Of a DNA stretch of 60,966 bases, positions 1 through 60,966 are shown one piece after another. The notes under the pieces are model-generated. The model saw only the letters and a list, made by a program, of their open reading frames with translations, made no database searches and was not told the DNA's origin. The DNA lies in contig CAJXMH010000017.1 in the NCBI GenBank assembly GCA_913056345.1, positions 1-60,966 of the forward strand. The letters run 5' to 3'. The translations under genes and the position numbers were made by a program. Origin of the DNA: an uncultured Flavobacteriales bacterium. Its GTDB lineage: Bacteria; Bacteroidota; Bacteroidia; Flavobacteriales_E; Vicingaceae. The first letter of the stretch is position 1; every line of letters starts with the position of its first letter.

Positions 1-9
1 TAACTTAAA

Positions 10-600
10 ATGAATAGGGCCCTCATCATTTTCGTCAAAAATCCCGTTTTGGGTCAAGTTAAAACGCGTTTAGCAGCTGATGTCGGTGAGGAAAAAGCAT
101 TGAAGGTTTACCAAGAGTTATTGAAATATACGAAGGCCATCAGTTGCCAAGTTTCAGCCAAACGTTACCTTTTTTATGCAAATCAGATTGAAGAAAATGA
201 TGCCTGGTCGCGAGAGGAGTTTTTAAAAAAAGTCCAAAGCGGCAGGGATTTAGGTGCACGCATGAGCAATGCTTTTGCTGAGGTAGTAGAAGAAAAAAAA
301 GTGATCATTGGCAGTGACTGTCCTCAGCTTTTGAGCAAAGATATTGAAAGCGCTTTTCACCATTTGGACCGTTTTGACTTAGTCATTGGTCCCGCTAATG
401 ATGGGGGGTATTATTTGCTTGGCATGAAAGCAGTTCAACACTCACTTTTTAAGGAGATGGAATGGTCGACTGAAAAAGTGTTCCAAGAAACTTTAAACCG
501 GGCAAAAGCGGCCAATTTAAAGGTGAAAGTTTTACGGGAATTGGTAGATTTGGACACTTTGCAAGACCTAGAAGAAACTGGATTTAAATTAGGAGAATAA
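10..600 (+). CDS. DUF2064 / TIGR04282-type GT-A fold transferase
   Basis: A 196-aa protein of the DUF2064 family (rSAM/selenodomain-associated transferase 1), which has a nucleotide-diphospho-sugar transferase fold. The N-terminal nucleotide-binding motif FVKNPVLGQVKTRLA is at residues 8-22, GSDCP at 101-105, and the family's GPANDGGYYL at 127-136; the DG pair probably helps bind metal or substrate. The length is normal and the protein looks soluble and cytoplasmic. The ATG at 10 is the first one after a TAA at position 1. Only 4 bases separate it from the downstream phosphorylase gene, so the two are probably co-transcribed. The real substrate of this family is not established, and CofC-like nucleotidyl transfer is only an analogy. 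Confidence 0.85.
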   Translation: MNRALIIFVKNPVLGQVKTRLAADVGEEKALKVYQELLKYTKAISCQVSAKRYLFYANQIEENDAWSREEFLKKVQSGRDLGARMSNAFAEVVEEKKVIIGSDCPQLLSKDIESAFHHLDRFDLVIGPANDGGYYLLGMKAVQHSLFKEMEWSTEKVFQETLNRAKAANLKVKVLRELVDLDTLQDLEETGFKLGE

Positions 601-604
601 GCAG

Positions 605-1417
605 ATGTTAAAAAAGATAGAACAAGCGGCAGCATATATAAAAGCGCAAGGAGTAGAGTCTCCACAAATTGGAATTGTGTTGGGCACTGGCTTAGGTAAT
701 CTGGCACTTAAAATAGAGGCAGAACATATTATTGACTATGCTGATATTCCAAATTTTCCGGTTAGCACCGTTGAGTCTCATTCGGGTAAGTTGATCTATG
801 GTAAGTTGAGTGGCAAAAAAGTAATTGCCATGCAGGGTCGTTTTCACTATTATGAAGGTTATTCTGGTGAAGAAATAACCTTTCCGATACGTGTGTTTAA
901 AAACCTTGGGATCGAAAAGCTATTGATTTCCAATGCGGCAGGTACCGTGAATCCAGACTTTAAAAAAGGGACTCTCATGCTAATTGACGATCACATTAAC
1001 ATGATCCCAGACAATCCATTGAGAGGAAAAAATTTAGATGGGTTAGGTCCACGCTTTCCAGATATGTCGCAACCCTATGATGCAGATATGAACGGGAAGT
1101 TAAAAGCGATAGCAAAAGAATTAGAAATCACCTTGCATGAAGGGGTTTATACCCCGGTGGCAGGCCCAAACTTAGAAACAAGGGCAGAGTATCGCTACTT
1201 GCGAAAAATCGGTTCAGATGCGGTTGGTATGTCAACTGCTCCGGAAGTAATCGTTGCTAATCATATGGGTATACCTTGCTGTGCGGTTTCTGTTTTAACT
1301 GATGAGTGTGATCCGGATAACCTTCAGCCCGTTTCCATTGCAGAAATTCTAGAGATTGCCGGTAGAGCGGAGAAAGATTTGACCAAGCTATACGAAGAGC
1401 TGATCAAGCGGCTTTAA
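605..1417 (+). CDS. punA: Purine nucleoside phosphorylase (trimeric family)
   Basis: A 270-aa cytosolic enzyme that splits purine nucleosides with phosphate into base and ribose-1-phosphate for salvage. Family motifs are clear: phosphate loop GTGLG (27-31), QGRFHYYEGY (77-86), SNAAG (109-113), PNLETRAEYR (188-197) and GMSTAPE (208-214). The base-contacting position that is Asn in human PNP (Asn243, in TNKV) aligns with Asp233 in TDECDP here, so base preference may differ from the textbook 6-oxopurine enzyme. It lies 4 bases after the DUF2064 gene. Its TAA overlaps the stop codon of the convergent lipoprotein gene, leaving no room for an intergenic terminator. Confidence 0.95.
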   Translation: MLKKIEQAAAYIKAQGVESPQIGIVLGTGLGNLALKIEAEHIIDYADIPNFPVSTVESHSGKLIYGKLSGKKVIAMQGRFHYYEGYSGEEITFPIRVFKNLGIEKLLISNAAGTVNPDFKKGTLMLIDDHINMIPDNPLRGKNLDGLGPRFPDMSQPYDADMNGKLKAIAKELEITLHEGVYTPVAGPNLETRAEYRYLRKIGSDAVGMSTAPEVIVANHMGIPCCAVSVLTDECDPDNLQPVSIAEILEIAGRAEKDLTKLYEELIKRL

Positions 1418-2454
1418 TTATACTTTTTGTAAATCTTTAAAATTACTTTTTCTGCAGCTTTGTTTTGGGGGCTGAATCCTGCATGCCTCTTGCCACCTAC
1501 CTTGTGGTGATTAGGGAACCATTTCCAAAGAAACCCACCGGCGATGAATTCTTGATTCCAGAAGCTCGACAAAAATACTTGATAAGCAAGTTTTTGTAAC
1601 TCTATATTGACCTGAGATGATGGCTTATGTTCCCATGGCTTCAAAGTTGAGCTTGGACTGCTAGTAAATCCATATTCAGTAAAAATAATCGGCTTATTTA
1701 AAGAGTCTGAAAAGGATTTCAAGACTTTGATTAAGGAATCTGTGCGATGTTGAAGTTCTCTTTTATTTGTCTTCAAAGAACGACTTAGTGGAAAATAGGC
1801 ATCAATGCCAACAAAGTCGAGATGCTTCCAAAAAGGCACATTTTGGTAATTATCCCAATTAGCGGCATAGCACAATTTACCGTGATAGATTTGCTTGACC
1901 TCAGTAATAAGGCCCATCCAAAAATCTGGTCTCTTTGCAATGAAATTTCTTAATTCTGTCCCGATACAGAACCCGATACAGAAAAGGTCCAGCTTCTTCT
2001 TTTCCGCTAATCTTGCATATTCAAGCAGATAATTTCGGTAAGAGGATTCGAATAATCGCCAAGAACTATCTGTTTTAAAATCTAGATCGCCTGTAAATTT
2101 ACCGTGTGAAACCCAAAGATGAGGTTTCAGCATGAGCTTGTAATTTTCTCTCTGTGCTTGGTCTATCATTATGAGAATCCCCTCTTTACTTTCTCCCCAC
2201 CACTGCCATTTTTGATTATATAGGATCTCAGAGGAAGAATCATCAATGAAGGCATAAGGCATAAAAGCTAGCCAATTAGCGTGTATCTTATTTTTCGGCA
2301 TAGCGTAAAGTGAGTCCGCAATAGGAACTGCGGGAGAAACAAAACTTACCCCATTAATCTTCGGATTCTGCTGTTTGAAGGCTTCGTTAGATTGGCATCC
2401 TAAGAAAAGGACAAAGATGAAAGGTAAAATAGCTTGCAAAACTTTACTTGGCAC
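1414..2454 (-). CDS. Lipoprotein with GH113-like TIM-barrel glycosidase domain
   Basis: A 346-aa predicted lipoprotein. A hydrophobic signal ends in a lipobox with acylated Cys20 (LFLGC). The rest reads as a clan GH-A TIM barrel of the GH113/mannanase-like group. A Glu after strand 4 (IGTE, E167) is the likely acid/base and a Glu in FTEYGF (E260) the likely nucleophile, and the aromatic-rich segment KPHLWVSHGKF fits a sugar-binding barrel. It should act in the periplasm or at the outer membrane on a glycan, but the substrate cannot be read from sequence. It is convergent with the phosphorylase gene, with a 4-base overlap of the ends. tRNA-Arg lies immediately upstream on the same strand. Confidence 0.8.
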   Translation of the reverse strand: MPSKVLQAILPFIFVLFLGCQSNEAFKQQNPKINGVSFVSPAVPIADSLYAMPKNKIHANWLAFMPYAFIDDSSSEILYNQKWQWWGESKEGILIMIDQAQRENYKLMLKPHLWVSHGKFTGDLDFKTDSSWRLFESSYRNYLLEYARLAEKKKLDLFCIGFCIGTELRNFIAKRPDFWMGLITEVKQIYHGKLCYAANWDNYQNVPFWKHLDFVGIDAYFPLSRSLKTNKRELQHRTDSLIKVLKSFSDSLNKPIIFTEYGFTSSPSSTLKPWEHKPSSQVNIELQKLAYQVFLSSFWNQEFIAGGFLWKWFPNHHKVGGKRHAGFSPQNKAAEKVILKIYKKYN

Positions 2455-2468
2455 AGATCACAAATTTG

Positions 2469-2540
2469 TAGCCCCGCCAGGAATCGAACCTGGATCTAAA
2501 GTTTAGGAAACTTCTATTCTATCCGTTGAACTACGGGGCC
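2469..2540 (-). tRNA. tRNA-Arg (anticodon CCT)
   Basis: A complete 72-nt cloverleaf on the minus strand. The acceptor stem GGCCCCG/CGGGGCT begins with a G-U pair, and the discriminator is A. The D stem is GTTC/GAAT, and the anticodon stem GAAGT/ACTTT carries the loop TTCCTAA (CCT, reading AGG). The variable loop has 4 nt and the T arm is CCAGG-TTCGATT-CCTGG. The 3' CCA is not encoded. It sits between the SPOR gene and the GH113-like lipoprotein gene, all on the same strand. Confidence 0.95.
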
Positions 2541-2548
2541 TAGTTCAA

Positions 2549-3034
2549 TTAGTCTTTTTCTTTACGAGCCTCATGAGGGGTTTTGATTTCATCTTTGACG
2601 ATAAAAGCACCCGGATGATCTGGCTTTAGTTCAAGCAGTTGTTGAGTGGCAGATAGGCGGTTTCTATGATTCCCAACCCTAACCTTGAAGTTAGGAGCTT
2701 GATAAACTACTTCTGCCGAAACTTTATTTTCGTAATCGTTAATCAATTTCGATCGCACCTTATTGGCTTCCCACCTCGACTTTCCTGAGAATATTTGAAT
2801 TTTATAGCCGTAGTTCTTTTTCTTTTCCCAATATGCTGAAGTGAGAAGGTCTAGGTCTTTAGGATAGCGGTTATCAAGTTGCAAAACCGTGTTTGAATCA
2901 AGTTTTTGAGTCCCTGTGTCTGTTTTATTATAATAATCTAAAGCTTTATTGGTTGAAACTTCATTTTCTTGACAAATAGATACGATGGTCAATCCTAAAA
3001 ATAATATTGAAAAAGAAAAAAACTTATGCTTCAT
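2549..3034 (-). CDS. Exported SPOR-domain protein
   Basis: A 161-aa protein from the chosen ATG at 3034, which gives a clean signal peptide (MKHKFFSFSILFLGLTIVSIC). The frame is open up to 3091, but that would add 19 residues before the signal sequence. A spacer follows, then a SPOR domain over the last 85 or so residues, beginning at KKNYGYKIQIFSG and including VRVGNHRNRLSATQQL. SPOR domains bind glycan strands stripped of stem peptides, usually at division sites, so a periplasmic cell-wall role is likely. A Cys ends the hydrophobic stretch (SICQ), so lipidation is possible but the lipobox is poor. Divergent from the actA operon. Confidence 0.85.
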   Translation of the reverse strand: MKHKFFSFSILFLGLTIVSICQENEVSTNKALDYYNKTDTGTQKLDSNTVLQLDNRYPKDLDLLTSAYWEKKKNYGYKIQIFSGKSRWEANKVRSKLINDYENKVSAEVVYQAPNFKVRVGNHRNRLSATQQLLELKPDHPGAFIVKDEIKTPHEARKEKD

Positions 3035-3120
3035 GTAGGTGTTTATTTTATGCAATGATAGTTCCATTGCACCACACAAAAAACAATCCAAACCATATTT
3101 TAAGAGTATTCAATTCTTAT

Positions 3121-3142
3121 TTAGATTGATTCTAAATTAGAA
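3121..3142. promoter_or_regulatory. Overlapping palindromes resembling a Fur/PerR-family operator
   Basis: TTAGATTGATTCTAA (3121-3135) is a 7-1-7 inverted repeat with one mismatched pair, differing at a single base from the classical PerR-type pattern TTAGAATNATTCTAA. It overlaps a perfect 6-1-6 repeat, TTCTAAATTAGAA (3130-3142). Both lie in the 229-base gap between the divergent SPOR gene and actA. Control of the heme-rich respiratory operon by a metal- or peroxide-sensing repressor is inference only. Confidence 0.35.
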
Positions 3143-3193
3143 GCGGATAGATTAATTTTAGATTAAACAAATGGCAACAATAAGTCTAGTGGT

Positions 3194-3201
3194 TAAATTT
3201 G
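3194..3201 (+). promoter_or_regulatory. actA: Possible -7 element for the act/cox operon
   Basis: TAAATTTG matches the Bacteroidota -7 consensus TAnnTTTG and lies 62 bases before the actA ATG. There is no TTG at the proper -33 distance, so the assignment is weak. Confidence 0.3.
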
Positions 3202-3263
3202 TCAACGATAAAAAAAAGGTTGCCGTTAGTAAGGTTTAACATTTAATACCTAATTGTTTTAAT

Positions 3264-4532
3264 ATGAAGTTTTTAACAGCAAAATCAACCTTACCTTTTC
3301 TTGGTTTGCTAGGAATGTTCACTTTCTTTAGCTTGAGTTCTACATCATTGAAAGCTCAAGAAGATGGTGAAAAGTTATTCAAAAGCTATTGTGCATCTTG
3401 CCACAGTGCGGGGAATAATCAGCTTGTTGGTCCTGGTTTGGCAGGCGTATACGATAAGTACGAAAGAGAGTGGTTATACAAATGGATTAAAAACTCTCAA
3501 TCATTAATTGAGTCAGGTGACCAGCAAGCGGTTGCTGTTTATGAGCAATATAATAAGGTGTTGATGCCTGCCCAGCCTGTAAACAATGAGCAAATTGATG
3601 CTATTCTTACTTACATTAAAGATTACAATGAGAAAGCTCCTGCGGCAGAAGCAGCTACTGCTGATGCAGGTGAGGTAGAGCAAGTTGAAGTTGAAAGCTC
3701 TGATAACACTACTTACATAGCACTTGGATTAGTATTGGTGTTGCTGATCTTGATTTCTGTTCTTCGTAAGGTGCAGTACTCTTTATCTATTGTTGAAGCA
3801 AAGAAAAGAGGCGAAGACGTTCCTGAGGAAAAGGGGATGAAAGATGCTTTGGCGCATTGGGTTCAAACCAACAAAACTATTGTTGCTCTAATGGGAATTG
3901 TAGTTATAGCCCTTATTGCTAAAGCGGGATGGGATACTGCAATCAATATTGGAGTTTACACCGGTTACGAGCCTGAGCAGCCAATCAAGTTTTCGCACAA
4001 GTTACATGCAGGAACAAATGGCATTGATTGTCAATATTGTCACACTTCAGCTTCTTACAGCAAGTCTGCTGGTATTCCATCGGCTAACCTTTGTATGAAT
4101 TGTCATGCTTACATTCAAGAAGGTCCTCAGTACGGAAAAGAAGAAATTGCGAAAATATATGCGGCTTTAGACTTTGATCCCGTAACCAAAACTTACGGTC
4201 CGAATACAAAGCCAATTAAATGGGTAAAGGTGCACAATTTGCCTGATCATGTTTATTTTAATCACTCACAGCACGTTGCAGTTGGTAAGATTAACTGTCA
4301 AAAATGTCACGGCCCTGTTGAAACCTACACAGTTGGTAAACAACATGAGTCTTTGACTATGGGATGGTGTATCAATTGCCATAGAGAAACTAAAGTTCAA
4401 ATGGAGGGTAACGGCTATTATGATGAAATTCATGAAAGATTGCCTGAAAACTTGAAAAAACAATACCTTGAGGATGGAACAATCACTGTTTCTGAATTGG
4501 GAGGAATTGAATGTGCTAAGTGTCATTACTAA
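3264..4532 (+). CDS. actA: Alternative complex III subunit ActA (multiheme cytochrome c)
   Basis: A 422-aa membrane-anchored cytochrome and the first subunit of alternative complex III, the bc1 substitute that oxidises quinol. After a signal peptide (about 1-31) comes a monoheme domain with CASCH at 43-47 and a likely Met ligand at 101 (LMPAQP). An acidic Ala/Glu linker and two membrane helices (about 151-167 and 205-220) follow. Then comes a c3-like region with five CXXCH motifs starting at residues 256, 277, 345, 369 and 417. That makes six heme sites, one more than the pentaheme ActA classically described. It opens an operon running through actF into coxB and coxA, with a 24-base gap to actB. 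Confidence 0.93.
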   Translation: MKFLTAKSTLPFLGLLGMFTFFSLSSTSLKAQEDGEKLFKSYCASCHSAGNNQLVGPGLAGVYDKYEREWLYKWIKNSQSLIESGDQQAVAVYEQYNKVLMPAQPVNNEQIDAILTYIKDYNEKAPAAEAATADAGEVEQVEVESSDNTTYIALGLVLVLLILISVLRKVQYSLSIVEAKKRGEDVPEEKGMKDALAHWVQTNKTIVALMGIVVIALIAKAGWDTAINIGVYTGYEPEQPIKFSHKLHAGTNGIDCQYCHTSASYSKSAGIPSANLCMNCHAYIQEGPQYGKEEIAKIYAALDFDPVTKTYGPNTKPIKWVKVHNLPDHVYFNHSQHVAVGKINCQKCHGPVETYTVGKQHESLTMGWCINCHRETKVQMEGNGYYDEIHERLPENLKKQYLEDGTITVSELGGIECAKCHY

Positions 4533-4556
4533 GATTTATTAGAAGCAAACTAGCTT

Positions 4557-7500
4557 ATGTCAACAAATAAGAAATATTGGAAAGGTGTAGAAGAGCTTCA
4601 TGACTCTCCTAACTTTGTCGAATCAAAAAACAAAGAATTTAGTGAGTATTTGCCGGCTGAAGATTTCTTGGGTGATAAGGGTCTTCTTGAGGGTTCCAAA
4701 ACAAATAGAAGAGACTTTTTAAAGTATCTTGGTTTTGGTGTTACAGCCGCTTCTCTTGCAGCATGTGAAACGCCTGTAAACAAAGTTATTCCGCACGTTG
4801 TAAAAACAGATAAAGCAAATCCTGGTGTTGCTAATTATTTTGCAACAACTTATTCCGATGGGAATGATTATGCTGAGATCATCGTTAAAACAAGAGAAGG
4901 TCGTCCGATCAAAATTGATGGGAACAAGCAGTCTCCACTAACAAAAGGCGGGGTGAATGCTAGAATAAATTCATCTGTTCTATCTCTTTATGATGAAAAA
5001 CGCTACCGAGCGCCTCAAATTGATGGATCTGATGTAAGTTGGTCAAAGTTTGATTCAGCTTTCAAGGCAGAGCTAGAAAAAGCGATAACCAAAGGTGGAT
5101 CAATCAGGATTCTTACAAATAGTATTTCCTCTCCATCTACTTTAAGATTAGTTAAGGAATTTGCTGATGCCTATCCTGACGCAGATATCAAGCACGTTAC
5201 ATATGATTCAGTTTCTCATGGGGCTGCAATAGAAGCTAACAAAGAAGCTTTTGGTAAGGCTCAGCTACCATCCTATAATTTGTCTAAAGCGCACTCTATT
5301 GTAAGTGTTGGGGCAGATTTTCTTTCAAGTTTGCCTAATTCTGTGGGCCTAACGGCGCAGTATGCTGCTACTAGAAAACCTGAGAATGGATGGATTTCTA
5401 AGCACTTTCAGTTTGAGAGTTCTATGTCTTTAACAGGGTCGAACGCCGATGTTAGGGTTCCCCTAAAGCCATCAGAACAAGCGGCGGTTTTAGCCAACCT
5501 TTATAATGAGCTTGCTGCTCAGTTGGGTCAGCCATCAATGTCGGCTCCTAAAACGCCATATTCTGCCAAGATAAAAGCAGCAGCTAAGCATCTTTTAGCT
5601 CATAAAGGAGAGTCAATTGTTTTCGCAGGAGCAAACGAGATATCTGCACAGAAAATGGCAGTTGCGATCAATTATATGTTAGGGAATTATGGCAATACAA
5701 TTGACATCGACAGAGCAGTATACCTAAAGCAAGGAGTAGACTCAGAAGTAACTGCTCTTGTTAAAGAAATGAATAGCGGACAAGTCGATGTTTTAATGAT
5801 GGCTGGCGTGAATCCCGTTTACAATTTGCCAAACGACTTGAACTTCTCGGATGCTCTTGCTAAAGTGGGCGCTAGTCTGGTGTTTGCTGACCGTCCATCT
5901 GCGACAACTAAATCAGTTAAATACATTGCAGCTTCTCATCATTATCTAGAGTCTTGGAATGATCAACAGCCTGTCAAAGGGCATTTCTCACTAGCTCAAC
6001 CCACCATTAATCCACTTTTTGATACAAGACAAATGCAAGATTGTATTTTGAATTGGATGGGGAGAAACGAAGATTACTACACATACCTTCGTAATAACTG
6101 GAAAGAGACAGCCTTTACGCAGCAATCTGCAAAACTTTTATTCGATGATTTTTGGAATAGCTGCCTTCATGATGGATTCTTTACTGTCTCAACAGAAGGC
6201 GAAGCGCTTAGTTACAGCCTAGATGCAACATCCTTGAGTGTTCCAAAAACAGAGAGTAAGGATTGGGAAATAGAATTCTACCAAAAAGTTGGGATAGGTG
6301 ATGGTTCACAAGCCCACAACCCATGGTTGCAAGAATTACCCGATCCGATTTCTAAAATGACATGGGATAACTACATCGCTATGAATCCTTCTGATGCACG
6401 TGAGCAAGGTTTTGCCACTGAATACGGAGAACAAAAGGATGCAGATACTATCAATATTACCATAAATGGAGTAGTCTTCGAAAATGTACCTGTCATTGCA
6501 CAACCTGGTCAAGCTAAAGGAACGTTAAGTGTTGCAGTTGGCTATGGTCAGCCTCTAGGAAAGAGTGATGAGTTAGTTGGTTTCAATGTTTATCCTGCTA
6601 CTTCATCCAAAGGTGGTAGACTAAATTATACCAACCAAGTTTCATTTGAAGCAACAGGAGAGACCTATCAAGTAGCGACCACTCAGACTCACCAGACTAT
6701 TATGGGTCGTGATTCTGTAGTAAGAGAGACAGATTGGTCAACCTATAAAAACGGAGATAAAGACGATTATAACCCCCCACACATGATTGCCATGCATGAA
6801 GGTCCTAAGCCATTAGGCGATGTTGATCTTTGGGCAAAGCATCCTGTAGAATCAGCAGGTCACCATTGGGGAATGAGCATTGACTTAAGCAGCTGTATTG
6901 GATGCGGTGCTTGTGTTACTTCATGTAATTCTGAAAATAATGTTCCTGTTGTCGGTAAGGATGAGGTTAGAAGGTCGCGTGAGATGCACTGGATCAGAAT
7001 TGACCGTTATTTCAGCAGTGAAGAGGATCGAGTACCTGAAGATGATCAGAGTTATACGTTAATGGAAGTAGCTGAAGATAATCCTTCAGTGGTTCATCAA
7101 CCTATGATGTGTCAGCATTGTAATCATGCTCCATGCGAAACTGTTTGCCCCGTTGCTGCTACTACACACAGTAATGAAGGGATCAACCAAATGACATATA
7201 ACCGTTGTATTGGTACGCGTTATTGTGCTAACAACTGTCCTTATAAAGTAAGACGTTTCAATTGGTTTAACTACCAAGCATACAGTAAGTTTACTGATTT
7301 TAACCCATCAACAGATGATCTAGGTAGAATGGTACTTAACCCGGATGTTACCGTAAGAGCAAGAGGGGTGATGGAAAAATGTAGCCTTTGTGTTCAAAGA
7401 ATTCAGGAAGGGAAGCTTACTGCAAAGAAAGAAGGAAGAAAAGTTATGGATGGAGAAATTCAAACTGCTTGTTCATCAGCTTGTCCAACCCAAGCAATCA

Positions 7501-7646
7501 CTTTTGGAGACTTAAATGACCAAAATAGTAAAGTGCTTGCCGAAGCAAGAGGTGACCGTTCTTACCGCGTAATAGAAGAAGTTGGAACACAAGCAAACGT
7601 TTACTATCAGGTAAAAGTTAGAAATACAGAATCAAACATTGCTTAA
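4557..7646 (+). CDS. actB: Alternative complex III subunit ActB (molybdopterin-like / iron-sulfur protein)
   Basis: A 1029-aa periplasmic iron-sulfur subunit of alternative complex III. A twin-arginine signal (RRDFLK from residue 51) with a following hydrophobic stretch lies inside a longer N-terminus, and the stretch ends in a lipobox-like LAAC (Cys70). Residues of about 80-700 resemble a molybdopterin oxidoreductase large subunit; in this family that domain carries no Mo cofactor. The last third is a ferredoxin-like subunit with cysteine groups at 780-790 (CIGCGACVTSC), 852-864 (CQHCNHAPCETVC), 884-894 (CIGTRYCANNC) and 942-976 (CSLC, then CSSACP). The 884 group has a spacing that often marks the more unusual cluster. 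Electrons would run from quinol through these clusters to the ActA and ActE hemes. Confidence 0.95.
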   Translation: MSTNKKYWKGVEELHDSPNFVESKNKEFSEYLPAEDFLGDKGLLEGSKTNRRDFLKYLGFGVTAASLAACETPVNKVIPHVVKTDKANPGVANYFATTYSDGNDYAEIIVKTREGRPIKIDGNKQSPLTKGGVNARINSSVLSLYDEKRYRAPQIDGSDVSWSKFDSAFKAELEKAITKGGSIRILTNSISSPSTLRLVKEFADAYPDADIKHVTYDSVSHGAAIEANKEAFGKAQLPSYNLSKAHSIVSVGADFLSSLPNSVGLTAQYAATRKPENGWISKHFQFESSMSLTGSNADVRVPLKPSEQAAVLANLYNELAAQLGQPSMSAPKTPYSAKIKAAAKHLLAHKGESIVFAGANEISAQKMAVAINYMLGNYGNTIDIDRAVYLKQGVDSEVTALVKEMNSGQVDVLMMAGVNPVYNLPNDLNFSDALAKVGASLVFADRPSATTKSVKYIAASHHYLESWNDQQPVKGHFSLAQPTINPLFDTRQMQDCILNWMGRNEDYYTYLRNNWKETAFTQQSAKLLFDDFWNSCLHDGFFTVSTEGEALSYSLDATSLSVPKTESKDWEIEFYQKVGIGDGSQAHNPWLQELPDPISKMTWDNYIAMNPSDAREQGFATEYGEQKDADTINITINGVVFENVPVIAQPGQAKGTLSVAVGYGQPLGKSDELVGFNVYPATSSKGGRLNYTNQVSFEATGETYQVATTQTHQTIMGRDSVVRETDWSTYKNGDKDDYNPPHMIAMHEGPKPLGDVDLWAKHPVESAGHHWGMSIDLSSCIGCGACVTSCNSENNVPVVGKDEVRRSREMHWIRIDRYFSSEEDRVPEDDQSYTLMEVAEDNPSVVHQPMMCQHCNHAPCETVCPVAATTHSNEGINQMTYNRCIGTRYCANNCPYKVRRFNWFNYQAYSKFTDFNPSTDDLGRMVLNPDVTVRARGVMEKCSLCVQRIQEGKLTAKKEGRKVMDGEIQTACSSACPTQAITFGDLNDQNSKVLAEARGDRSYRVIEEVGTQANVYYQVKVRNTESNIA

Positions 7647-7657
7647 AATAAATAAGA

Positions 7658-9037
7658 ATGCAGCAAGAAGCAGCGATTAGAAAACCCTTAATACTAGGAG
7701 AAAAGACCTACGGTCAGATCACGGAAGACGTGATGGCTCCTGTAGTTGGCAAAGCAAATAAATCATGGTGGATCGTCTTTGGTATTTCAGCAGTAATGGC
7801 ACTCTGGGGTATTGGATGTATCCTCTATCTTTTAGGAACAGGAGTCGGTACATGGGGCCTTAACAAAACAGTCGGTTGGGCTTGGGATATCACCAATTTT
7901 GTTTGGTGGGTAGGTATCGGCCACGCCGGTACATTGATCTCAGCAGTACTTTTGTTATTTAGACAAAAATGGAGAATGGCAATCAACCGCTCTGCGGAGG
8001 CAATGACCATTTTTGCTGTAATGATGGCAGCGGTTTGGCCTGGTATCCACATGGGTAGAATTTGGCTAGCTTATTTTGTTTTCCCACTTCCAAACCAGTT
8101 TGGATCACTTTGGGTTAACTTTAACTCACCTCTGCTTTGGGACGTTTTTGCGATCTCTACTTATTTCTCAGTATCGCTTGTCTTTTGGTACATTGGCTTA
8201 ATTCCAGACTTTGCTACTATTCGTGATAAGGTAACCCAAACAGTTCCTAAGAAAATATATAGCCTGTTGGCCTTTGGTTGGACAGGTAATGCAAAGGCTT
8301 GGAACCGTTTTGAAGAGATTTCTTTGGTTTTAGCTGGTTTAGCAACTCCACTAGTATTCTCGGTGCACTCTATCGTAAGTATGGACTTTGCCACATCAGT
8401 TATTCCGGGTTGGCACACCACAATCTTCCCTCCATACTTTGTTTCTGGCGCAGTTTTCTCAGGATTCGCCATGGTTCAGACCTTGCTCATTATCATGAGA
8501 AAAGTAATGAACCTAGAAAGCTACATCACCATTAAACATATTGAATACATGAACATTGTAATCATTGTTACAGGTTCAATTGTTGGGGTGGCTTACTTAA
8601 CAGAGCTGTTTATTTCATGGTACTCAGGAGTTGAATATGAGGCATACGCTTTCATTAATAGAGCAACAGGTCCTTATGCATGGTCATATTGGATCATGAT
8701 GTCATGTAATGTTATCTCACCACAGATGTTTTGGTTTAAGAAGTTGCGAACAAGCATCATGTTTACTTTCTTCATGTCGATCATTGTGAATATTGGTATG
8801 TGGTTTGAGCGTTTCGTGATTATTGTAACTTCATTACATAGAGATTATTTGCCTTCAAGTTGGACCATGTTTCACCCTACTTTTGTAGATATTGGATGTT
8901 TTATTGGTACAATTGGAATATTCTTCGTCCTTTTCTTATTGTTTTCTCGATTTTTCCCGGTGCTACCTTTAAATGAATTGAAAACAATATTGAAATCATC
9001 TGGAGAGCAGTACAAAAAAGTAGAACAAGAACATTAA
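7658..9037 (+). CDS. actC: Alternative complex III subunit ActC (NrfD/PsrC-like quinol module)
   Basis: A 459-aa integral membrane protein of the NrfD/PsrC family with about ten hydrophobic helices. Motifs include WWVGIGHAGTLISA and WPGIHMGRIW in the first half. In alternative complex III this subunit forms a quinol-binding site facing the ActB iron-sulfur chain. The gene starts 11 bases after actB and ends 10 bases before actD, fitting a stoichiometric complex made from one transcript. The C-terminal 30 residues are polar and probably cytoplasmic. Confidence 0.95.
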   Translation: MQQEAAIRKPLILGEKTYGQITEDVMAPVVGKANKSWWIVFGISAVMALWGIGCILYLLGTGVGTWGLNKTVGWAWDITNFVWWVGIGHAGTLISAVLLLFRQKWRMAINRSAEAMTIFAVMMAAVWPGIHMGRIWLAYFVFPLPNQFGSLWVNFNSPLLWDVFAISTYFSVSLVFWYIGLIPDFATIRDKVTQTVPKKIYSLLAFGWTGNAKAWNRFEEISLVLAGLATPLVFSVHSIVSMDFATSVIPGWHTTIFPPYFVSGAVFSGFAMVQTLLIIMRKVMNLESYITIKHIEYMNIVIIVTGSIVGVAYLTELFISWYSGVEYEAYAFINRATGPYAWSYWIMMSCNVISPQMFWFKKLRTSIMFTFFMSIIVNIGMWFERFVIIVTSLHRDYLPSSWTMFHPTFVDIGCFIGTIGIFFVLFLLFSRFFPVLPLNELKTILKSSGEQYKKVEQEH

Positions 9038-9047
9038 TACGCTAATA

Positions 9048-9575
9048 ATGGCAAACGATAAAGTTTTATATGCGACATTCGACGATGACACCATTTTGCT
9101 AAATGATGCAAAGAGTCTCGTTTCGAAAGGAGTTTACATCCGCGATGTGTTTTCTCCGTTTCCTATCCATGGTATTGACCCTGTTATTGGAATTAAGCAG
9201 ACCCGTTTAGCAATTTGCGCCTTTATATATGGCTTAATTGGTTTAACACTTGCCCTTGCAGGAATGTATTATTTCATGATCGTGGATTGGCCTATGAATA
9301 TCGGTGGAAAGCCAAATGATTTCTTTTACCAAAATATTCCGGCCTTTGTTCCAATCACCTTTGAATTTACGGTGCTATTGGCAGCGCACGGAATGGCTTT
9401 GACCTTTTTTATTAGAAACTGGACGCTGCCTGGAATCAAAGCAAGGAATCCATACCCTTACACTACTGATGATAAATTTGTGATGGAGATTCATCCGGCT
9501 GACAGCCAAATGTCTGAAGAAGAGGTAAAGGAATTACTAGATCAAACCGGAACGATTAAAGTAGAAGCAAGATAA
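9048..9575 (+). CDS. actD: Alternative complex III subunit ActD (DUF3341)
   Basis: A 175-aa protein of the DUF3341 family. It has a soluble N-terminal part of about 60 residues (YATFDDDTILLNDAK onward) and two membrane helices, roughly LAICAFIYGLIGLTLALAGMY and FVPITFEFTVLLAAHGMALTF, then a charged C-terminal tail. ActD packs against ActC in the complex and binds no cofactor. No other role is known, so the call rests on family similarity and its fixed place between actC and actE. Confidence 0.93.
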   Translation: MANDKVLYATFDDDTILLNDAKSLVSKGVYIRDVFSPFPIHGIDPVIGIKQTRLAICAFIYGLIGLTLALAGMYYFMIVDWPMNIGGKPNDFFYQNIPAFVPITFEFTVLLAAHGMALTFFIRNWTLPGIKARNPYPYTTDDKFVMEIHPADSQMSEEEVKELLDQTGTIKVEAR

Positions 9576-9585
9576 TTTGGACAAT

Positions 9586-10254
9586 ATGAAGAGTATGAAA
9601 AAAACATTCAATTATAGTTTTGCCATCACCGTGGGTTTGGTTTTTACCATGTTCTCATGTGATGATCCAAACAGTCCCGGAGTTGAATACATGCCTGACA
9701 TGTATCGCTCTCCTGCAATTGAGGTTTATGTGGATTATGAATTTCCTGATTCCTCTACTGCTAGATTAACCCCTGAACATGCTATTCCGAGAGGATATAA
9801 ACCTTATCCCTATCCAAATTCCACTGAGGGTTTTGAATTGGCTGGTGAAAATCTATCTAACCCGCTGCATCTAACTGAAAAGACAATCAAGGAAGGAAAG
9901 GCGCTTTATAATTCATTTTGCGCGCACTGCCACGGTAAGAAAGGGAAAGGAAAAGGCTCTATCCAGAACGCTATTTACGGTGCTGTTCCTTCTTACAGTG
10001 ATACCCTACCAAATAGAAGAGGAAATCGTTCTATGAAAGAATTAAAGGAAGGGCATATTTATCAAGCCATCATGTATGGGTTAAATGCAATGGGTCCACA
10101 CTCTAGCCTAATTAGGGAAAGGGATAGATGGAAAATTGTAGCTTACGTACAGACTCTTCAGGGTAAAGATCCTTTAGATATGCAGCAAGATAAAATGCAA
10201 GAGACTAAAGAAGAAAATGAAGATAGCAACGAAGAAGTGGCTAAATTAAATTAG
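9586..10254 (+). CDS. actE: Alternative complex III subunit ActE (monoheme cytochrome c lipoprotein)
   Basis: A 222-aa exported cytochrome c. From the ATG at 9586 it has a signal sequence with a lipobox-like MFSC (Cys25), so it is probably a lipid-anchored electron carrier. A TTG at 9577 would add three residues, and an ATG at 9595 would remove three. One heme site, CAHCH, is at 112-116, followed by a lysine-rich KKGKGKG stretch and a later Met (NAMGPH) that could be the axial ligand. In the complex ActE carries electrons from ActA toward the terminal oxidase. The C-terminus is an acidic, disordered-looking tail. Confidence 0.92.
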   Translation: MKSMKKTFNYSFAITVGLVFTMFSCDDPNSPGVEYMPDMYRSPAIEVYVDYEFPDSSTARLTPEHAIPRGYKPYPYPNSTEGFELAGENLSNPLHLTEKTIKEGKALYNSFCAHCHGKKGKGKGSIQNAIYGAVPSYSDTLPNRRGNRSMKELKEGHIYQAIMYGLNAMGPHSSLIRERDRWKIVAYVQTLQGKDPLDMQQDKMQETKEENEDSNEEVAKLN

Positions 10255-10273
10255 GAATAATAACTGTATACCG

Positions 10274-11464
10274 ATGAATTTTACTTTCACCAAAAATGCA
10301 CGTATAACTTTCGCAGTTCTAATGCTCATAGGCGTTATAGCTGGGGTATATGGCTTCATGACAGACGATACTGCTCACCATAATCGATTTTGGGCTAATT
10401 TATTGATCAATGGCTTCTTTTATTTTGCGATTAGTTTAGGAGCGTTATTTTTCTTGGCTCTGCAATATGCAACTGAGGCTAGTTATATGGTAGTACTCAA
10501 AAGAGTCATGGAAGGAATATCCCAATATATCTATGTTGGTGGCGCTGTTTTGATTCTTGTTTTCTTAGCAGGGACATTACATTGGCATCATATCTACCAT
10601 TGGATGGATCCTGAGGTATATGATCCTACTTCAGAGCATTATGATAAGATAATTGCCGGCAAAGCTGCCTATTTGAACCAACCTTTCTTTTGGATTAGAA
10701 CGATTGTTTACCTAGGAGTTTGGATGTTTTTCGCCCGCCTATTTAGAAAACGTTCTCTTTTGGAAGATCAGCAAGGAGGAACGAAAATCCACTTTAAGAA
10801 TATGGGTATGGCTGCAATTTTCCTCGTATTTTTTGCAGTAACATCCTCTACTGCTTCTTGGGATTGGATCATGTCGATAGACACGCACTGGTTTAGTACC
10901 TTATTTGGTTGGTACGTATTCTCAGGTATGTGGGTAAGTTTCATGATTGTTCTAGTACTGCTTACAATTTGGCTTAAAGGAAAAGGGCACTTGCCTCAGG
11001 TTAACCAAAGTCACATTCACGATGCAGGAAAATGGATGTTTGCAATCAGCTTTTTATGGACTTACCTGTGGTTCTCTCAGTTTATGCTGATCTGGTACTC
11101 AAATATCCCAGAAGAGGTGACCTATTACATTACAAGAATAGAAGAATTTAAATGGTTGTTCTTCGGTGTTTTCTTCACAAACTTTTTATTTCCAATGGTT
11201 ATCTTAATGTCAAGAGATGCGAAGCGACAAATTGGCTATTTGATTACAGTGGGTGTAATTATTTTTATTGGACATTGGTTAGATGTGTATTTAATGATTG
11301 TACCCGGAAGTGTTGGTCACCTTCACTTTGGATTTATGGAAATTGGAATGTTCTTAGGATTTCTTGGCTTGTTCTTATATACGGTGTTTAACGCCTTTTC
11401 AAAAGCGCCATTGGTGGTTGAAAACCATCCATTCCTAGAAGAGAGTGAACATTTACATATTTAA
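10274..11464 (+). CDS. actF: Alternative complex III subunit ActF (membrane quinol:cytochrome c oxidoreductase subunit)
   Basis: A 396-aa membrane protein with about ten helices, related to ActC/NrfD. Features include the His-rich loop TLHWHHIYHWMDPEVYDP, the TASWDWIMSIDTHWFSTLFGWY segment and the C-terminal GSVGHLHFGFMEIG. ActF completes the membrane arm of alternative complex III beside ActC and is not thought to carry hemes. It sits 19 bases after actE and 28 before coxB, which couples the complex to its terminal oxidase at the operon level. Confidence 0.94.
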   Translation: MNFTFTKNARITFAVLMLIGVIAGVYGFMTDDTAHHNRFWANLLINGFFYFAISLGALFFLALQYATEASYMVVLKRVMEGISQYIYVGGAVLILVFLAGTLHWHHIYHWMDPEVYDPTSEHYDKIIAGKAAYLNQPFFWIRTIVYLGVWMFFARLFRKRSLLEDQQGGTKIHFKNMGMAAIFLVFFAVTSSTASWDWIMSIDTHWFSTLFGWYVFSGMWVSFMIVLVLLTIWLKGKGHLPQVNQSHIHDAGKWMFAISFLWTYLWFSQFMLIWYSNIPEEVTYYITRIEEFKWLFFGVFFTNFLFPMVILMSRDAKRQIGYLITVGVIIFIGHWLDVYLMIVPGSVGHLHFGFMEIGMFLGFLGLFLYTVFNAFSKAPLVVENHPFLEESEHLHI

Positions 11465-11492
11465 AGACTTATAAAAGAAAAAACGTATTAGC

Positions 11493-12545
11493 ATGATGAA
11501 TTTGTTAATTATAGCGGCGATAGTGCTTGGAATCATTGCTTTATCCAAAGTGGTTAAAGTTCTTGAAAAGGCAAGCACTGTTAGAGGAGAAAACACTTAC
11601 ACGCCAACGGATAAAGAGAATAAAACGCAGGCACTTTTAATGCCAATCTTTCTCTTGGTTTATTTCGCCTTTATTGCTTGGCAGTTAGTGGCTTGGGGTG
11701 ACCGTATGCTTCCTATGGCTGCTTCAGAACATGGGATAGTGATTGATAAGCTAATGGATACTACTTGGATCATCATCACGCCTGTTTTCATTGTAACTCA
11801 TATCCTTTTATTCTATTTCGCTTGGAAATATGCCTATGACAAAAACCGCAAAGCACAATTTTTTGCGCATAGCAACAAATTGGAAATGCTTTGGACCGCT
11901 ATTCCCGCTTTAGTGCTTTTGATATTAATCCTTTACGGGCTTAGTATTTGGAATGATACCATGGAGCCTCTAACAGCAGAAGATGAACCAGTAGAAATTG
12001 AGCTTTACGCGAGACAATTTGACTGGACTGCTCGCTATCCTGGGGAAGATGGGAAGTTTGGCACAGCAGACGTGAGACTAATTGAAGGAATAAACATGCT
12101 AGGGCTTGATTCTACGGATGAAAATGCCTGGGATGACAAATACGTAAAAGCAGAATTTGTTATACCCGTAAATAGACCGGTACAGTTTTATTTCAGAGCA
12201 CAAGATGTAATTCATAGTGCATTTATGCCACACTTTAGGGCGCAAATGAACTGTGTACCTGGAATGACAACACGTTTCAATTTTGTTCCAACCATGACTA
12301 CTGCAGAAATGCAAGAACACTTGGGAGATCCCGAATTTCATTATCAGCTACTTTGCAATAAAATTTGCGGCGCTGCCCATTACAATATGGGAATGGAAAT
12401 TAAGGTAGTGTCTGAAGAGGAATATATCGCATGGTTAGCAGAACAAAACGAGTTTTTAAAAGTTGAAGGTAATACTAATACAACTGCACAGACTGAAAGT
12501 AATTCACAACCAAGCCAAGGGGCGGAAGAGGTTTCGTCTTTATAA
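11493..12545 (+). CDS. coxB: Cytochrome c oxidase subunit II
   Basis: A 350-aa subunit carrying the binuclear CuA centre, which receives electrons from cytochrome c. Four hydrophobic segments precede the periplasmic cupredoxin domain, at about residues 3-20, 48-68, 91-112 and 134-152. The two extra N-terminal helices are common in Bacteroidota. CuA ligands are visible as C288 and C292 (CNKIC), H296, M299, and an upstream His in DVIHSAFMPH. The C-terminus is a Ser/Gln/Glu-rich tail. It starts at ATG 11493; a second ATG directly follows. Confidence 0.96.
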   Translation: MMNLLIIAAIVLGIIALSKVVKVLEKASTVRGENTYTPTDKENKTQALLMPIFLLVYFAFIAWQLVAWGDRMLPMAASEHGIVIDKLMDTTWIIITPVFIVTHILLFYFAWKYAYDKNRKAQFFAHSNKLEMLWTAIPALVLLILILYGLSIWNDTMEPLTAEDEPVEIELYARQFDWTARYPGEDGKFGTADVRLIEGINMLGLDSTDENAWDDKYVKAEFVIPVNRPVQFYFRAQDVIHSAFMPHFRAQMNCVPGMTTRFNFVPTMTTAEMQEHLGDPEFHYQLLCNKICGAAHYNMGMEIKVVSEEEYIAWLAEQNEFLKVEGNTNTTAQTESNSQPSQGAEEVSSL

Positions 12546-12573
12546 TTAAGTGATTATTAAAAAAGATTAGATA

Positions 12574-14337
12574 ATGTCAGCAACAGCACATCATCAGGAC
12601 AACGACTTTTTGTTCAAGTACATTTTTAGTACCGATCATAAAATGATCGCAAAGCAATTCTTTTTAACAGGTTCATTTATGGGACTGATAGGAATGCTTA
12701 TGTCATCCATTTTTAGGCTTCAATTAGGTTATCCAGGAGAAAGTTTTCCTTTCCTAGAATCGTTTATGGGCGGATGGGCTCCAGATGGTGTTTTGTCACC
12801 TGATAAGTATTTGGCCTTGGTAACACTTCATGGAACCATAATGGTTTTCTTCCTCTTAACTGCAGGTTTGAGTGGTACCTTTAGTAATTTGCTTATTCCA
12901 TTGCAGCTTGGAGCTCGAGATATGGCTTCTGGTTTCATGAATATGCTGTCATATTGGTTCTTCTTCTTATCAAGCTGTGTAATGATTGCTTCAATTTTTG
13001 TTGAAGGTGGACCTGCATCAGGTGGTTGGACGATTTATCCACCACTAAGTGCTTTACCTGAAGCAGTCCCTGGCTCAGGAATGGGTATGACTCTATGGAT
13101 CATTTCTATGGCATTATTCATTGTATCATCACTCTTAGGAAGTTTGAACTACATTGTTACAATTTTAAATCTTAGAACGAAAGGGATGACGATGACAAGA
13201 ATGCCGCTTACTATTTGGGCCTTCCTTGTAACAGCAATTTTAGGTGTTCTCTCTTTCCCTGTTCTATTCTCAGCGGTATTGTTATTATTCTTTGATAGAA
13301 GTTTTGGAACAAGTTTTTACTTGTCTGATATTTACATCGCAGGTCAGGCTTTAGAAGTAGAAGGTGGAAGCCCTATTTTATATGAGCACTTATTCTGGTT
13401 TTTAGGACACCCTGAGGTTTACATTATCTTATTACCGGCACTTGGTATTACTTCTGAGGTTGTAGCAACTAATGCAAGAAAGCCAATCTTTGGTTATCGA
13501 GCAATGATTGGATCAATTCTGGCAATTGGGTTTATCTCATTCCTCGTTTGGGGGCACCACATGTTCATTACAGGAATGAACCCTTTCCTTGGAGCGGTAT
13601 TTACCTTCACAACATTACTTGTTGCAATTCCGTCAGCGGTTAAGGTATTTAACTATCTGACCACTCTGTGGAAAGGTAACATTCGGTTCACACCTGCCAT
13701 GCTTTTTGCAATCGGTCTTGTATCTACTTTTATTACCGGTGGCTTAACAGGTATCATTCTCGGTGACTCAGCATTAGACATTAATGTTCACGATACCTAT
13801 TTTGTGGTTGGTCACTTCCACATTGTAATGGGCCTTTCAGGTACTTTCGGTATGATTTCTGGTATTTACCATTGGTTCCCCAAAATGTACGGTCGGGTAA
13901 TGAACAAGAGTTTAGGATACATACACTTTTGGGCAACAATAGTCACAGCATATGGTATATTTTTCCCTATGCACTTCCTTGGGCTTGCCGGTGTGCCTAG
14001 GAGGTATTACGCTAATACTGAGTTTCCGATGTTCAATGAAATGTATGACATAAACGAATTGATTACGGTTTTTGCTATAATAGCAGTAGCTTCTCAAGGG
14101 ATTTTTATATTCAATATTTTCTACAGTATGTTTAAAGGGCAGAAGTCTCCACAAAACCCATGGGAATCTACAACCCTTGAGTGGACTACCCCTGTTGAGC
14201 ATATCCATGGTAACTGGCCTGGAGAACTTCCCGAAGTTCATAGATGGGCTTATGATTACAGTAAGCCAAACATTGAGGAGGATTTCGTACCTCAAACTGT
14301 ACCGCTTAGAGAAGGTGAGGAAGACGAAAATCACTAG
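12574..14337 (+). CDS. coxA: Cytochrome c oxidase subunit I (aa3 type)
   Basis: A 587-aa catalytic subunit with at least 12 membrane helices that reduces oxygen to water and pumps protons. The active-site motif GHPEVYI holds the CuB His, the channel Glu and the cross-linked Tyr, which marks an A1-type oxidase. VWGHHMF supplies two CuB His, and HDTYFVVGHFHIVMG supplies heme a and a3 ligands. It is the last gene of the act/cox run and is followed by a strong terminator. Subunits III and IV are not in this window. Confidence 0.97.
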   Translation: MSATAHHQDNDFLFKYIFSTDHKMIAKQFFLTGSFMGLIGMLMSSIFRLQLGYPGESFPFLESFMGGWAPDGVLSPDKYLALVTLHGTIMVFFLLTAGLSGTFSNLLIPLQLGARDMASGFMNMLSYWFFFLSSCVMIASIFVEGGPASGGWTIYPPLSALPEAVPGSGMGMTLWIISMALFIVSSLLGSLNYIVTILNLRTKGMTMTRMPLTIWAFLVTAILGVLSFPVLFSAVLLLFFDRSFGTSFYLSDIYIAGQALEVEGGSPILYEHLFWFLGHPEVYIILLPALGITSEVVATNARKPIFGYRAMIGSILAIGFISFLVWGHHMFITGMNPFLGAVFTFTTLLVAIPSAVKVFNYLTTLWKGNIRFTPAMLFAIGLVSTFITGGLTGIILGDSALDINVHDTYFVVGHFHIVMGLSGTFGMISGIYHWFPKMYGRVMNKSLGYIHFWATIVTAYGIFFPMHFLGLAGVPRRYYANTEFPMFNEMYDINELITVFAIIAVASQGIFIFNIFYSMFKGQKSPQNPWESTTLEWTTPVEHIHGNWPGELPEVHRWAYDYSKPNIEEDFVPQTVPLREGEEDENH

Positions 14338-14361
14338 TTTAGCTGATTTAAAATACAACTT

Positions 14362-14395
14362 AAAAATGTCCTTAATTTCGTTAAGGACATTTTTT
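14362..14395 (+). terminator. Rho-independent terminator of the act/cox operon
   Basis: A perfect 14-bp stem, AAAAATGTCCTTAA / TTAAGGACATTTTT, with the 5-base loop TTTCG and a run of six T. It begins 24 bases after the coxA stop. Its position also shows that the next gene must start after it, at ATG 14396. Confidence 0.9.
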
Positions 14396-15019
14396 ATGGT
14401 ACGTATTCTAATCCTATTTATCAGCGGCATCCTTCTAGCCTCTAATTCTAGTGCCCAAACCTTCGAAGAGGAAATTAAAAAGTCTATGCTTTCTAAGCCT
14501 AGGTTTGAATTTAAGTTTGATGGTCGGAACTCTTTCATCAGTCAGAGCGGAGTGCGTTTTTTTGGTCTCAAAGCGGGCCTACAATTTGATGGTAATGTGA
14601 GCATAGGAATGGGGTATAATTTTTTGTGGTCTGATCTTAGAGCGGATGTTTCTCATAATAGCAGACTGCTTAGTTCTGAACTGGTATTTCGATATTTTTC
14701 CCCTTATGTAGACTATGTATTTTATAGAGATAGCCGCTGGCAATTATCTATACCTGTCCAAATCGGTTTAGGAGAGTCTTTTTACCGGCCCCTAGATGAC
14801 GAAATCAATAAAAGGTTAAATCGAGGCTTTGTGGCATCTTATGAACCTGCCATAGCCTTTGAATACCGTTTTCTTAAGTATTTTGGAATAGGCATGGGGG
14901 TTGGTTATAGATTAATGATCGTTCCTAACAGAAGGGTAGAGGAACAATTTACCTCACCTGTCTATATATTTAAGTTAAAGGTATATTTTGAACGATTGGT
15001 AGATGATTATATAGAGTAG
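14396..15019 (+). CDS. Small predicted outer-membrane beta-barrel protein
   Basis: A 207-aa exported protein of unknown function. The start is ATG 14396, directly after the coxA terminator. The frame is open further upstream, but that would put the terminator and the end of coxA inside the gene. A signal peptide (MVRILILFISGILLASNSSAQ) is followed by alternating polar and hydrophobic strands with aromatic girdle residues, such as ISIGMGYNFLW-like and YFGIGMGVGYRLM segments, as in 8-10-stranded porin-like barrels. It is 24 bases from ruvB but has no functional link to it. The family is not recognised. Confidence 0.65.
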   Translation: MVRILILFISGILLASNSSAQTFEEEIKKSMLSKPRFEFKFDGRNSFISQSGVRFFGLKAGLQFDGNVSIGMGYNFLWSDLRADVSHNSRLLSSELVFRYFSPYVDYVFYRDSRWQLSIPVQIGLGESFYRPLDDEINKRLNRGFVASYEPAIAFEYRFLKYFGIGMGVGYRLMIVPNRRVEEQFTSPVYIFKLKVYFERLVDDYIE

Positions 15020-15042
15020 AATTTAACTAGCTTTGACTTGCA

Positions 15043-16071
15043 ATGCTAAATGATGAATTAAATCCGGAAAGGGAACCGAGCTCTGAGGATAAAGAGTTTG
15101 ACAAGGTATTACGACCTCTATCATTCGCTGACTTTCAAGGGCAGGATAAGGTTGTAAGCAACCTAAAAATTTTTGTAGAAGCTGCCACGCAAAGAGCTGA
15201 GGCTTTAGATCATGTTTTACTACATGGACCGCCTGGTTTAGGAAAAACAACTCTAGCTAATATTATAGCCCAAGAACTTGGTGTTGGTTTTCGTTTAACG
15301 TCTGGACCTGTTTTAGAAAAGCCAGCTGACTTAGCTGGACTCTTAACAAATTTAGACGAGGGAGATGTCCTATTTATTGATGAAATTCATCGTTTAAGTC
15401 CTGTAGTAGAAGAATATCTCTATTCTGCTATGGAAGACTATAAGATTGATATCATGATCGATTCAGGTCCAAATGCTCGTTCTGTTCAAATCAATCTAAA
15501 CCCTTTTACACTTATTGGGGCTACCACTCGAGCAGGACTGCTTACTGCTCCCTTAAGGGCGCGATTTGGAATAAACTCTCGATTAGAATACTATGATCGT
15601 GATCTTTTAGCAAGTATAGTAGTTCGCTCGGCAGGGATCTTAAATGTAGAGATTGAAGACAATGCAGCCTACGAGATAGCAGGAAGAAGCAGGGGAACCC
15701 CTAGAATTGTGAATGCATTGCTCAGAAGAGTGAGGGATTTTGCCCAAATTAAAGGGGATGGAACCATTGAACTCAAGATCACCAATCTGGCTTTAGAGGC
15801 TCTTAACGTTGATCAACATGGTTTAGATGAAATGGATAATCGAATCCTGATCACCATTATTGATAAATTCAAAGGCGGACCCGTTGGCTTAAATACTATT
15901 GCTACCGCAGTGGGAGAGCAAGCAGGCACCATTGAGGAGGTTTATGAACCTTTTTTAATCAAGGAGGGCTTTTTGAATCGCACTCCAAGGGGAAGAGAAG
16001 CTACAGAAATGGCCTATAAACACCTTGGTAGAAATCGCTTTCCAAAAGACGGAACTTTATTTAATGACTAA
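15043..16071 (+). CDS. ruvB: Holliday junction branch-migration helicase RuvB
   Basis: A 342-aa AAA+ motor that, with RuvA, drives branch migration of Holliday junctions. Walker A GPPGLGKT is at 62-69 and Walker B with DEIH at 113-116. Sensor motif GATTRAG, arginine-finger region APLRARFG and the C-terminal winged helix ([20 protein letters not shown]) are all present. The length is normal. ruvA is about 10 kb away, so the two are not in one operon. The end overlaps queG by 8 bases. Confidence 0.97.
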
Positions 16072-16996
16072 TTCAAAGAAGTTCCAATTAACAGAGAAGC
16101 TAAAAAACAAAGCTTTTGAATTGGGTTTTGATTTCGTTGGGATTTCTGAAGCAAAGCGCTTAGATGCAGATGCTGAAAGATTGGAAAGGTGGTTAGATGT
16201 TGGGATGCATGCTGAGATGGCCTACATGGCAAATAATTTTGAGAAAAGAGTAGATCCAAGAAAGCTAGTTGAAGGCACTAAATCAGTGGTATCAGTTCTT
16301 TATAATTACCATACTGAGAAAGAACAAGTAGACGGAGCTCCAAAAATTGCAAAGTATGCTTACGGCAAAGATTACCACTTTGTAATCAAGGAAAAGTTAA
16401 GAGAGTTGTTTGATTATGTTAAGAAAGAAGATTCCCAGACCGAGGGTCGGGTCTTTGTAGATTCAGCTCCAGTCCTGGATAGAGCTTGGGCACGTGAAAG
16501 TGGTTTAGGTTGGATCGGTAAGAATAGCATGTTGATCAACAAACAAAGAGGATCTGACTTTTTTATAGGGAGTATGCTACTCAATCTTGAGTTGATTTAT
16601 GATTCGCCTATTAAGGATTATTGCGGAAGCTGCACTAGGTGCATTGATAGTTGTCCAACTGACGCAATAACACCTGATCGAAGTATTGACTCGAATAGCT
16701 GTATTTCATACTTAACTATAGAACTTAAAAGCGATAAAATACCTGAGAAATTTGCCGACCAACTGAATGGTTGGGCATTTGGCTGCGACATTTGTCAGGA
16801 TGTTTGCCCTTGGAACCGTTTTGCCTTAGAAAATACTGAAGCTGAATTCGAACCCAAAGATGAGCTTTTGGCTATGACAAGGGATGAGTGGCATGAGCTT
16901 GATCAAGAAGGCTTCTCTAAGTTATTTAGCAAGTCTGCTGTTAAGCGTACTAAATTCAAAGGACTTAAACGAAACTTAGATGCACTTAAGAAATAG
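16064..16996 (+). CDS. queG: Epoxyqueuosine reductase QueG
   Basis: A 310-aa cobalamin and iron-sulfur enzyme that performs the last step of queuosine synthesis on tRNA. The start ATG at 16064 lies inside the ruvB end (8-base overlap); 13 more residues are open upstream but have no family support. Two ferredoxin-like groups are visible: C187, C190, C193, C197 ([12 protein letters not shown]) and C241, C244, C248 (CDICQDVCP), plus an isolated Cys in NSCISYL. It lacks the C-terminal HEAT-like extension of the longer E. coli enzyme, a common shorter form. Confidence 0.94.
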
Positions 16997-17174
16997 ATTC
17001 AAAAACTTCTTGAATAATGTCTTTATGCATATGACCAAATGTCGCAAGACACCAAGCTTTTAACATCAGACTTTCTTTAGGCTTAAGCCACCTTTTGGAT
17101 TTTAACAACTCTTTCTTAAACAACCTTCTATCAAAGCTCACACGAGTGAGCACTTTCTTACTTAATTCGTACAT
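16986..17174 (-). CDS. Conserved small protein of unknown function
   Basis: A 62-aa basic, soluble protein (MYELSKKVLTRVSFD...). It looks real rather than a shadow. It fills the whole interval after queG, has a sensible amino-acid composition, and resembles short Flavobacteria proteins I recall with the pattern SKKVL..VSFD..LF.KEL.KS..WL. The 3' end overlaps queG's end by 11 bases (convergent). It has no cysteine pair, membrane segment or DNA-binding motif that I can identify. It may be co-transcribed with nothing, as ubiX downstream is 84 bases away on the same strand's upstream side. Confidence 0.6.
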   Translation of the reverse strand: MYELSKKVLTRVSFDRRLFKKELLKSKRWLKPKESLMLKAWCLATFGHMHKDIIQEVFESIS

Positions 17175-17258
17175 GGTCTGTTTTAAATTGAGACCTCAAA
17201 TTACAAAAAAATGTCCAAACAGAAACCTTAAAAAAGCATATAAAATAAAAGGAAATTG

Positions 17259-17825
17259 TTAATTATTTTCTCCCCATCGATAGCTTTCGCTTTTTAATCC
17301 GATTAAATCGACTATTCGACTTACTACCGTTTGAGCAAGTTCTTCAATGTTGCTTGGGTTAGAATAGTAGGAAGGACTAGCAGGACAGATGATTCCGCCG
17401 GCTTCTGTCACCGCTTTCATATTGTTAATATGGATAAGGCTTAAGGGTGTTTCTCGAGCAACAAGGATTAGTTTTCTCCTTTCCTTTAGGATCACATCAG
17501 CGGCTCTGCTTGTTAGATCATTAGAAACTCCGCTAGCGATGCGTGCCATAGTGCCCATAGAACATGGAACTACAACCATTTTGTTGTACATAGCAGAACC
17601 CGAGGCAAAAGGCGCATTGAAGTCTTGTTTGCCATAAAAAGTAAAAGGATACTTTTCATAGTCAGTATTACCCAATTCGGTTTTCCAAACATACTTGGCG
17701 TTATCCGACATCACCACTCCAACCGCTTCGATCTGATCATGCATTTTTTCTAGCTGGTCAAGTAATAGCTTGGCATAAATAGAACCCGAAGCTCCAGTTA
17801 CTGCCACCACGATCTTATGTTTCAT
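17259..17825 (-). CDS. ubiX: Flavin prenyltransferase UbiX
   Basis: A 188-aa flavoprotein that attaches a dimethylallyl group to FMN to make prenyl-FMN, the cofactor of UbiD-type decarboxylases. Motifs: N-terminal flavin loop AVTGASGSIYAKLL, PCSMGTMARIASGVSNDL, and the RETPLSLIHINNM region near the prenyl site. No UbiD is in the window. Its ATG overlaps the stop of the upstream barrel gene (TAATG), so the two are translationally coupled. Confidence 0.95.
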   Translation of the reverse strand: MKHKIVVAVTGASGSIYAKLLLDQLEKMHDQIEAVGVVMSDNAKYVWKTELGNTDYEKYPFTFYGKQDFNAPFASGSAMYNKMVVVPCSMGTMARIASGVSNDLTSRAADVILKERRKLILVARETPLSLIHINNMKAVTEAGGIICPASPSYYSNPSNIEELAQTVVSRIVDLIGLKSESYRWGENN

Positions 17826-18454
17826 TATTTGTTCCCTCCGATAAATTCATAACGCAACGTAAAGCTTACGTATTGGTGTAACATGCCTGCATCAAAGATC
17901 CAAGAGGCACCGCTATCGTGATCTCTAACAGGTAAAACGGACATGTTATAACGCCAATTCATGATTATGTTTTCTGTGAAATTAAAGTTCAAACCTAACA
18001 ACGCTCCAAGATCATAAGTTCTAAATGTATTGAGCTCAGCAGGTATTTCAAATGGCCCATCCTGGTTTTCAAGATACTGGTCTACTAACTGACCGTAGTA
18101 CATACCGCCTTCAAAAGTAAAGCGGTTGTTTTTGTACCTAGCCATGATGGGAACCTCTACGTAATTCAAACGCATTAAGAAAAAGTCAGTGTCTCCTTGC
18201 TCTGTATCAGGGTTTTCTCTGCTCCCTTTTTGGCTGTAATTAATCTCAAATTGGAGGTTTATTTTTTGAGAGACATCTATATCCGAATAAACACCGACAA
18301 TTAAGCCCGCTTTGTTGAACCCACCATAACCATCGCCACTTACTTGAGAGGCATTAACCCCTGCCAAAATACCGGCATTAAAACTTTGCGTCTTGCCTAA
18401 AAAACAAATACTAAACAGAAAGAGGAAGAATAATATTTTTAATGAAGGGTTCAT
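17825..18454 (-). CDS. PorT-family-like outer-membrane beta-barrel protein
   Basis: A 209-aa exported protein with a signal peptide (MNPSLKILFFLFLFSICFLG...) and the architecture of OMP_b-brl_2/PorT-type barrels. It opens with AGILAGVNASQVSGDGYGGFNKAG, a typical first hairpin, followed by strands such as LQFEINYSQKGSRE and a C-terminal strand ending in aromatic residues (YVSFTLRYEFIGG). Function unknown. I do not claim it is PorT of the type IX system, because this barrel family is very large. It is translationally coupled to ubiX, probably reflecting operon packing rather than a shared pathway. Confidence 0.75.
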   Translation of the reverse strand: MNPSLKILFFLFLFSICFLGKTQSFNAGILAGVNASQVSGDGYGGFNKAGLIVGVYSDIDVSQKINLQFEINYSQKGSRENPDTEQGDTDFFLMRLNYVEVPIMARYKNNRFTFEGGMYYGQLVDQYLENQDGPFEIPAELNTFRTYDLGALLGLNFNFTENIIMNWRYNMSVLPVRDHDSGASWIFDAGMLHQYVSFTLRYEFIGGNK

Positions 18455-18489
18455 TGCTGCTAAGATAACCCTAAGAGTTTAATACAGTT

Positions 18490-19479
18490 TTATCTTGGAG
18501 TAAAATAAGCAGCATTAGCTTGCATTACTTCATAAGAACTTTGATCATTATCGAAAATGAAACAAACTACTTCAAGGTCCTGTGGTTTCCAGTTTGGATC
18601 TACTGTTGTAACATACTGATAGGACAGCGTATCACCAACCTGCCAATTTGGAAGGTTGAGTCCCCAGGTTCCGTTTACTACTTTCCTTAAAGTGTGTCGG
18701 TGATTGTAAAACTCAATATCCACTGGATTAGAAAAGGCATCCTTTTGCCAGTCTACAATATTATCTTCTTTCAAAAACACTTGTAAACTGAAAGATTCGC
18801 TGCTAGGTACAAGTGGAATAACTTGAATTTGAGCCCTCACGACATTCGCATTGTTAGAATAATAAGAGGTTAGTTTAAGTTCAGCAATTGGAGAATCTGC
18901 TGCAATGGAATTTATATCTGCTTCCCAACCTGCATTTCCCGTTGACCTTAATCTACTTACCATGCCTCTTGGATAAGCGTTTCCGGGATTAAACTCTTGC
19001 TGGTAAAGTTCACCATGTCCCCCCTCGACTCTAAAGTCAGTAGTGAACTTGTCACCTGATTGTCTGGGTCTTGCAAAACCTCCTGCATGTATGGCAATGG
19101 GTACGAGTTGCTCCTTGAAAATGGTATCAAGTCGTATAATTTCTTTAGTTCCTAATGGACAGAAGATACACTCATGACCGGTAAACTCTTCCAAAGTGAT
19201 AAATCGCCTATTTGAGTTATCAGGTGCAGTTGAAATAGCCCAAGTATTGTTTAAAATAAAACTAATCAAACTATCAGTGTCATCTAAATTAAGGGCTTGA
19301 TCTATTTTGTAGTCAGTATCTGCAAAAATTCCTAAGGAGTCAAATAGTCGAGCAGAATCTGCACTAATTGCTCCAATTTGCAAATTGTCTTCTGCATTTG
19401 CAGGTATTGGATCATCTATTACCTCGCAGGCTGAAAAAGACAATAGGGCAATAAAAATGGTAAAAGCAAATCGCATCAT
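18490..19479 (-). CDS. Omp28-related lipoprotein with thioredoxin-like CxxC
   Basis: A 329-aa Omp28-family protein. The signal ends in a lipobox with Cys18 (FSACE), so it is anchored in a membrane. The family's thioredoxin-like part begins near residue 92 (RRFITLEEFTGHECIFCP), with redox-type cysteines C104 and C107 (CIFC). It continues with IAIHAGGFARP and a cis-Pro-like YPRGMV, then a C-terminal beta-rich domain. It is the last gene of a three-gene run after tlpA-like and DUF6029 genes, with a 12-base gap to the latter. A role in disulfide handling of envelope or surface proteins is inferred. Confidence 0.85.
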   Translation of the reverse strand: MMRFAFTIFIALLSFSACEVIDDPIPANAEDNLQIGAISADSARLFDSLGIFADTDYKIDQALNLDDTDSLISFILNNTWAISTAPDNSNRRFITLEEFTGHECIFCPLGTKEIIRLDTIFKEQLVPIAIHAGGFARPRQSGDKFTTDFRVEGGHGELYQQEFNPGNAYPRGMVSRLRSTGNAGWEADINSIAADSPIAELKLTSYYSNNANVVRAQIQVIPLVPSSESFSLQVFLKEDNIVDWQKDAFSNPVDIEFYNHRHTLRKVVNGTWGLNLPNWQVGDTLSYQYVTTVDPNWKPQDLEVVCFIFDNDQSSYEVMQANAAYFTPR

Positions 19480-19491
19480 CTCTCAAAGGTA

Positions 19492-21165
19492 TTAAAAGCT
19501 ACTGGTTATTGACAAAAATACTCCGCTTGAAGCAGGCACAACTCGACAAACACCCCCGACGCAGAAAATACCTGCCCTTTGACGTCCGTAACTTAAGGTT
19601 ATTCTATTTCCTTTATCGTTGTAGCCGAAGGATCCGTTATAATAATGTACCCTTTTGCTTGGATCGGGATTACCATAGTTATATTGATCAAGAAAAGCTA
19701 CAAACCAATGCGGGGAGTAACTGTATTCAATCAGTAAGGTAGCCCAATCGCCTTGGTCCTGCTCGGTAATTAGAAATTGAGCCTCAGTTCTAATGGAATT
19801 TCTAATATCAAACTTGTAAGTTACATCTGCTATTCCAATGTTGGCATATATTTTAGGTGCCCCGGGTTTTCCTTCAATCACATCTTGGTCGTAAACCAAG
19901 TTTGCATAAGTGAACCTACCTTTTACTTTAGAGGAGAACTTTTTAGTCAGCATCACATTGAAGTCCTTGAAATAGACCTCACCAACATCAAAGTAGTCAG
20001 CTTCGTACCCTAAGCGCTTCCCATCTTCATCATTAAGTCTGGTTGTATCTAAATTGTTGGCAGTAGAGTAATTGAGTTGAATGTCCATTCCTCTTTTTCC
20101 TCCGAGTAGGGTGCCCTTTTTAAATTTATAAATCAAATCTGCTTGGAATGCCATTTCACCATTTAATTGAGTGGCGTATGGGTATAAAGTTGCTAATAAG
20201 TTATACGTGTGCTGTTTTGTGAGTGCAGGGATAAAGTTGATCAACAGATTTTGTAATGACTCACCCCGATCTGATCGGAAACTCATGTTGTCATTTCGTT
20301 TGGCAGCAAGTACGATTCCGAGTCCTTTTTGACTGTATGAGGTTTGGATAAACAGAGCTTCTCCAGGTCTGTAAATAAAGTTGTTGTCAGCCGAAGGGTC
20401 ATTTACTTTGTAAGCATATTCCGTATTCAGATTAAACCTTCCCCTTGTTATATTGGCTCTACCTCCAAAGAGGGCAACATTTTCAGGTAATACAAAACGG
20501 GAGTCTTGGTCAGCCTGATACTTGCTAACTGCGCTTGCACCTAATAGAATTCGGGTTTTACTTTCTTTTAATCTTGGGATAAGGTCATTCATGTATACAT
20601 CAGCATCTAAACCTCTTACAATCCCTTCTCCATAATCAAAAAAGAGGCGTTGTTTTCCCGTTAGACCTGTAATTTCAACTCCCTTTAAAGGTCGATACTT
20701 GATTCTAATACCATCCATGGCATTGTCATACCCCAAACCTCTTTCTTCATAAGTTCTAAATGCAAGTCCATTTCCAAATTGCTCATAAAAATTACCAACG
20801 GTAATTGAGAATTGCTTTTGGTCAAAAGAGGCGTATCGATATGGAATTCCGTTACCTTGATAACCCTCAGGAAAACCCAATAGAGCATTCATGTAACTTT
20901 CGTAACGAAAGCCTGCAGAAAATCCCCCATTCGTGTAAACCAAGTTTAAAAATCCATTGGATAATATTCTTTCGGGTACTTCCTCGGCTCCAATGATGGT
21001 GTCTTCTTGATAATACTGCATATCAAGCTGAAAATTTCCTCTAATCTTTCCTTTGCTCATTACCTGATCAAAACTCTGGGCTTTCACAGAGCCAGAAAAA
21101 ATTATGAAGACAGTAAGTATAAATAGTTTAAAACTATTTCCCTTTCTCAATAGAGTATGTGTCAT
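19492..21165 (-). CDS. DUF6029-type outer-membrane protein
   Basis: A 557-aa exported protein with a signal peptide ending about residue 30 (SGSVKAQ). The rest is long alternating beta structure with many Tyr/Phe/Gly strands (GFRYESYMNAL, ITVGNFYEQFG, ATLLIEYSYSPHWFVAF), consistent with a large barrel of 18-22 strands. It resembles the Bacteroidota family DUF6029. Two cysteines near the C-terminus (FCVGGVCR) are unusual for a barrel and could form a disulfide. It lies between the tlpA-like gene (40 bases upstream) and the Omp28 gene (12 bases downstream), so these three act as a unit. Function not established. Confidence 0.8.
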   Translation of the reverse strand: MTHTLLRKGNSFKLFILTVFIIFSGSVKAQSFDQVMSKGKIRGNFQLDMQYYQEDTIIGAEEVPERILSNGFLNLVYTNGGFSAGFRYESYMNALLGFPEGYQGNGIPYRYASFDQKQFSITVGNFYEQFGNGLAFRTYEERGLGYDNAMDGIRIKYRPLKGVEITGLTGKQRLFFDYGEGIVRGLDADVYMNDLIPRLKESKTRILLGASAVSKYQADQDSRFVLPENVALFGGRANITRGRFNLNTEYAYKVNDPSADNNFIYRPGEALFIQTSYSQKGLGIVLAAKRNDNMSFRSDRGESLQNLLINFIPALTKQHTYNLLATLYPYATQLNGEMAFQADLIYKFKKGTLLGGKRGMDIQLNYSTANNLDTTRLNDEDGKRLGYEADYFDVGEVYFKDFNVMLTKKFSSKVKGRFTYANLVYDQDVIEGKPGAPKIYANIGIADVTYKFDIRNSIRTEAQFLITEQDQGDWATLLIEYSYSPHWFVAFLDQYNYGNPDPSKRVHYYNGSFGYNDKGNRITLSYGRQRAGIFCVGGVCRVVPASSGVFLSITSSF

Positions 21166-21205
21166 TTTTTGGGGTAGTAGAGAAGTTAAGGCTAATAGAA
21201 AGGAG

Positions 21206-21721
21206 CTATTCTATTGTTTCTCCATCAGCCAGCTTTTGAACCAATTCAAAAAGTTCATATTCGTCACCTTCTGAGTATGAATTATGTTGCCAAACGATTT
21301 GGCCATTTCCATCAACCAAGAAAGTATGGGGTACATTATTTACGCCTAATGCCCTTTTAAAATCACCATTTGGATCTAAATAAACATCGTACTCCCAACC
21401 TTTTCCATTAACGTAGGGAGCCACTTTTGCAATGTTTCGTGTATCGTCAATTGATACTGCAACAAGTTTTACACCTGTTTCTTCTACCCACATATCATAC
21501 ATCTCAGTTATGTTGTTCAACTCTCTTTTACAAGGACTGCACCAAGTGGCCCAAAAGTTTATGATAATGGGATTACCATCATTTTTAAGATCAGAGGTGT
21601 TAAAGGTAGTGCCATTTAAGTTTTGGATATCCACAGCAGGAATGCTGTTGTTTTCAGTTTGGCTCATGGCAGTGAAAAATACCGAGCTAAAAAGGGTTAA
21701 GAGTAAAGACTTTAAATACAT
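21206..21721 (-). CDS. TlpA-family thiol-disulfide oxidoreductase
   Basis: A 171-aa exported thioredoxin-fold protein. The signal peptide ends about residue 20 (FFTAMSQ). The redox motif WATWCSPC places catalytic cysteines at 61 and 64. The cis-Pro loop is NNVPHTFLVD, and the family insert SIDDTRNIAKVAPYV is typical of TlpA/ResA proteins. It probably reduces or transfers disulfides in the periplasm. As first gene of the run with DUF6029 and Omp28, it suggests a redox relay toward the outer membrane. Divergent from the T9SS cargo gene at 21841, sharing a 119-base promoter region. Confidence 0.92.
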   Translation of the reverse strand: MYLKSLLLTLFSSVFFTAMSQTENNSIPAVDIQNLNGTTFNTSDLKNDGNPIIINFWATWCSPCKRELNNITEMYDMWVEETGVKLVAVSIDDTRNIAKVAPYVNGKGWEYDVYLDPNGDFKRALGVNNVPHTFLVDGNGQIVWQHNSYSEGDEYELFELVQKLADGETIE

Positions 21722-21805
21722 ATTATTTTTATTTAAGGTTTGCTAAATTACAAATTCATTAACATAGGTAAACAATATCTGAGCCAAGATTAATTCTTGT
21801 TTTAT

Positions 21806-21813
21806 TATATTTG
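21806..21813 (+). promoter_or_regulatory. Probable -7 promoter element of the T9SS cargo gene
   Basis: TATATTTG is a full match to TAnnTTTG and lies 27 bases before the ATG at 21841, giving a short leader. I see no TTG at the ideal -33 spacing, so confidence is moderate. Confidence 0.45.
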
Positions 21814-21840
21814 TAGATTAAGTCTTTTAAATAAATTCTT

Positions 21841-22620
21841 ATGAAGAAAAATATATTATTTACTTTCTCTCTAATTATCTTAGGTGCTTCTAGCTTATTT
21901 GCACAGAGCATCTTAATCAATAACAAAGCAGGTCAAAATGTAATTGGTGACACAATTACCTTTAATCATGTTGTAGACCCTACAAATACCTTTGAGTTTT
22001 TTGAGAACAAGCAATTTGTTGACATAATCAATAACAGTGGGAGTCAAATGACTGTTGGTTTAATCAGAAAAGAGGTTTCTGTTGTTTCAAATACATATGA
22101 TTATATGTGCTGGGGAGCGCAGTGTTTTGGAGAAGTTTTAGCAGGGACACGTCCTGTTTGGGATGTGAACGATTCTGTTATAGTAGCCAATAACGATACC
22201 GCTTCTGGACTTTTAGGTGGGTTGGTAATTTACCATCGCCCTAATGGTAATGCGGGAACTTCAATATATGAGTACGAGCTTTATGATAGAGCCAATAGAA
22301 GTGTGTCCTCAAGCATATTTGTGAAACTTGAAACTACTATTTCCGTTGGTTTGGATGAAGCAGCTAAGCGAGTAAGTTTTGAGGTTTACCCAAATCCGGT
22401 TGAAAATGAGTTGCGATTAAATTTCCCAAACGGAATAGATCAAACTGACATTGAACTAATCATGCATGATTTAACCGGGAAAGAAGTAAAAAGAGTGAAT
22501 GCACAGCAAGGCGTTGAATTACAAATTTTGAATGTTGATGATTTGAAATCTGGACTCTATTTTATCAGCATGGTGAAAGAGGGAGAAAGACTTCAATCAA
22601 AGCGATTTGTAAAGCTTTAA
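21841..22620 (+). CDS. Secreted protein with T9SS type A sorting domain
   Basis: A 259-aa exported protein. The signal peptide ends at FAQ (residue 22). A beta-rich body of about 150 residues carries a close cysteine pair, C90 and C95, in MCWGAQCFG. The C-terminal 80 or so residues are a type IX sorting domain, opening with FEVYPNPVENELRLNF and continuing DLTGKEVKRVNA, LKSGLYFISM and KRFVKL. It should be exported by Sec, passed through SprA, and attached to the surface or released. The cysteine pair and the divergent TlpA/Omp28 operon suggest, without proof, that it is a redox client. Confidence 0.85.
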   Translation: MKKNILFTFSLIILGASSLFAQSILINNKAGQNVIGDTITFNHVVDPTNTFEFFENKQFVDIINNSGSQMTVGLIRKEVSVVSNTYDYMCWGAQCFGEVLAGTRPVWDVNDSVIVANNDTASGLLGGLVIYHRPNGNAGTSIYEYELYDRANRSVSSSIFVKLETTISVGLDEAAKRVSFEVYPNPVENELRLNFPNGIDQTDIELIMHDLTGKEVKRVNAQQGVELQILNVDDLKSGLYFISMVKEGERLQSKRFVKL

Positions 22621-22644
22621 GTAAAAATTTTTTCGGAATATTAA

Positions 22645-22674
22645 AAAAATGGGAAGCAAGTGCTTCCCATTTTT
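22645..22674. terminator. Bidirectional terminator between T9SS cargo and sirtuin genes
   Basis: A 13-bp stem AAAAATGGGAAGC / GCTTCCCATTTTT with loop AAGT. A/T runs on both sides let it serve both convergent genes. It overlaps the sirtuin stop codon by two bases. Confidence 0.88.
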
Positions 22675-23368
22675 AGTTTAACAAGGTTTCAACTAAGCTA
22701 GGTACTCCTTTTTCTGCTCTCTCCTGAATTATTTGCCACTGTTCTTCTAGCATAAACTCTGGTGTATTAGGGTCTATCAAATAGCGTTTTGCAGAAATAG
22801 GGACATCATTCACTAAACTCGCGGCAGGATAAACATTTAAGCTAGTTCCGACTACCATAAAGTGTTGAGATCCTTCTAATAGTCTAAAAGCTTCTTCCAT
22901 AGCGGGTACGGCTTCCCCAAACCAAACTACATCTGGTCTTAGTTGTTCTCCTCTTTCGCAAAGATCGCCTAGGTTTAGTTCGGGTTTTTGCCAACTGTAT
23001 TTCAATTCCGAATAGCGTTCACTTCGTACTTTCATGAGTTCTCCGTGCAAATGAAGAACGTTGCTTGAACCTGATCGCTCGTGCAGGTCGTCAATGTTTT
23101 GGGTAATGATGATTACTTCATATCGTTCTTCTAGCCTAGCCAGTGCTTTGTGAGCAGCATTGGGCTTTGCCTCCATCAGCTGTTTTCTTCTCATGTTATA
23201 AAAAGCTAATACATGTGCAGGATCTTTTTCCCAAGCTTGAGGAGTTGCTACCTCGCTGATCTCATAATTTTCCCATAATCCTCCATGGTCTCTAAAGGTC
23301 TTTAATCCACTATCAGCACTCATGCCGGCACCGCTAAAAACCACTAATTTCTCTTTTACTTTCTGCAT
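22673..23368 (-). CDS. cobB: Sir2-family NAD-dependent protein deacylase (zinc-site-less)
   Basis: A 231-aa sirtuin that removes acyl groups from lysines using NAD. The NAD-binding GAGMSADSG is at 13-21, TQNIDDLH at 89-96, and the catalytic His is 108 in HLHGE; VVGTSLNVYPA completes the nucleotide site. Y57 and R60 form the YxxR pattern that marks desuccinylase/demalonylase (SIRT5-like) sirtuins. The four zinc cysteines are absent; the only Cys is C137. Bacteroidota sirtuins of this LGDLCE..QLRPDVVWFGE type commonly lack zinc. The substrate is inferred, not shown. Convergent with the T9SS cargo gene. Confidence 0.9.
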   Translation of the reverse strand: MQKVKEKLVVFSGAGMSADSGLKTFRDHGGLWENYEISEVATPQAWEKDPAHVLAFYNMRRKQLMEAKPNAAHKALARLEERYEVIIITQNIDDLHERSGSSNVLHLHGELMKVRSERYSELKYSWQKPELNLGDLCERGEQLRPDVVWFGEAVPAMEEAFRLLEGSQHFMVVGTSLNVYPAASLVNDVPISAKRYLIDPNTPEFMLEEQWQIIQERAEKGVPSLVETLLN

Positions 23369-23439
23369 AATTGATGCTTTGCTTTTGTTTTATATCAAGG
23401 CCTTAATCCTTACATTTACTGCCCTCTAAATTTAAGCAT

Positions 23440-25719
23440 ATGGCTGACTCTCGAAAGCAAAAAGAAGCCCTTGATTATCATTCTGATGGTAAGCCTGGGA
23501 AAATTGAAATTAAACCCACCAAACCTTACAGCACTCAAAGAGATCTAGCACTAGCCTATTCTCCAGGAGTAGCAGAACCTTGCAAGAAAATTGCTGATGA
23601 CAAAGAATTGGCCTATCGTTACACTACAAAGGGAAACTTGGTAGCTGTAATTTCTAATGGAACAGCTGTACTAGGTTTAGGAGATATTGGACCAATTGCG
23701 TCTAAACCTGTTATGGAAGGAAAGGGCTTGCTTTTCAAAATCTTTGCAGATATTGACGTTTTCGATATTGAAGTTGATCACAAGAATGTAGATGATTTCG
23801 TGAAAACTGTTAAGGCCATTTCACCAACTTTTGGGGGAATCAATTTAGAAGATATTAAAGCTCCTGAGTGCTTTGAAATTGAAAATAGACTCAAAGAGGA
23901 ACTTGATATTCCCATAATGCATGATGATCAGCATGGGACTGCAATCATTTCAGCTGCAGCCATGCTGAATGCGCTTGAGCTTGCCGAAAAAAAGATAGAA
24001 GAAATTAGAATAGTGGTTAATGGAGCAGGAGCCTCTGCTATGGCCTGTATTGACTTGTACGTTGCGCTTGGTGCAAAGAAGAAGAACATCATTATGCTCG
24101 ATAGCAAAGGTGTGATCAGAAAAGATCGAGATTCACTTAACAAGTACAAAAAAGCCTACGCTACCGAACAAGATCTGCATACCCTTGAAGAAGCAATAGA
24201 AGGGGCTGACCTATTTTTAGGGCTTTCAAAGGGCAATGTTTTGAGTAAGGAAATGGTAAAGAAAATGGCCAAAGATCCTATCGTCTTTGCGCTTGCTAAC
24301 CCTGACCCTGAAATACCCTACAAAGATGCAATAGCAGCAAGAAAGGACATAATTATGGCTACCGGTCGATCAGACCATCCTAATCAGGTTAATAATGTGC
24401 TTGGTTTTCCTTTTATTTTTAGAGGCGCATTAGATGTTAGAGCTACTGCTATAAACGAAGAAATGAAGCTAGCGGCTGTAAAGGCCATTGCTAAAATTGC
24501 CAAAGAGCCTGTTCCTGAAGAGGTAAATGAAGCATACGGCTCAAGAAATTTAAGCTTTGGTCGTGATTTTCTAATTCCTAAGCCTATGGATCCAAGACTA
24601 TTGATCGCTATCGCTCCTGCTGTTGCCAAGGCCGCGATAAAGTCAGGCGTTGCTCAAGAAAAAATTACGGATTGGGGCACTTACAAAATGGAACTAAGCA
24701 CAAGATTGGGTCTTGACAATAAGCTCATGAAGAACATGACCCAAAGAGCTTCACGAAAACTGCAACGCGTTGTTTTTGCTGAAGCAGATAATTATAAAGT
24801 ACTGCGTGCCGCTCAGGTTGTAAAGGACGAATCAATTGCTATTCCAATTCTATTGGGAAATAAGAATAAGATAAAGGAGTTGATAGAGGAATTCAGTTTG
24901 GAGTTGGATGGAGTAGAAATTATAGACCCTAAGGATGAGGCCTTGAGAGAAAAACGTTACCAATATGGTGATGTGTTGTTCGATAAGCGCCAACGCAGAG
25001 GGGTAACCCAATATGAGGCTCGACATAAAATGAGAGATCGGAATCATTTTGGAGCTATGATGCTAGATCAAGGAGAAGCAGATGCATTTATTAGTGGGAT
25101 CACACGGAACTATCCTGAAACTATTAGGCCCGCCTTACAAATTATAGGCACTCAAAAAGGAGTGCGGAAAATCGCGGGCATGTATATTTTAACCACGAAG
25201 AAGGGACCTGTTTTCTTTGCAGATACTACCATAAACGTCAATCCAACTGCTCAAGATCTGGCTGATATCACCGTTTTAGCGGCAAAGTCAGTAGAGCGGC
25301 TACGGATTAAACCTCGAATTGCATTATTATCCTTTGCCAATTTCGGTTCTACCGAATTTGAAGAATCCAAAAAGGTAAGAGATGCAGTAAAAATTTTACA
25401 TGAAGAGCATCCTTCACTTGTTGTTGACGGTGAATTACAGGCCAACTTTGCCCTGAGCAAAGAGCTCATGCAGGAAAAATTCCCCTTTTCTAAATTGGTA
25501 AATAAGAAAGTAAATGTGTTGATATTCCCCAACCTTTCTGCAGGCAACATTGCCTATAAGCTCGTTCAAGAAATGGGGGAAGTTGAAGCTATTGGCCCTA
25601 TTTTGCTTGGGTTAAATAAATCGGTGCACATTCTGCAATTAGGAAGTAGTGTAAGGGAAATTGTAAATATGGTAACCATTGCTGCAGTAGATGCACAAAG
25701 TAGAAAAGCTGAATTATGA
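23440..25719 (+). CDS. maeB: NADP-dependent malic enzyme, MaeB type (malic enzyme-phosphotransacetylase fusion)
   Basis: A 759-aa cytosolic enzyme that oxidatively decarboxylates malate to pyruvate, giving NADPH. Residues of about 10-420 are the malic enzyme part: [18 protein letters not shown] with metal and substrate residues, and the Rossmann loop [10 protein letters not shown]. From about 430 onward the protein is a phosphotransacetylase-like domain ([17 protein letters not shown]..., [14 protein letters not shown]); in MaeB it is regulatory, sensing acetyl-CoA, and usually inactive. Full length for the fused family. Its stop overlaps the ruvA start (ATGA), so the two are coupled. Confidence 0.96.
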
Positions 25720-26297
25720 TTGCATATGTAAAAGGTCGCTTAGTAGAGAAGAATCCAACTTACGTAATTATTGAGACAAACGGAATTGGATATCATCTGA
25801 ACATATCTCTCAACACCTACTCAAGTCTACCTGCAGAAGAAGACTGCAAGCTATTTACGGAGTTTGTAGTGCGCGAAGATGCTCAGATTCTTTATGGCTT
25901 TCAATCTCAGGCTGAGCGGGAGCTTTTCAGGCTATTGACATCCGTATCAGGGGTTGGGCCATCCACTGCTATGATGGTTTTATCAGCAGGGCAGGCTTCA
26001 GAAATACAAGAAGCAATTATTGGAGGTGATGTCGCCTGGTTTAAAAGCGTAAAAGGAATTGGGCCTAAATCCGCACAACGTATAATCATTGATCTTAAAG
26101 ATAAAGTTGGTAAAGTTGAGGCAGGTGAAGATATTTTACCTAGTGAAGGCAATACGCCCAAGGAAGAAGCGTTATCAGCGCTGGTTATGCTAGGTTTTAA
26201 CAAGAATCAAGCAGAAAAGGTAGTGTCTAAGCATTTGAGAAAGCAACCAAATCTAAGTGTTGAGGATGTGATCAAATATGCATTAAAAGGCTTATAG
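25716..26297 (+). CDS. ruvA: Holliday junction DNA-binding subunit RuvA
   Basis: A 193-aa protein with all three RuvA domains. These are an OB-fold ([21 protein letters not shown]), tandem helix-hairpin-helix motifs (LLTSVSGVGPSTAMMVL and VKGIGPKSAQRIIIDLKDK), and a C-terminal three-helix domain (KEEALSALVMLGFNKNQAEKVV) that contacts RuvB. It binds four-way junctions as a tetramer. Coupled to maeB by an ATGA overlap and followed after 20 bases by sprA, an arrangement I recall from other Bacteroidota. Confidence 0.96.
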   Translation: MIAYVKGRLVEKNPTYVIIETNGIGYHLNISLNTYSSLPAEEDCKLFTEFVVREDAQILYGFQSQAERELFRLLTSVSGVGPSTAMMVLSAGQASEIQEAIIGGDVAWFKSVKGIGPKSAQRIIIDLKDKVGKVEAGEDILPSEGNTPKEEALSALVMLGFNKNQAEKVVSKHLRKQPNLSVEDVIKYALKGL

Positions 26298-26317
26298 CTT
26301 AAGTTCCGAAGGAAAGT

Positions 26318-29300
26318 TTGGTTAAATATAATTGTCATATTAACAGACTATTGATTTTAGTTGGTCTGCTAGGGTGTTTCTCTCGCTCTGCTTCCGGCAA
26401 GTCTAGAACTTTGCCGGATTTTGACTTTTATAAGGGTCCAAATCTTCATGTACTAGCCGATTCCACGGAAGACGATTCCAATGATGTGAAACTTATATAT
26501 CCCTTTGATGACGAAAGCGATGAGGGGATGAATCAAGGAATGAGTCCGTTATTCTTTGAAGACCCTTCAAACGTTAACAAAGAGTTCAAGTACGATCCAG
26601 AAACTGGAGAGTATAACTATTACCAGCAAATTGGTAATATAAACTACCGAGACCCTGCTCAAATGAGCCTTGATGAGTATTTAAAATACGACATGGAGCA
26701 AAGTCAGCGTGACTTTTGGAGGAAAAAGTCTGCTGCAGAAACGCTTAATGAATCTCAAGGTTTCAGGCCGCAACTGAATGTAAAAGGTGAATTATTTGAT
26801 AGAATCTTCGGTGGGAATACCATCGACATTCGTCCACAAGGTTCAGCAGAGCTTTCGTTTGGAGTAAACATTGCAAGACGTGATAATCCCATTCTTCCTG
26901 AAAGGCAAAGAAGAACTACCAATTTCGATTTTAATCAAAAGATTCAGCTAAATGTAATTGGAAATATTGGTGAGAAACTTAGAATTCAAACGAGTTACAA
27001 CACTGAGGCAACATTTGATTTTGAAAACCAAACAAAAATAGAGTACACCGGCTACGAGGATGAGATAATTCAAAAGATTGAGGCAGGTAATGTTGCCTTG
27101 CCACTGCAAAGCTCTTTGATTACAGGTAGTCAGACCTTGTTTGGAGTTAAAACTGAACTGCAGTTCGGTCGATTGAGGGTGACCTCCATTTTTTCTCAAG
27201 AAAGGGGTGAAAAAAAAGAAATCAACATTACCGGTGGAGCCCAAGTACAAGAGTTTGAAAAGTCTGCCTCTGAATATGAGGAAAACAAGCATTACTTCTT
27301 ATCTCACCTATTTCGAGAAAGCTACGAAAGAAATTTATCAGACCTTCCTCGGGTTATATCTCGTATAAACATTACAGCAGTTGAGGTATACATTACCAAT
27401 ACGCAGGGCTCATTTAACAATACGCGAAATATTTTAGGTTTTACTGATCTTGGTTCTGACCGTAGAATTTACAATCCTCAAGTTGTTTCGAGAGACCCTG
27501 CTTTGCGGGTATCAGACAATAATGCCAATGACCTTTACGCAAATTTAGCAGGGGGCTTTCCCAACGCTGAGCAAATTAGAAGCTTTAATAATGCAGATCA
27601 AGTTCTACAGGCTCAAGGTCTTGAGAGTGGATCAGATTATGAGCGTTTGGAAAATGCTGTTTTACTTTCACCCAATGAATACGTCCTAAACGCTGAGTTA
27701 GGTTATATATCTTTAAATCGCACACTCAATCCGCAAGATGTTTTAGCTGTTTCTTATCGCTACACTTACAACGGAAGAGTCTATCAAGTTGGTGACCTTT
27801 CTACTGATGGAATTGATGGACAGCAGGCACTTTTCTTGAAGCTTCTCAAGGGAACTATTATTGATCCTACTTTACCAAGCTGGGACTTAATGATGAAAAA
27901 CGTTTATTCATTAGATGCCTTTAATGTAAGTCAGGAAAATTTCCAATTCGAGATTTGGTACCTAAACGAAGCAACGGGAGTTGAGATTCCTTATTTTCCT
28001 GAAGGAAGATTTGAAGGTCAGCCATTGATCAATACATTAGGCTTAGATCGAATTTCAGTAGTAAATGAGCCTCAGCCTGACGGAATTTTTGACTTCATCC
28101 CAAATGTGACCATCAATCCTCAAAATGGTAGAATTTACTTTCCCGTGCTGGAACCCTTTGGTTCTTATTTAAAATCACGTTTTAATGATCCTAATTTAGC
28201 ACAGAAATACGCTTACGATTCATTATATACTACCACCCGAATTCTTGCCCAACAAGATGTAGATAAGAACCGATTTACTTTTCGTGGGCGTTACCAATCT
28301 AGTTCGGGTTCTGAAATTTCATTGAACACCTTTAACATTCCCCAGGGCTCTGTAAATGTAACAGCAGGCGGAGCTCAGCTCACAGAAAATGTTGACTATA
28401 CTGTAGACTACAATTTGGGACGCGTGAAAATCTTGAACGAAGGTATTTTAGCTTCGGGTCAGCCAATTAAGGTTACACTGGGAAGCAATTCACTATTTAA
28501 CGTTCAAACAAAAACTTTGCTTGGATCTCGGTTTGACTATCGAATCTCAGAAGATATCAATATTGGGGGTACGGTTCTTAATCTAACAGAACGTCCGCTC
28601 ACTAGGAAGATCAATATTGGGGATGAGCCGATTTCTAACACTGTTGTGGGAATTGATGGAACCTTTAGAACTGAAGCACCAATTTTAAGCCGTGCGGTTG
28701 ATCTGCTTCCGTTTTATTCAACCAAAGAGAAATCGAACTTGACCGTTACTGCGGAAGCTGCCAGATTATTTCCAGGAAATTCTAGAGCCATTACCAAAAA
28801 TGGAATTGCCTACATTGATGATTTTGAAGGTAGTCAAACAGTAATTGATATTAGAGCAGCAAATGCTTGGTATTTAGCAAGTACTCCAGAAGGACAAGAC
28901 GATATTTTCCCTGAAGGAAACCTAAATGGTCGTTTAGACTATGGATTTAACCGCGCAAGATTGGCGTGGTATACTATCGACCCACTTTTCTTCAGAAATG
29001 ATACAAGAACGCCGGGCCATATTCGAAATTCCGATAGCCAGTCTAATAACTTTTCAAGAGAGATTATTGAAACTGAGGTTTTTCCCAATAAAGATCCGGA
29101 TCCCGGTTTAATCAATAACTTACCTACTTTAGATTTAGCCTTTTATCCAAGGGAAAAGGGCCCGTATAACTATGATACTCGAGGTGGATCATTTTCAGCA
29201 GGATTGAATGCTGATGGCTCCCTGCGTGAGCCAAGATCAAGATGGGCAGGAATCATGCGGGAGATTCAGTCTAGTGATTTTGAAGCTTCAAATGTTGAGT

Positions 29301-32300
29301 TTATTCAATTTTGGATCATGGATCCATTCAACGAACAAGATGGAAATCCAAATCACTCAGGAGGAGATATGTACTTTAACATCGGTTCGATTTCTGAAGA
29401 TATCTTGAAAGATTCAAGGAAGAATTTTGAAAATGGTTTTCCGGTAGATGGAAGTAATAATAATACTGATCTTACCATTTGGGGAAGAGTCCCAACTGTG
29501 CAATCAGTGGTGCTTGCTTTTGATAATAATCCTGCATCAAGAGAGTTTCAAGATATTGGGTTAGATGGGCTGTCTGATGCCCAAGAGCGAAATAACTTTG
29601 CCGCATACTTAGACACCCTTGCTACTATCTTGAACCCAGCTGTTTTAAATGAATTTTCAGCTGATCCATCACAAGATAATTACCATTACTATCGAGGTAG
29701 TGACTACGATGCTCAGCAGCTTACTATACTAGAGCGCTATAAAATGTTCAACGGACATGAAGGGAATTCACCCACTGCAGAACAATCACCCGAGGCTTAT
29801 CCCACAGCAGCTACAACCTTACCTGATCAAGAAGATGTAAACAGAAACTTCAACTTGGATCGCACGGAGAGTTACTATCAATATAAAGTGCAATTGAGTC
29901 CACAGGTTTTAAGACCTGAGAATGTTGGGAATAACTACATTACTGATGTAGTAAGAGCTACTAAGAATGTAAATGGAGAAACGAAAGAGGTCAATTGGTA
30001 CCAATTTAGGATTCCTATTCGAGAGCCTGAAAAGGTAATTGGTAATATTCGCGACTTCAAGTCGATTCGTTTCATGCGAATGTTCCTCAGGAATTTTGAT
30101 GAGGAAGTTGTGGTGCGCTTTGCCCGTCTTGGACTTGTTAGGGGAGAGTGGAGAACCTATAACCGAGAAGAAATTCCACCTGGTGATACGCATGGTAGCG
30201 AACCGGGTACTACCACTTTTAACATTGCAGCAGTAAATGTTGAGGAAAATGCCAATCGAGTGCCAATTAATTATACCATACCACCTGATATTGAGCGAGA
30301 GATCGACTTTGGGACGACTAACCTGCGTCAGCTAAACGAGCAATCTTTAATGCTTGATGTGTGTAATTTGCAAGATGGCTTTTCAAAATTCGCTTTCCGT
30401 TATTTGGATTTAGATATTCGGCAGTATAAGCGTTTAAAAATGTTTGCTCATGCTGAAGCAGGTCAACCAGGCGAAGTGTTGAATGATGGGGATGTTTCAA
30501 TTGTATTGCGTTTAGGAACTGATTTTGAAAGCAATTACTATGAATATGAGGTGCCACTTGAAGTAACCCTTCCGGGAGAAAATTCGCCTGAACAAGTTTG
30601 GCCCGAAAGCAACGAAATTGATCTTGAATTTGATAGGTTGATCAACGCCAAGCAGACCAGAAATAGGCAAATTGTCAACCCCTCTTCTGGCGTTAGTGTC
30701 AATCAGATCTTTGAAACAGAAGATGGGAAGAACTTCATTCGGGTTAGGGGTAATCCAAACTTGGCAGAAGTAAGGGTAGTAATGATTGGTGTAAGAAACA
30801 GACGGGGAGGGGCCAACAATCAAAATGATGATGGCTTACCTAAATGTGCCGAGGTTTGGGCTAACGAACTTCGTCTTTCAGACTTTAATAACCAAGGTGG
30901 TTGGGCAGCTCAGGCAAGGGTAAATGCGCAGGTTGCAGACCTTGGAACCATTAACCTTTCGGGAAGTATGAGTACTCCAGGTTGGGGTAGTTTAGAGCAA
31001 AAGCTAAACGAGCGCCAAAGAGAAACAAGGCAGCAATACGACCTTTCTACAAGTCTAGATCTTGCCAAGTTTTTGCCTGAAGCGATCAACCTGAGTATTC
31101 CCATGTATTATTCAGTCTCAGAAAACGTTGTAAGGCCTGAATTCAACCCCTTAGATCCAGATGTTCGCTTGAATGAAATTCTTCGATCCGACGAGTTGAC
31201 CGACGATTATAAAGACAGTATTCGTAAAATAACCGATGACTACACCCGCAGAAGAAGTTTGAATTTTACCAACGTCAAAAAACTACCCGGGCCAAATAAG
31301 AAGAAAAGTAATATTTATGATATTGAGAATTTTTCATTTACCTATGCTTACACAGAAATCTTTCAGCGTGACGTAAATACTAAGTTTGATAGGCAGGAAA
31401 CGTATCGTGGTGCAATTAATTACGCTTTTTCTGGAAGGCCAAAGAATATAGAGCCTTTTAAAGAGTGGGAATTCTTAAAAAACAAGGAAGGGTGGGATTG
31501 GCTGAAAGATTTTAACTTCAATCCAGTGCCCACACAAATTAGCATTCAATCCCTTTTTGATCGGAACTACCAAGAACGACAGGCTAGGAACATTACTTCA
31601 ACCGCCGGTAGTTCCTTTGTTTTTGAATCGCCCCCTTTTTACCAGAAATCTTTTAATTGGAGCAGGCTCTACACCCTTCGACATAATTTAACCCAATCTT
31701 TAACCCTTAACTTCAATGCCTCAAATAGGGCGCTAATTGGGGAGCCTCCCGGTGAAGTAAACCGCAACAATGAAGAGGCTTATGAACGCTTTAGAGAAGA
31801 GGTTTGGCAAAATATTCAGCAGTTTGGAGACAATACCAACTACAACCACAATTTTGATTTAAATTATACCCTACCGCTTAAAAAAATTCCGGGGCTAGAC
31901 TTTATAAACGCTAGTGCACGATACGCTGCAACTTTTGCCTGGGATCTAGTCGGGAATCCTCAAGCAGATACCTCGCTCGGTAGTACAATTCGAAATTCGC
32001 AAACCAAGGGAATACAGGCTAACTTGTCTATGGATTTGCTATATAATAAGTTTCAATATTACAAGGATCTAAAAAATCCAAGAATTGATAATCGCTATAT
32101 CTATAAGGAGGAAGAAGAAGACGAAGAAAAGGGAAAGAAAAAGAAGAAAGAAGGTAAGAATAAGCTTGAATCTATTGAAGAGGAAAAGGAAGGGATTTCT
32201 GATAAGCGAACAGAGGCATTAGAGGAAGAGCCTGATACAACTAAAAAGAAAAAATTCATTCTTCAACGGTATTTAATGGATAATGCCATTTTCGCCTTAA

Positions 32301-33649
32301 CCAGCTTGAAAACCATTACTTTCAATTATAACGAAACACAAGGTACGGTGCTTCCTAACTTCGGGCAAACAGCTTCTATTCTAGGAATGAATGGCGGATG
32401 GAATGCGCCCGGATGGGGTTTCGTAGCTGGGTTTCAAGAGCCTGAAGATGACTACTTGTTTCGGGCTCTAGACGAGGGTTGGCTGGTAGAAGATATTTTT
32501 GTTAGCGGAGACTTTTCTAAAACCTTCAATAAGACTCTAAATCTACGAGCCACTATAAAGCCGATTGATGGTCTGCGAATTCAACTCGAGGCTAGTCAAA
32601 CAGAGTCACAGAATGTGAGCCGATACTTTTTCTGGGATGATAGCTTAGCATCTCCCACCTATAATTTTGATGCACCACCCATAATAGGAGGGAGTTATAC
32701 GGTCTCTTTTATGGCTTTTAATACGGCATTTGTTTCAGATGATGAGAACACTTTCTCAAACGCAACTTTTGATCAATTAAGAGAAAACCGCTCAGTGATC
32801 TCAAGAAGACTTGGGACTGAAAATGTAAACTCTTCGAATAGAGGAGAGTTTGCTGATGGTTATGGAGAAAGCTCCCAAGAGGTATTACTCTACTCTTTTT
32901 TATCGGCTTATTCAGATAAAGACCCCAATCAGATCACCATTAGAAACTTCACCGATATTATGCCGATGCCCAATTGGAATGTAACCTATGACGGGCTTTC
33001 TAAATTGCCATTCTTTCAACGCTACTTCAGAAGCATCACCCTTAATCACCGCTACCGTTCAACCTTCAGTGTAGGGTCTTACACTAGAAACCCAAATTTT
33101 GCATTGCAAAATGGGGATCCAATAGCTAGAGACGTAAACAATAACTTTATAACTGATAAGCAATTTAACACAGCTAACATTGTAGAGCAGTTTAGTCCTT
33201 TGATCAATGTTGATATGACCTGGAAAAACAGACTGATCACTCGGGTAGAATTAAGGCAAGATCGTAACGTTTCTTTAAGCTTTGCAAATAATCAAATTAC
33301 GGAGGTAAAGGGAAAAGAGTATATCATTGGTTTAGGTTATACCTTAACCAATATGAAGCTTCCTTTTAAGGTAGGGAAAGTAGAACGAGCGAGCAATTTA
33401 GACCTTAGAGCAGACATATCCTTGCGTGACAACAGAACGATTATCCGACGAATCGTAGAGAATAGAAACGAACTTACCGCGGGTCAACGAATTTTCTCTA
33501 TTAAATTTACAGCCGATTATCGCTTTAGCAATAAGTTGAACCTAAGGCTCTTCTATGATCGTGTAGCGAATACACCGCTTATTTCTTCGACCTTCCCAAC
33601 AGCCAATACAAATGCAGGAATAAGTTTACGTTTTACCCTTTCTCAATAG
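26318..33649 (+). CDS. sprA: Type IX secretion outer-membrane translocon SprA
   Basis: A 2443-aa giant outer-membrane protein forming the T9SS translocon, a single-chain barrel of about 36 strands. Recognisable segments: FGGNTIDIRPQGSAELSFG and the following IGEKLRIQTSYNTEATFDFENQ, NGIAYIDDFEGSQT, and repeated barrel strands to the C-terminal FTLSQ. The length is close to F. johnsoniae SprA. The start is a TTG at 26318: an in-frame TAA lies at 26300, no ATG intervenes, and the first in-frame ATG is about 70 codons later. From the TTG the protein has a plausible signal peptide. A strongly charged Glu/Lys stretch occupies about residues 1929-1983. It would export both sorting-domain proteins in this window. 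Confidence 0.96.
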   Translation: MVKYNCHINRLLILVGLLGCFSRSASGKSRTLPDFDFYKGPNLHVLADSTEDDSNDVKLIYPFDDESDEGMNQGMSPLFFEDPSNVNKEFKYDPETGEYNYYQQIGNINYRDPAQMSLDEYLKYDMEQSQRDFWRKKSAAETLNESQGFRPQLNVKGELFDRIFGGNTIDIRPQGSAELSFGVNIARRDNPILPERQRRTTNFDFNQKIQLNVIGNIGEKLRIQTSYNTEATFDFENQTKIEYTGYEDEIIQKIEAGNVALPLQSSLITGSQTLFGVKTELQFGRLRVTSIFSQERGEKKEINITGGAQVQEFEKSASEYEENKHYFLSHLFRESYERNLSDLPRVISRINITAVEVYITNTQGSFNNTRNILGFTDLGSDRRIYNPQVVSRDPALRVSDNNANDLYANLAGGFPNAEQIRSFNNADQVLQAQGLESGSDYERLENAVLLSPNEYVLNAELGYISLNRTLNPQDVLAVSYRYTYNGRVYQVGDLSTDGIDGQQALFLKLLKGTIIDPTLPSWDLMMKNVYSLDAFNVSQENFQFEIWYLNEATGVEIPYFPEGRFEGQPLINTLGLDRISVVNEPQPDGIFDFIPNVTINPQNGRIYFPVLEPFGSYLKSRFNDPNLAQKYAYDSLYTTTRILAQQDVDKNRFTFRGRYQSSSGSEISLNTFNIPQGSVNVTAGGAQLTENVDYTVDYNLGRVKILNEGILASGQPIKVTLGSNSLFNVQTKTLLGSRFDYRISEDINIGGTVLNLTERPLTRKINIGDEPISNTVVGIDGTFRTEAPILSRAVDLLPFYSTKEKSNLTVTAEAARLFPGNSRAITKNGIAYIDDFEGSQTVIDIRAANAWYLASTPEGQDDIFPEGNLNGRLDYGFNRARLAWYTIDPLFFRNDTRTPGHIRNSDSQSNNFSREIIETEVFPNKDPDPGLINNLPTLDLAFYPREKGPYNYDTRGGSFSAGLNADGSLREPRSRWAGIMREIQSSDFEASNVEFIQFWIMDPFNEQDGNPNHSGGDMYFNIGSISEDILKDSRKNFENGFPVDGSNNNTDLTIWGRVPTVQSVVLAFDNNPASREFQDIGLDGLSDAQERNNFAAYLDTLATILNPAVLNEFSADPSQDNYHYYRGSDYDAQQLTILERYKMFNGHEGNSPTAEQSPEAYPTAATTLPDQEDVNRNFNLDRTESYYQYKVQLSPQVLRPENVGNNYITDVVRATKNVNGETKEVNWYQFRIPIREPEKVIGNIRDFKSIRFMRMFLRNFDEEVVVRFARLGLVRGEWRTYNREEIPPGDTHGSEPGTTTFNIAAVNVEENANRVPINYTIPPDIEREIDFGTTNLRQLNEQSLMLDVCNLQDGFSKFAFRYLDLDIRQYKRLKMFAHAEAGQPGEVLNDGDVSIVLRLGTDFESNYYEYEVPLEVTLPGENSPEQVWPESNEIDLEFDRLINAKQTRNRQIVNPSSGVSVNQIFETEDGKNFIRVRGNPNLAEVRVVMIGVRNRRGGANNQNDDGLPKCAEVWANELRLSDFNNQGGWAAQARVNAQVADLGTINLSGSMSTPGWGSLEQKLNERQRETRQQYDLSTSLDLAKFLPEAINLSIPMYYSVSENVVRPEFNPLDPDVRLNEILRSDELTDDYKDSIRKITDDYTRRRSLNFTNVKKLPGPNKKKSNIYDIENFSFTYAYTEIFQRDVNTKFDRQETYRGAINYAFSGRPKNIEPFKEWEFLKNKEGWDWLKDFNFNPVPTQISIQSLFDRNYQERQARNITSTAGSSFVFESPPFYQKSFNWSRLYTLRHNLTQSLTLNFNASNRALIGEPPGEVNRNNEEAYERFREEVWQNIQQFGDNTNYNHNFDLNYTLPLKKIPGLDFINASARYAATFAWDLVGNPQADTSLGSTIRNSQTKGIQANLSMDLLYNKFQYYKDLKNPRIDNRYIYKEEEEDEEKGKKKKKEGKNKLESIEEEKEGISDKRTEALEEEPDTTKKKKFILQRYLMDNAIFALTSLKTITFNYNETQGTVLPNFGQTASILGMNGGWNAPGWGFVAGFQEPEDDYLFRALDEGWLVEDIFVSGDFSKTFNKTLNLRATIKPIDGLRIQLEASQTESQNVSRYFFWDDSLASPTYNFDAPPIIGGSYTVSFMAFNTAFVSDDENTFSNATFDQLRENRSVISRRLGTENVNSSNRGEFADGYGESSQEVLLYSFLSAYSDKDPNQITIRNFTDIMPMPNWNVTYDGLSKLPFFQRYFRSITLNHRYRSTFSVGSYTRNPNFALQNGDPIARDVNNNFITDKQFNTANIVEQFSPLINVDMTWKNRLITRVELRQDRNVSLSFANNQITEVKGKEYIIGLGYTLTNMKLPFKVGKVERASNLDLRADISLRDNRTIIRRIVENRNELTAGQRIFSIKFTADYRFSNKLNLRLFYDRVANTPLISSTFPTANTNAGISLRFTLSQ

Positions 33650-33689
33650 TTACTTATTCCTAATTTAGCCTTAAATAAAAGCCATTAAA

Positions 33690-34067
33690 ATGAAAATTCC
33701 TGCTGAATTAAAATATACGAAAGACCATGAATGGGTAAGTGTTGATGGAGACATTGCAACTGTAGGTATCACAGACTTTGCTCAGGGTGAGCTCGGAGAC
33801 GTTGTATATGTTGAAATTGAAACAGAAGGTGATGAACTTGACGAAGGTGAGGTATTTGGAACTGTAGAAGCAGTTAAAACAGTATCTGACCTATTTATGC
33901 CTGTTTCCGGAGAGGTAGTTGAGGTTAATGAAAAGATTGAATCTGAACCTGAAGTGGTTAACGATGACCCCTATGGCGAAGGATGGATGATTAAGGTAAA
34001 GCTAAGTGATGCAGGTCAGCTTGACTCTTTACTTGATGCATCTGCATACGAAAGTGAAGTTGGCTAG
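33690..34067 (+). CDS. gcvH: Glycine cleavage system H protein
   Basis: A 125-aa lipoyl carrier that shuttles the aminomethyl group between the P, T and L proteins of glycine cleavage. The lipoylated lysine is K63 in [11 protein letters not shown], within the usual FGTVEAVK motif; the HEWV motif near residue 13 is typical. The length is normal. It is 40 bases after sprA, while the partner gcvP lies 13 kb away, so the system is scattered. Its end overlaps the VanZ gene. Confidence 0.97.
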
Positions 34068-34413
34068 GAGAAGTCAAATTTGGTGGTTGTTACCCATTTC
34101 TTGGGTGGTAATCATTGCTTATTTGAGTTTTATACCCTTAGATCAACTCAATCTTCCCAAAGCCTTAAGTTTAGATAAGATTTTTCACCTTGGCGTTTAC
34201 GCTATCTTAGTCTTATTTTTTGGCTTTCCTTTAAAGCCTTTTTCTAGACCATTCTATTGGTCCATCGGTTTTACTATACTTTTTGGATTGTCAATTGAAT
34301 TTATTCAGCATTACCTGATACCAAACAGAAGGGGAGACGTTTACGATGTCTTAGCTAACCTCTTGGGAGTAGCTCTTGGAGTTATACTTTTAAAAAAGCT
34401 TAAAATAACTTAA
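34036..34413 (+). CDS. VanZ-family small membrane protein
   Basis: A protein of about 125 aa with four short membrane helices and the VanZ signature near the end ([32 protein letters not shown]). VanZ family proteins are linked to low-level teicoplanin resistance in Gram-positives, but in Bacteroidota their role is unknown. The start is uncertain. ATG 34036 lies inside gcvH (32-base overlap); GTG 34054 or TTG 34060 would begin just before the first helix and fit a typical short N-terminus. Confidence 0.75.
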
Positions 34414-34486
34414 CATACTTCGCGTTATTAGATAGTAAACACTAGGCTATTTTTATTATTTTAGCTTTCTAAATTGATGATATTTT

Positions 34487-35200
34487 ATGGAACCTAAGAA
34501 AAACGAAAAGGCTGACCTTGAAAATAAAAAAGGGGTTTTCTTTTTAATTGGTTTATCGCTTGTATTAGCAATTGTTTTAGTTGCTTTTGAGTGGAAGACC
34601 TATGAAAAAGGTCCCAATAGTCTTGGGCAGCTTGAAATGGAAGAAATAGAAGAGGAGATGATTCCGATTACGCAGCAAAAGCCGCCACCTCCTCCACCCC
34701 CTCCGCCACCACCCCCTCAAGAAATCTTAGAGATTGTTGAAGATGATAAGGAGATTGAGGATGAAGTTGAGATCCAAGATATGGAAGCGGATATGGAAAC
34801 TGAGATCTTTGAGCAACCTGAAGAGGTAATTGAAGAAGCTGAAATTTTTACCATTGTTGAGGATATGCCATTATTCCCTGGATGTGAAAATGCAGGAAGT
34901 AAGCAAGAGCGTGACCAGTGCACTCAAAACGAGATCTACAAGTTTATTGGTCAAAACACTAAGTACCCCGCAATGGCGAAAGATGCAGGCATTAGTGGAA
35001 CGGTTTATATTCGTTACCTGATTAATGAGAAAGGAAAAGTATCTAACGTAGAAGTGTTAAGAGGAGTTTCTGGCGGAAAGTCACTTGATGACGAAGCGGT
35101 AAGAGTAATCAATTCTTTACCTAAAATGAAGCCTGGTAAACAAAGAGGTAAGCCGGTTAGAGTTCAGTACACAGTTCCAGTTAGGTTTAATCTAAGATAA
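34487..35200 (+). CDS. TonB-family energy transducer
   Basis: A 237-aa inner-membrane-anchored protein that would pass proton-motive force to outer-membrane receptors. A cytoplasmic tail of about 16 residues precedes one helix (about 17-34). Then come an acidic stretch, twelve consecutive prolines (66-77), and a long Glu/Asp-rich periplasmic spacer. A TonB C-terminal domain follows from about residue 155 (YPAMAKDAGISGTVYIRYLI ... RVQYTVPVRFNLR). A Cys pair (FPGCENAG ... RDQCTQNE) precedes the domain, as in other Bacteroidota TonBs. No ExbB/ExbD or receptor gene is near. A terminator follows. Confidence 0.92.
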   Translation: MEPKKNEKADLENKKGVFFLIGLSLVLAIVLVAFEWKTYEKGPNSLGQLEMEEIEEEMIPITQQKPPPPPPPPPPPPQEILEIVEDDKEIEDEVEIQDMEADMETEIFEQPEEVIEEAEIFTIVEDMPLFPGCENAGSKQERDQCTQNEIYKFIGQNTKYPAMAKDAGISGTVYIRYLINEKGKVSNVEVLRGVSGGKSLDDEAVRVINSLPKMKPGKQRGKPVRVQYTVPVRFNLR

Positions 35201-35228
35201 AGAAATAGACAGAAAATGTTTTTAGAAT

Positions 35229-35258
35229 AAAAAGGCTGCTCATTGAGCAGCCTTTTTT
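35229..35258. terminator. Bidirectional terminator after the TonB gene
   Basis: A 13-bp perfect stem AAAAAGGCTGCTC / GAGCAGCCTTTTT with loop ATT and T/A tails on both strands. It serves the convergent TonB and solute-binding-protein genes. Confidence 0.9.
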
Positions 35259-35260
35259 GA

Positions 35261-36118
35261 TTAGTCTATTTCAACGGTATTGATGATTTCGTATCCGAGA
35301 TGTTTTTCAAGAATTCTGTGATAGGCCTTAGTGGCTGTAAAACCAAAACCGCTTTCAAGAAATTCATCAAAAAGAAACTTCCAGCCTGACTCCTTCGGAA
35401 AGGCAAAACCAAAGAATTCGTCATTCTTATTGGCAACTTTGTGCATCTTGATAAAGTCATCATGCTCTTTCATATATTGCCAGAAGGTGATTACATCTGA
35501 ATAGCCGTAAAGTTTTCCTGATTGTGCAATGCTTTCTATAACTTCTTTTGGTGTTTTTACCTCTCTGATTGGCCTATTGGTTCTTCCAATTTTGTCTCTG
35601 AATTCTTTAATGTGATCTTCATGTATACTGCCGGGAACAGTTACAGGATATAAGTCGGCAAATGAGCTTTTGAGCTCTTCTTCGTTTAAGGCTGTTTTAA
35701 CTCCACCTTGGCTTAGTAACACAGATACATTTCTTAAATAAGGTGCAGAAAATGCTAAATTCTTCTCTCTTTCTTTAGTTATGGTAATGGTACCTAGACC
35801 TATTGTGTTAGACTTACCATTTTGTGCTTGAAGCAGCAGTTTATAGAATGATTGCGGCTTTTGATAAATCAGTTCAACATCAACCTCTTTATTTTCCTTT
35901 ACCCATTCTACAAAAGAATTTAGGATGTCAATTTCAATTCCTGTGAGTTTTCCTTTTTCTTCATACACAAAAGGGCTGTTCTCGTGGTAAAATACAGTAA
36001 GCTCAACTTTGTCTCCTGCTTTTACGTTTTCCCACAATACTTCCTCTGCAACTTGTGCCTTTGATGGCTGTAAATTGTAGAAAAACAATAAAATACTGAA
36101 TAGTGTGATTTTTTTCAT
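35261..36118 (-). CDS. Periplasmic solute-binding protein, family 3 type (orphan)
   Basis: A 285-aa exported protein. The signal peptide ends at QPSKAQ (residue 21). The SBP_bac_3 fold is recognisable: an early YEEKGKLTGIEIDILNSFVEWV segment, GLGTITITKEREKNLAFSAPYLRN near 100-125, and the C-terminal FGFAFPKESGWKFLFDEFLES. This family binds amino acids or similar ligands for ABC transporters or signals to sensor proteins. No permease or ATPase lies nearby, so the partner and ligand are unknown; it might act as a stand-alone sensor or wall-linked protein. Confidence 0.85.
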   Translation of the reverse strand: MKKITLFSILLFFYNLQPSKAQVAEEVLWENVKAGDKVELTVFYHENSPFVYEEKGKLTGIEIDILNSFVEWVKENKEVDVELIYQKPQSFYKLLLQAQNGKSNTIGLGTITITKEREKNLAFSAPYLRNVSVLLSQGGVKTALNEEELKSSFADLYPVTVPGSIHEDHIKEFRDKIGRTNRPIREVKTPKEVIESIAQSGKLYGYSDVITFWQYMKEHDDFIKMHKVANKNDEFFGFAFPKESGWKFLFDEFLESGFGFTATKAYHRILEKHLGYEIINTVEID

Positions 36119-36163
36119 GGTTTTAAATTTTCGCGCAAAAGTAGGATAATATCTAGCTATTTG

Positions 36164-36195
36164 TTGGTAGAATTACCGAACTGCGACTATATTTG
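36164..36195 (+). promoter_or_regulatory. Bacteroidota-type promoter of the coiled-coil lipoprotein gene
   Basis: TTG at 36164-36166 and TATATTTG at 36188-36195 are separated by 21 bases, matching the TTG-N~20-TAnnTTTG arrangement. The ATG is 15 bases after the -7 box. Confidence 0.6.
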
Positions 36196-36210
36196 AGTAA
36201 AACATAGATC

Positions 36211-37059
36211 ATGAACCATAAAATACTCTCTATTCTTATCGTTGCTTCTTCTTTTTTAGTTGCTTGTAACCAAGGAAAAGTTGATGAATTAGCAGCAGAA
36301 AAGGCAGCAGCAGAAAAAGCTTTAGCAGAAAAGGACTCTCTATTGAACGGGATGTTTAAGTCCTTTAATCAGATCCAAGATAACCTTGATGCCATTAAGC
36401 AAAGAGAGGGCGTCATGAAAATGCGTTCTACAGAAAATCAACAAGATTTAAGAGAAAACATTACGCAGGACATACAGCAGATTGAAGCGTTGATGGAGGA
36501 GAATAATCAAGAGCTCGACAATTTAAAAGCAAGACTAAGCTCCTCTAACGTTAAATTGGCTGAATTCCAGAAGCTGATCAATAACTTAAATCAAGAGCTT
36601 GCCTTTAAGAATCAGCAATTAGAGAAGCTAAGGGCTTTATTAGGTGAGAAAAAAATTGAGCTGGGGCAGTTGTATTTCGCTCTTGATTCGCTCACTTTCG
36701 CCAATCAAATGAAGGATCAAAAGATAAAAGATCAAGAAGAAACTATTAATACTGCCTATTATGCCTATGGCACATACAAAGAGTTAAAAGAGAAGAATGT
36801 TTTGACCAAAGAGGGTGGGTTTTTAGGCCTTGGCAGAAAAGAAGATTTAAAGAATGATTTTAACAAGGAATATTTTAGCAAGATTGATATTAGAAAGCAA
36901 AAATCATTCTTGATCTATGCAAAAAAGGCAGAATTAATTACCAATCACCCTGATGAATCTTATGAATTTAGAGGTGATAAAGGAGTGGATAGCCTTGTTG
37001 TTTTAGATCCTGATAAATTCTGGCGAGCTAGCAAATACTGCGTAATCGTTGTAAACTAA
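36211..37059 (+). CDS. Coiled-coil lipoprotein of unknown function
   Basis: A 282-aa lipoprotein with lipobox Cys19 (FLVACNQ). A heptad-like, Ala/Glu/Lys/Leu-rich coiled coil runs from about 24 to 190 (VDELAAEKAAAEKALAEKDSLL ...; IEALMEENNQELDNLKARL). A short globular C-terminal part follows, with YGTYKELKEKNVLTKEGG, a glycine-rich loop and a conserved-looking end (LVVLDPDKFWRASKYCVIVV). Similar lipoproteins are widespread in Bacteroidota and I cannot give a proven role; a structural envelope role is plausible. It has its own promoter and is convergent with the M20 hydrolase gene (4-base overlap of the ends). Confidence 0.75.
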   Translation: MNHKILSILIVASSFLVACNQGKVDELAAEKAAAEKALAEKDSLLNGMFKSFNQIQDNLDAIKQREGVMKMRSTENQQDLRENITQDIQQIEALMEENNQELDNLKARLSSSNVKLAEFQKLINNLNQELAFKNQQLEKLRALLGEKKIELGQLYFALDSLTFANQMKDQKIKDQEETINTAYYAYGTYKELKEKNVLTKEGGFLGLGRKEDLKNDFNKEYFSKIDIRKQKSFLIYAKKAELITNHPDESYEFRGDKGVDSLVVLDPDKFWRASKYCVIVVN

Positions 37060-38246
37060 AGGCCTTTCAAGTGGTTAATGGCTAGAAATGCCATTAAGCC
37101 AGAACCAACTTCAAGCGCTTTATCGTCTATATCAAATTTAGGGTGGTGTACGCTGTGTGTGATTCCCTTGCTTTTATTGCCCACGCCTAGTCGGTAAAAA
37201 CAAACTTTAGCATGTTGAGAGAAGTAAGCAAAATCTTCAGCAGTCATTCTCAGGTCTAGTGCTTTCACCTTTTCTTCTCCAAGGTATGCTTTAGCATACT
37301 GATTTGAACGATTAGTAGAGTCTGGATCATTTACCAAGAAGGGGTAGCCTTTCCGAATATCTACCTCACAATTTGCTTGCATGGCTTGGCAAGTCTGCTT
37401 GCAAATTTCTTCTATTCGTTGGTGAAAGATGCTTCTCCATTCCTCATTCATGGTGCGGAGTGTACCTGCAATTTTTACTTCGTTGGGAATAACATTAGTA
37501 GCTCCCATGCCTTCAATTTTGCCAAAAGACAATACCGTAGGGATGGTTGGCGGGGAAATCCTACTAACCAATTGCTGCAAAGCGACAATCATGTTAGCAG
37601 CGACAACGATGGGATCGACATTCTTATGTGGCAAGGCAGCATGCCCACCTTGACCTATAACCTTTAAGTAAATTTCATCTGCAGAAGCCATATACATACC
37701 GGCTTTAAAACCGACTTCACCTGCTTCTAAAGCAGGATAGACATGCTGGGCTAATATGGTTTTAGGTTTGTACTTTTCAATAAAGCCCTCTTTGATAGTT
37801 AGGCTAGCTCCGCCAGGTAACTTTTCTTCACCTGCCTGAAAAAAGCAAACAACTTTACCGCCCCATTCACTTTTGCAGTTATTCAAGATCTTAATAACAC
37901 CCATTAAACAAGCTGAATGCACATCATGTCCGCAAGCATGCATGATGCCGGGCTTTTTGGAGCGATAGCTGACTTCATTTTGCTCCTTAATTGGTAAGGC
38001 ATCAAGGTCTGCTCTCAGCGCAATGGTTTCGCCCTCTTGCTCGCCTTCCAAAACCACTGAAAAGCCTGTTTCTACCCAAGTGTCATCAATATCAATGCCC
38101 CAAGCGCTTAATTTTTGTTTAAGATATTTACTGGTTTCTGTTTCTTTAAAAGAAAGCTCAGGATTTTGATGTAAGTGCTCTCTAATTTCTTTGATTTCCT
38201 GAAAACAGTCTTTGGCTAGCTTTTTTATGTGATTTTCTAAATTCAT
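37056..38246 (-). CDS. M20-family amidohydrolase / peptidase
   Basis: A 396-aa zinc-dependent amidohydrolase of the M20D type (N-acyl-amino-acid or hippurate hydrolase-like). Metal and catalytic motifs: ALRADLDALPI, HACGHDVHSACLMG, FFQAGEEKLPGG (Glu general base and metal ligand), and TAEDFAYFSQ near the C-terminus. The lid domain is the usual central insert. No signal peptide, so it is cytosolic. Its start overlaps the stop of the half-size TSUP gene (TAATG), and the giant outer-membrane gene lies just upstream of that. Substrate not predictable. Confidence 0.92.
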   Translation of the reverse strand: MNLENHIKKLAKDCFQEIKEIREHLHQNPELSFKETETSKYLKQKLSAWGIDIDDTWVETGFSVVLEGEQEGETIALRADLDALPIKEQNEVSYRSKKPGIMHACGHDVHSACLMGVIKILNNCKSEWGGKVVCFFQAGEEKLPGGASLTIKEGFIEKYKPKTILAQHVYPALEAGEVGFKAGMYMASADEIYLKVIGQGGHAALPHKNVDPIVVAANMIVALQQLVSRISPPTIPTVLSFGKIEGMGATNVIPNEVKIAGTLRTMNEEWRSIFHQRIEEICKQTCQAMQANCEVDIRKGYPFLVNDPDSTNRSNQYAKAYLGEEKVKALDLRMTAEDFAYFSQHAKVCFYRLGVGNKSKGITHSVHHPKFDIDDKALEVGSGLMAFLAINHLKGL

Positions 38247-38620
38247 TATTTGCTAAAAAAGATCAGTTTAATCGCTGCAAATAGCATGATCATGCCAAAA
38301 ATTTTCTTCATCATGCTTTCACTGAAATAGATCAATGAGACTTTGGATCCAAAATAGCCGCCGATGATAAATGCAGTAGCAATGATCAAAGCATATTTCA
38401 CATTTAAATTTCCTGCTTTGTAATAATTCATGGCTGCTAATATTCCAATAGGCGGTAACATTAAGGCAAGGCTTGTGCCTTGTGCAGTATGTTGGCTTAA
38501 GCCTAAAAAATAAACAAGGGCGGGCACAATGATAATTCCACCTCCAACGCCAATCATGCCACTAAGTATGCCTGCTAATAGGCCAATAATAATAAGGATT
38601 AAAAGGGTAGTAAAGCTCAT
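38246..38620 (-). CDS. Half-size TSUP (TauE/SafE) membrane protein
   Basis: A 124-aa membrane protein with four helices. It holds one copy of the TSUP repeat, GLLAGILSGMIGVGGGIIIVPAL, followed by QGTSLALMLPPIGILAA and the ending GGYFGSKVSL...FGMIMLFAAIKLIFF. Full-length TSUP anion exporters have two such repeats (about 250 aa), so this protein must dimerise or pair with another half. None is found nearby. Start ATG 38620 is 3 bases after the stop of the 1061-aa gene; its stop shares a base with the M20 start. Confidence 0.88.
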   Translation of the reverse strand: MSFTTLLILIIIGLLAGILSGMIGVGGGIIIVPALVYFLGLSQHTAQGTSLALMLPPIGILAAMNYYKAGNLNVKYALIIATAFIIGGYFGSKVSLIYFSESMMKKIFGMIMLFAAIKLIFFSK

Positions 38621-38623
38621 AAG

Positions 38624-41600
38624 TTAAATATCTAAACTAAGAGAAAACATAAATAAGGGTTTGTCACTAATAAAGCCATTTTGGATGCCCCAACCCCAAT
38701 CAGCTCTTACAAAATAGCCAAGCAGAGTAGTGCGTAATCCAAAACCAACACCACCCACTACAGGATCGTTGATGTTTTCATAGATTACTTCTGACCGATC
38801 ACCAAAAATGAGTTCTTCGTTGTTAATTGGATTGTCTTCTGCAAAGGGAGAGGAACCAACCCATGCGGTACCCACATCACCAAAACCAACAATTTGAAAA
38901 TTTCGAATAATGTCTGACTGAATAGGACGATTAATGAAATAGCTAAAAACAGGTAAACGGATCTCTGTATTAATTACCGCAAAATTGTTTCCGTTTCGTA
39001 CGTTTTGTAGGAAGCCCCTCATGTTAGCCGCTAAGGCCTGGAATCCATAATTTTGCGAGAAATCAATTGGCGTGGTTTCATCGTAAATGTCTGATCGCCA
39101 CCACTCATCAACACCACCAAGATAATAGATTAATGGAGTTGCCCCAAAAGAGCTACTTCCGGCGAATCTAAAAACCCCGATCATTTCTCGATGAATCTTT
39201 TGGTAGTGCCTAAAGTCAACTCCTAAAACGGTTAAATTGCTGCTTTCTTGATTCTCTTGTTCTGTGTAAACAAGTTGGTATTGTTCAGCAAAGAATTTGT
39301 AACGCGTTCCATAACGAATGTTTAGCGCTACATCTCTAGTATTGTCAAAAACAAAAGCAGCTTTTAGGGAACCCCAATACTCATTTGTAGTCTCTCTTTG
39401 AAGGTTAAAACGATCACTTGAAAGGGGTATTCTTTTGTCATTTCTTCCCTGAATAACTCCTCTTATGCTACTTACTTCATTAAAAGGCCAAATATAGCTT
39501 GCTGAAGCTTGTAAAGTCTTCACATCAAAAGGAAAAGGAGTTTCGGTTTGTCTAAGTCTTCTTCTACTAAAAGTATATTCTTTGTCAAGCCGCTCTTTCA
39601 GGTTTTGGTAGCTTAGCCCATATTCAATTAGGTTTCCGCTGTAGCGAAAAGAGCCATAGACTCGATGGTTTTCCATCAGGTCAACAATCCCAATAGTAGA
39701 GTTTACGCCTAATCCTGGATTAGTGTAGGGGCCTCCATTAAAAACTTGATACTGGCCAGTCAGAAACATATTGTTAAGTTGTAGCACTGAATTATTCGGA
39801 CTGAAGTTTAACCGATATAGTCTTTGGGTCGGGAACTCAAGGTCATCAGCATTGCTCAAACGCTTCTTATTGCTTGAAGCAGTAAAACCTTTGATGGGCT
39901 GCTTAGTGCCTATAGGATAGTCTGCGGGATCAACTTCTGCTGTTGAAATAGCCTCTTTTTCAAATGACTTAAGTTCTAATACCTTGTTTTGATCTTGAAA
40001 AGGCCTACTGATCGTTTTTGAACTTTCTTCGTTCGGTTTTAGGTCTGATCTGTTTTCCTCGCTCGTTGTAAAAAGCGCATAAGAGCGATCAAGGTAGGTA
40101 AGTTGGTTAAGTTTTTTGTTGCCAAATGCATTATGCTCAAGAATATTACGTTCAAAACTTGCATTTTTTTTCGTCTCGAAAAAATAGCGGTAGTTCACTG
40201 TCGTATCTATGCTACTAATTGCGCTATCAAATTTTGCCTCGTAACGTTCAGAGCTTGCTTTTTTATCTACCAGGTAGAGCAGCTTATTGGTAAACACAGG
40301 TTGCTTTTCTGATAGCTCTGCAGTATTGGTTACACTTCTTATGATCTTTTGATCCAATTGATATTCAAATATATCTTTCTCGTGATCAAACCGTTTCAGC
40401 TGCTGTTCGTCGAGGTTTAGGCTATCGTTGCTTCGATCTGAGACAAAATAAATGGATTCCCCATCAGCATCAAACACAGGGTCGAGATCGCTGTAGAAGT
40501 CGTTAGTTAATTTTTTTTGTGTGTTACCTAAGAGGTTGTAGAGATAGATATCTGATTGTCCTTTTTCAATCCCTGAGAAAACCATTTCTTTACCGTTAGG
40601 GGCATAATCAAAATTAAGCACTTTTTCTAGCTTCAAGATCGGTTTGCTACTAAGTTGTTTTTCTTTGATCAGATAGGTGAAAAGAAAAACATCCCCCTTT
40701 TTTTCTGTAATAAAGTTTAAACGATCACCACTTGGGTGAAAGCCCACGAGCGGATAACTATAGTCTTGAATTCGGTCGAGTTTGTGTTCTGCTTTATAGA
40801 GTTTTTTTCGTTTATCTGTTTGGGTATCGTAAAGGTAAATTTTATACTTTCCTAATCGATTTTCAGTATATAAATGAAAACGACCATCAGGGCTGCTTAT
40901 AAAGTTCTGATAGCGTTTTCTCTTTTTAACTTTAAAGGGAGCTTCTTCCCCAAATGGGCTAGAGTCTGTTGATTGGGTTTGGTACTTTTTATTGAAGAAT
41001 TCATACCACTCTTGGTATAAATCCTCAAAAGGAACTCCAATAACATAAAGAAAACCGTCATTTATCTCGCGGCTCACCCGCGTCATGTATAAAATATTTG
41101 AAATTACTTTGTTGCCGTAAGTTTCTGAGATGTATTGCCACATGGCATGGCCTGCGATTCTAGCTTCTTCATTGCTAAGCGTATTAAACCTTTTAAAGTT
41201 GCCGTTTAATATTCCGTCTTTGATTCGGCTATTGGTTAAAGGGTCGTCAGGATAAGCAAGGTAAGAGATCAAGCCCTCAATGTACCATTCAGGCAAAGAC
41301 AATAAGGCTGAATTACGCAATACTTCACGCCAGTTGCCGCCAAAGATCATTTGATATACTAGAACTCTTAAAATTCCCGCATCAATTTGCTTTTCTAGCT
41401 TTTCGTAATCGCCCTCAAAGTATAGAAACACTTTGGAGTCGACTATTCGGCTTACGCCACCTATGTTAAAATTAGCTTGTGTATTCAGCCCAATGTTGCT
41501 TTGCCTAAAGTGAGCCTGTTTGTTGTAGACGATAAATTGAATGCGTTCGCCTAAATAAAAGTCAAGCTGTTCTTCTAATTGAGGAATTTTTTGATTGGCG

Positions 41601-41809
41601 TAGTAGGCGGTATGTTTGGCTAATTGTTTTCCACCGGTGTAGAAGTATGTTTCAAATTCTTTAAAACGGTAAAATTGCCATTCAAAATCATCATACTGCA
41701 CTCTATTTTTACCAAAGAACGTCTGCGTCCCATTGTAAAACTGTGCTTGCAGGCTAGTAGTAACTAGGCTAAAGCAAAGCAGAAGCAATATGTTTTGAAC
41801 CTGTTTCAA
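38624..41809 (-). CDS. Large outer-membrane protein: peptidase-MA-like domain, TolB-like propeller, Omp85-like barrel
   Basis: A 1061-aa exported protein (signal peptide to about residue 22, LQAQ) in three parts. Residues of about 25-290 resemble a gluzincin (peptidase MA-like) fold: LPEWYIEGL (172-180) is the usual segment after the zinc motif, but the place of HExxH reads LRVLVYQMI (147-155), so catalysis is probably lost. Residues of about 295-520 contain repeated WD40/TolB-like blades (FISSPDGRFHLYTEN, VGFHPSGDRLNFITEK, PVFDADGESIYFVSDRSND). From about 690 a barrel ends in an Omp85/D15-like tail (GGVGFGLRTTLLGYFVRADWG). Domain order suggests an outer-membrane assembly or surface role. First gene of a run with TSUP and M20. 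Confidence 0.8.
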   Translation of the reverse strand: MKQVQNILLLLCFSLVTTSLQAQFYNGTQTFFGKNRVQYDDFEWQFYRFKEFETYFYTGGKQLAKHTAYYANQKIPQLEEQLDFYLGERIQFIVYNKQAHFRQSNIGLNTQANFNIGGVSRIVDSKVFLYFEGDYEKLEKQIDAGILRVLVYQMIFGGNWREVLRNSALLSLPEWYIEGLISYLAYPDDPLTNSRIKDGILNGNFKRFNTLSNEEARIAGHAMWQYISETYGNKVISNILYMTRVSREINDGFLYVIGVPFEDLYQEWYEFFNKKYQTQSTDSSPFGEEAPFKVKKRKRYQNFISSPDGRFHLYTENRLGKYKIYLYDTQTDKRKKLYKAEHKLDRIQDYSYPLVGFHPSGDRLNFITEKKGDVFLFTYLIKEKQLSSKPILKLEKVLNFDYAPNGKEMVFSGIEKGQSDIYLYNLLGNTQKKLTNDFYSDLDPVFDADGESIYFVSDRSNDSLNLDEQQLKRFDHEKDIFEYQLDQKIIRSVTNTAELSEKQPVFTNKLLYLVDKKASSERYEAKFDSAISSIDTTVNYRYFFETKKNASFERNILEHNAFGNKKLNQLTYLDRSYALFTTSEENRSDLKPNEESSKTISRPFQDQNKVLELKSFEKEAISTAEVDPADYPIGTKQPIKGFTASSNKKRLSNADDLEFPTQRLYRLNFSPNNSVLQLNNMFLTGQYQVFNGGPYTNPGLGVNSTIGIVDLMENHRVYGSFRYSGNLIEYGLSYQNLKERLDKEYTFSRRRLRQTETPFPFDVKTLQASASYIWPFNEVSSIRGVIQGRNDKRIPLSSDRFNLQRETTNEYWGSLKAAFVFDNTRDVALNIRYGTRYKFFAEQYQLVYTEQENQESSNLTVLGVDFRHYQKIHREMIGVFRFAGSSSFGATPLIYYLGGVDEWWRSDIYDETTPIDFSQNYGFQALAANMRGFLQNVRNGNNFAVINTEIRLPVFSYFINRPIQSDIIRNFQIVGFGDVGTAWVGSSPFAEDNPINNEELIFGDRSEVIYENINDPVVGGVGFGLRTTLLGYFVRADWGWGIQNGFISDKPLFMFSLSLDI

Positions 41810-41846
41810 AAGGACATTAAAATTAAAGAATTTATAAGCATAGCCT

Positions 41847-41854
41847 TACCTTTG
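41847..41854 (+). promoter_or_regulatory. Probable -7 element before the MBL hydrolase gene
   Basis: TACCTTTG matches TAnnTTTG and ends 21 bases before the ATG at 41876. No clear TTG is found at -33. Confidence 0.45.
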
Positions 41855-41875
41855 AATTTTTAAGAATAAAGCACA

Positions 41876-42508
41876 ATGAAAGTAAGAAAGTTCACTTTTA
41901 ACCCTTTTCAGGAAAACACCTATGTGCTTTACGATAAAACGCGAGAAGCAGTAATCGTAGATCCAGGCTGTTATGATGAATCAGAGCAAAAACAATTGAC
42001 TGATTTTATCGAATCTAACAAGCTTAAGCCCGTTAGATTGCTTAATACTCACGCCCATATTGACCATATTTTTGGTAATGCCTTTATTGCAAAGCATTAT
42101 GACTTGAAGCTTGAGTTACACCCGGATGATACTGAAACATTGAAGCGCGCAGCCTCTTGGAGTCAACAATACGGTTTAGAATACACTGAATCACCGGAAG
42201 CTGAAAAAGAATTGACTGAAGGAGAGGTGATTGCTTTTGGGGAAACCACTTTAGATATTCTGCACGTGCCAGGCCATGCTCCAGGTCATACGGTTTTCAT
42301 AGATCATAAAAACCATCTTCTTATTGGAGGTGATGTGCTTTTTAGAGGAAGTATAGGTAGAACAGACCTTCCGGGAGGAGACCATGAACTACTGATCAGT
42401 TCTATTCAAAATAAGCTTTTTACACTAGAAGAAGATTACAAAGTTTATTCAGGACATGGACCTGAAACCAGTCTTCAGTATGAGAAAAGTTTCAACCCCT
42501 TTTTCTAG
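41876..42508 (+). CDS. MBL-fold metallo-hydrolase (glyoxalase II-like)
   Basis: A 210-aa cytosolic enzyme with a complete zinc site: HAHIDH at 59-64, a further His in the PGHAPGHTV segment, the bridging Asp in GGDVLFRGSIGRTDLPGGD, and a final His in YSGHGPET. The closest well-known group is hydroxyacylglutathione hydrolase/YcbL-like proteins, which hydrolyse thioesters, but the exact substrate is not readable. The length is typical of the short YcbL type without the C-terminal helical domain of GloB. It ends exactly one base before the convergent barrel gene. Confidence 0.9.
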   Translation: MKVRKFTFNPFQENTYVLYDKTREAVIVDPGCYDESEQKQLTDFIESNKLKPVRLLNTHAHIDHIFGNAFIAKHYDLKLELHPDDTETLKRAASWSQQYGLEYTESPEAEKELTEGEVIAFGETTLDILHVPGHAPGHTVFIDHKNHLLIGGDVLFRGSIGRTDLPGGDHELLISSIQNKLFTLEEDYKVYSGHGPETSLQYEKSFNPFF

Positions 42509-43300
42509 CTATTGGGGGATTCCATCGTAGGTTGGAGCATTACAGTTCTCTAAATTCTTTCGAAGAAACAGCAATTTAAAGTTGAACAAAACAGGCTGGT
42601 ATTTTGAACTAAAGGCCGGAATGCGAGCCTCCAGAGGCTCAAAATCCAATAAATTTTGAAATGGTATCTCTACATTAGGGATAAAAACGACTAATTCAGT
42701 TAAACGAATACCTAACCCAATTTGGAAGTGAGCTTGCAGGTTGAGTTCCCGATCGAATGTCTCAAAGCCGTTTGGATAAGCATTGCTTCTTTCTTGCTCA
42801 GCTGTAAGAAGGTAGTTTGCATTAAAACCAATAGCTGAATGGAGAAAGGTAAATTTTCCAATTTGATCAGCTCTTACTCCTCTTAAGGTTGCACTTAAAT
42901 ACCTGTTTTTAAAAGTGTTTTCTGAAGAGAGGTTACGCAAGGGGTTTGTTGCTAGCTGTAGAGCACCTTCATGATTTGCTTCTCCTCTAAATTCCCGGTA
43001 GGCTAAGCCTCCTTCAAAGTAATGAAAAAGGTTAGGCCTTTCAAAAGCCTGATACAAGCCAATTTCTATGCCATAGGCTAGCCTACCTTTTCCTTCCTCA
43101 CTATATGAATAGAGAGAATCGTTGCTTTGAAAATCTCCATCTGTAGTTTCAAAAACAAAACTCTGTGTTAAAGCGGGGCTAATGTAAAAACTACTGTTTG
43201 CATAATCTCGATCTAAGGGAAAAAGGTTTTTATTTAATTGCGCTTTTAAGCTATTAAATACGAGTAGTCCTGCCCCCAGAAAAAGTATAGTTCTTCGCAT
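42509..43300 (-). CDS. Predicted outer-membrane barrel protein, coupled to kmo
   Basis: A 263-aa exported protein with signal peptide (MRRTILFLGAGLLVFNSLKAQ). The body has alternating strands with aromatic ends (LAYGIEIGLYQAFERPNLFHYFEGGLAYREF, FLHSAIGFNANYLL). The family is not recognised. The C-terminus (NCNAPTYDGIPQ) is not a typical terminal barrel strand. Its ATG overlaps the kmo stop (TAATG), so it is translated from the kynurenine operon, although no outer-membrane step is known in that pathway. Confidence 0.6.
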   Translation of the reverse strand: MRRTILFLGAGLLVFNSLKAQLNKNLFPLDRDYANSSFYISPALTQSFVFETTDGDFQSNDSLYSYSEEGKGRLAYGIEIGLYQAFERPNLFHYFEGGLAYREFRGEANHEGALQLATNPLRNLSSENTFKNRYLSATLRGVRADQIGKFTFLHSAIGFNANYLLTAEQERSNAYPNGFETFDRELNLQAHFQIGLGIRLTELVVFIPNVEIPFQNLLDFEPLEARIPAFSSKYQPVLFNFKLLFLRKNLENCNAPTYDGIPQ

Positions 43301-44640
43301 TAAGAAGCTTCTATGGCTGCTAATATTTCCTTTTCCACTTCTTCGCTATTCCAAGCTTCTTTAATATCCGCTCTATCCATTACTTTTTCCATTATGGCTT
43401 GTTGCTTTTTACCTGCTGCTAGTGCTTTAGCATAAGGAATATGGCTAAAGGTTACCTGAGAGTAAAGTGGCATCCAATGATCAGGGTGCTTCTCGAAAAT
43501 TCGTTTTTCTATCTTTTTTTGGAGTAGAAACTTTTCATCGGCTACTAGATCTCTCATTTCTATGAAATTATATAGCGCCAATTCAGAAATTGCATCGGCA
43601 TCGGGTTTTCTTATACGTGCAAATTCAGGAAAAGCTACATCCCAATTATGGTTTGAACTTTCAAATATTTCGTCAAATACAGTGCAATCTTCGAAGCCAG
43701 AATTCATGCCTTGGCCGTAAAAGGGTACGATTGCGTGCGAAGAGTCTCCCATTAACAAAATCTTGGAGCCATAATTCCAAGGCTGACAGCGAATGGTAAC
43801 TAAAGAGGAGGTAGGATTTTCAAAATATTCTTCCTTTAATTTAGGCATTAAGGCTAAAGCATCTGGGAATGTTTCTTCAAAGAAAGACAAAACACTTTCC
43901 TCCGACTTTAAGGAGTTAAAAGATTTCTCTCCCTCATAGGGAAAGAATAGGGTGCAAGTAAAGCTGCCATCTTCATTAGCCAAAGCAATTAACATAAATT
44001 CTCCCCTTGGCCAGATATGAAGGGCGTTTTTATCAATCTGATGCTGACCAGATTCGTCGGGGGGAATACTGAGTTCTTTATACCCATGAGGAAGATACAT
44101 TTGAGAGTAATCAAAGCGATCTGTTTTTTGTAGCTTCCCTCTAACTGCTGAAAATGCCCCATCAGTAGCAAATATCCTGTCAAACTGGAATTCACGATGC
44201 TGGTCTTCTAAATCTAAAAAATACAATTTAGCCTCTTCTAGGTCCACGTCTTCACAACGCATGTTAAAGTGAAAGCTTACATTTTCAAAAGACTCAGCAA
44301 CGTCCATTAGCTTCCTATTCAGTTCACCTCTGCTTACTGAATAAATTGCCTCACCTTCTTTTCCGTAAGGTTGAAAATTCTGCTTGCCTTCTTCATCATG
44401 CATCATTCTGCCGTGCATGGGTATAGCAATCTTTTCAATTTCAGTTTTAATTCCTGCAAGTTCTAAAGCTTTCCAGCCTCTGTTAGAAAGAGCTAAATTG
44501 ATCGATCGTCCCGCTGACATGGCATATTTGCGCATATCATCTCTACGTTCGAAAACTTCTACCTGATAGCCTTTTTTAGCCATTAAAATTGCCTGTAAAG
44601 AGCCTACTAGACCTGCGCCAACTATTCCAATCTTGTCCAT
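43300..44640 (-). CDS. kmo: Kynurenine 3-monooxygenase
   Basis: A 446-aa FAD-dependent monooxygenase that hydroxylates kynurenine to 3-hydroxykynurenine using NADPH and oxygen. The dinucleotide-binding GAGLVG is at 8-13, the FAD/NADPH motif DGAFSAVRGKL in the middle, and GDSSHAIVPFYGQGMNSGFEDC is the second FAD-binding signature with the conserved aromatic stretch. The length fits the family. It is 8 bases downstream of kynU, forming the core of the kynurenine route from tryptophan toward quinolinate and NAD. The barrel gene follows with a TAATG overlap. Confidence 0.96.
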   Translation of the reverse strand: MDKIGIVGAGLVGSLQAILMAKKGYQVEVFERRDDMRKYAMSAGRSINLALSNRGWKALELAGIKTEIEKIAIPMHGRMMHDEEGKQNFQPYGKEGEAIYSVSRGELNRKLMDVAESFENVSFHFNMRCEDVDLEEAKLYFLDLEDQHREFQFDRIFATDGAFSAVRGKLQKTDRFDYSQMYLPHGYKELSIPPDESGQHQIDKNALHIWPRGEFMLIALANEDGSFTCTLFFPYEGEKSFNSLKSEESVLSFFEETFPDALALMPKLKEEYFENPTSSLVTIRCQPWNYGSKILLMGDSSHAIVPFYGQGMNSGFEDCTVFDEIFESSNHNWDVAFPEFARIRKPDADAISELALYNFIEMRDLVADEKFLLQKKIEKRIFEKHPDHWMPLYSQVTFSHIPYAKALAAGKKQQAIMEKVMDRADIKEAWNSEEVEKEILAAIEAS

Positions 44641-44648
44641 AAATTACG

Positions 44649-45938
44649 TTAGTTAAGTGCTTTATCAATTAATTCGCCTAAGCCATAAACATCTGCAAAA
44701 GAGTTATACATGGGTACCGGAGCTAGCCGGATAACGTTGGGTTCGCGCCAATCAGCTACCACCCCATGCTCGGTTAGGTAATTAAATAATTCCTTCCCAC
44801 TTCCATGGGTTAAAATACTTAACTGAGAACCTCTTTCCTTAGGTGTTATGATTTCAAAATTCACTTTCGTGTGTTTTTTACTTACTTCTTCCAAGGTGAA
44901 CGCTAAATAAGCAGTTAGGTTTTTTTGTTTTTCAAGCAAATTGGGTCTACCAGCTTTTAAATAAAGGTCAAGTGCAACATCTTGAACAGCCATTGCTAAA
45001 ACTGGTGCATTGCTCAATTGCCAGCCATCGGCACCATAGTCTGCTTCAAATCCTGGTTTCATTAAAAACCGATCTTCTGGAGGGGTTCCCCACCAACCTG
45101 CAAACCTTGGTAGGTCAGTTTTTTTGGCATGTCTTTCGTGCACAAAGATTCCTGCCGTACTACCAGGCCCTGAATTAAGGTATTTATAAGAGCACCATGC
45201 GCCGAAATCAACTCCCCAATCATGAAGTTTTAAACCTATATTGCCAGCTGCGTGTGCACAGTCGAAACCTACGATGGCGCCTACCTTGTGGCCTGCTTTA
45301 GTGATCGACTCCATGGGCATTACCTGACCAGTGTAATAATTTACACCACCAATCATGATCAAGGCTATTTCATCTCCATTCTGAGCAATTGCCTCTAAAA
45401 TGTCCTCCTCTCTTAAGTGATGTTCGCCATCGCGAGGGAATAATTCAATTAAATTTCGTTTTGGGTCAAGTCCATGAAATTTTAATTGACTCTCAAGGGC
45501 ATATTGATCTGAAGGAAATGCTTTCCCTTCGCATAAAATTTTGCAGCGTTTCCCTTGAGGACGAAAAAAAGAAACCATTAAGAAATGCAGGTTAGCTGTA
45601 AGACCACCCATAATAGTTACTTCTTCGGCATTTGCACCTACAACCTGACCTAACTTATCTTTAAACCTTTCATGGTAAGAAAACCAAGGATTTTGGGCTT
45701 CAAAATGACCATCAACACCATATTTAGCCCAATCATCTAACTCTTGGTTTAGCGCTGATTTTGCTTCTTTTGGCTGCAATCCAAGCGAGTTGCCTGTAAA
45801 GTAGAGTTTGTCTTGCCCTTTGTGTTGCGGAAAATAAAATTCATTCCGGAATTTGGCTAAAGGATCTAGACTGTCTTGTTTTTCAGCAAAAGCCAAAGAA
45901 TTTTCAAATACCATAGAGCTAATTTTTGTGTGCTTCAA
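44649..45938 (-). CDS. kynU: Kynureninase
   Basis: A 429-aa PLP enzyme splitting kynurenine or 3-hydroxykynurenine to (3-hydroxy)anthranilate and alanine. The Schiff-base lysine is K252 in CSYKYLNSGPGSTAG. GFDCAHAAGN precedes it and holds the PLP-nitrogen Asp, and the aromatic WWGTPPEDRF motif is typical of the family. Start ATG 45938; an in-frame ATG at 45914 is also possible. Lies upstream of kmo in the same run. Tryptophan dioxygenase (kynA) and haaO are not in the window. Confidence 0.96.
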   Translation of the reverse strand: MKHTKISSMVFENSLAFAEKQDSLDPLAKFRNEFYFPQHKGQDKLYFTGNSLGLQPKEAKSALNQELDDWAKYGVDGHFEAQNPWFSYHERFKDKLGQVVGANAEEVTIMGGLTANLHFLMVSFFRPQGKRCKILCEGKAFPSDQYALESQLKFHGLDPKRNLIELFPRDGEHHLREEDILEAIAQNGDEIALIMIGGVNYYTGQVMPMESITKAGHKVGAIVGFDCAHAAGNIGLKLHDWGVDFGAWCSYKYLNSGPGSTAGIFVHERHAKKTDLPRFAGWWGTPPEDRFLMKPGFEADYGADGWQLSNAPVLAMAVQDVALDLYLKAGRPNLLEKQKNLTAYLAFTLEEVSKKHTKVNFEIITPKERGSQLSILTHGSGKELFNYLTEHGVVADWREPNVIRLAPVPMYNSFADVYGLGELIDKALN

Positions 45939-45971
45939 AGATACGTTGCTGCAAACTAGCGCACAAAATTT

Positions 45972-46826
45972 TTAACTCAACAAAAGGTAAAAGCTGAGTG
46001 GTAGAAAAAGAACACTATCCAATAGAAGAGCATAGTATAAGTGTGACATTCCTGTCTTTATTTTAAGAAAAAGTAAAAGAGCAACAGCCACTGAGAGTGC
46101 AAAGCACCAAAGGATCAAGCTGCTTATGGTTCCCTCTAGGTGGAGGTACAGCATACAGCTTAGTGTAAGGCTAAAACACAGAACAGATAAGATCAGACTT
46201 TTCTTGACTCCGAGCCCCAAAGGAATTGTTTTTAGCCTGTTTTTCTGATCAATATAAAGGTCCCTGATATCAAAAGGAAGACTTTCAGCAAAGACAAAAG
46301 CCATAATAGATACTATGAGCAGGTAAGGAGTGGATTCCAAAAATAAATGATTGGCATCCGCAGATAGAATTGGAAGAATTACGGTAGTAATTGCCCAAGA
46401 GAAGCTAACAATTAGAACTTTAAGATACGGTATTTCGCGCAAACTATAGCCATTTTTAAAAGGCAGTACGTAGGCAAAAGAAATTACAGCAAGAGGGATA
46501 ACGACCAGCGCGACATTAAACGTAAGTTTTAAATAGAAGTACAAGCTAAATGCTAATGAGATTAAGGTGAGTAGATTCACGATATTCTTATTCCTTTCGT
46601 TCCATTTTTCAAGCTCTGTCTCTGCTTGCTTGTCATTTGAAAGTGTTAACCTACGTTGTAAATTGTAGATTAGAAAGGTAGATGTAAACAAAAAAGCGGT
46701 TAATATTTGGTGTTGAGGAAGAGCTAGGATCATGGTGTTTAAATAGCCTAAACTAGCAGCACCCAAGGCAACTATAAAATTAGAGTAAGCCAAAGCTTCA
46801 AATAGCTTTAATGATCTTTCTTTCAT
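45972..46826 (-). CDS. UbiA-superfamily-like integral membrane protein
   Basis: A membrane protein of about 284 aa with eight or nine helices. The loop DIRDLYIDQKNRLKTIPLGLG is close to the second Asp-rich motif of UbiA prenyltransferases, followed by the expected IPLxLG. The first UbiA motif (NDxxDxxxD) is not recognisable: the corresponding loop reads NLQRRLTLSNDKQAE. Activity as a prenyltransferase is therefore uncertain. Start ATG 46826 is chosen because it begins just before the conserved-looking SLKLFEALAYSNFIVA; ATGs at 46850 and 46844 are alternatives. Divergent from gcvP. Confidence 0.7.
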   Translation of the reverse strand: MKERSLKLFEALAYSNFIVALGAASLGYLNTMILALPQHQILTAFLFTSTFLIYNLQRRLTLSNDKQAETELEKWNERNKNIVNLLTLISLAFSLYFYLKLTFNVALVVIPLAVISFAYVLPFKNGYSLREIPYLKVLIVSFSWAITTVILPILSADANHLFLESTPYLLIVSIMAFVFAESLPFDIRDLYIDQKNRLKTIPLGLGVKKSLILSVLCFSLTLSCMLYLHLEGTISSLILWCFALSVAVALLLFLKIKTGMSHLYYALLLDSVLFLPLSFYLLLS

Positions 46827-46931
46827 GTAAATAGGTGAATGCATTATCAAACTATTTCCTTGATAAAACTTTATGAAGGAAGTCTTGTTTTTTAAGTTCT
46901 ATTTTAGTTTTAAAATCAACGCTAATAACAA

Positions 46932-46939
46932 TATTTTTG
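46932..46939 (+). promoter_or_regulatory. gcvP: -7 element of gcvP
   Basis: TATTTTTG fits TAnnTTTG and ends 23 bases before the ATG at 46963. Transcription would begin downstream of the alternative ATG at 46873, which supports the shorter protein. Confidence 0.5.
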
Positions 46940-46962
46940 CAGCCCAAATATTCTTAAATATT

Positions 46963-49842
46963 ATGACTTCAGCCCCTTTTAGTTCGCGTCACATTGGTTT
47001 ATCACAAAAAGATATCCAAACAATGTTGGAAGCTATCGGAGAGACGAGTATCGAATCTTTGATCAATAAAACAGTTCCTAAAGAAATTCAGCTCGAGAAT
47101 AAGTTGAATTTAGAAGACCCAATGAGTGAATACCAATTTTTAAACCACTTAAAAGGTATTGCCTCAAAGAATAAAGTGTTTAAGAGCTATATCGGATTGG
47201 GTTATTACAATACGAAGGTGCCTGCTGTTATTCAAAGGAATATATTAGAAAATCCTGGTTGGTATACTGCTTACACGCCTTATCAGGCAGAGATTGCCCA
47301 AGGAAGGTTGGAAGCATTGTTAAATTTTCAAACCATGGTTACTGACCTTACAGCCATGGATATCGCCAATGCCTCACTTTTGGATGAGCCAACAGCGGCA
47401 GCAGAGGCTATGACTTTACTTTATTCAGTAAGGGATCGAAAACTTAAAAAGGAAAACGTTACGAAGTTTTTTGTAGCAGAAGATATTTTTCCTCAAACTA
47501 AAGCACTGCTCGAAACGCGCAGTGAACCATTAGGAATAGAGCTGGTTTATGGCAATCCGCATGATTTTGACTTTACTGCAGAAAGGGTTTATGGAGCATT
47601 GGTTCAATACCCTAACGTAAATGGTGAAGCTCATGATTACAGTGATTTTATCAAGAGGGCTCATGATCAGGATGTTCTTGTTGCGGTAGGTGCTGACCTA
47701 ATGAGTCTTGCATTGCTTACACCTCCCGGGGAATGGGGAGCCGATGTGGTTTACGGAACCACACAGCGTTTTGGTATCCCAATGGGTTTTGGTGGGCCAC
47801 ACGCTGCTTTTTTTGCCACTAGAGATGAATTTAAGCGAAATATCCCAGGAAGGATAATTGGCCTTTCCGTAGACAGAGATGGAAAGCCTGCATTAAGAAT
47901 GGCGCTTCAAACTCGCGAACAGCACATTAAACGCGATCGTGCCACTTCAAATATTTGTACCGCTCAAGTTTTGTTAGCCGTAATGGCAGGAATGTATGCG
48001 GTTTACCATGGCAAATCAGGCATTCATACTATTGCAAAAGGAATTCACCAGTATGCTGTTCAGCTTGCCGCTAGTCTAACAGAGCAAGGTTATGAGGTGG
48101 TGAATCAAAATTATTTTGACACTTTAAAAGTCTATGTAGGCGAAGACAGAGCAGAGGCATTTGTAAAGCATTTAGAGGAGTTTGAAATTAACGTAAGGCA
48201 AATCGACAACAGTTTAGTTGGCATTAGCATGAACGAATCGGTGGAATTACATGAGTTGAATTACCTAATTGATGCGTGTGCGCAATTTAAATCAGCTTCT
48301 TTTAAGAAGGTTGAGCAGCCAATTTCTGAAACTATTCTTGATGATCAACTTCAGAGAACTTCATCTTTCTTAACGCATCCGGTTTTTAATTCATACCACT
48401 CAGAAACTGATTTGATGCGTTATATCAAACGCCTTGAAAATAAAGATTTTTCACTTACTCATGGTATGATTCCGCTAGGTTCTTGCACGATGAAGTTAAA
48501 TGCAGCATCTGAGCTGATGCCTTTGACTTGGCCAGAATTTGCTAACATTCATCCTTTTGCTCCTGCTTCTCAGACAGAAGGTTACATGGAAGTGATCAAT
48601 GAACTTGAAAGGAATTTATCTGAGATAACAGGCTTTTACCAAACATCTCTTCAGCCTAATTCCGGAGCTCAAGGTGAATATGCAGGACTAATGGTGATTA
48701 GAGCCTACCATCAAAGCAGGGGAGATTATCAAAGAAAAATTGCATTAATACCTTCTTCTGCTCACGGAACTAACCCTGCAAGTGCAGTGATGGCTGGTAT
48801 GAAAGTAGTGGTGGTAAAATGCGATGAAAGAGGCAACATTGATTTGCCTGACCTTAAAGAAAAGGCTGAAAAATATTCAGACGAACTTTCTGCTCTTATG
48901 ATCACCTACCCCTCCACGCACGGGGTTTTTGAAGAACAGGTTAAAGAAATCACTTCTATTATTCATGCGCATGGTGGGCAAGTTTACATGGATGGTGCTA
49001 ATATGAATGCGCAGGTAGGAATTACTAATCCTGCAAATATTGGAGCAGACGTTTGCCATTTGAATTTACATAAGACTTTCGCGATACCTCATGGTGGCGG
49101 TGGACCAGGAATGGGTCCAATAGGGGTGGTCGAGCACCTTGCTCCCTTTTTACCTGGTAATCCGCTAGTAAAAAGTGGAGGAGAGCAGGCTATAAGTTCA
49201 ATATCAGCTACGCCTTATGGATCTGCTTTAGTCTTGTTAATTTCATATGCCTACATAAAAATGTTAGGGGAAGATGGTCTTACCTCTTCTACACAGGCGG
49301 CAATTTTAAGTGCAAACTACATCAAAGCCAAGCTAGAGGATGTTTATCCAATTCTCTATCAAGGCGAACAGCAAACGGTAGGACATGAAATGATAGTCGA
49401 TTGCAGACACTTTAAGAAAAATGGTATTGAAGTAGTAGACATCGCAAAGCGATTGATCGATTATGGTTTTCATGCACCCACGGTATCTTTTCCTGTTAAT
49501 GGAACAATGATGATCGAACCAACTGAAAGTGAAAGTCTAGCGGAACTAGATCGTTTTGTTGAGGCAATGCTTTCAATTCGTAAAGAAATCCAAGCCATCG
49601 AAAATGGAGTAGATCACCCGCAAAATAATGTTTTGAAGAATGCTCCACACCCTGAATATGCTTGTGTTTCAGACAACTGGACATACCCTTACAGTCGTTC
49701 AGTTGCTGCTTATCCTGTTGACTCTTTAAGAGGTAATAAATTCTGGGCTTCAGTGAAAAGGGTTGATGATGCTTTTGGAGACAGAAATCTAGTTTGTAGT
49801 TGTCCCCCCATGGAAGAGTACGAAGAGGCTAATATGGGTTAA
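46963..49842 (+). CDS. gcvP: Glycine dehydrogenase (decarboxylating), P protein
   Basis: A 959-aa PLP enzyme that decarboxylates glycine and passes the aminomethyl group to the H protein. The start is ATG 46963 ([16 protein letters not shown]). The frame is open to 46873, but the extra 30 residues have no family counterpart and would span the promoter. Both halves of the protein are present. The PLP lysine is K704 in [18 protein letters not shown], and the N-terminal half carries GTPYGGPHAAF-like [16 protein letters not shown] residues. gcvH is 13 kb upstream and gcvT is not in the window. Confidence 0.96.
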
Positions 49843-49908
49843 ATTTAAACTACACTTTTAGGGATTTTCTGGAAATTGCTTTATTCTATGTAAAAAAATC
49901 GTTATCTT

Positions 49909-49916
49909 TATGTTTG
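49909..49916 (+). promoter_or_regulatory. Possible -7 element of the 647-aa T9SS cargo gene
   Basis: TATGTTTG (TAnnTTTG) ends 25 bases before the ATG at 49942. There is no TTG at -33, the nearest being 30 bases upstream, so this is tentative. Confidence 0.35.
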
Positions 49917-49941
49917 AATTAAATTGTTTAACTAAAAACTA

Positions 49942-51885
49942 ATGAAGATGAAGAAAAATTACACTTTGTTATCTGCTTTAGTATTAGTAGGTTCTATGGC
50001 TTTTGCTCAAAATGTGAGTAATAAGTTTATAAATGAAGCTGCTGAATTAAAGCCAATTGAAGGTGATGTGCCAGGAAAAGGCAATTTTGCCAATATGAAA
50101 GCTCCTGGAGACACCATTTATTATGAAGATTTTGGAACTGGTGGACCAGGCGGTGCCAATTTGCCCGCAGGTTGGACTACCCAAAATAATGCAGGAAACA
50201 GTAACAACTGGATCTGGAGTACGGTTGCTCCTGGCGGTCAATATTCAGGAAATACCTTAGCCTTAAATTCTACTACAGGAACCAACGGCTACATGAGTTT
50301 ACCTGGTGACTTGTATAACACGCCTGGACCTTTCGTGGCAATGGATGCAAGTTTTACGTCTCCTGCAATTAGTATTACACCGCCTCGTGCTGCTGTAATC
50401 CTAGAATTTCAGCAATCACAGCGTTATTGCTGTAGCGGTGCTGATGAGTTAGTTGTAGAAGTAAGTACTGACGGAATTAATTGGTCTACTCCTTATGATG
50501 CAACTGTTGGCCGTAATCCAAATACAGCGACTCCAAACGCTGAACTAGTTCGTATGAATGTTTCTGCTGATTTGGCTTTCCAAAGTACAGCATATGTTAG
50601 ATTTAGACAAACTGGTGCTTCACACTATTATTGGATGGTTGATGATGTAACTCTATTGGAGGGTAATGCCAACAATATGCAGTTGGAAGATTTTTCTGTA
50701 AACTTTACAGATACTTTCCAGTATAATCCATTGCATACAATGGTTCCTCAGTCTGTTATGACTCCATTATCTTTTGATGGAGCAACTTTCAACGCTGGTG
50801 GTAATACTCAAACTAACGTTGTTCTCAGAGCTCAAGTGTTTCAGGATTCTACCCTAGCAGGTGCACCTGGGTTTGGTTTAACTTGGGAGGATTCTACTGT
50901 AATTTCGCCTTCCGTACCTAGTTTGCAGAGAGATACTGAGCGAGTTGCAACCTACGTTAACACTTTCCCTGGATATTTTAGAGGAGTTGTTAGAGTTACT
51001 TCAGATTCAGTGAATCAAGACCCTGCTTCAGCAGTTGGTACGTATCAATTTGCTGTAACAGATAGTGTTTTAGCTCGTGATAGAGGAGAAGATGTATTTG
51101 TTGGTGATGCAGGCCCTGCTAACTATGTTGGTGGTGGTAACGATGGTGATCGCTGGGGAGTAATGTTCTCTGTTGCCAACGGTGGTGATACAATCACATC
51201 AATTGAGATTTATATTGCTAACAGCACTGCTAATGATGGCGTTCAAATCGTACCAAAGGTATGGAGCTTTGAGGACGATAGTGCAACTTTAGGTGGTGCT
51301 ATGAGTGTAACAGTAGCAGAAGCTCTTGTTCCTGTAACTATTGATACAAGTATGTTTGGCACATGGCAAAAATTTGATTTTGCTATTGGTACAGGTCCAC
51401 AATACCTTGCTCCAGGACAATATGTTATGGGCTGGGAGCAAATTAGTGGAGCAACTAGTGGCTTAGAATTTACTGCCGGTAGAGATAGAACTATGGAGCC
51501 CTTTGCACCTGCTGTAACAAATTTTGTATACGTTAATGATGCGAATCCTGGATGGGGTTGGGTAACGCAAGTTGCAGCAGTAAGAGCTATTTTTGGCAAT
51601 AGTGTGGCAACTGGTATTGAAAAAGAAGCTCAAAGTCAAGTTGGTTTTGAAGTTGCGCCTAATCCAAACAATGGACAGTTTAACGTTGTAATTAACAACG
51701 ATGTTGAAACTGATTACACATTAAATGTTAGAAACATGCTAGGTCAAACAGTATTTACTGATTTGTTAAGCGTGAACAAGCAACGTACTATGCAATTAGA
51801 TCTTTCTGATTATGAAAAAGGAGTATACTTTGTATCTCTTGAAAATGATGATGAGAGACTAGTGAAAAAAGTAGTTGTTAAATAA
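49942..51885 (+). CDS. Secreted multidomain protein with T9SS type A sorting domain
   Basis: A 647-aa exported protein. The signal peptide ends at MAFAQ (about 22). A choice-of-anchor J-like beta-sandwich follows: DTIYYEDFGTGGPGG... NLPAGWTTQ ... WMVDDVTLLEG, with a CC pair in QRYCCSGADELVVEVSTDG. A middle beta-rich region follows, with RVATYVNTFPGYFRGVVRVTSD and a repeated calcium-site-like acidic pattern. The C-terminal sorting domain starts at FEVAPNPNNGQFNVVI and ends RLVKKVVVK. Likely surface-bound or secreted through SprA; adhesive or hydrolytic function cannot be told. A strong terminator follows. Confidence 0.88.
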   Translation: MKMKKNYTLLSALVLVGSMAFAQNVSNKFINEAAELKPIEGDVPGKGNFANMKAPGDTIYYEDFGTGGPGGANLPAGWTTQNNAGNSNNWIWSTVAPGGQYSGNTLALNSTTGTNGYMSLPGDLYNTPGPFVAMDASFTSPAISITPPRAAVILEFQQSQRYCCSGADELVVEVSTDGINWSTPYDATVGRNPNTATPNAELVRMNVSADLAFQSTAYVRFRQTGASHYYWMVDDVTLLEGNANNMQLEDFSVNFTDTFQYNPLHTMVPQSVMTPLSFDGATFNAGGNTQTNVVLRAQVFQDSTLAGAPGFGLTWEDSTVISPSVPSLQRDTERVATYVNTFPGYFRGVVRVTSDSVNQDPASAVGTYQFAVTDSVLARDRGEDVFVGDAGPANYVGGGNDGDRWGVMFSVANGGDTITSIEIYIANSTANDGVQIVPKVWSFEDDSATLGGAMSVTVAEALVPVTIDTSMFGTWQKFDFAIGTGPQYLAPGQYVMGWEQISGATSGLEFTAGRDRTMEPFAPAVTNFVYVNDANPGWGWVTQVAAVRAIFGNSVATGIEKEAQSQVGFEVAPNPNNGQFNVVINNDVETDYTLNVRNMLGQTVFTDLLSVNKQRTMQLDLSDYEKGVYFVSLENDDERLVKKVVVK

Positions 51886-51907
51886 AGTAACAACTTTATT
51901 TTAATAG

Positions 51908-51938
51908 AAGAGCCCTCGACAAAGTCGAGGGCTCTTTT
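51908..51938. terminator. Strong terminator after the T9SS cargo gene
   Basis: A 13-bp perfect GC-rich stem AAGAGCCCTCGAC / GTCGAGGGCTCTT with loop AAA and T tract. It lies between convergent genes. Confidence 0.92.
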
Positions 51939-51964
51939 GTTTTAAGCTTTCATATTAAACAAGA

Positions 51965-52714
51965 TTAAGCGTCTCTAAGCTTTTGCATCAGTTCAGATGC
52001 AAATACTAATTCCGAAAGCTCCTGATTTGTTGTTTTAACAATACTATTCTTATCACCTTCCCAATGTTTTCTTCCTTGGTGAATAAACATGATCTTTTCA
52101 CCAATCTGAAGAACTGAGTTCATATCATGCGTTACTACTATTGTAGTAATTTGGTATTCTTCGGTAATCTCTTTGATCAAGTTATCGATTAAAATTGAGG
52201 TCTTAGGATCGAGACCTGAATTGGGTTCGTCGCAGAAGAGGTACTTAGGCTTTAACGCTATGGCTCTTGCAATACCAACCCGCTTTTGCATACCACCGCT
52301 TATCTCTGCAGGATACTTTTTGTGAGCGCCTTCTAGGTTGACCCGCTCTAAACAAAAGTCAACCCGCTCAGTCATTTCCTTAACGCTCATTTTTCCATGC
52401 ATTTTAAGGGGAAACATGATGTTTTCTTCTACCGTTTGAGAATCAAAGAGAGCGCCACCCTGAAAGAGCATTCCAATTTCCTTTCTTACATCTTTACGCT
52501 CATCAACAGACATTTTGGTAAAGTTTTGGTCATGGAATAATACAGATCCTGAATCTGGTTCTATTAAGCCAACCATGCATTTCGTAAGAACAGACTTCCC
52601 TGAACCACTAGCACCGATGATAAGATTGGTTTTCCCTTGCGCAAAGGTAACATTGATGTCATCTAACACTTTTTTACCATCAAAGCTTTTGCTAATATTC
52701 TTGACTTCAATCAT
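51965..52714 (-). CDS. mlaF: MlaF-type ABC transporter ATP-binding protein
   Basis: A 249-aa ATPase. Walker A GASGSGKS is at 34-41, signature ISGGMQKRVGIARAIAL, Walker B YLFCDEPNSGLDP, and the H-loop IVVTHDM. The QMGGALFDSQTVEENI-type Q-loop (LFQGGALFDSQTVEENI) is characteristic of the Mla/Ttg2/MKL group that moves phospholipids between the membranes. Its start shares a base with the mlaE stop. An MlaD (MCE) gene is not adjacent in this window, so the full complex is not shown here. Confidence 0.9.
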   Translation of the reverse strand: MIEVKNISKSFDGKKVLDDINVTFAQGKTNLIIGASGSGKSVLTKCMVGLIEPDSGSVLFHDQNFTKMSVDERKDVRKEIGMLFQGGALFDSQTVEENIMFPLKMHGKMSVKEMTERVDFCLERVNLEGAHKKYPAEISGGMQKRVGIARAIALKPKYLFCDEPNSGLDPKTSILIDNLIKEITEEYQITTIVVTHDMNSVLQIGEKIMFIHQGRKHWEGDKNSIVKTTNQELSELVFASELMQKLRDA

Positions 52715-53475
52715 TAGATCAGGATAAGCTGTGTGATAATATAATTAGTAATAAGGATTACAATGCTACTTGATACAACTCCTTTTGTACTAGCTGAACC
52801 AACTTCAAGTGCACCCCCTTTTACATAATAGCCATAATAAGAGGGAATAGACGTGATGATAAAAGCAAAAACTACGGTCTTGATCAGAGCATACGTAACT
52901 CCAAATGGATCAAATTCGAATTGAATACCATAAACATAATCTGTTGTAGAAATTACTGAGGAAAGCATTGCAACTAGATATCCACCAAATACACCTATGA
53001 ACATGCTCCATATAACGAGAAATGGATTGATGAACACCGCTGCTATAATTTTGGGAACTATGATATAGGATGCTGAATTGATTCCCATGATTTCCAAAGC
53101 ATCTATTTGTTCACTTACCCTCATGGTTCCTATCTCAGAGGCGATGTTAGAGCCAACCTTTCCTGCTAAGATCAACGCTATAATTGTTGGGGAAAATTCT
53201 AAGATCACTGATTGACGAGTAGTGAATCCAACTGTGTAGGCTGGGATAAGTGCGCTGTCTATATTTGAAGCTGTTTGGAGGGTGATCACAGCTCCCATAA
53301 AAACAGAGATAATGGTGATAATACCGAAAGATCCAAGACCCAAAGAATCAATTTCGTAAACAATTTGCTTGCGATAAAGTGAAGCTTTCGTGGGCTTTTG
53401 AAATACTCTTTGCATTAACATGAAGTATCTTCCGATATGATAAATTGTCCCCATATAATTGGCTAAAATAATCAA
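52714..53475 (-). CDS. mlaE: MlaE-type ABC transporter permease
   Basis: A 253-aa membrane permease with five or six helices. MlaE features include LAGKVGSNIASEIGTMRVSEQIDALEIMGINSASYIIVPK, the family's EQIDAL hallmark, plus GGYLVAML and PSYYGYYVKGGALEVGSASTKGVV near the end. It partners the downstream ATPase (TAATG overlap) for lipid transfer between inner and outer membranes. Start ATG 53475 is chosen; an ATG 21 bases in gives a similar N-terminus (MGTIYHIGRY). Confidence 0.9.
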   Translation of the reverse strand: MIILANYMGTIYHIGRYFMLMQRVFQKPTKASLYRKQIVYEIDSLGLGSFGIITIISVFMGAVITLQTASNIDSALIPAYTVGFTTRQSVILEFSPTIIALILAGKVGSNIASEIGTMRVSEQIDALEIMGINSASYIIVPKIIAAVFINPFLVIWSMFIGVFGGYLVAMLSSVISTTDYVYGIQFEFDPFGVTYALIKTVVFAFIITSIPSYYGYYVKGGALEVGSASTKGVVSSSIVILITNYIITQLILI

Positions 53476-53539
53476 TATAGCGTCTAAATGACTCGTCTCT
53501 ATGTTAACACTATTAACACCTTCATGAGCGCAAAATTCA

Positions 53540-53571
53540 TTTGGCTAGTCTGTATTTTTGTATTATCTTTG
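53540..53571 (+). promoter_or_regulatory. Bacteroidota consensus promoter for the initiator tRNA gene
   Basis: TTTG (53540-53543), 20 bases, then TATCTTTG (53564-53571) matches the TTTG-N19/20-TAnnTTTG consensus. The tRNA starts 33 bases later. A second TAnnTTTG-like box (TATTTTTG, 53553-53560) lies just before it. Confidence 0.75.
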
Positions 53572-53603
53572 CAATCCGAAACGAAAAATAACAATCGATA
53601 TAG

Positions 53604-53676
<73 letters not shown>

Positions 53677-53679
53677 CCT

Positions 53680-53708
53680 AAAAAGCCTTGAGAAATCAAG
53701 GCTTTTTT
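53680..53708 (+). terminator. Terminator of the initiator tRNA gene
   Basis: A 12-bp stem AAAAAGCCTTGA / TCAAGGCTTTTT with loop GAAA and a T run, 3 bases after the tRNA end. Confidence 0.9.
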
Positions 53709-53884
53709 CTTTCCGAGAATATTGAGACTGACTTTACGTTATTCATTAGACTTTGATTCGTTCCTTTATTTTTAAATTATCTTTATTAAGATCTACTAAG
53801 GCGTCCATTATTTGTCTTTAGGGTTCAGTCGCACATTACACTTTGAATCACATTGGCCGATAATAATATTCGTTTCTTTGCAGC

Positions 53885-54775
53885 ATGAATAAAACACCTC
53901 CGCATAAAGCAGGCTTTGTTAATATTATAGGTCACCCTAATGTTGGTAAATCTACCTTGATGAACCTGCTAGTCGGTGAACAGCTTTCTATTATCACTTC
54001 TAAGGCTCAAACTACCCGGCACCGTATTTTAGGTATTGTAAATGAAGCGGATTTTCAAATTGTTTATTCTGATACTCCCGGGATAATAGACCCAGCTTAT
54101 AAAATGCAAGAGGGGATGATGAAACTCGTCAAGACAGCATTAGAAGATGCTGATGTGTTGGTTTTGTTGCTAGAGTCAGGTCAAAAATCGCTGAAACAAG
54201 AAGGGTTAGCCGAACTTATACAGAAAGGTGATCAAGCCACTATTGTTGCCATAAATAAGATAGATCTTTCAGATCAAAAACGATTGGAAGCGGAAGTCCA
54301 ATTTTGGCAGGATCAATTTCCAAAGGCTTTGATAATGCCTATTTCTGCTTTGCATCATTTTAACATTGAAACCTTGAAGGATCAAATTATTAAGGCATTG
54401 CCTGAGTCACCGCCTTATTACCCCAAGGATACCTTAACTGATAAGCCCGAACGTTTCTTCGTAGAGGAGAAGGTAAGGGAGAAGATACTTCTTCTATATG
54501 ATCAGGAAGTTCCTTATTCTGTTGAGATACAAGTTGAGGAGTTCAAGGAAAGTGATGATATCATAAGAATAAGAGCCAATATTTTTGTAGCACGCGATAG
54601 TCAGAAAGGAATTATAATAGGAGCAGGCGGTAAAATGTTGAAAAAAGTAGGCACCGCAGCTAGAAAAGATTTAGAAGTATTCTTCAAAAAGCCTATTTAC
54701 CTTAATTTATTTGTTAAAGTGAACAAAGACTGGCGCAATAGTGAGCAGCAGTTGAAGCGTTTCGGATATTTGTAG
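53885..54775 (+). CDS. era: Ribosome-assembly GTPase Era
   Basis: A 296-aa GTPase for 30S maturation that binds the 16S rRNA 3' end. G1 GHPNVGKS is at 16-23, G3 DTPGI and G4 NKID follow, and a C-terminal KH domain holds IIIGAGGKMLKKVG (RNA-binding GXXG loop). The length is normal. The stop is one base before der's ATG, so the two GTPase genes are an operon. The 176-base gap upstream holds no other gene that I can see. Confidence 0.97.
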   Translation: MNKTPPHKAGFVNIIGHPNVGKSTLMNLLVGEQLSIITSKAQTTRHRILGIVNEADFQIVYSDTPGIIDPAYKMQEGMMKLVKTALEDADVLVLLLESGQKSLKQEGLAELIQKGDQATIVAINKIDLSDQKRLEAEVQFWQDQFPKALIMPISALHHFNIETLKDQIIKALPESPPYYPKDTLTDKPERFFVEEKVREKILLLYDQEVPYSVEIQVEEFKESDDIIRIRANIFVARDSQKGIIIGAGGKMLKKVGTAARKDLEVFFKKPIYLNLFVKVNKDWRNSEQQLKRFGYL

Positions 54776-54776
54776 C

Positions 54777-56087
54777 ATGAGTAATATTTTAGCCATAGTA
54801 GGAAGACCCAACGTTGGAAAGTCTACCTTGTTTAATCGCTTAACGGAAAGTAGAAAAGCGATCGTTGATGAGGCTAGTGGGGTAACACGTGATAGGCAAT
54901 ATGCTCAAGCTATCTGGGGCGGAAAAGAATTTACGGTAATTGATACCGGAGGTTATGTAAAGGGATCTGAAGATGAGTTTGAGGGTGAGATTCGTAAGCA
55001 AGTGGAAATTGCATTAGAAGAAGCTACAGCTATTCTATTTGTGGTTGATGTAACAGTTGGCGTTACTGATCTAGATCAAGTAGTGGCAGATTTATTGCGT
55101 CGAACAGCAAAGAAAGTTTTTGTAGTAGCCAATAAAGCAGATAACCACGAGCGTATTGCAGAATCTGCAGCTTTTTATGCCTTTGGTTTAGGAGACCAGG
55201 TTCATGCTATTTCAAGTATTAATGGTAGCGGAACAGGAGATCTACTTGATGAAGTGATTAAAGAATTTGCAGCCGATCAAGGTGATGAGTCTTCTGAGAT
55301 TCCCCGAATTGCCATTGTTGGAAGACCAAACGTAGGGAAGTCATCCTTTTTAAATACTTTGATGGGCATTGAGCGAAACATCGTTACGCCGATTGCAGGC
55401 ACAACTCGAGATGCGGTTGGGACCCATTATAAGGCCTACGGTTTTGACTTTATTTTAACCGACACTGCAGGGCTTCGGAAGAAAAGTAAGGTGGATGAAG
55501 ATGTAGAGTTCTATTCTGTGATGCGCAGTATTCGTGCAATAGAAAATGCTGATGTATGTATTTTGCTAATAGAAGCAGATCAAGGAATGATGGCACAGGA
55601 TATGAATATTTTTCAACTAGCTATCAAGAATAAGAAAGGCCTAGTGATCATGGTAAACAAATGGGATCTTTTTGAAGGAAAAGAATCTAATACCATGAAG
55701 CGTGTTAAAGCACAAATCATCGATAAAATTGCCCCTTTTACAGATGTACCCATAATATTTACCTCTGTGCTTGAGAAACAAAGAATACATGAGGTTTTAA
55801 AACAAGCAGTAAGTGTATTTGAAAATCGTAAAAAGAAAATTAGCACATCAAAATTGAACAAGGAAATGCTGCCTGTTATTGAGCAGAACCCGCCACCTTC
55901 AGTGAAGGGTAAGTTTGTGCGTGTTAAGTTTGTCAGTATGTTGCCAACTTACAAGCCCACTTTTGTGTTTTACTGTAATCACCCACAATACGTAAAGGAA
56001 CCTTACAAGCGTTTCATTGAGAATCGACTTAGAGAAAAATACGATTTTACAGGCGTACCGATTCAATTGTTCTTTCGAAAGAAATAA
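54777..56087 (+). CDS. der: Ribosome-assembly GTPase Der (EngA)
   Basis: A 436-aa double-GTPase for 50S subunit biogenesis. First G domain: GRPNVGKS near 8-15, DTGGY, NKAD. Second: GRPNVGKS again near 182, DTAGLRKKSKVDEDVEFYSV, NKWD. The C-terminal KH-like domain (FVRVKFVSMLPTYKPTFVFYCNHP) contacts RNA. Complete. It sits one base after era and ends at a shared terminator with the convergent metK. Confidence 0.97.
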   Translation: MSNILAIVGRPNVGKSTLFNRLTESRKAIVDEASGVTRDRQYAQAIWGGKEFTVIDTGGYVKGSEDEFEGEIRKQVEIALEEATAILFVVDVTVGVTDLDQVVADLLRRTAKKVFVVANKADNHERIAESAAFYAFGLGDQVHAISSINGSGTGDLLDEVIKEFAADQGDESSEIPRIAIVGRPNVGKSSFLNTLMGIERNIVTPIAGTTRDAVGTHYKAYGFDFILTDTAGLRKKSKVDEDVEFYSVMRSIRAIENADVCILLIEADQGMMAQDMNIFQLAIKNKKGLVIMVNKWDLFEGKESNTMKRVKAQIIDKIAPFTDVPIIFTSVLEKQRIHEVLKQAVSVFENRKKKISTSKLNKEMLPVIEQNPPPSVKGKFVRVKFVSMLPTYKPTFVFYCNHPQYVKEPYKRFIENRLREKYDFTGVPIQLFFRKK

Positions 56088-56113
56088 AAAAGCCCCTCCG
56101 TTATGGAAGGGCT
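56085..56113. terminator. Terminator between convergent der and metK
   Basis: An inverted repeat AGCCCCTCC / GGAAGGGCT (one mismatch) around GTTAT. The run of A on the left gives a T tail for metK transcripts; the T tract on the right is weaker for der. Confidence 0.7.
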
Positions 56114-56140
56114 TGGTTTTGTTTATTGCTTTGCTTTCAC

Positions 56141-57394
56141 TTAAAGCTTGAAAGAACTTTTTATTTGATCTACATAGTTCAATTCTTCCCACGGGAACAA
56201 TTTCACATTTAAGGTAACGGTTTCGCCACTCGCTGACTTAAAAGTTTTTTCAACTTCTTCACACTTTCTACCCATGTGACCATAAGCCGCAGTTTCGGTG
56301 TAGATCGGACTTCTTAAGTTAAACCTAGTCTCAATAGCATAGGGTCGCATATCGAAAACATCCATTAGCTTGGCTGCAATTTCGCCATCACTTAGTTCCA
56401 CTTTTGAGGTGCCATAAGTATTTACGTACAAGCCCATAGGTTCAGCAACTCCAATAGCATAGGCTACTTGCACTAATGCCTCGTCCGCTACTCCGGCAGC
56501 CACTAAGTTTTTAGCAATGTGTCGTGTTGCATAAGCAGCTGATCGGTCAACTTTGCTGGGGTCTTTTCCTGAAAAAGCACCACCTCCGTGAGCACCTTTA
56601 CCGCCGTAAGTGTCAACAATGATTTTTCTTCCTGTTAATCCTGTATCACCGTGCGGTCCTCCAATTACAAAAATACCTGTTGGGTTGATATGATACGTAA
56701 TTTGATCGTTGAATAGCTTTTGAGTCTCAGCAGGTAGCTTAGCTTTTACTCTAGGAATAAGGATATTAATAATATCAGCTTTGATCTTCTTCAGCATATT
56801 CTCTTCTGAATCAAAATCATCGTGCTGGGTAGATACCACAATGGCATCAATCCTTACAGGTTTGTTGTCGTCGTTATATTCAATGGTAACCTGCGATTTA
56901 GAATCTGGACGTAAATAAGTCATTTCCTTATTTTCTCTTCTCAATGCAGCTAGTTCTTTAAGCAGCATGTGTGAAATTTCCAAAGGCAAGGGCATAAAGC
57001 TTTCCGTTTCATTGGTCGCGTAGCCAAACATCATGCCTTGGTCACCTGCTCCTTGTTCTTCTTTATTTGCGCGATCAACCCCTTGATTAATGTCGGGCGA
57101 TTGCTCATGAATAGCTGAAAATACTCCACAACTATTACCATCAAACATATACTCACCTTTATCATATCCAATGCGGTTGATCACATCTCTCGCAATCACC
57201 TGCACGTCCAAATAAGCATTAGATTTTACTTCTCCTGCAAGTACCACTTGACCGGTGGTTACCAATGTTTCACATGCTACTTTGGAGTCTTGGTCAAAAG
57301 CTAGGAAATTGTCGATCAAAGCATCAGATATTTGGTCCGCTACTTTGTCAGGGTGCCCTTCAGAAACTGATTCTGAGGTAAAAAGATATGACAT
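56141..57394 (-). CDS. metK: S-adenosylmethionine synthetase
   Basis: A 417-aa enzyme making SAM from methionine and ATP. Motifs: N-terminal [16 protein letters not shown], central [15 protein letters not shown], the [21 protein letters not shown] region, and the P-loop-like [19 protein letters not shown]. The length is near 417-430 as in Bacteroidota. It has its own short 61-base upstream region. I see no SAM riboswitch there; the space is too small. Confidence 0.97.
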
Positions 57395-57455
57395 AATTTT
57401 TTTGTTTTTTGAAGTTGGCTAAAATACGAATTGCAGTTCTATTTTGAAACAAACT

Positions 57456-58373
57456 TTAGGCAAGCTCTTTTGCAGTAAGTTGTTTGAATATATCTTCCAA
57501 TTTTGCCGTTTTTTTGTTCAAAGAGGCAATACTTAGTTTTTCATTAACGGCCAATTGGAAAAGTTGGTTTCTTACATCAAGGTGGCTGCCCGTCTCAATT
57601 ATCCATAAAAACTCAGTTTGTTTTTCAGCCTTTATAACACCCTCAATTTGCAGTAGCTTCTCTTTCGCTATAGCGCCATCAAATTCTACTTCTATAAAAG
57701 TGTTTGAGGTAAACAAATCAGTCATTTTATTTACCGCTTGGTCGGCCACTATTTTACCTTTGTTGATGATGATCACACGATCGCAAATGGCTTCCACCTC
57801 TTGCATAATGTGAGTAGAGAGCATAACTGTTTTTTTAGCGCCGATCTTTTTGATCAAGCCACGAATCTCTTCTAACTGATTGGGGTCAAGTCCTGTAGTC
57901 GGTTCGTCTAGGATTAACACCTCAGGGTCATGAAGTAAGGCTTGCGCCAAACCAACCCTTTGTTTATAACCCTTTGAAAGTGCTCCTATTTTTTTGTTTT
58001 GCTCTATTTCCAGACCAACCGTTTCAATGATTTCTTTTATCCTTTTATTGGGGTTTTTCAATTTGAATACTCCTGCTATAAAATGCAAATATTCTTTTAC
58101 GTACATATCATAGTAAAGTGGATTTTGTTCAGCAAGGTAGCCTGTTCTCGCCTTGATTTGTAAGGGGTCATTTTGAATATTGAGTCCCACAACCTCTACC
58201 TTACCTGAACTTGCAGGAATAAAGCCTGTTATGATCTTCATCATGGTAGATTTACCCGCTCCATTAGGGCCTAAAAAACCGACTATTTCGCCCGGTTTTA
58301 TGCTAAAACTTACTTGATCAAGTGCTTTTTGCTCACCGTATAATTTCGAAACACCTTCAACTACTATCGACAT
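57456..58373 (-). CDS. gldA: ABC transporter ATPase GldA (gliding motility-associated type)
   Basis: A 305-aa ATP-binding protein. Walker A GPNGAGKST is at 35-43, signature LSKGYKQRVGLAQALL, Walker B VLILDEPTTGLDP, and STHIMQEVEAICDRV near the H-loop. The C-terminal 70 residues, an accessory domain (FIEVEFDGAIAKEK...), and the total length match F. johnsoniae GldA. The start ATG at 58373 is chosen because it begins the fold; upstream sequence in frame is the antisense of rsgA. GldF/GldG permease genes are not in the window, so the partner must be elsewhere. Confidence 0.85.
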   Translation of the reverse strand: MSIVVEGVSKLYGEQKALDQVSFSIKPGEIVGFLGPNGAGKSTMMKIITGFIPASSGKVEVVGLNIQNDPLQIKARTGYLAEQNPLYYDMYVKEYLHFIAGVFKLKNPNKRIKEIIETVGLEIEQNKKIGALSKGYKQRVGLAQALLHDPEVLILDEPTTGLDPNQLEEIRGLIKKIGAKKTVMLSTHIMQEVEAICDRVIIINKGKIVADQAVNKMTDLFTSNTFIEVEFDGAIAKEKLLQIEGVIKAEKQTEFLWIIETGSHLDVRNQLFQLAVNEKLSIASLNKKTAKLEDIFKQLTAKELA

Positions 58374-58437
58374 GCTTTGTTGCCTTTTTGTGCTCAACGA
58401 ATTTACTAATTTTAGGTACTCATAAAAGAATAAAACT

Positions 58438-59373
58438 GTGGAAGGATTAGTGGTGAAATCAACTGGGAGTTGGTATGAAATAATGAGTGATTCTGGCAAT
58501 CGAATCCAAGCTCGCTTAAAAGGTAAGTTCAGGATTAAAGGCTTGAAAAGCACCAATCCTGTGTCGGTTGGAGATCGAGTGGCATTTGAAATGGAAGGAG
58601 ATGAAGGAGTAATCTTCAAAATTGCTGAGCGAAAGAATTACATTATCCGTAAATCCATCAATCTTTCTAAGCAAGTACAGATCATTGCGGCTAATGTAGA
58701 TCAACTTTTTTTGATGATTACGCTAAAAAACCCTAAAACCTTTATGGGTTTTGTGGACCGCTTTTTAGTGGGAGCTGAAGCGTATCGCATACCTGTGGTT
58801 TTGCTTTACAACAAAATGGATCTTTTGAAAAGTGAAGTAGAGAAGGAGGAAGTTGAAAACTGGAAACTGACTTATGATTTGGCGGGCTATCATCAAATTG
58901 AACTATCAGTAAAAGATGGAAGGGGAATAGAAAAGGTAAGGGAATTGATGAAGAATAAAGTTTCTATTTTCTCAGGCCACTCAGGGGTAGGAAAAAGTAG
59001 TTTGATTAATGCACTTGATCCAAAATTGGATCTACGGGTAAATCAAATTTCCGCTTCTCATCAGAGTGGTAAACACACCACTACTTTTGCAGAACTCTTT
59101 GAACTTGATTTTGGAGCTAAGATCATTGACACCCCGGGGATTAAAGGTTATGGAAACGTAGAGCTAGAGAAAGCCCATTTGGCTCACTATTTCCCGGAAA
59201 TGCGGCTTCGGATGAATGATTGCAAATTCGCGGATTGCGCGCACATTAACGAGCCTAAATGCGCTATTAAAGAAGCCATGGTAGAAGGAGAAATTGCAGA
59301 GAGCCGTTACTTTAATTACCTTTCCATGTACGAGCAAGATGAAAATGAAACCTATCGACCCAAAGGGTACTAA
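58438..59373 (+). CDS. rsgA: Ribosome small-subunit GTPase RsgA
   Basis: A 311-aa circularly permuted GTPase for 30S maturation, beginning with a GTG at 58438. An OB-fold (about 1-65) precedes G4 NKMD, then G1 GHSGVGKSS at 180-188 and G3 DTPGIKGYG, which is the permuted order. The C-terminal zinc motif is C..DCAHINEPKC, with three Cys and one His. Downstream genes dtd and the MazG-like gene follow in the same direction, a recurring Bacteroidota order. Confidence 0.96.
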   Translation: MEGLVVKSTGSWYEIMSDSGNRIQARLKGKFRIKGLKSTNPVSVGDRVAFEMEGDEGVIFKIAERKNYIIRKSINLSKQVQIIAANVDQLFLMITLKNPKTFMGFVDRFLVGAEAYRIPVVLLYNKMDLLKSEVEKEEVENWKLTYDLAGYHQIELSVKDGRGIEKVRELMKNKVSIFSGHSGVGKSSLINALDPKLDLRVNQISASHQSGKHTTTFAELFELDFGAKIIDTPGIKGYGNVELEKAHLAHYFPEMRLRMNDCKFADCAHINEPKCAIKEAMVEGEIAESRYFNYLSMYEQDENETYRPKGY

Positions 59374-59394
59374 TTTAAAAAAGAGGAAAAATTT

Positions 59395-59847
59395 ATGCGG
59401 CTAGTAATCCAAAGAGTAAAAAGTGCTAAAGTTGAAGTAAAGGAAGAAACAGTAGGAGAAATCAGTCACGGACTGCTTGTTTTTGTCGGGGTAGAAGAAG
59501 CTGATGAAATGGAAGATGTGGAGTGGCTCAGTCAGAAAATTGCCAATATGCGCATTTTTAATGATGAAGAAGGAAATATGAATTTAGGCATCAAAGCTGT
59601 TGGAGGAGATATTTTAGCCGTCAGCCAGTTTACTTTACATGCGGCTACCAAAAAAGGCAACCGACCTTCTTTTATGCGAGCAGCTTCTCCGGATCAAGCC
59701 GAAAAATTATACGAGCAGTTTAAGCTACAATTAGGAGCTTTAATGGGGAAACCGATTCAAAGTGGAACCTTTGGAGCTGATATGCAAGTGAGTTTAGTTA
59801 ATGATGGTCCGGTGACCATCACCATGGATTCTAAAAACCGCGAATGA
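59395..59847 (+). CDS. dtd: D-aminoacyl-tRNA deacylase
   Basis: A 150-aa proofreading enzyme that removes D-amino acids from tRNA. The SQFTLHAATKKGNRPSF motif and the C-terminal GPVTI with its Gly-cisPro-type loop are intact. The stop overlaps the start of the MazG-like gene (ATGA), so the two are translationally coupled. Confidence 0.97.
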   Translation: MRLVIQRVKSAKVEVKEETVGEISHGLLVFVGVEEADEMEDVEWLSQKIANMRIFNDEEGNMNLGIKAVGGDILAVSQFTLHAATKKGNRPSFMRAASPDQAEKLYEQFKLQLGALMGKPIQSGTFGADMQVSLVNDGPVTITMDSKNRE

Positions 59848-60173
59848 TGACGATTCAAGAAGCACAGGCCACAGTAGATAAGTGGATCAAAGATTATGGC
59901 GTTCGCTACTTTAATGAATTGACCAATATGGCGCAATTAACCGAAGAGGTAGGGGAGGTAGCCAGGATTATTGCTCGTCGTTATGGTGAACAGTCTGAAA
60001 AGGAAAGCGATAAAACAAAAAACCTTGGTGATGAGTTAGCCGATGTGCTTTTTGTGACCATTTGCTTGGCCAACCAAACTGGGGTTGATCTAGATGCTGC
60101 TTTAAAAAGAAATTTAGATAAGAAAACCAAACGAGATAGCAAGAGGCATCAAGAGAATGAGAAGTTGAAATAG
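59844..60173 (+). CDS. MazG-like nucleotide pyrophosphohydrolase
   Basis: A 109-aa all-alpha NTP pyrophosphohydrolase with both metal motifs, EEVGEVAR (ExxE) and GDELADVLF (ExxD). It probably hydrolyses abnormal NTPs. It is encoded 4 bases into dtd. The start is ATG 59844; a second ATG directly follows. Confidence 0.9.
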   Translation: MMTIQEAQATVDKWIKDYGVRYFNELTNMAQLTEEVGEVARIIARRYGEQSEKESDKTKNLGDELADVLFVTICLANQTGVDLDAALKRNLDKKTKRDSKRHQENEKLK

Positions 60174-60238
60174 GCAAAAGTCATAATAGGCTTTAAAAGA
60201 AGAAGTAAGTCAATATAAGAGAACTCCCACCCAATAAT

Positions 60239-60516
60239 CTATTTTCTAAATTTATCGTTGTCAACGTACAAGATATTGTTGATTAGTTGAAAGTTTATCG
60301 TGTCGCCGGTATCAAAAACAAGACGGTTTGTCGAAGCTCTAGAATAGCTAGAAGCAACAAAATCTTCGTCTGATCCTGTATCCCAATCAGGGCATCTTGA
60401 TTAACAGAGTTGTTATTCTCAGGAGTAGTTGAAGGTGCATTATCCTCATCTTTTTTGCAGCCTAGGAGAATACAGCATAGAAAAATAAAAAAAAGAATAG
60501 GATTTAGAATTCTCAT
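60239..60516 (-). pseudogene. Small lipoprotein gene interrupted by a one-base frameshift
   Basis: From ATG 60516 the frame encodes a signal with a lipobox (LLGCKKDED) and a short linker up to NSVNQDA. There the coding sense leaves frame 0. Continuing in frame 0 gives a hydrophobic, improbable tail (TKILLLLAILELRQ) ending near 60295. The -1 frame instead reads as a coherent polar protein: PDWDTGSDEDFVASS, then NRLVFDTGDTINFQLINN, ending DNDKFRK with a TAG at 60239. Restoring one base in the GGG run at 60390-60392 (plus strand) would give a continuous 92-residue lipoprotein. This may be a true decay, a sequencing error, or rare frameshifting. Function unknown. Confidence 0.75.
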
Positions 60517-60663
60517 GTTTTTTCATTTTCCTGACTTAAAAGAAATGAAAAACACTTTGTTCTGAAATACTTAATTCTAGGTATCTTTTGGTTTGAAGGA
60601 ATAAAAAATTAAGTTTAACGCTAAGATTATCTTTCTATCGAGAACTATTCCTACATAAACTCT

Positions 60664-60966
60664 TTGCCCAAAGAACTTAAGAGCAAGCAGTATAAGGCAA
60701 GATCATTTGAAGAGCTAGATCTTATACCCTTGTTAAACGGACAAGGTCTTTATGTGATGAACTACCGTCAGAATGAAGTTCTTTATCAGCGTAAGATCAA
60801 AGAAGTTTTGGGATATTCTGCTACTGAGTTTGATTCAAAATTGATCAACCAAGATATTTTTCACCCCAAGCAGGAAAAAGCAATGTTAATGCTTATAGCT
60901 TCAGCAGTGAAACTTGGTATTGAAGGTGACTATGACCGAACTCCTGAAGTTCGTTTTATACTGCTG
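60664..60966 (+). CDS. PAS-domain regulatory protein, 5' part only (cut by window edge)
   Basis: An open frame from an in-frame TAA near 60621 to the end of the window. From TTG 60664 it reads LPKELKSKQYKARSFEELDL, then a PAS-like stretch: NGQGLYVMNYRQNEVLYQRK, IKEVLGYSATEFDS, INQDIFHPKQE. The first in-frame ATG (MNYRQ) lies inside this stretch, so TTG or another unusual start is more likely. In Bacteroidota, proteins with this type of N-terminal PAS often end in a LuxR-type helix-turn-helix, but that part is outside the window. Confidence 0.6.
   Translation, partial: MPKELKSKQYKARSFEELDLIPLLNGQGLYVMNYRQNEVLYQRKIKEVLGYSATEFDSKLINQDIFHPKQEKAMLMLIASAVKLGIEGDYDRTPEVRFILL

Follow-up and report, generated by a model that had tools for sequence, protein, structure and literature searches.

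Organization of the locus

The window, i.e. the whole stretch of DNA that was analysed (60,966 nucleotides from an uncultured Flavobacteriales bacterium), carries on its minus strand a run of genes opening with tlpA (21206..21721, 171 aa; Pfam AhpC-TSA, E 2.2e-21), followed by a gene for a DUF6029 barrel (19492..21165, 557 aa; PF19494 over residues 16-557, E 4.3e-193) and a gene for an Omp28-related lipoprotein (18490..19479, 329 aa; Pfam Omp28, E 1.5e-17). A gene for a small OMP_b-brl_2 barrel (17825..18454; PF13568, 1e-15) continues in the same direction, and the ubiX flavin prenyltransferase gene (17259..17825; TIGR00421, 185.8 bits against a cut-off of 108.9) ends the run. Facing tlpA on the plus strand is a porA-like gene for a type IX secretion system (T9SS) cargo (21841..22620, 259 aa; Por_Secre_tail, E 3.4e-12), the divergent promoter region between the two starts measuring 119 bases (21722..21840). 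The grouping of tlpA, DUF6029 and omp28 with a divergent T9SS cargo, the cysteines and the 119-base gap had been described in an earlier note on this DNA, and coordinates, Pfam matches and residue positions bear that description out. Between the starts there is a sigma-70-like promoter match on the minus strand (21831-21804), and on the plus strand TATATTTG (21806-21813), 27 bases 5′ of the porA-like start, fits TAnnTTTG, which we take to be the Bacteroidota -7 motif. The OMP_b-brl_2 gene follows omp28 in some related loci and is lacking in others; ubiX gave a tblastn match in 19 of 140 loci (L060-L199) and is probably functionally unrelated to the cluster.

Proteins of the minus-strand cluster

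The tlpA product has an AhpC-TSA/Redoxin fold with a WCxxC motif according to Pfam (C61/C64, in WCSPC) and, by reading, a signal peptide without lipobox, and is predicted to be a soluble periplasmic thioredoxin-fold protein. Among the 73 TlpA proteins of the named loci, 61 have just two cysteines past residue 30 and one has a lipobox-like cysteine. Since the TlpA/ResA/CcmG oxidoreductases share its fold, a WCxPC motif and an export signal, the protein is a candidate TlpA/ResA-like thiol-disulfide oxidoreductase, although its score stays under the curated cut-off for each of the 16 NCBIfam models listed and, unlike those enzymes, it would have an outer-membrane barrel as partner.

The barrel protein (PF19494, 643 bits against a cut-off of 27) matches DUF6029 as its sole Pfam family at E<=0.1, and its sequence has no match in the PDB at E<=1. 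Its AF2 model (pLDDT 92.5, pTM 0.85) predicts 24 strands, and the best folds among the matches listed are FimD (Z 18.6), AlgE (17.8) and PapC (17.7). The model thus resembles the 24-strand pore architecture of the FimD/PapC ushers, though the 557 aa of the protein presumably leave no room for the plug and the N- and C-terminal domains that an usher has in addition. Its only cysteines, C535/C540 in FCVGGVC, lie in the hairpin between the last two strands, which the strand count of the model places at the predicted extracellular end. Of 110 DUF6029 regions drawn by Pfam, among them the window's and those of distant DUF6029 proteins, 106 retain this C-x4-C hairpin; the four exceptions comprise three frames that are broken or truncated (L056, L057, L182) and a match below the Pfam cut-off (L179). 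One scan was partly seeded with C[VS]GG[VI]CR, and the Pfam-drawn set rules out the hairpin as an artefact of that scan. C535, G537, G538, C540 and R541 are invariant in all 18 DUF6029 sequences chosen. LptD offers a comparison, being an outer-membrane barrel whose disulfides depend on DsbA and LptE during outer-membrane assembly; DUF6029 might likewise depend on disulfides for its assembly, but differs from LptD in that its operon includes thioredoxin genes and its cysteines form a single C-x4-C hairpin, predicted to lie at the extracellular end.

In the third protein (PF11551, 64.4 bits against a cut-off of 34.9) the cysteines are C18 in the lipobox, C104/C107 in CIFC, and C306. Because its 121.6 bits fall short of the cut-off of 150 of the NCBIfam model lipoprot_Omp28 (NF033782), ‘Omp28-related’ is the safer name. 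C18, C104, C107 and P170 are invariant in 49/49 sequences (the window's and those from 48 out of 74 eligible loci); C104-IF-C107-P is thioredoxin-like, with P170 at a possible cis-Pro position. Against the PDB, the Omp28 profile matched Omp28 (2r2c, E 2.5e-30) and HBP35 (5y1a, 2.8e-8) of Porphyromonas gingivalis, and thioredoxins weakly; its hhalign alignment to TlpA was weak (probability 19). Thioredoxin activity has been reported for HBP35. A thioredoxin fold is predicted from the CxxC motif, the invariant proline and the PDB profile matches. The protein encoded here differs from Omp28 and HBP35 as a lipoprotein that lacks a T9SS tail and stays below the NCBIfam Omp28 cut-off.

The divergent gene encodes a PorA homologue

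The porA-like product consists of a signal peptide, a FimH-like Ig domain that holds its only cysteines (C90/C95, CWGAQC), and a T9SS type A C-terminal sorting domain (PF18962, 3.4e-12; TIGR04183, 39.2 bits against a cut-off of 23). A single-sequence phmmer search of the PDB with the N-domain returned nothing at E<=10, so that profiles were needed; with the N-domain profile, PorA-N (6kjk) was the sole match at E<=1 (E 6.8e-4). The AF2 model superimposes on 6kjk with Z 13.1 and rmsd 2.7 over 128 aligned residues at 14% identity, the next folds among the matches listed being PorU (Z 10.1) and the FimH type (about 9). Foldseek alone ranked 6kjk fourth (E 2.5e-6, TM 0.63 by target), and hhalign to PorA-N gave E 4.6e-5, yet a probability of 68.7 over 49 columns. 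The gene is the sole PorA-N profile match in its own genome at E<=0.1, while the 6kjk fragment searched against 395 genomes gave three weak matches (E 0.003-0.006), none convincing. Taken together, the sequence profile and the fold model identify the cargo as homologous to PorA of Porphyromonas. An earlier cargo profile included the T9SS tail and the count from it was discarded; the N-domain profiles exclude the tail, ruling out that they merely track it.

PorA of P. gingivalis (PGN_0123/PG2172, 6kjk) has the same build, with signal peptide, FimH-like Ig domain and T9SS type A tail in about 250 aa, and its cysteine pair, CFGQC, sits at the same place. There, the locus tag of the Omp28 gene (PG2173) comes next after that of porA (PG2172), whereas the window's gene adjoins tlpA-DUF6029. 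The pair is present in 29 of the 30 best PorA-type matches, found with a profile that was built from rows with both cysteines and so partly favours the pair. The first PorA alignment combined the window with 33 of the 34 eligible loci, the second combined it with 29.

Conservation across Bacteroidota

The earlier note had made its reading depend on conservation of the tlpA-DUF6029-omp28 order and of the cysteines, and both are widespread. Across the 80 named loci, which total 1.18 Mb (loci without room were excluded from such counts), tlpA lies directly upstream of DUF6029 in 66/74, omp28 directly downstream in 71/75, and both hold in 60/69; the cysteines are those counted above for DUF6029, Omp28 and PorA-type proteins. 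In the same loci, TlpA-profile genes number 76 within 700 bp of DUF6029 and two elsewhere. The Omp28 profile picked up some tail-bearing homologues; with these excluded, 74 genes lie within 700 bp and two elsewhere. Clustering of tlpA and omp28 around DUF6029 thus exceeds chance. Two of the 76 TlpA-profile neighbours are longer thioredoxin genes.

DUF6029 is missing from 17 of 60 relatives, and from 14 when just the 51 with more complete genomes are counted, so it is dispensable. Of the 43 relatives with DUF6029, G008 (split in two) was left out of the fetched loci. According to cross-tables tallied from per-genome match lists, SprA is matched in 79 of 80 DUF6029 genomes, the exception being G286. 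Across the phylum, 43 of 296 genomes encode PorA-type proteins, and 34 of these also have DUF6029 (Fisher 9e-15, with related genomes treated as independent), the two lying within 7 kb of each other in 26. In 46 of the 80 DUF6029 genomes PorA-N gave no match at E<=0.001, so PorA would not be the sole client.

The layers of the cluster persist though its parts change. One natural TlpA-DUF6029 fusion (667 aa) has no inner signal peptide. In family f44, a Redoxin-type lipoprotein takes the place of Omp28 directly after DUF6029 in 7/8 loci, and a Redoxin-type protein with a T9SS tail is present in 7/8, the assignment resting on Pfam for five of the proteins; L171, taken with these loci, belongs to another family and has neither gene. 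Eleven of the 80 genomes, with weak DUF6029 matches (ten f44, one f50), were left out of the fetched loci. Upstream genes for T9SS-tailed CxxC proteins are present in 20 of the 53 loci that had room for them; Pfam confirmed the tail in all eight tested, one of which (L082) has no thioredoxin-type Pfam family. Five DUF6029 loci (L072, L088, L125, L128, L131) keep the cysteine pair and have no TlpA-profile gene in the stretch examined, and in L203 and L226 porA stands next to a tlpA with DUF6029 on another contig.

Discussion

We tentatively favour, with close to an even chance of being right, the reading that the cluster encodes a module devoted to thiol-disulfide exchange at the outer membrane and surface of T9SS Bacteroidota, PorA being one of its clients. 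As a soluble periplasmic protein, TlpA would handle the thiols of outer-membrane partners and would probably be recharged by DsbD, a full-length copy of which (842 aa) is encoded in the genome, where VKOR and DSBA gave no match at E<=1e-3. In the DUF6029 barrel, the C-x4-C hairpin that joins the last two strands would be redox-active, and with it Omp28, as an outer-membrane lipoprotein of thioredoxin fold, may act, and the module would set the redox state of the exported PorA-like protein through the cysteine pair of its FimH-like domain; in other loci, T9SS-tailed thioredoxin-like proteins would join the set. The folds and compartments are predicted from models. We infer each transfer step, its direction, for which we favour the reductive one, and any effect on PorXY-SigP.

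The direct step from TlpA to the barrel is the weak link, because the barrel model sets the cysteines at the extracellular end; on that model TlpA could reach the hairpin only via the lumen or during assembly. The earlier note had suggested that the set could form a relay running from the periplasm to the surface. Against such a relay, taken literally, speak the extracellular hairpin of the 24-strand model and the DUF6029 genomes without PorA-N. A full relay across the outer membrane, from DsbD through TlpA and the barrel hairpin to surface thioredoxin-fold proteins and PorA, with surface redox feeding back on T9SS expression, is rather doubtful; to our knowledge no thiol-based electron path across the outer membrane is known, and the literature searched gave none. 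What stands of the earlier reading is a conserved, multi-compartment, cysteine-bearing envelope set tied to the T9SS. Its generic cargo does not stand, and the view that the set ‘matures secreted proteins’ was too general, the cargo being a PorA homologue and not a generic client. That homology, and the layers kept while parts change, go beyond it.

TlpA and Omp28 might instead act on the barrel alone, forming its one disulfide or putting it right while DUF6029 folds into the outer membrane, with no electrons reaching the surface and the barrel being a channel with some other function. Thioredoxin proteins on both sides of DUF6029 would suit this, as would a fusion in which TlpA would act in cis from the periplasmic side and the 61 of 81 DUF6029 sequences with exactly two cysteines past residue 30, an invariant pair there (in the partly motif-seeded scan). 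We consider it unlikely, though with a real chance of being correct, as it leaves unexplained the T9SS-tailed thioredoxin-like proteins, a linked PorA with its own cysteine pair, and the loci with porA beside tlpA and DUF6029 on another contig. A large pore that exports polysaccharide or PorA itself, gated or braced by the cysteines, is in our judgement improbable. The folds of the ushers and of the alginate exporter AlgE, the polysaccharide role suggested for DUF6029-like barrels (PMC9603273), and the arrival of PorA at the surface even in T9SS mutants (PMC7712824), its N-domain being FimH-like, can be cited for it; yet the usher likeness is one of fold, no polysaccharide gene was recognised on reading the translations of 15.0-26.5 kb, and a plain pore has no need of two or three thioredoxin-type genes.

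Signalling is another candidate role. PorA is a surface protein upstream of PorXY-SigP, its deletion in P. gingivalis lowers T9SS expression, and the authors expect other factors to mediate between it and inner-membrane PorY (PMC7712824). With porA linked to the module and a PorX-like protein with a PglZ domain encoded in the genome, surface PorA might sense a ligand or redox state, and DUF6029, Omp28 and TlpA might pass the signal toward PorY; this too seems improbable, given how often DUF6029 occurs without PorA. That the genes have no joint function, being unrelated envelope genes with structural disulfides that have long stayed together in one operon, is very improbable: operons can persist through shared regulation, and ubiX and the small barrel are carried along too, but the TlpA-DUF6029 fusion, the swapping of Omp28 for another thioredoxin-type lipoprotein and the near-invariant cysteines of the partners argue against it.

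On the exchange-module reading, the uncharacterised DUF6029 family gains a testable role, and a surface redox module in a genome in which neither DSBA nor VKOR was found would, if true, be new envelope biology. PorA, which BLAST had placed in Porphyromonas only (PMC7712824), has counterparts in 43 of 296 genomes, often beside a thioredoxin-barrel operon and with a conserved cysteine pair. For the question of how surface PorA informs an inner-membrane kinase, the linked operon provides new candidate partner genes and residues.

Results

The tlpA (21206-21721), DUF6029 (19492-21165) and omp28 (18490-19479) genes lie co-directionally on the minus strand with intergenic gaps of 40 and 12 bases, are followed by a small barrel and then ubiX, and are separated by 119 bases (21722-21840) from the divergent gene of a T9SS cargo (21841-22620, plus strand). 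Coordinates, Pfam and cysteine positions all bear out the earlier note's placement of these four genes and their cysteines. TlpA has the WCSPC pair as its only cysteines, DUF6029 and the cargo have exactly two each, and Omp28 has its lipobox cysteine, CIFC and C306, the last position being a cysteine in 1 of 49 aligned sequences, all of which share C18, C104, C107 and P170. Elsewhere in the window, translations of the plus-strand region 3264-14337 read as apparent alternative complex III genes followed by cytochrome c oxidase subunits, a terminator-like stem of 13 pairs (22645-22674) lies between the porA-like cargo gene and a Sir2 gene, and tRNA genes for Arg (cct; 2468-2540, minus) and Met (cat; 53604-53678, plus) are present.

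The module proposed in the earlier note is real and widely conserved. PF19494, the Pfam family of DUF6029, is present in 43 of 60 relatives and in 80 of 296 genomes sampled across the phylum; in 78 of these 80 the match exceeds the cut-off. A scan of named genomes gave 576 confirmed places, and among the best 80 of these, counting loci with enough contig to show the neighbour, tlpA immediately precedes DUF6029 in 66 of 74, omp28 immediately follows it in 71 of 75, and both are in place in 60 of 69. Across the same best 80 loci (1.18 Mb), 76 TlpA-profile genes lie within 700 bp of DUF6029 versus 2 elsewhere, and 74 tail-less Omp28-profile genes versus 2. In 110 Pfam-drawn regions, some of which stop at a contig edge, a TlpA-profile gene (92/110) and an Omp28-profile gene (84/110) were found within the same distance, and the C-terminal hairpin C-x-x-G-[VI]-C of DUF6029 is kept in 106, with variants including CVGGVC, CTSGIC, CIGGVC and CTNGVC.

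The cargo is a homologue of PorA, the Porphyromonas gingivalis surface protein. With the sorting tail left out, a profile of its N-domain matched 6kjk, the PorA N-terminal domain (E 6.8e-4), and no other PDB chain at E<=1; in the profile alignment the CFGQC cysteines of P. gingivalis PorA fall on both cargo cysteines. The predicted structure (pLDDT 91.9) superposes on 6kjk with Z 13.1 (128 residues, rmsd 2.7), a higher score than for PorU (Z 10.1) or FimH-type lectin domains (Z about 9); plain Foldseek ranked 6kjk fourth. Of the 30 strongest matches to the family, the window's own included, 29 carry the PorA-type cysteine pair, and the window's genome gave no second match to the family at E<=0.1. 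The PorA-like genes of two other loci, L062 (6057-7289) and L143 (6866-8350), apparently encode proteins in which a PorA-type domain, with its cysteine pair, is present two or three times.

PorA-N was found in 43 of the 296 genomes, and 34 of these, the window's included, also have DUF6029 (Fisher 9e-15, relatedness ignored); the other nine gave no DUF6029 match. The two genes lie within 7 kb in 26 of the 34; among the remaining eight, both are at contig ends in one genome (G272), and in two (G268 and G216) porA adjoins a tlpA with DUF6029 on a different contig. Among the best 80 of 576 places, porA is visible in 26 of 53 loci with room. SprA, found in 228 of the 296 genomes, is present in 79 of the 80 with DUF6029 (Fisher 7e-10, relatedness ignored). 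In the window, a distance of 3.7 kb separates the porA-like gene from the T9SS translocon gene sprA (26318-33649, plus), and a sprA match occurs in 12 of the 80 best of the 576 places.

Parts of the module are also fused or replaced. One genome encodes a single TlpA-DUF6029 protein of 667 residues (AhpC-TSA 21-140, DUF6029 158-667 by Pfam), whose frame, on the DUF6029 strand and without a second signal peptide, spans 1030-3030 of locus L038, equivalent to 5939-7939 of L194; this domain order would put TlpA at the periplasmic N-terminus. In family f44, Omp28 is absent beside DUF6029. Among eight loci of this family (L170 and L172-L178), a Redoxin-type lipobox protein takes its place next to DUF6029, immediately downstream, in seven, and a Redoxin-type protein bearing a T9SS-like tail is encoded in seven; Pfam found Redoxin in all five proteins submitted and Por_Secre_tail in all three presumed tailed. 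Of the 53 named loci with enough contig (all among the best 80 of 576), 20 encode a T9SS-tailed CxxC protein upstream of tlpA, and 17 of these 20 have porA as well. Pfam confirmed the tail in all eight tested, matching Omp28 in five (four over the cut-off) and Thioredoxin weakly in two; the tailed protein of locus L082 matched neither.

Discussion

A literature search covering few subscription papers gave, among the matches listed, no description of the tlpA-DUF6029-omp28-porA set. A single paper there mentions DUF6029, for a possible polysaccharide role (PMC9603273). PMC7712824 describes PorA as a surface protein that influences PorXY-SigP, is still seen on the surface of T9SS mutants and is confined to Porphyromonas by BLAST; neither 'disulfide' nor 'disulphide' occurs in its main text. 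Since PG2173 is given as Omp28 in PMC9722745, porA (PG2172) and Omp28 are neighbours by locus tag in P. gingivalis too. Only hints on the module come from Paraprevotella, in which trypsin degradation requires an Omp28-related protein (PMC9477747), and from work on a porV mutant of Cytophaga (PMC8564354), where a protein table lists a 'thiol-disulfide isomerase'.

The thiol-disulfide relay from periplasm to surface proposed in the earlier note is one that we, too, can only infer, and it meets one topological difficulty. The DUF6029 model (pLDDT 92.5, pTM 0.85) has 24 strands, counted from DSSP elements, and its best fold matches are the FimD pore, the PapC pore and AlgE. Because both termini are taken as periplasmic, the strand 23-24 hairpin with C535 and C540 would be extracellular; its confidence of 81, below that of neighbouring blocks, may reflect mobility. 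A hairpin so placed would fit exchange with PorA, and with Omp28 if that is surface-exposed; direct contact with TlpA is hard to see, unless the hairpin enters the lumen or TlpA does its work while the barrel is being assembled. The window's genome encodes an 842-residue DsbD, whose C-terminal part looks thioredoxin-like from its sequence, and it gave no VKOR or DSBA match at E<=1e-3, for which reason we lean towards a reductive or isomerising role for the module; an oxidant of another, unrecognised kind is possible. We take the common thread to be thiol chemistry in several compartments, and the swapping of parts with the layers kept to be the best evidence for it.
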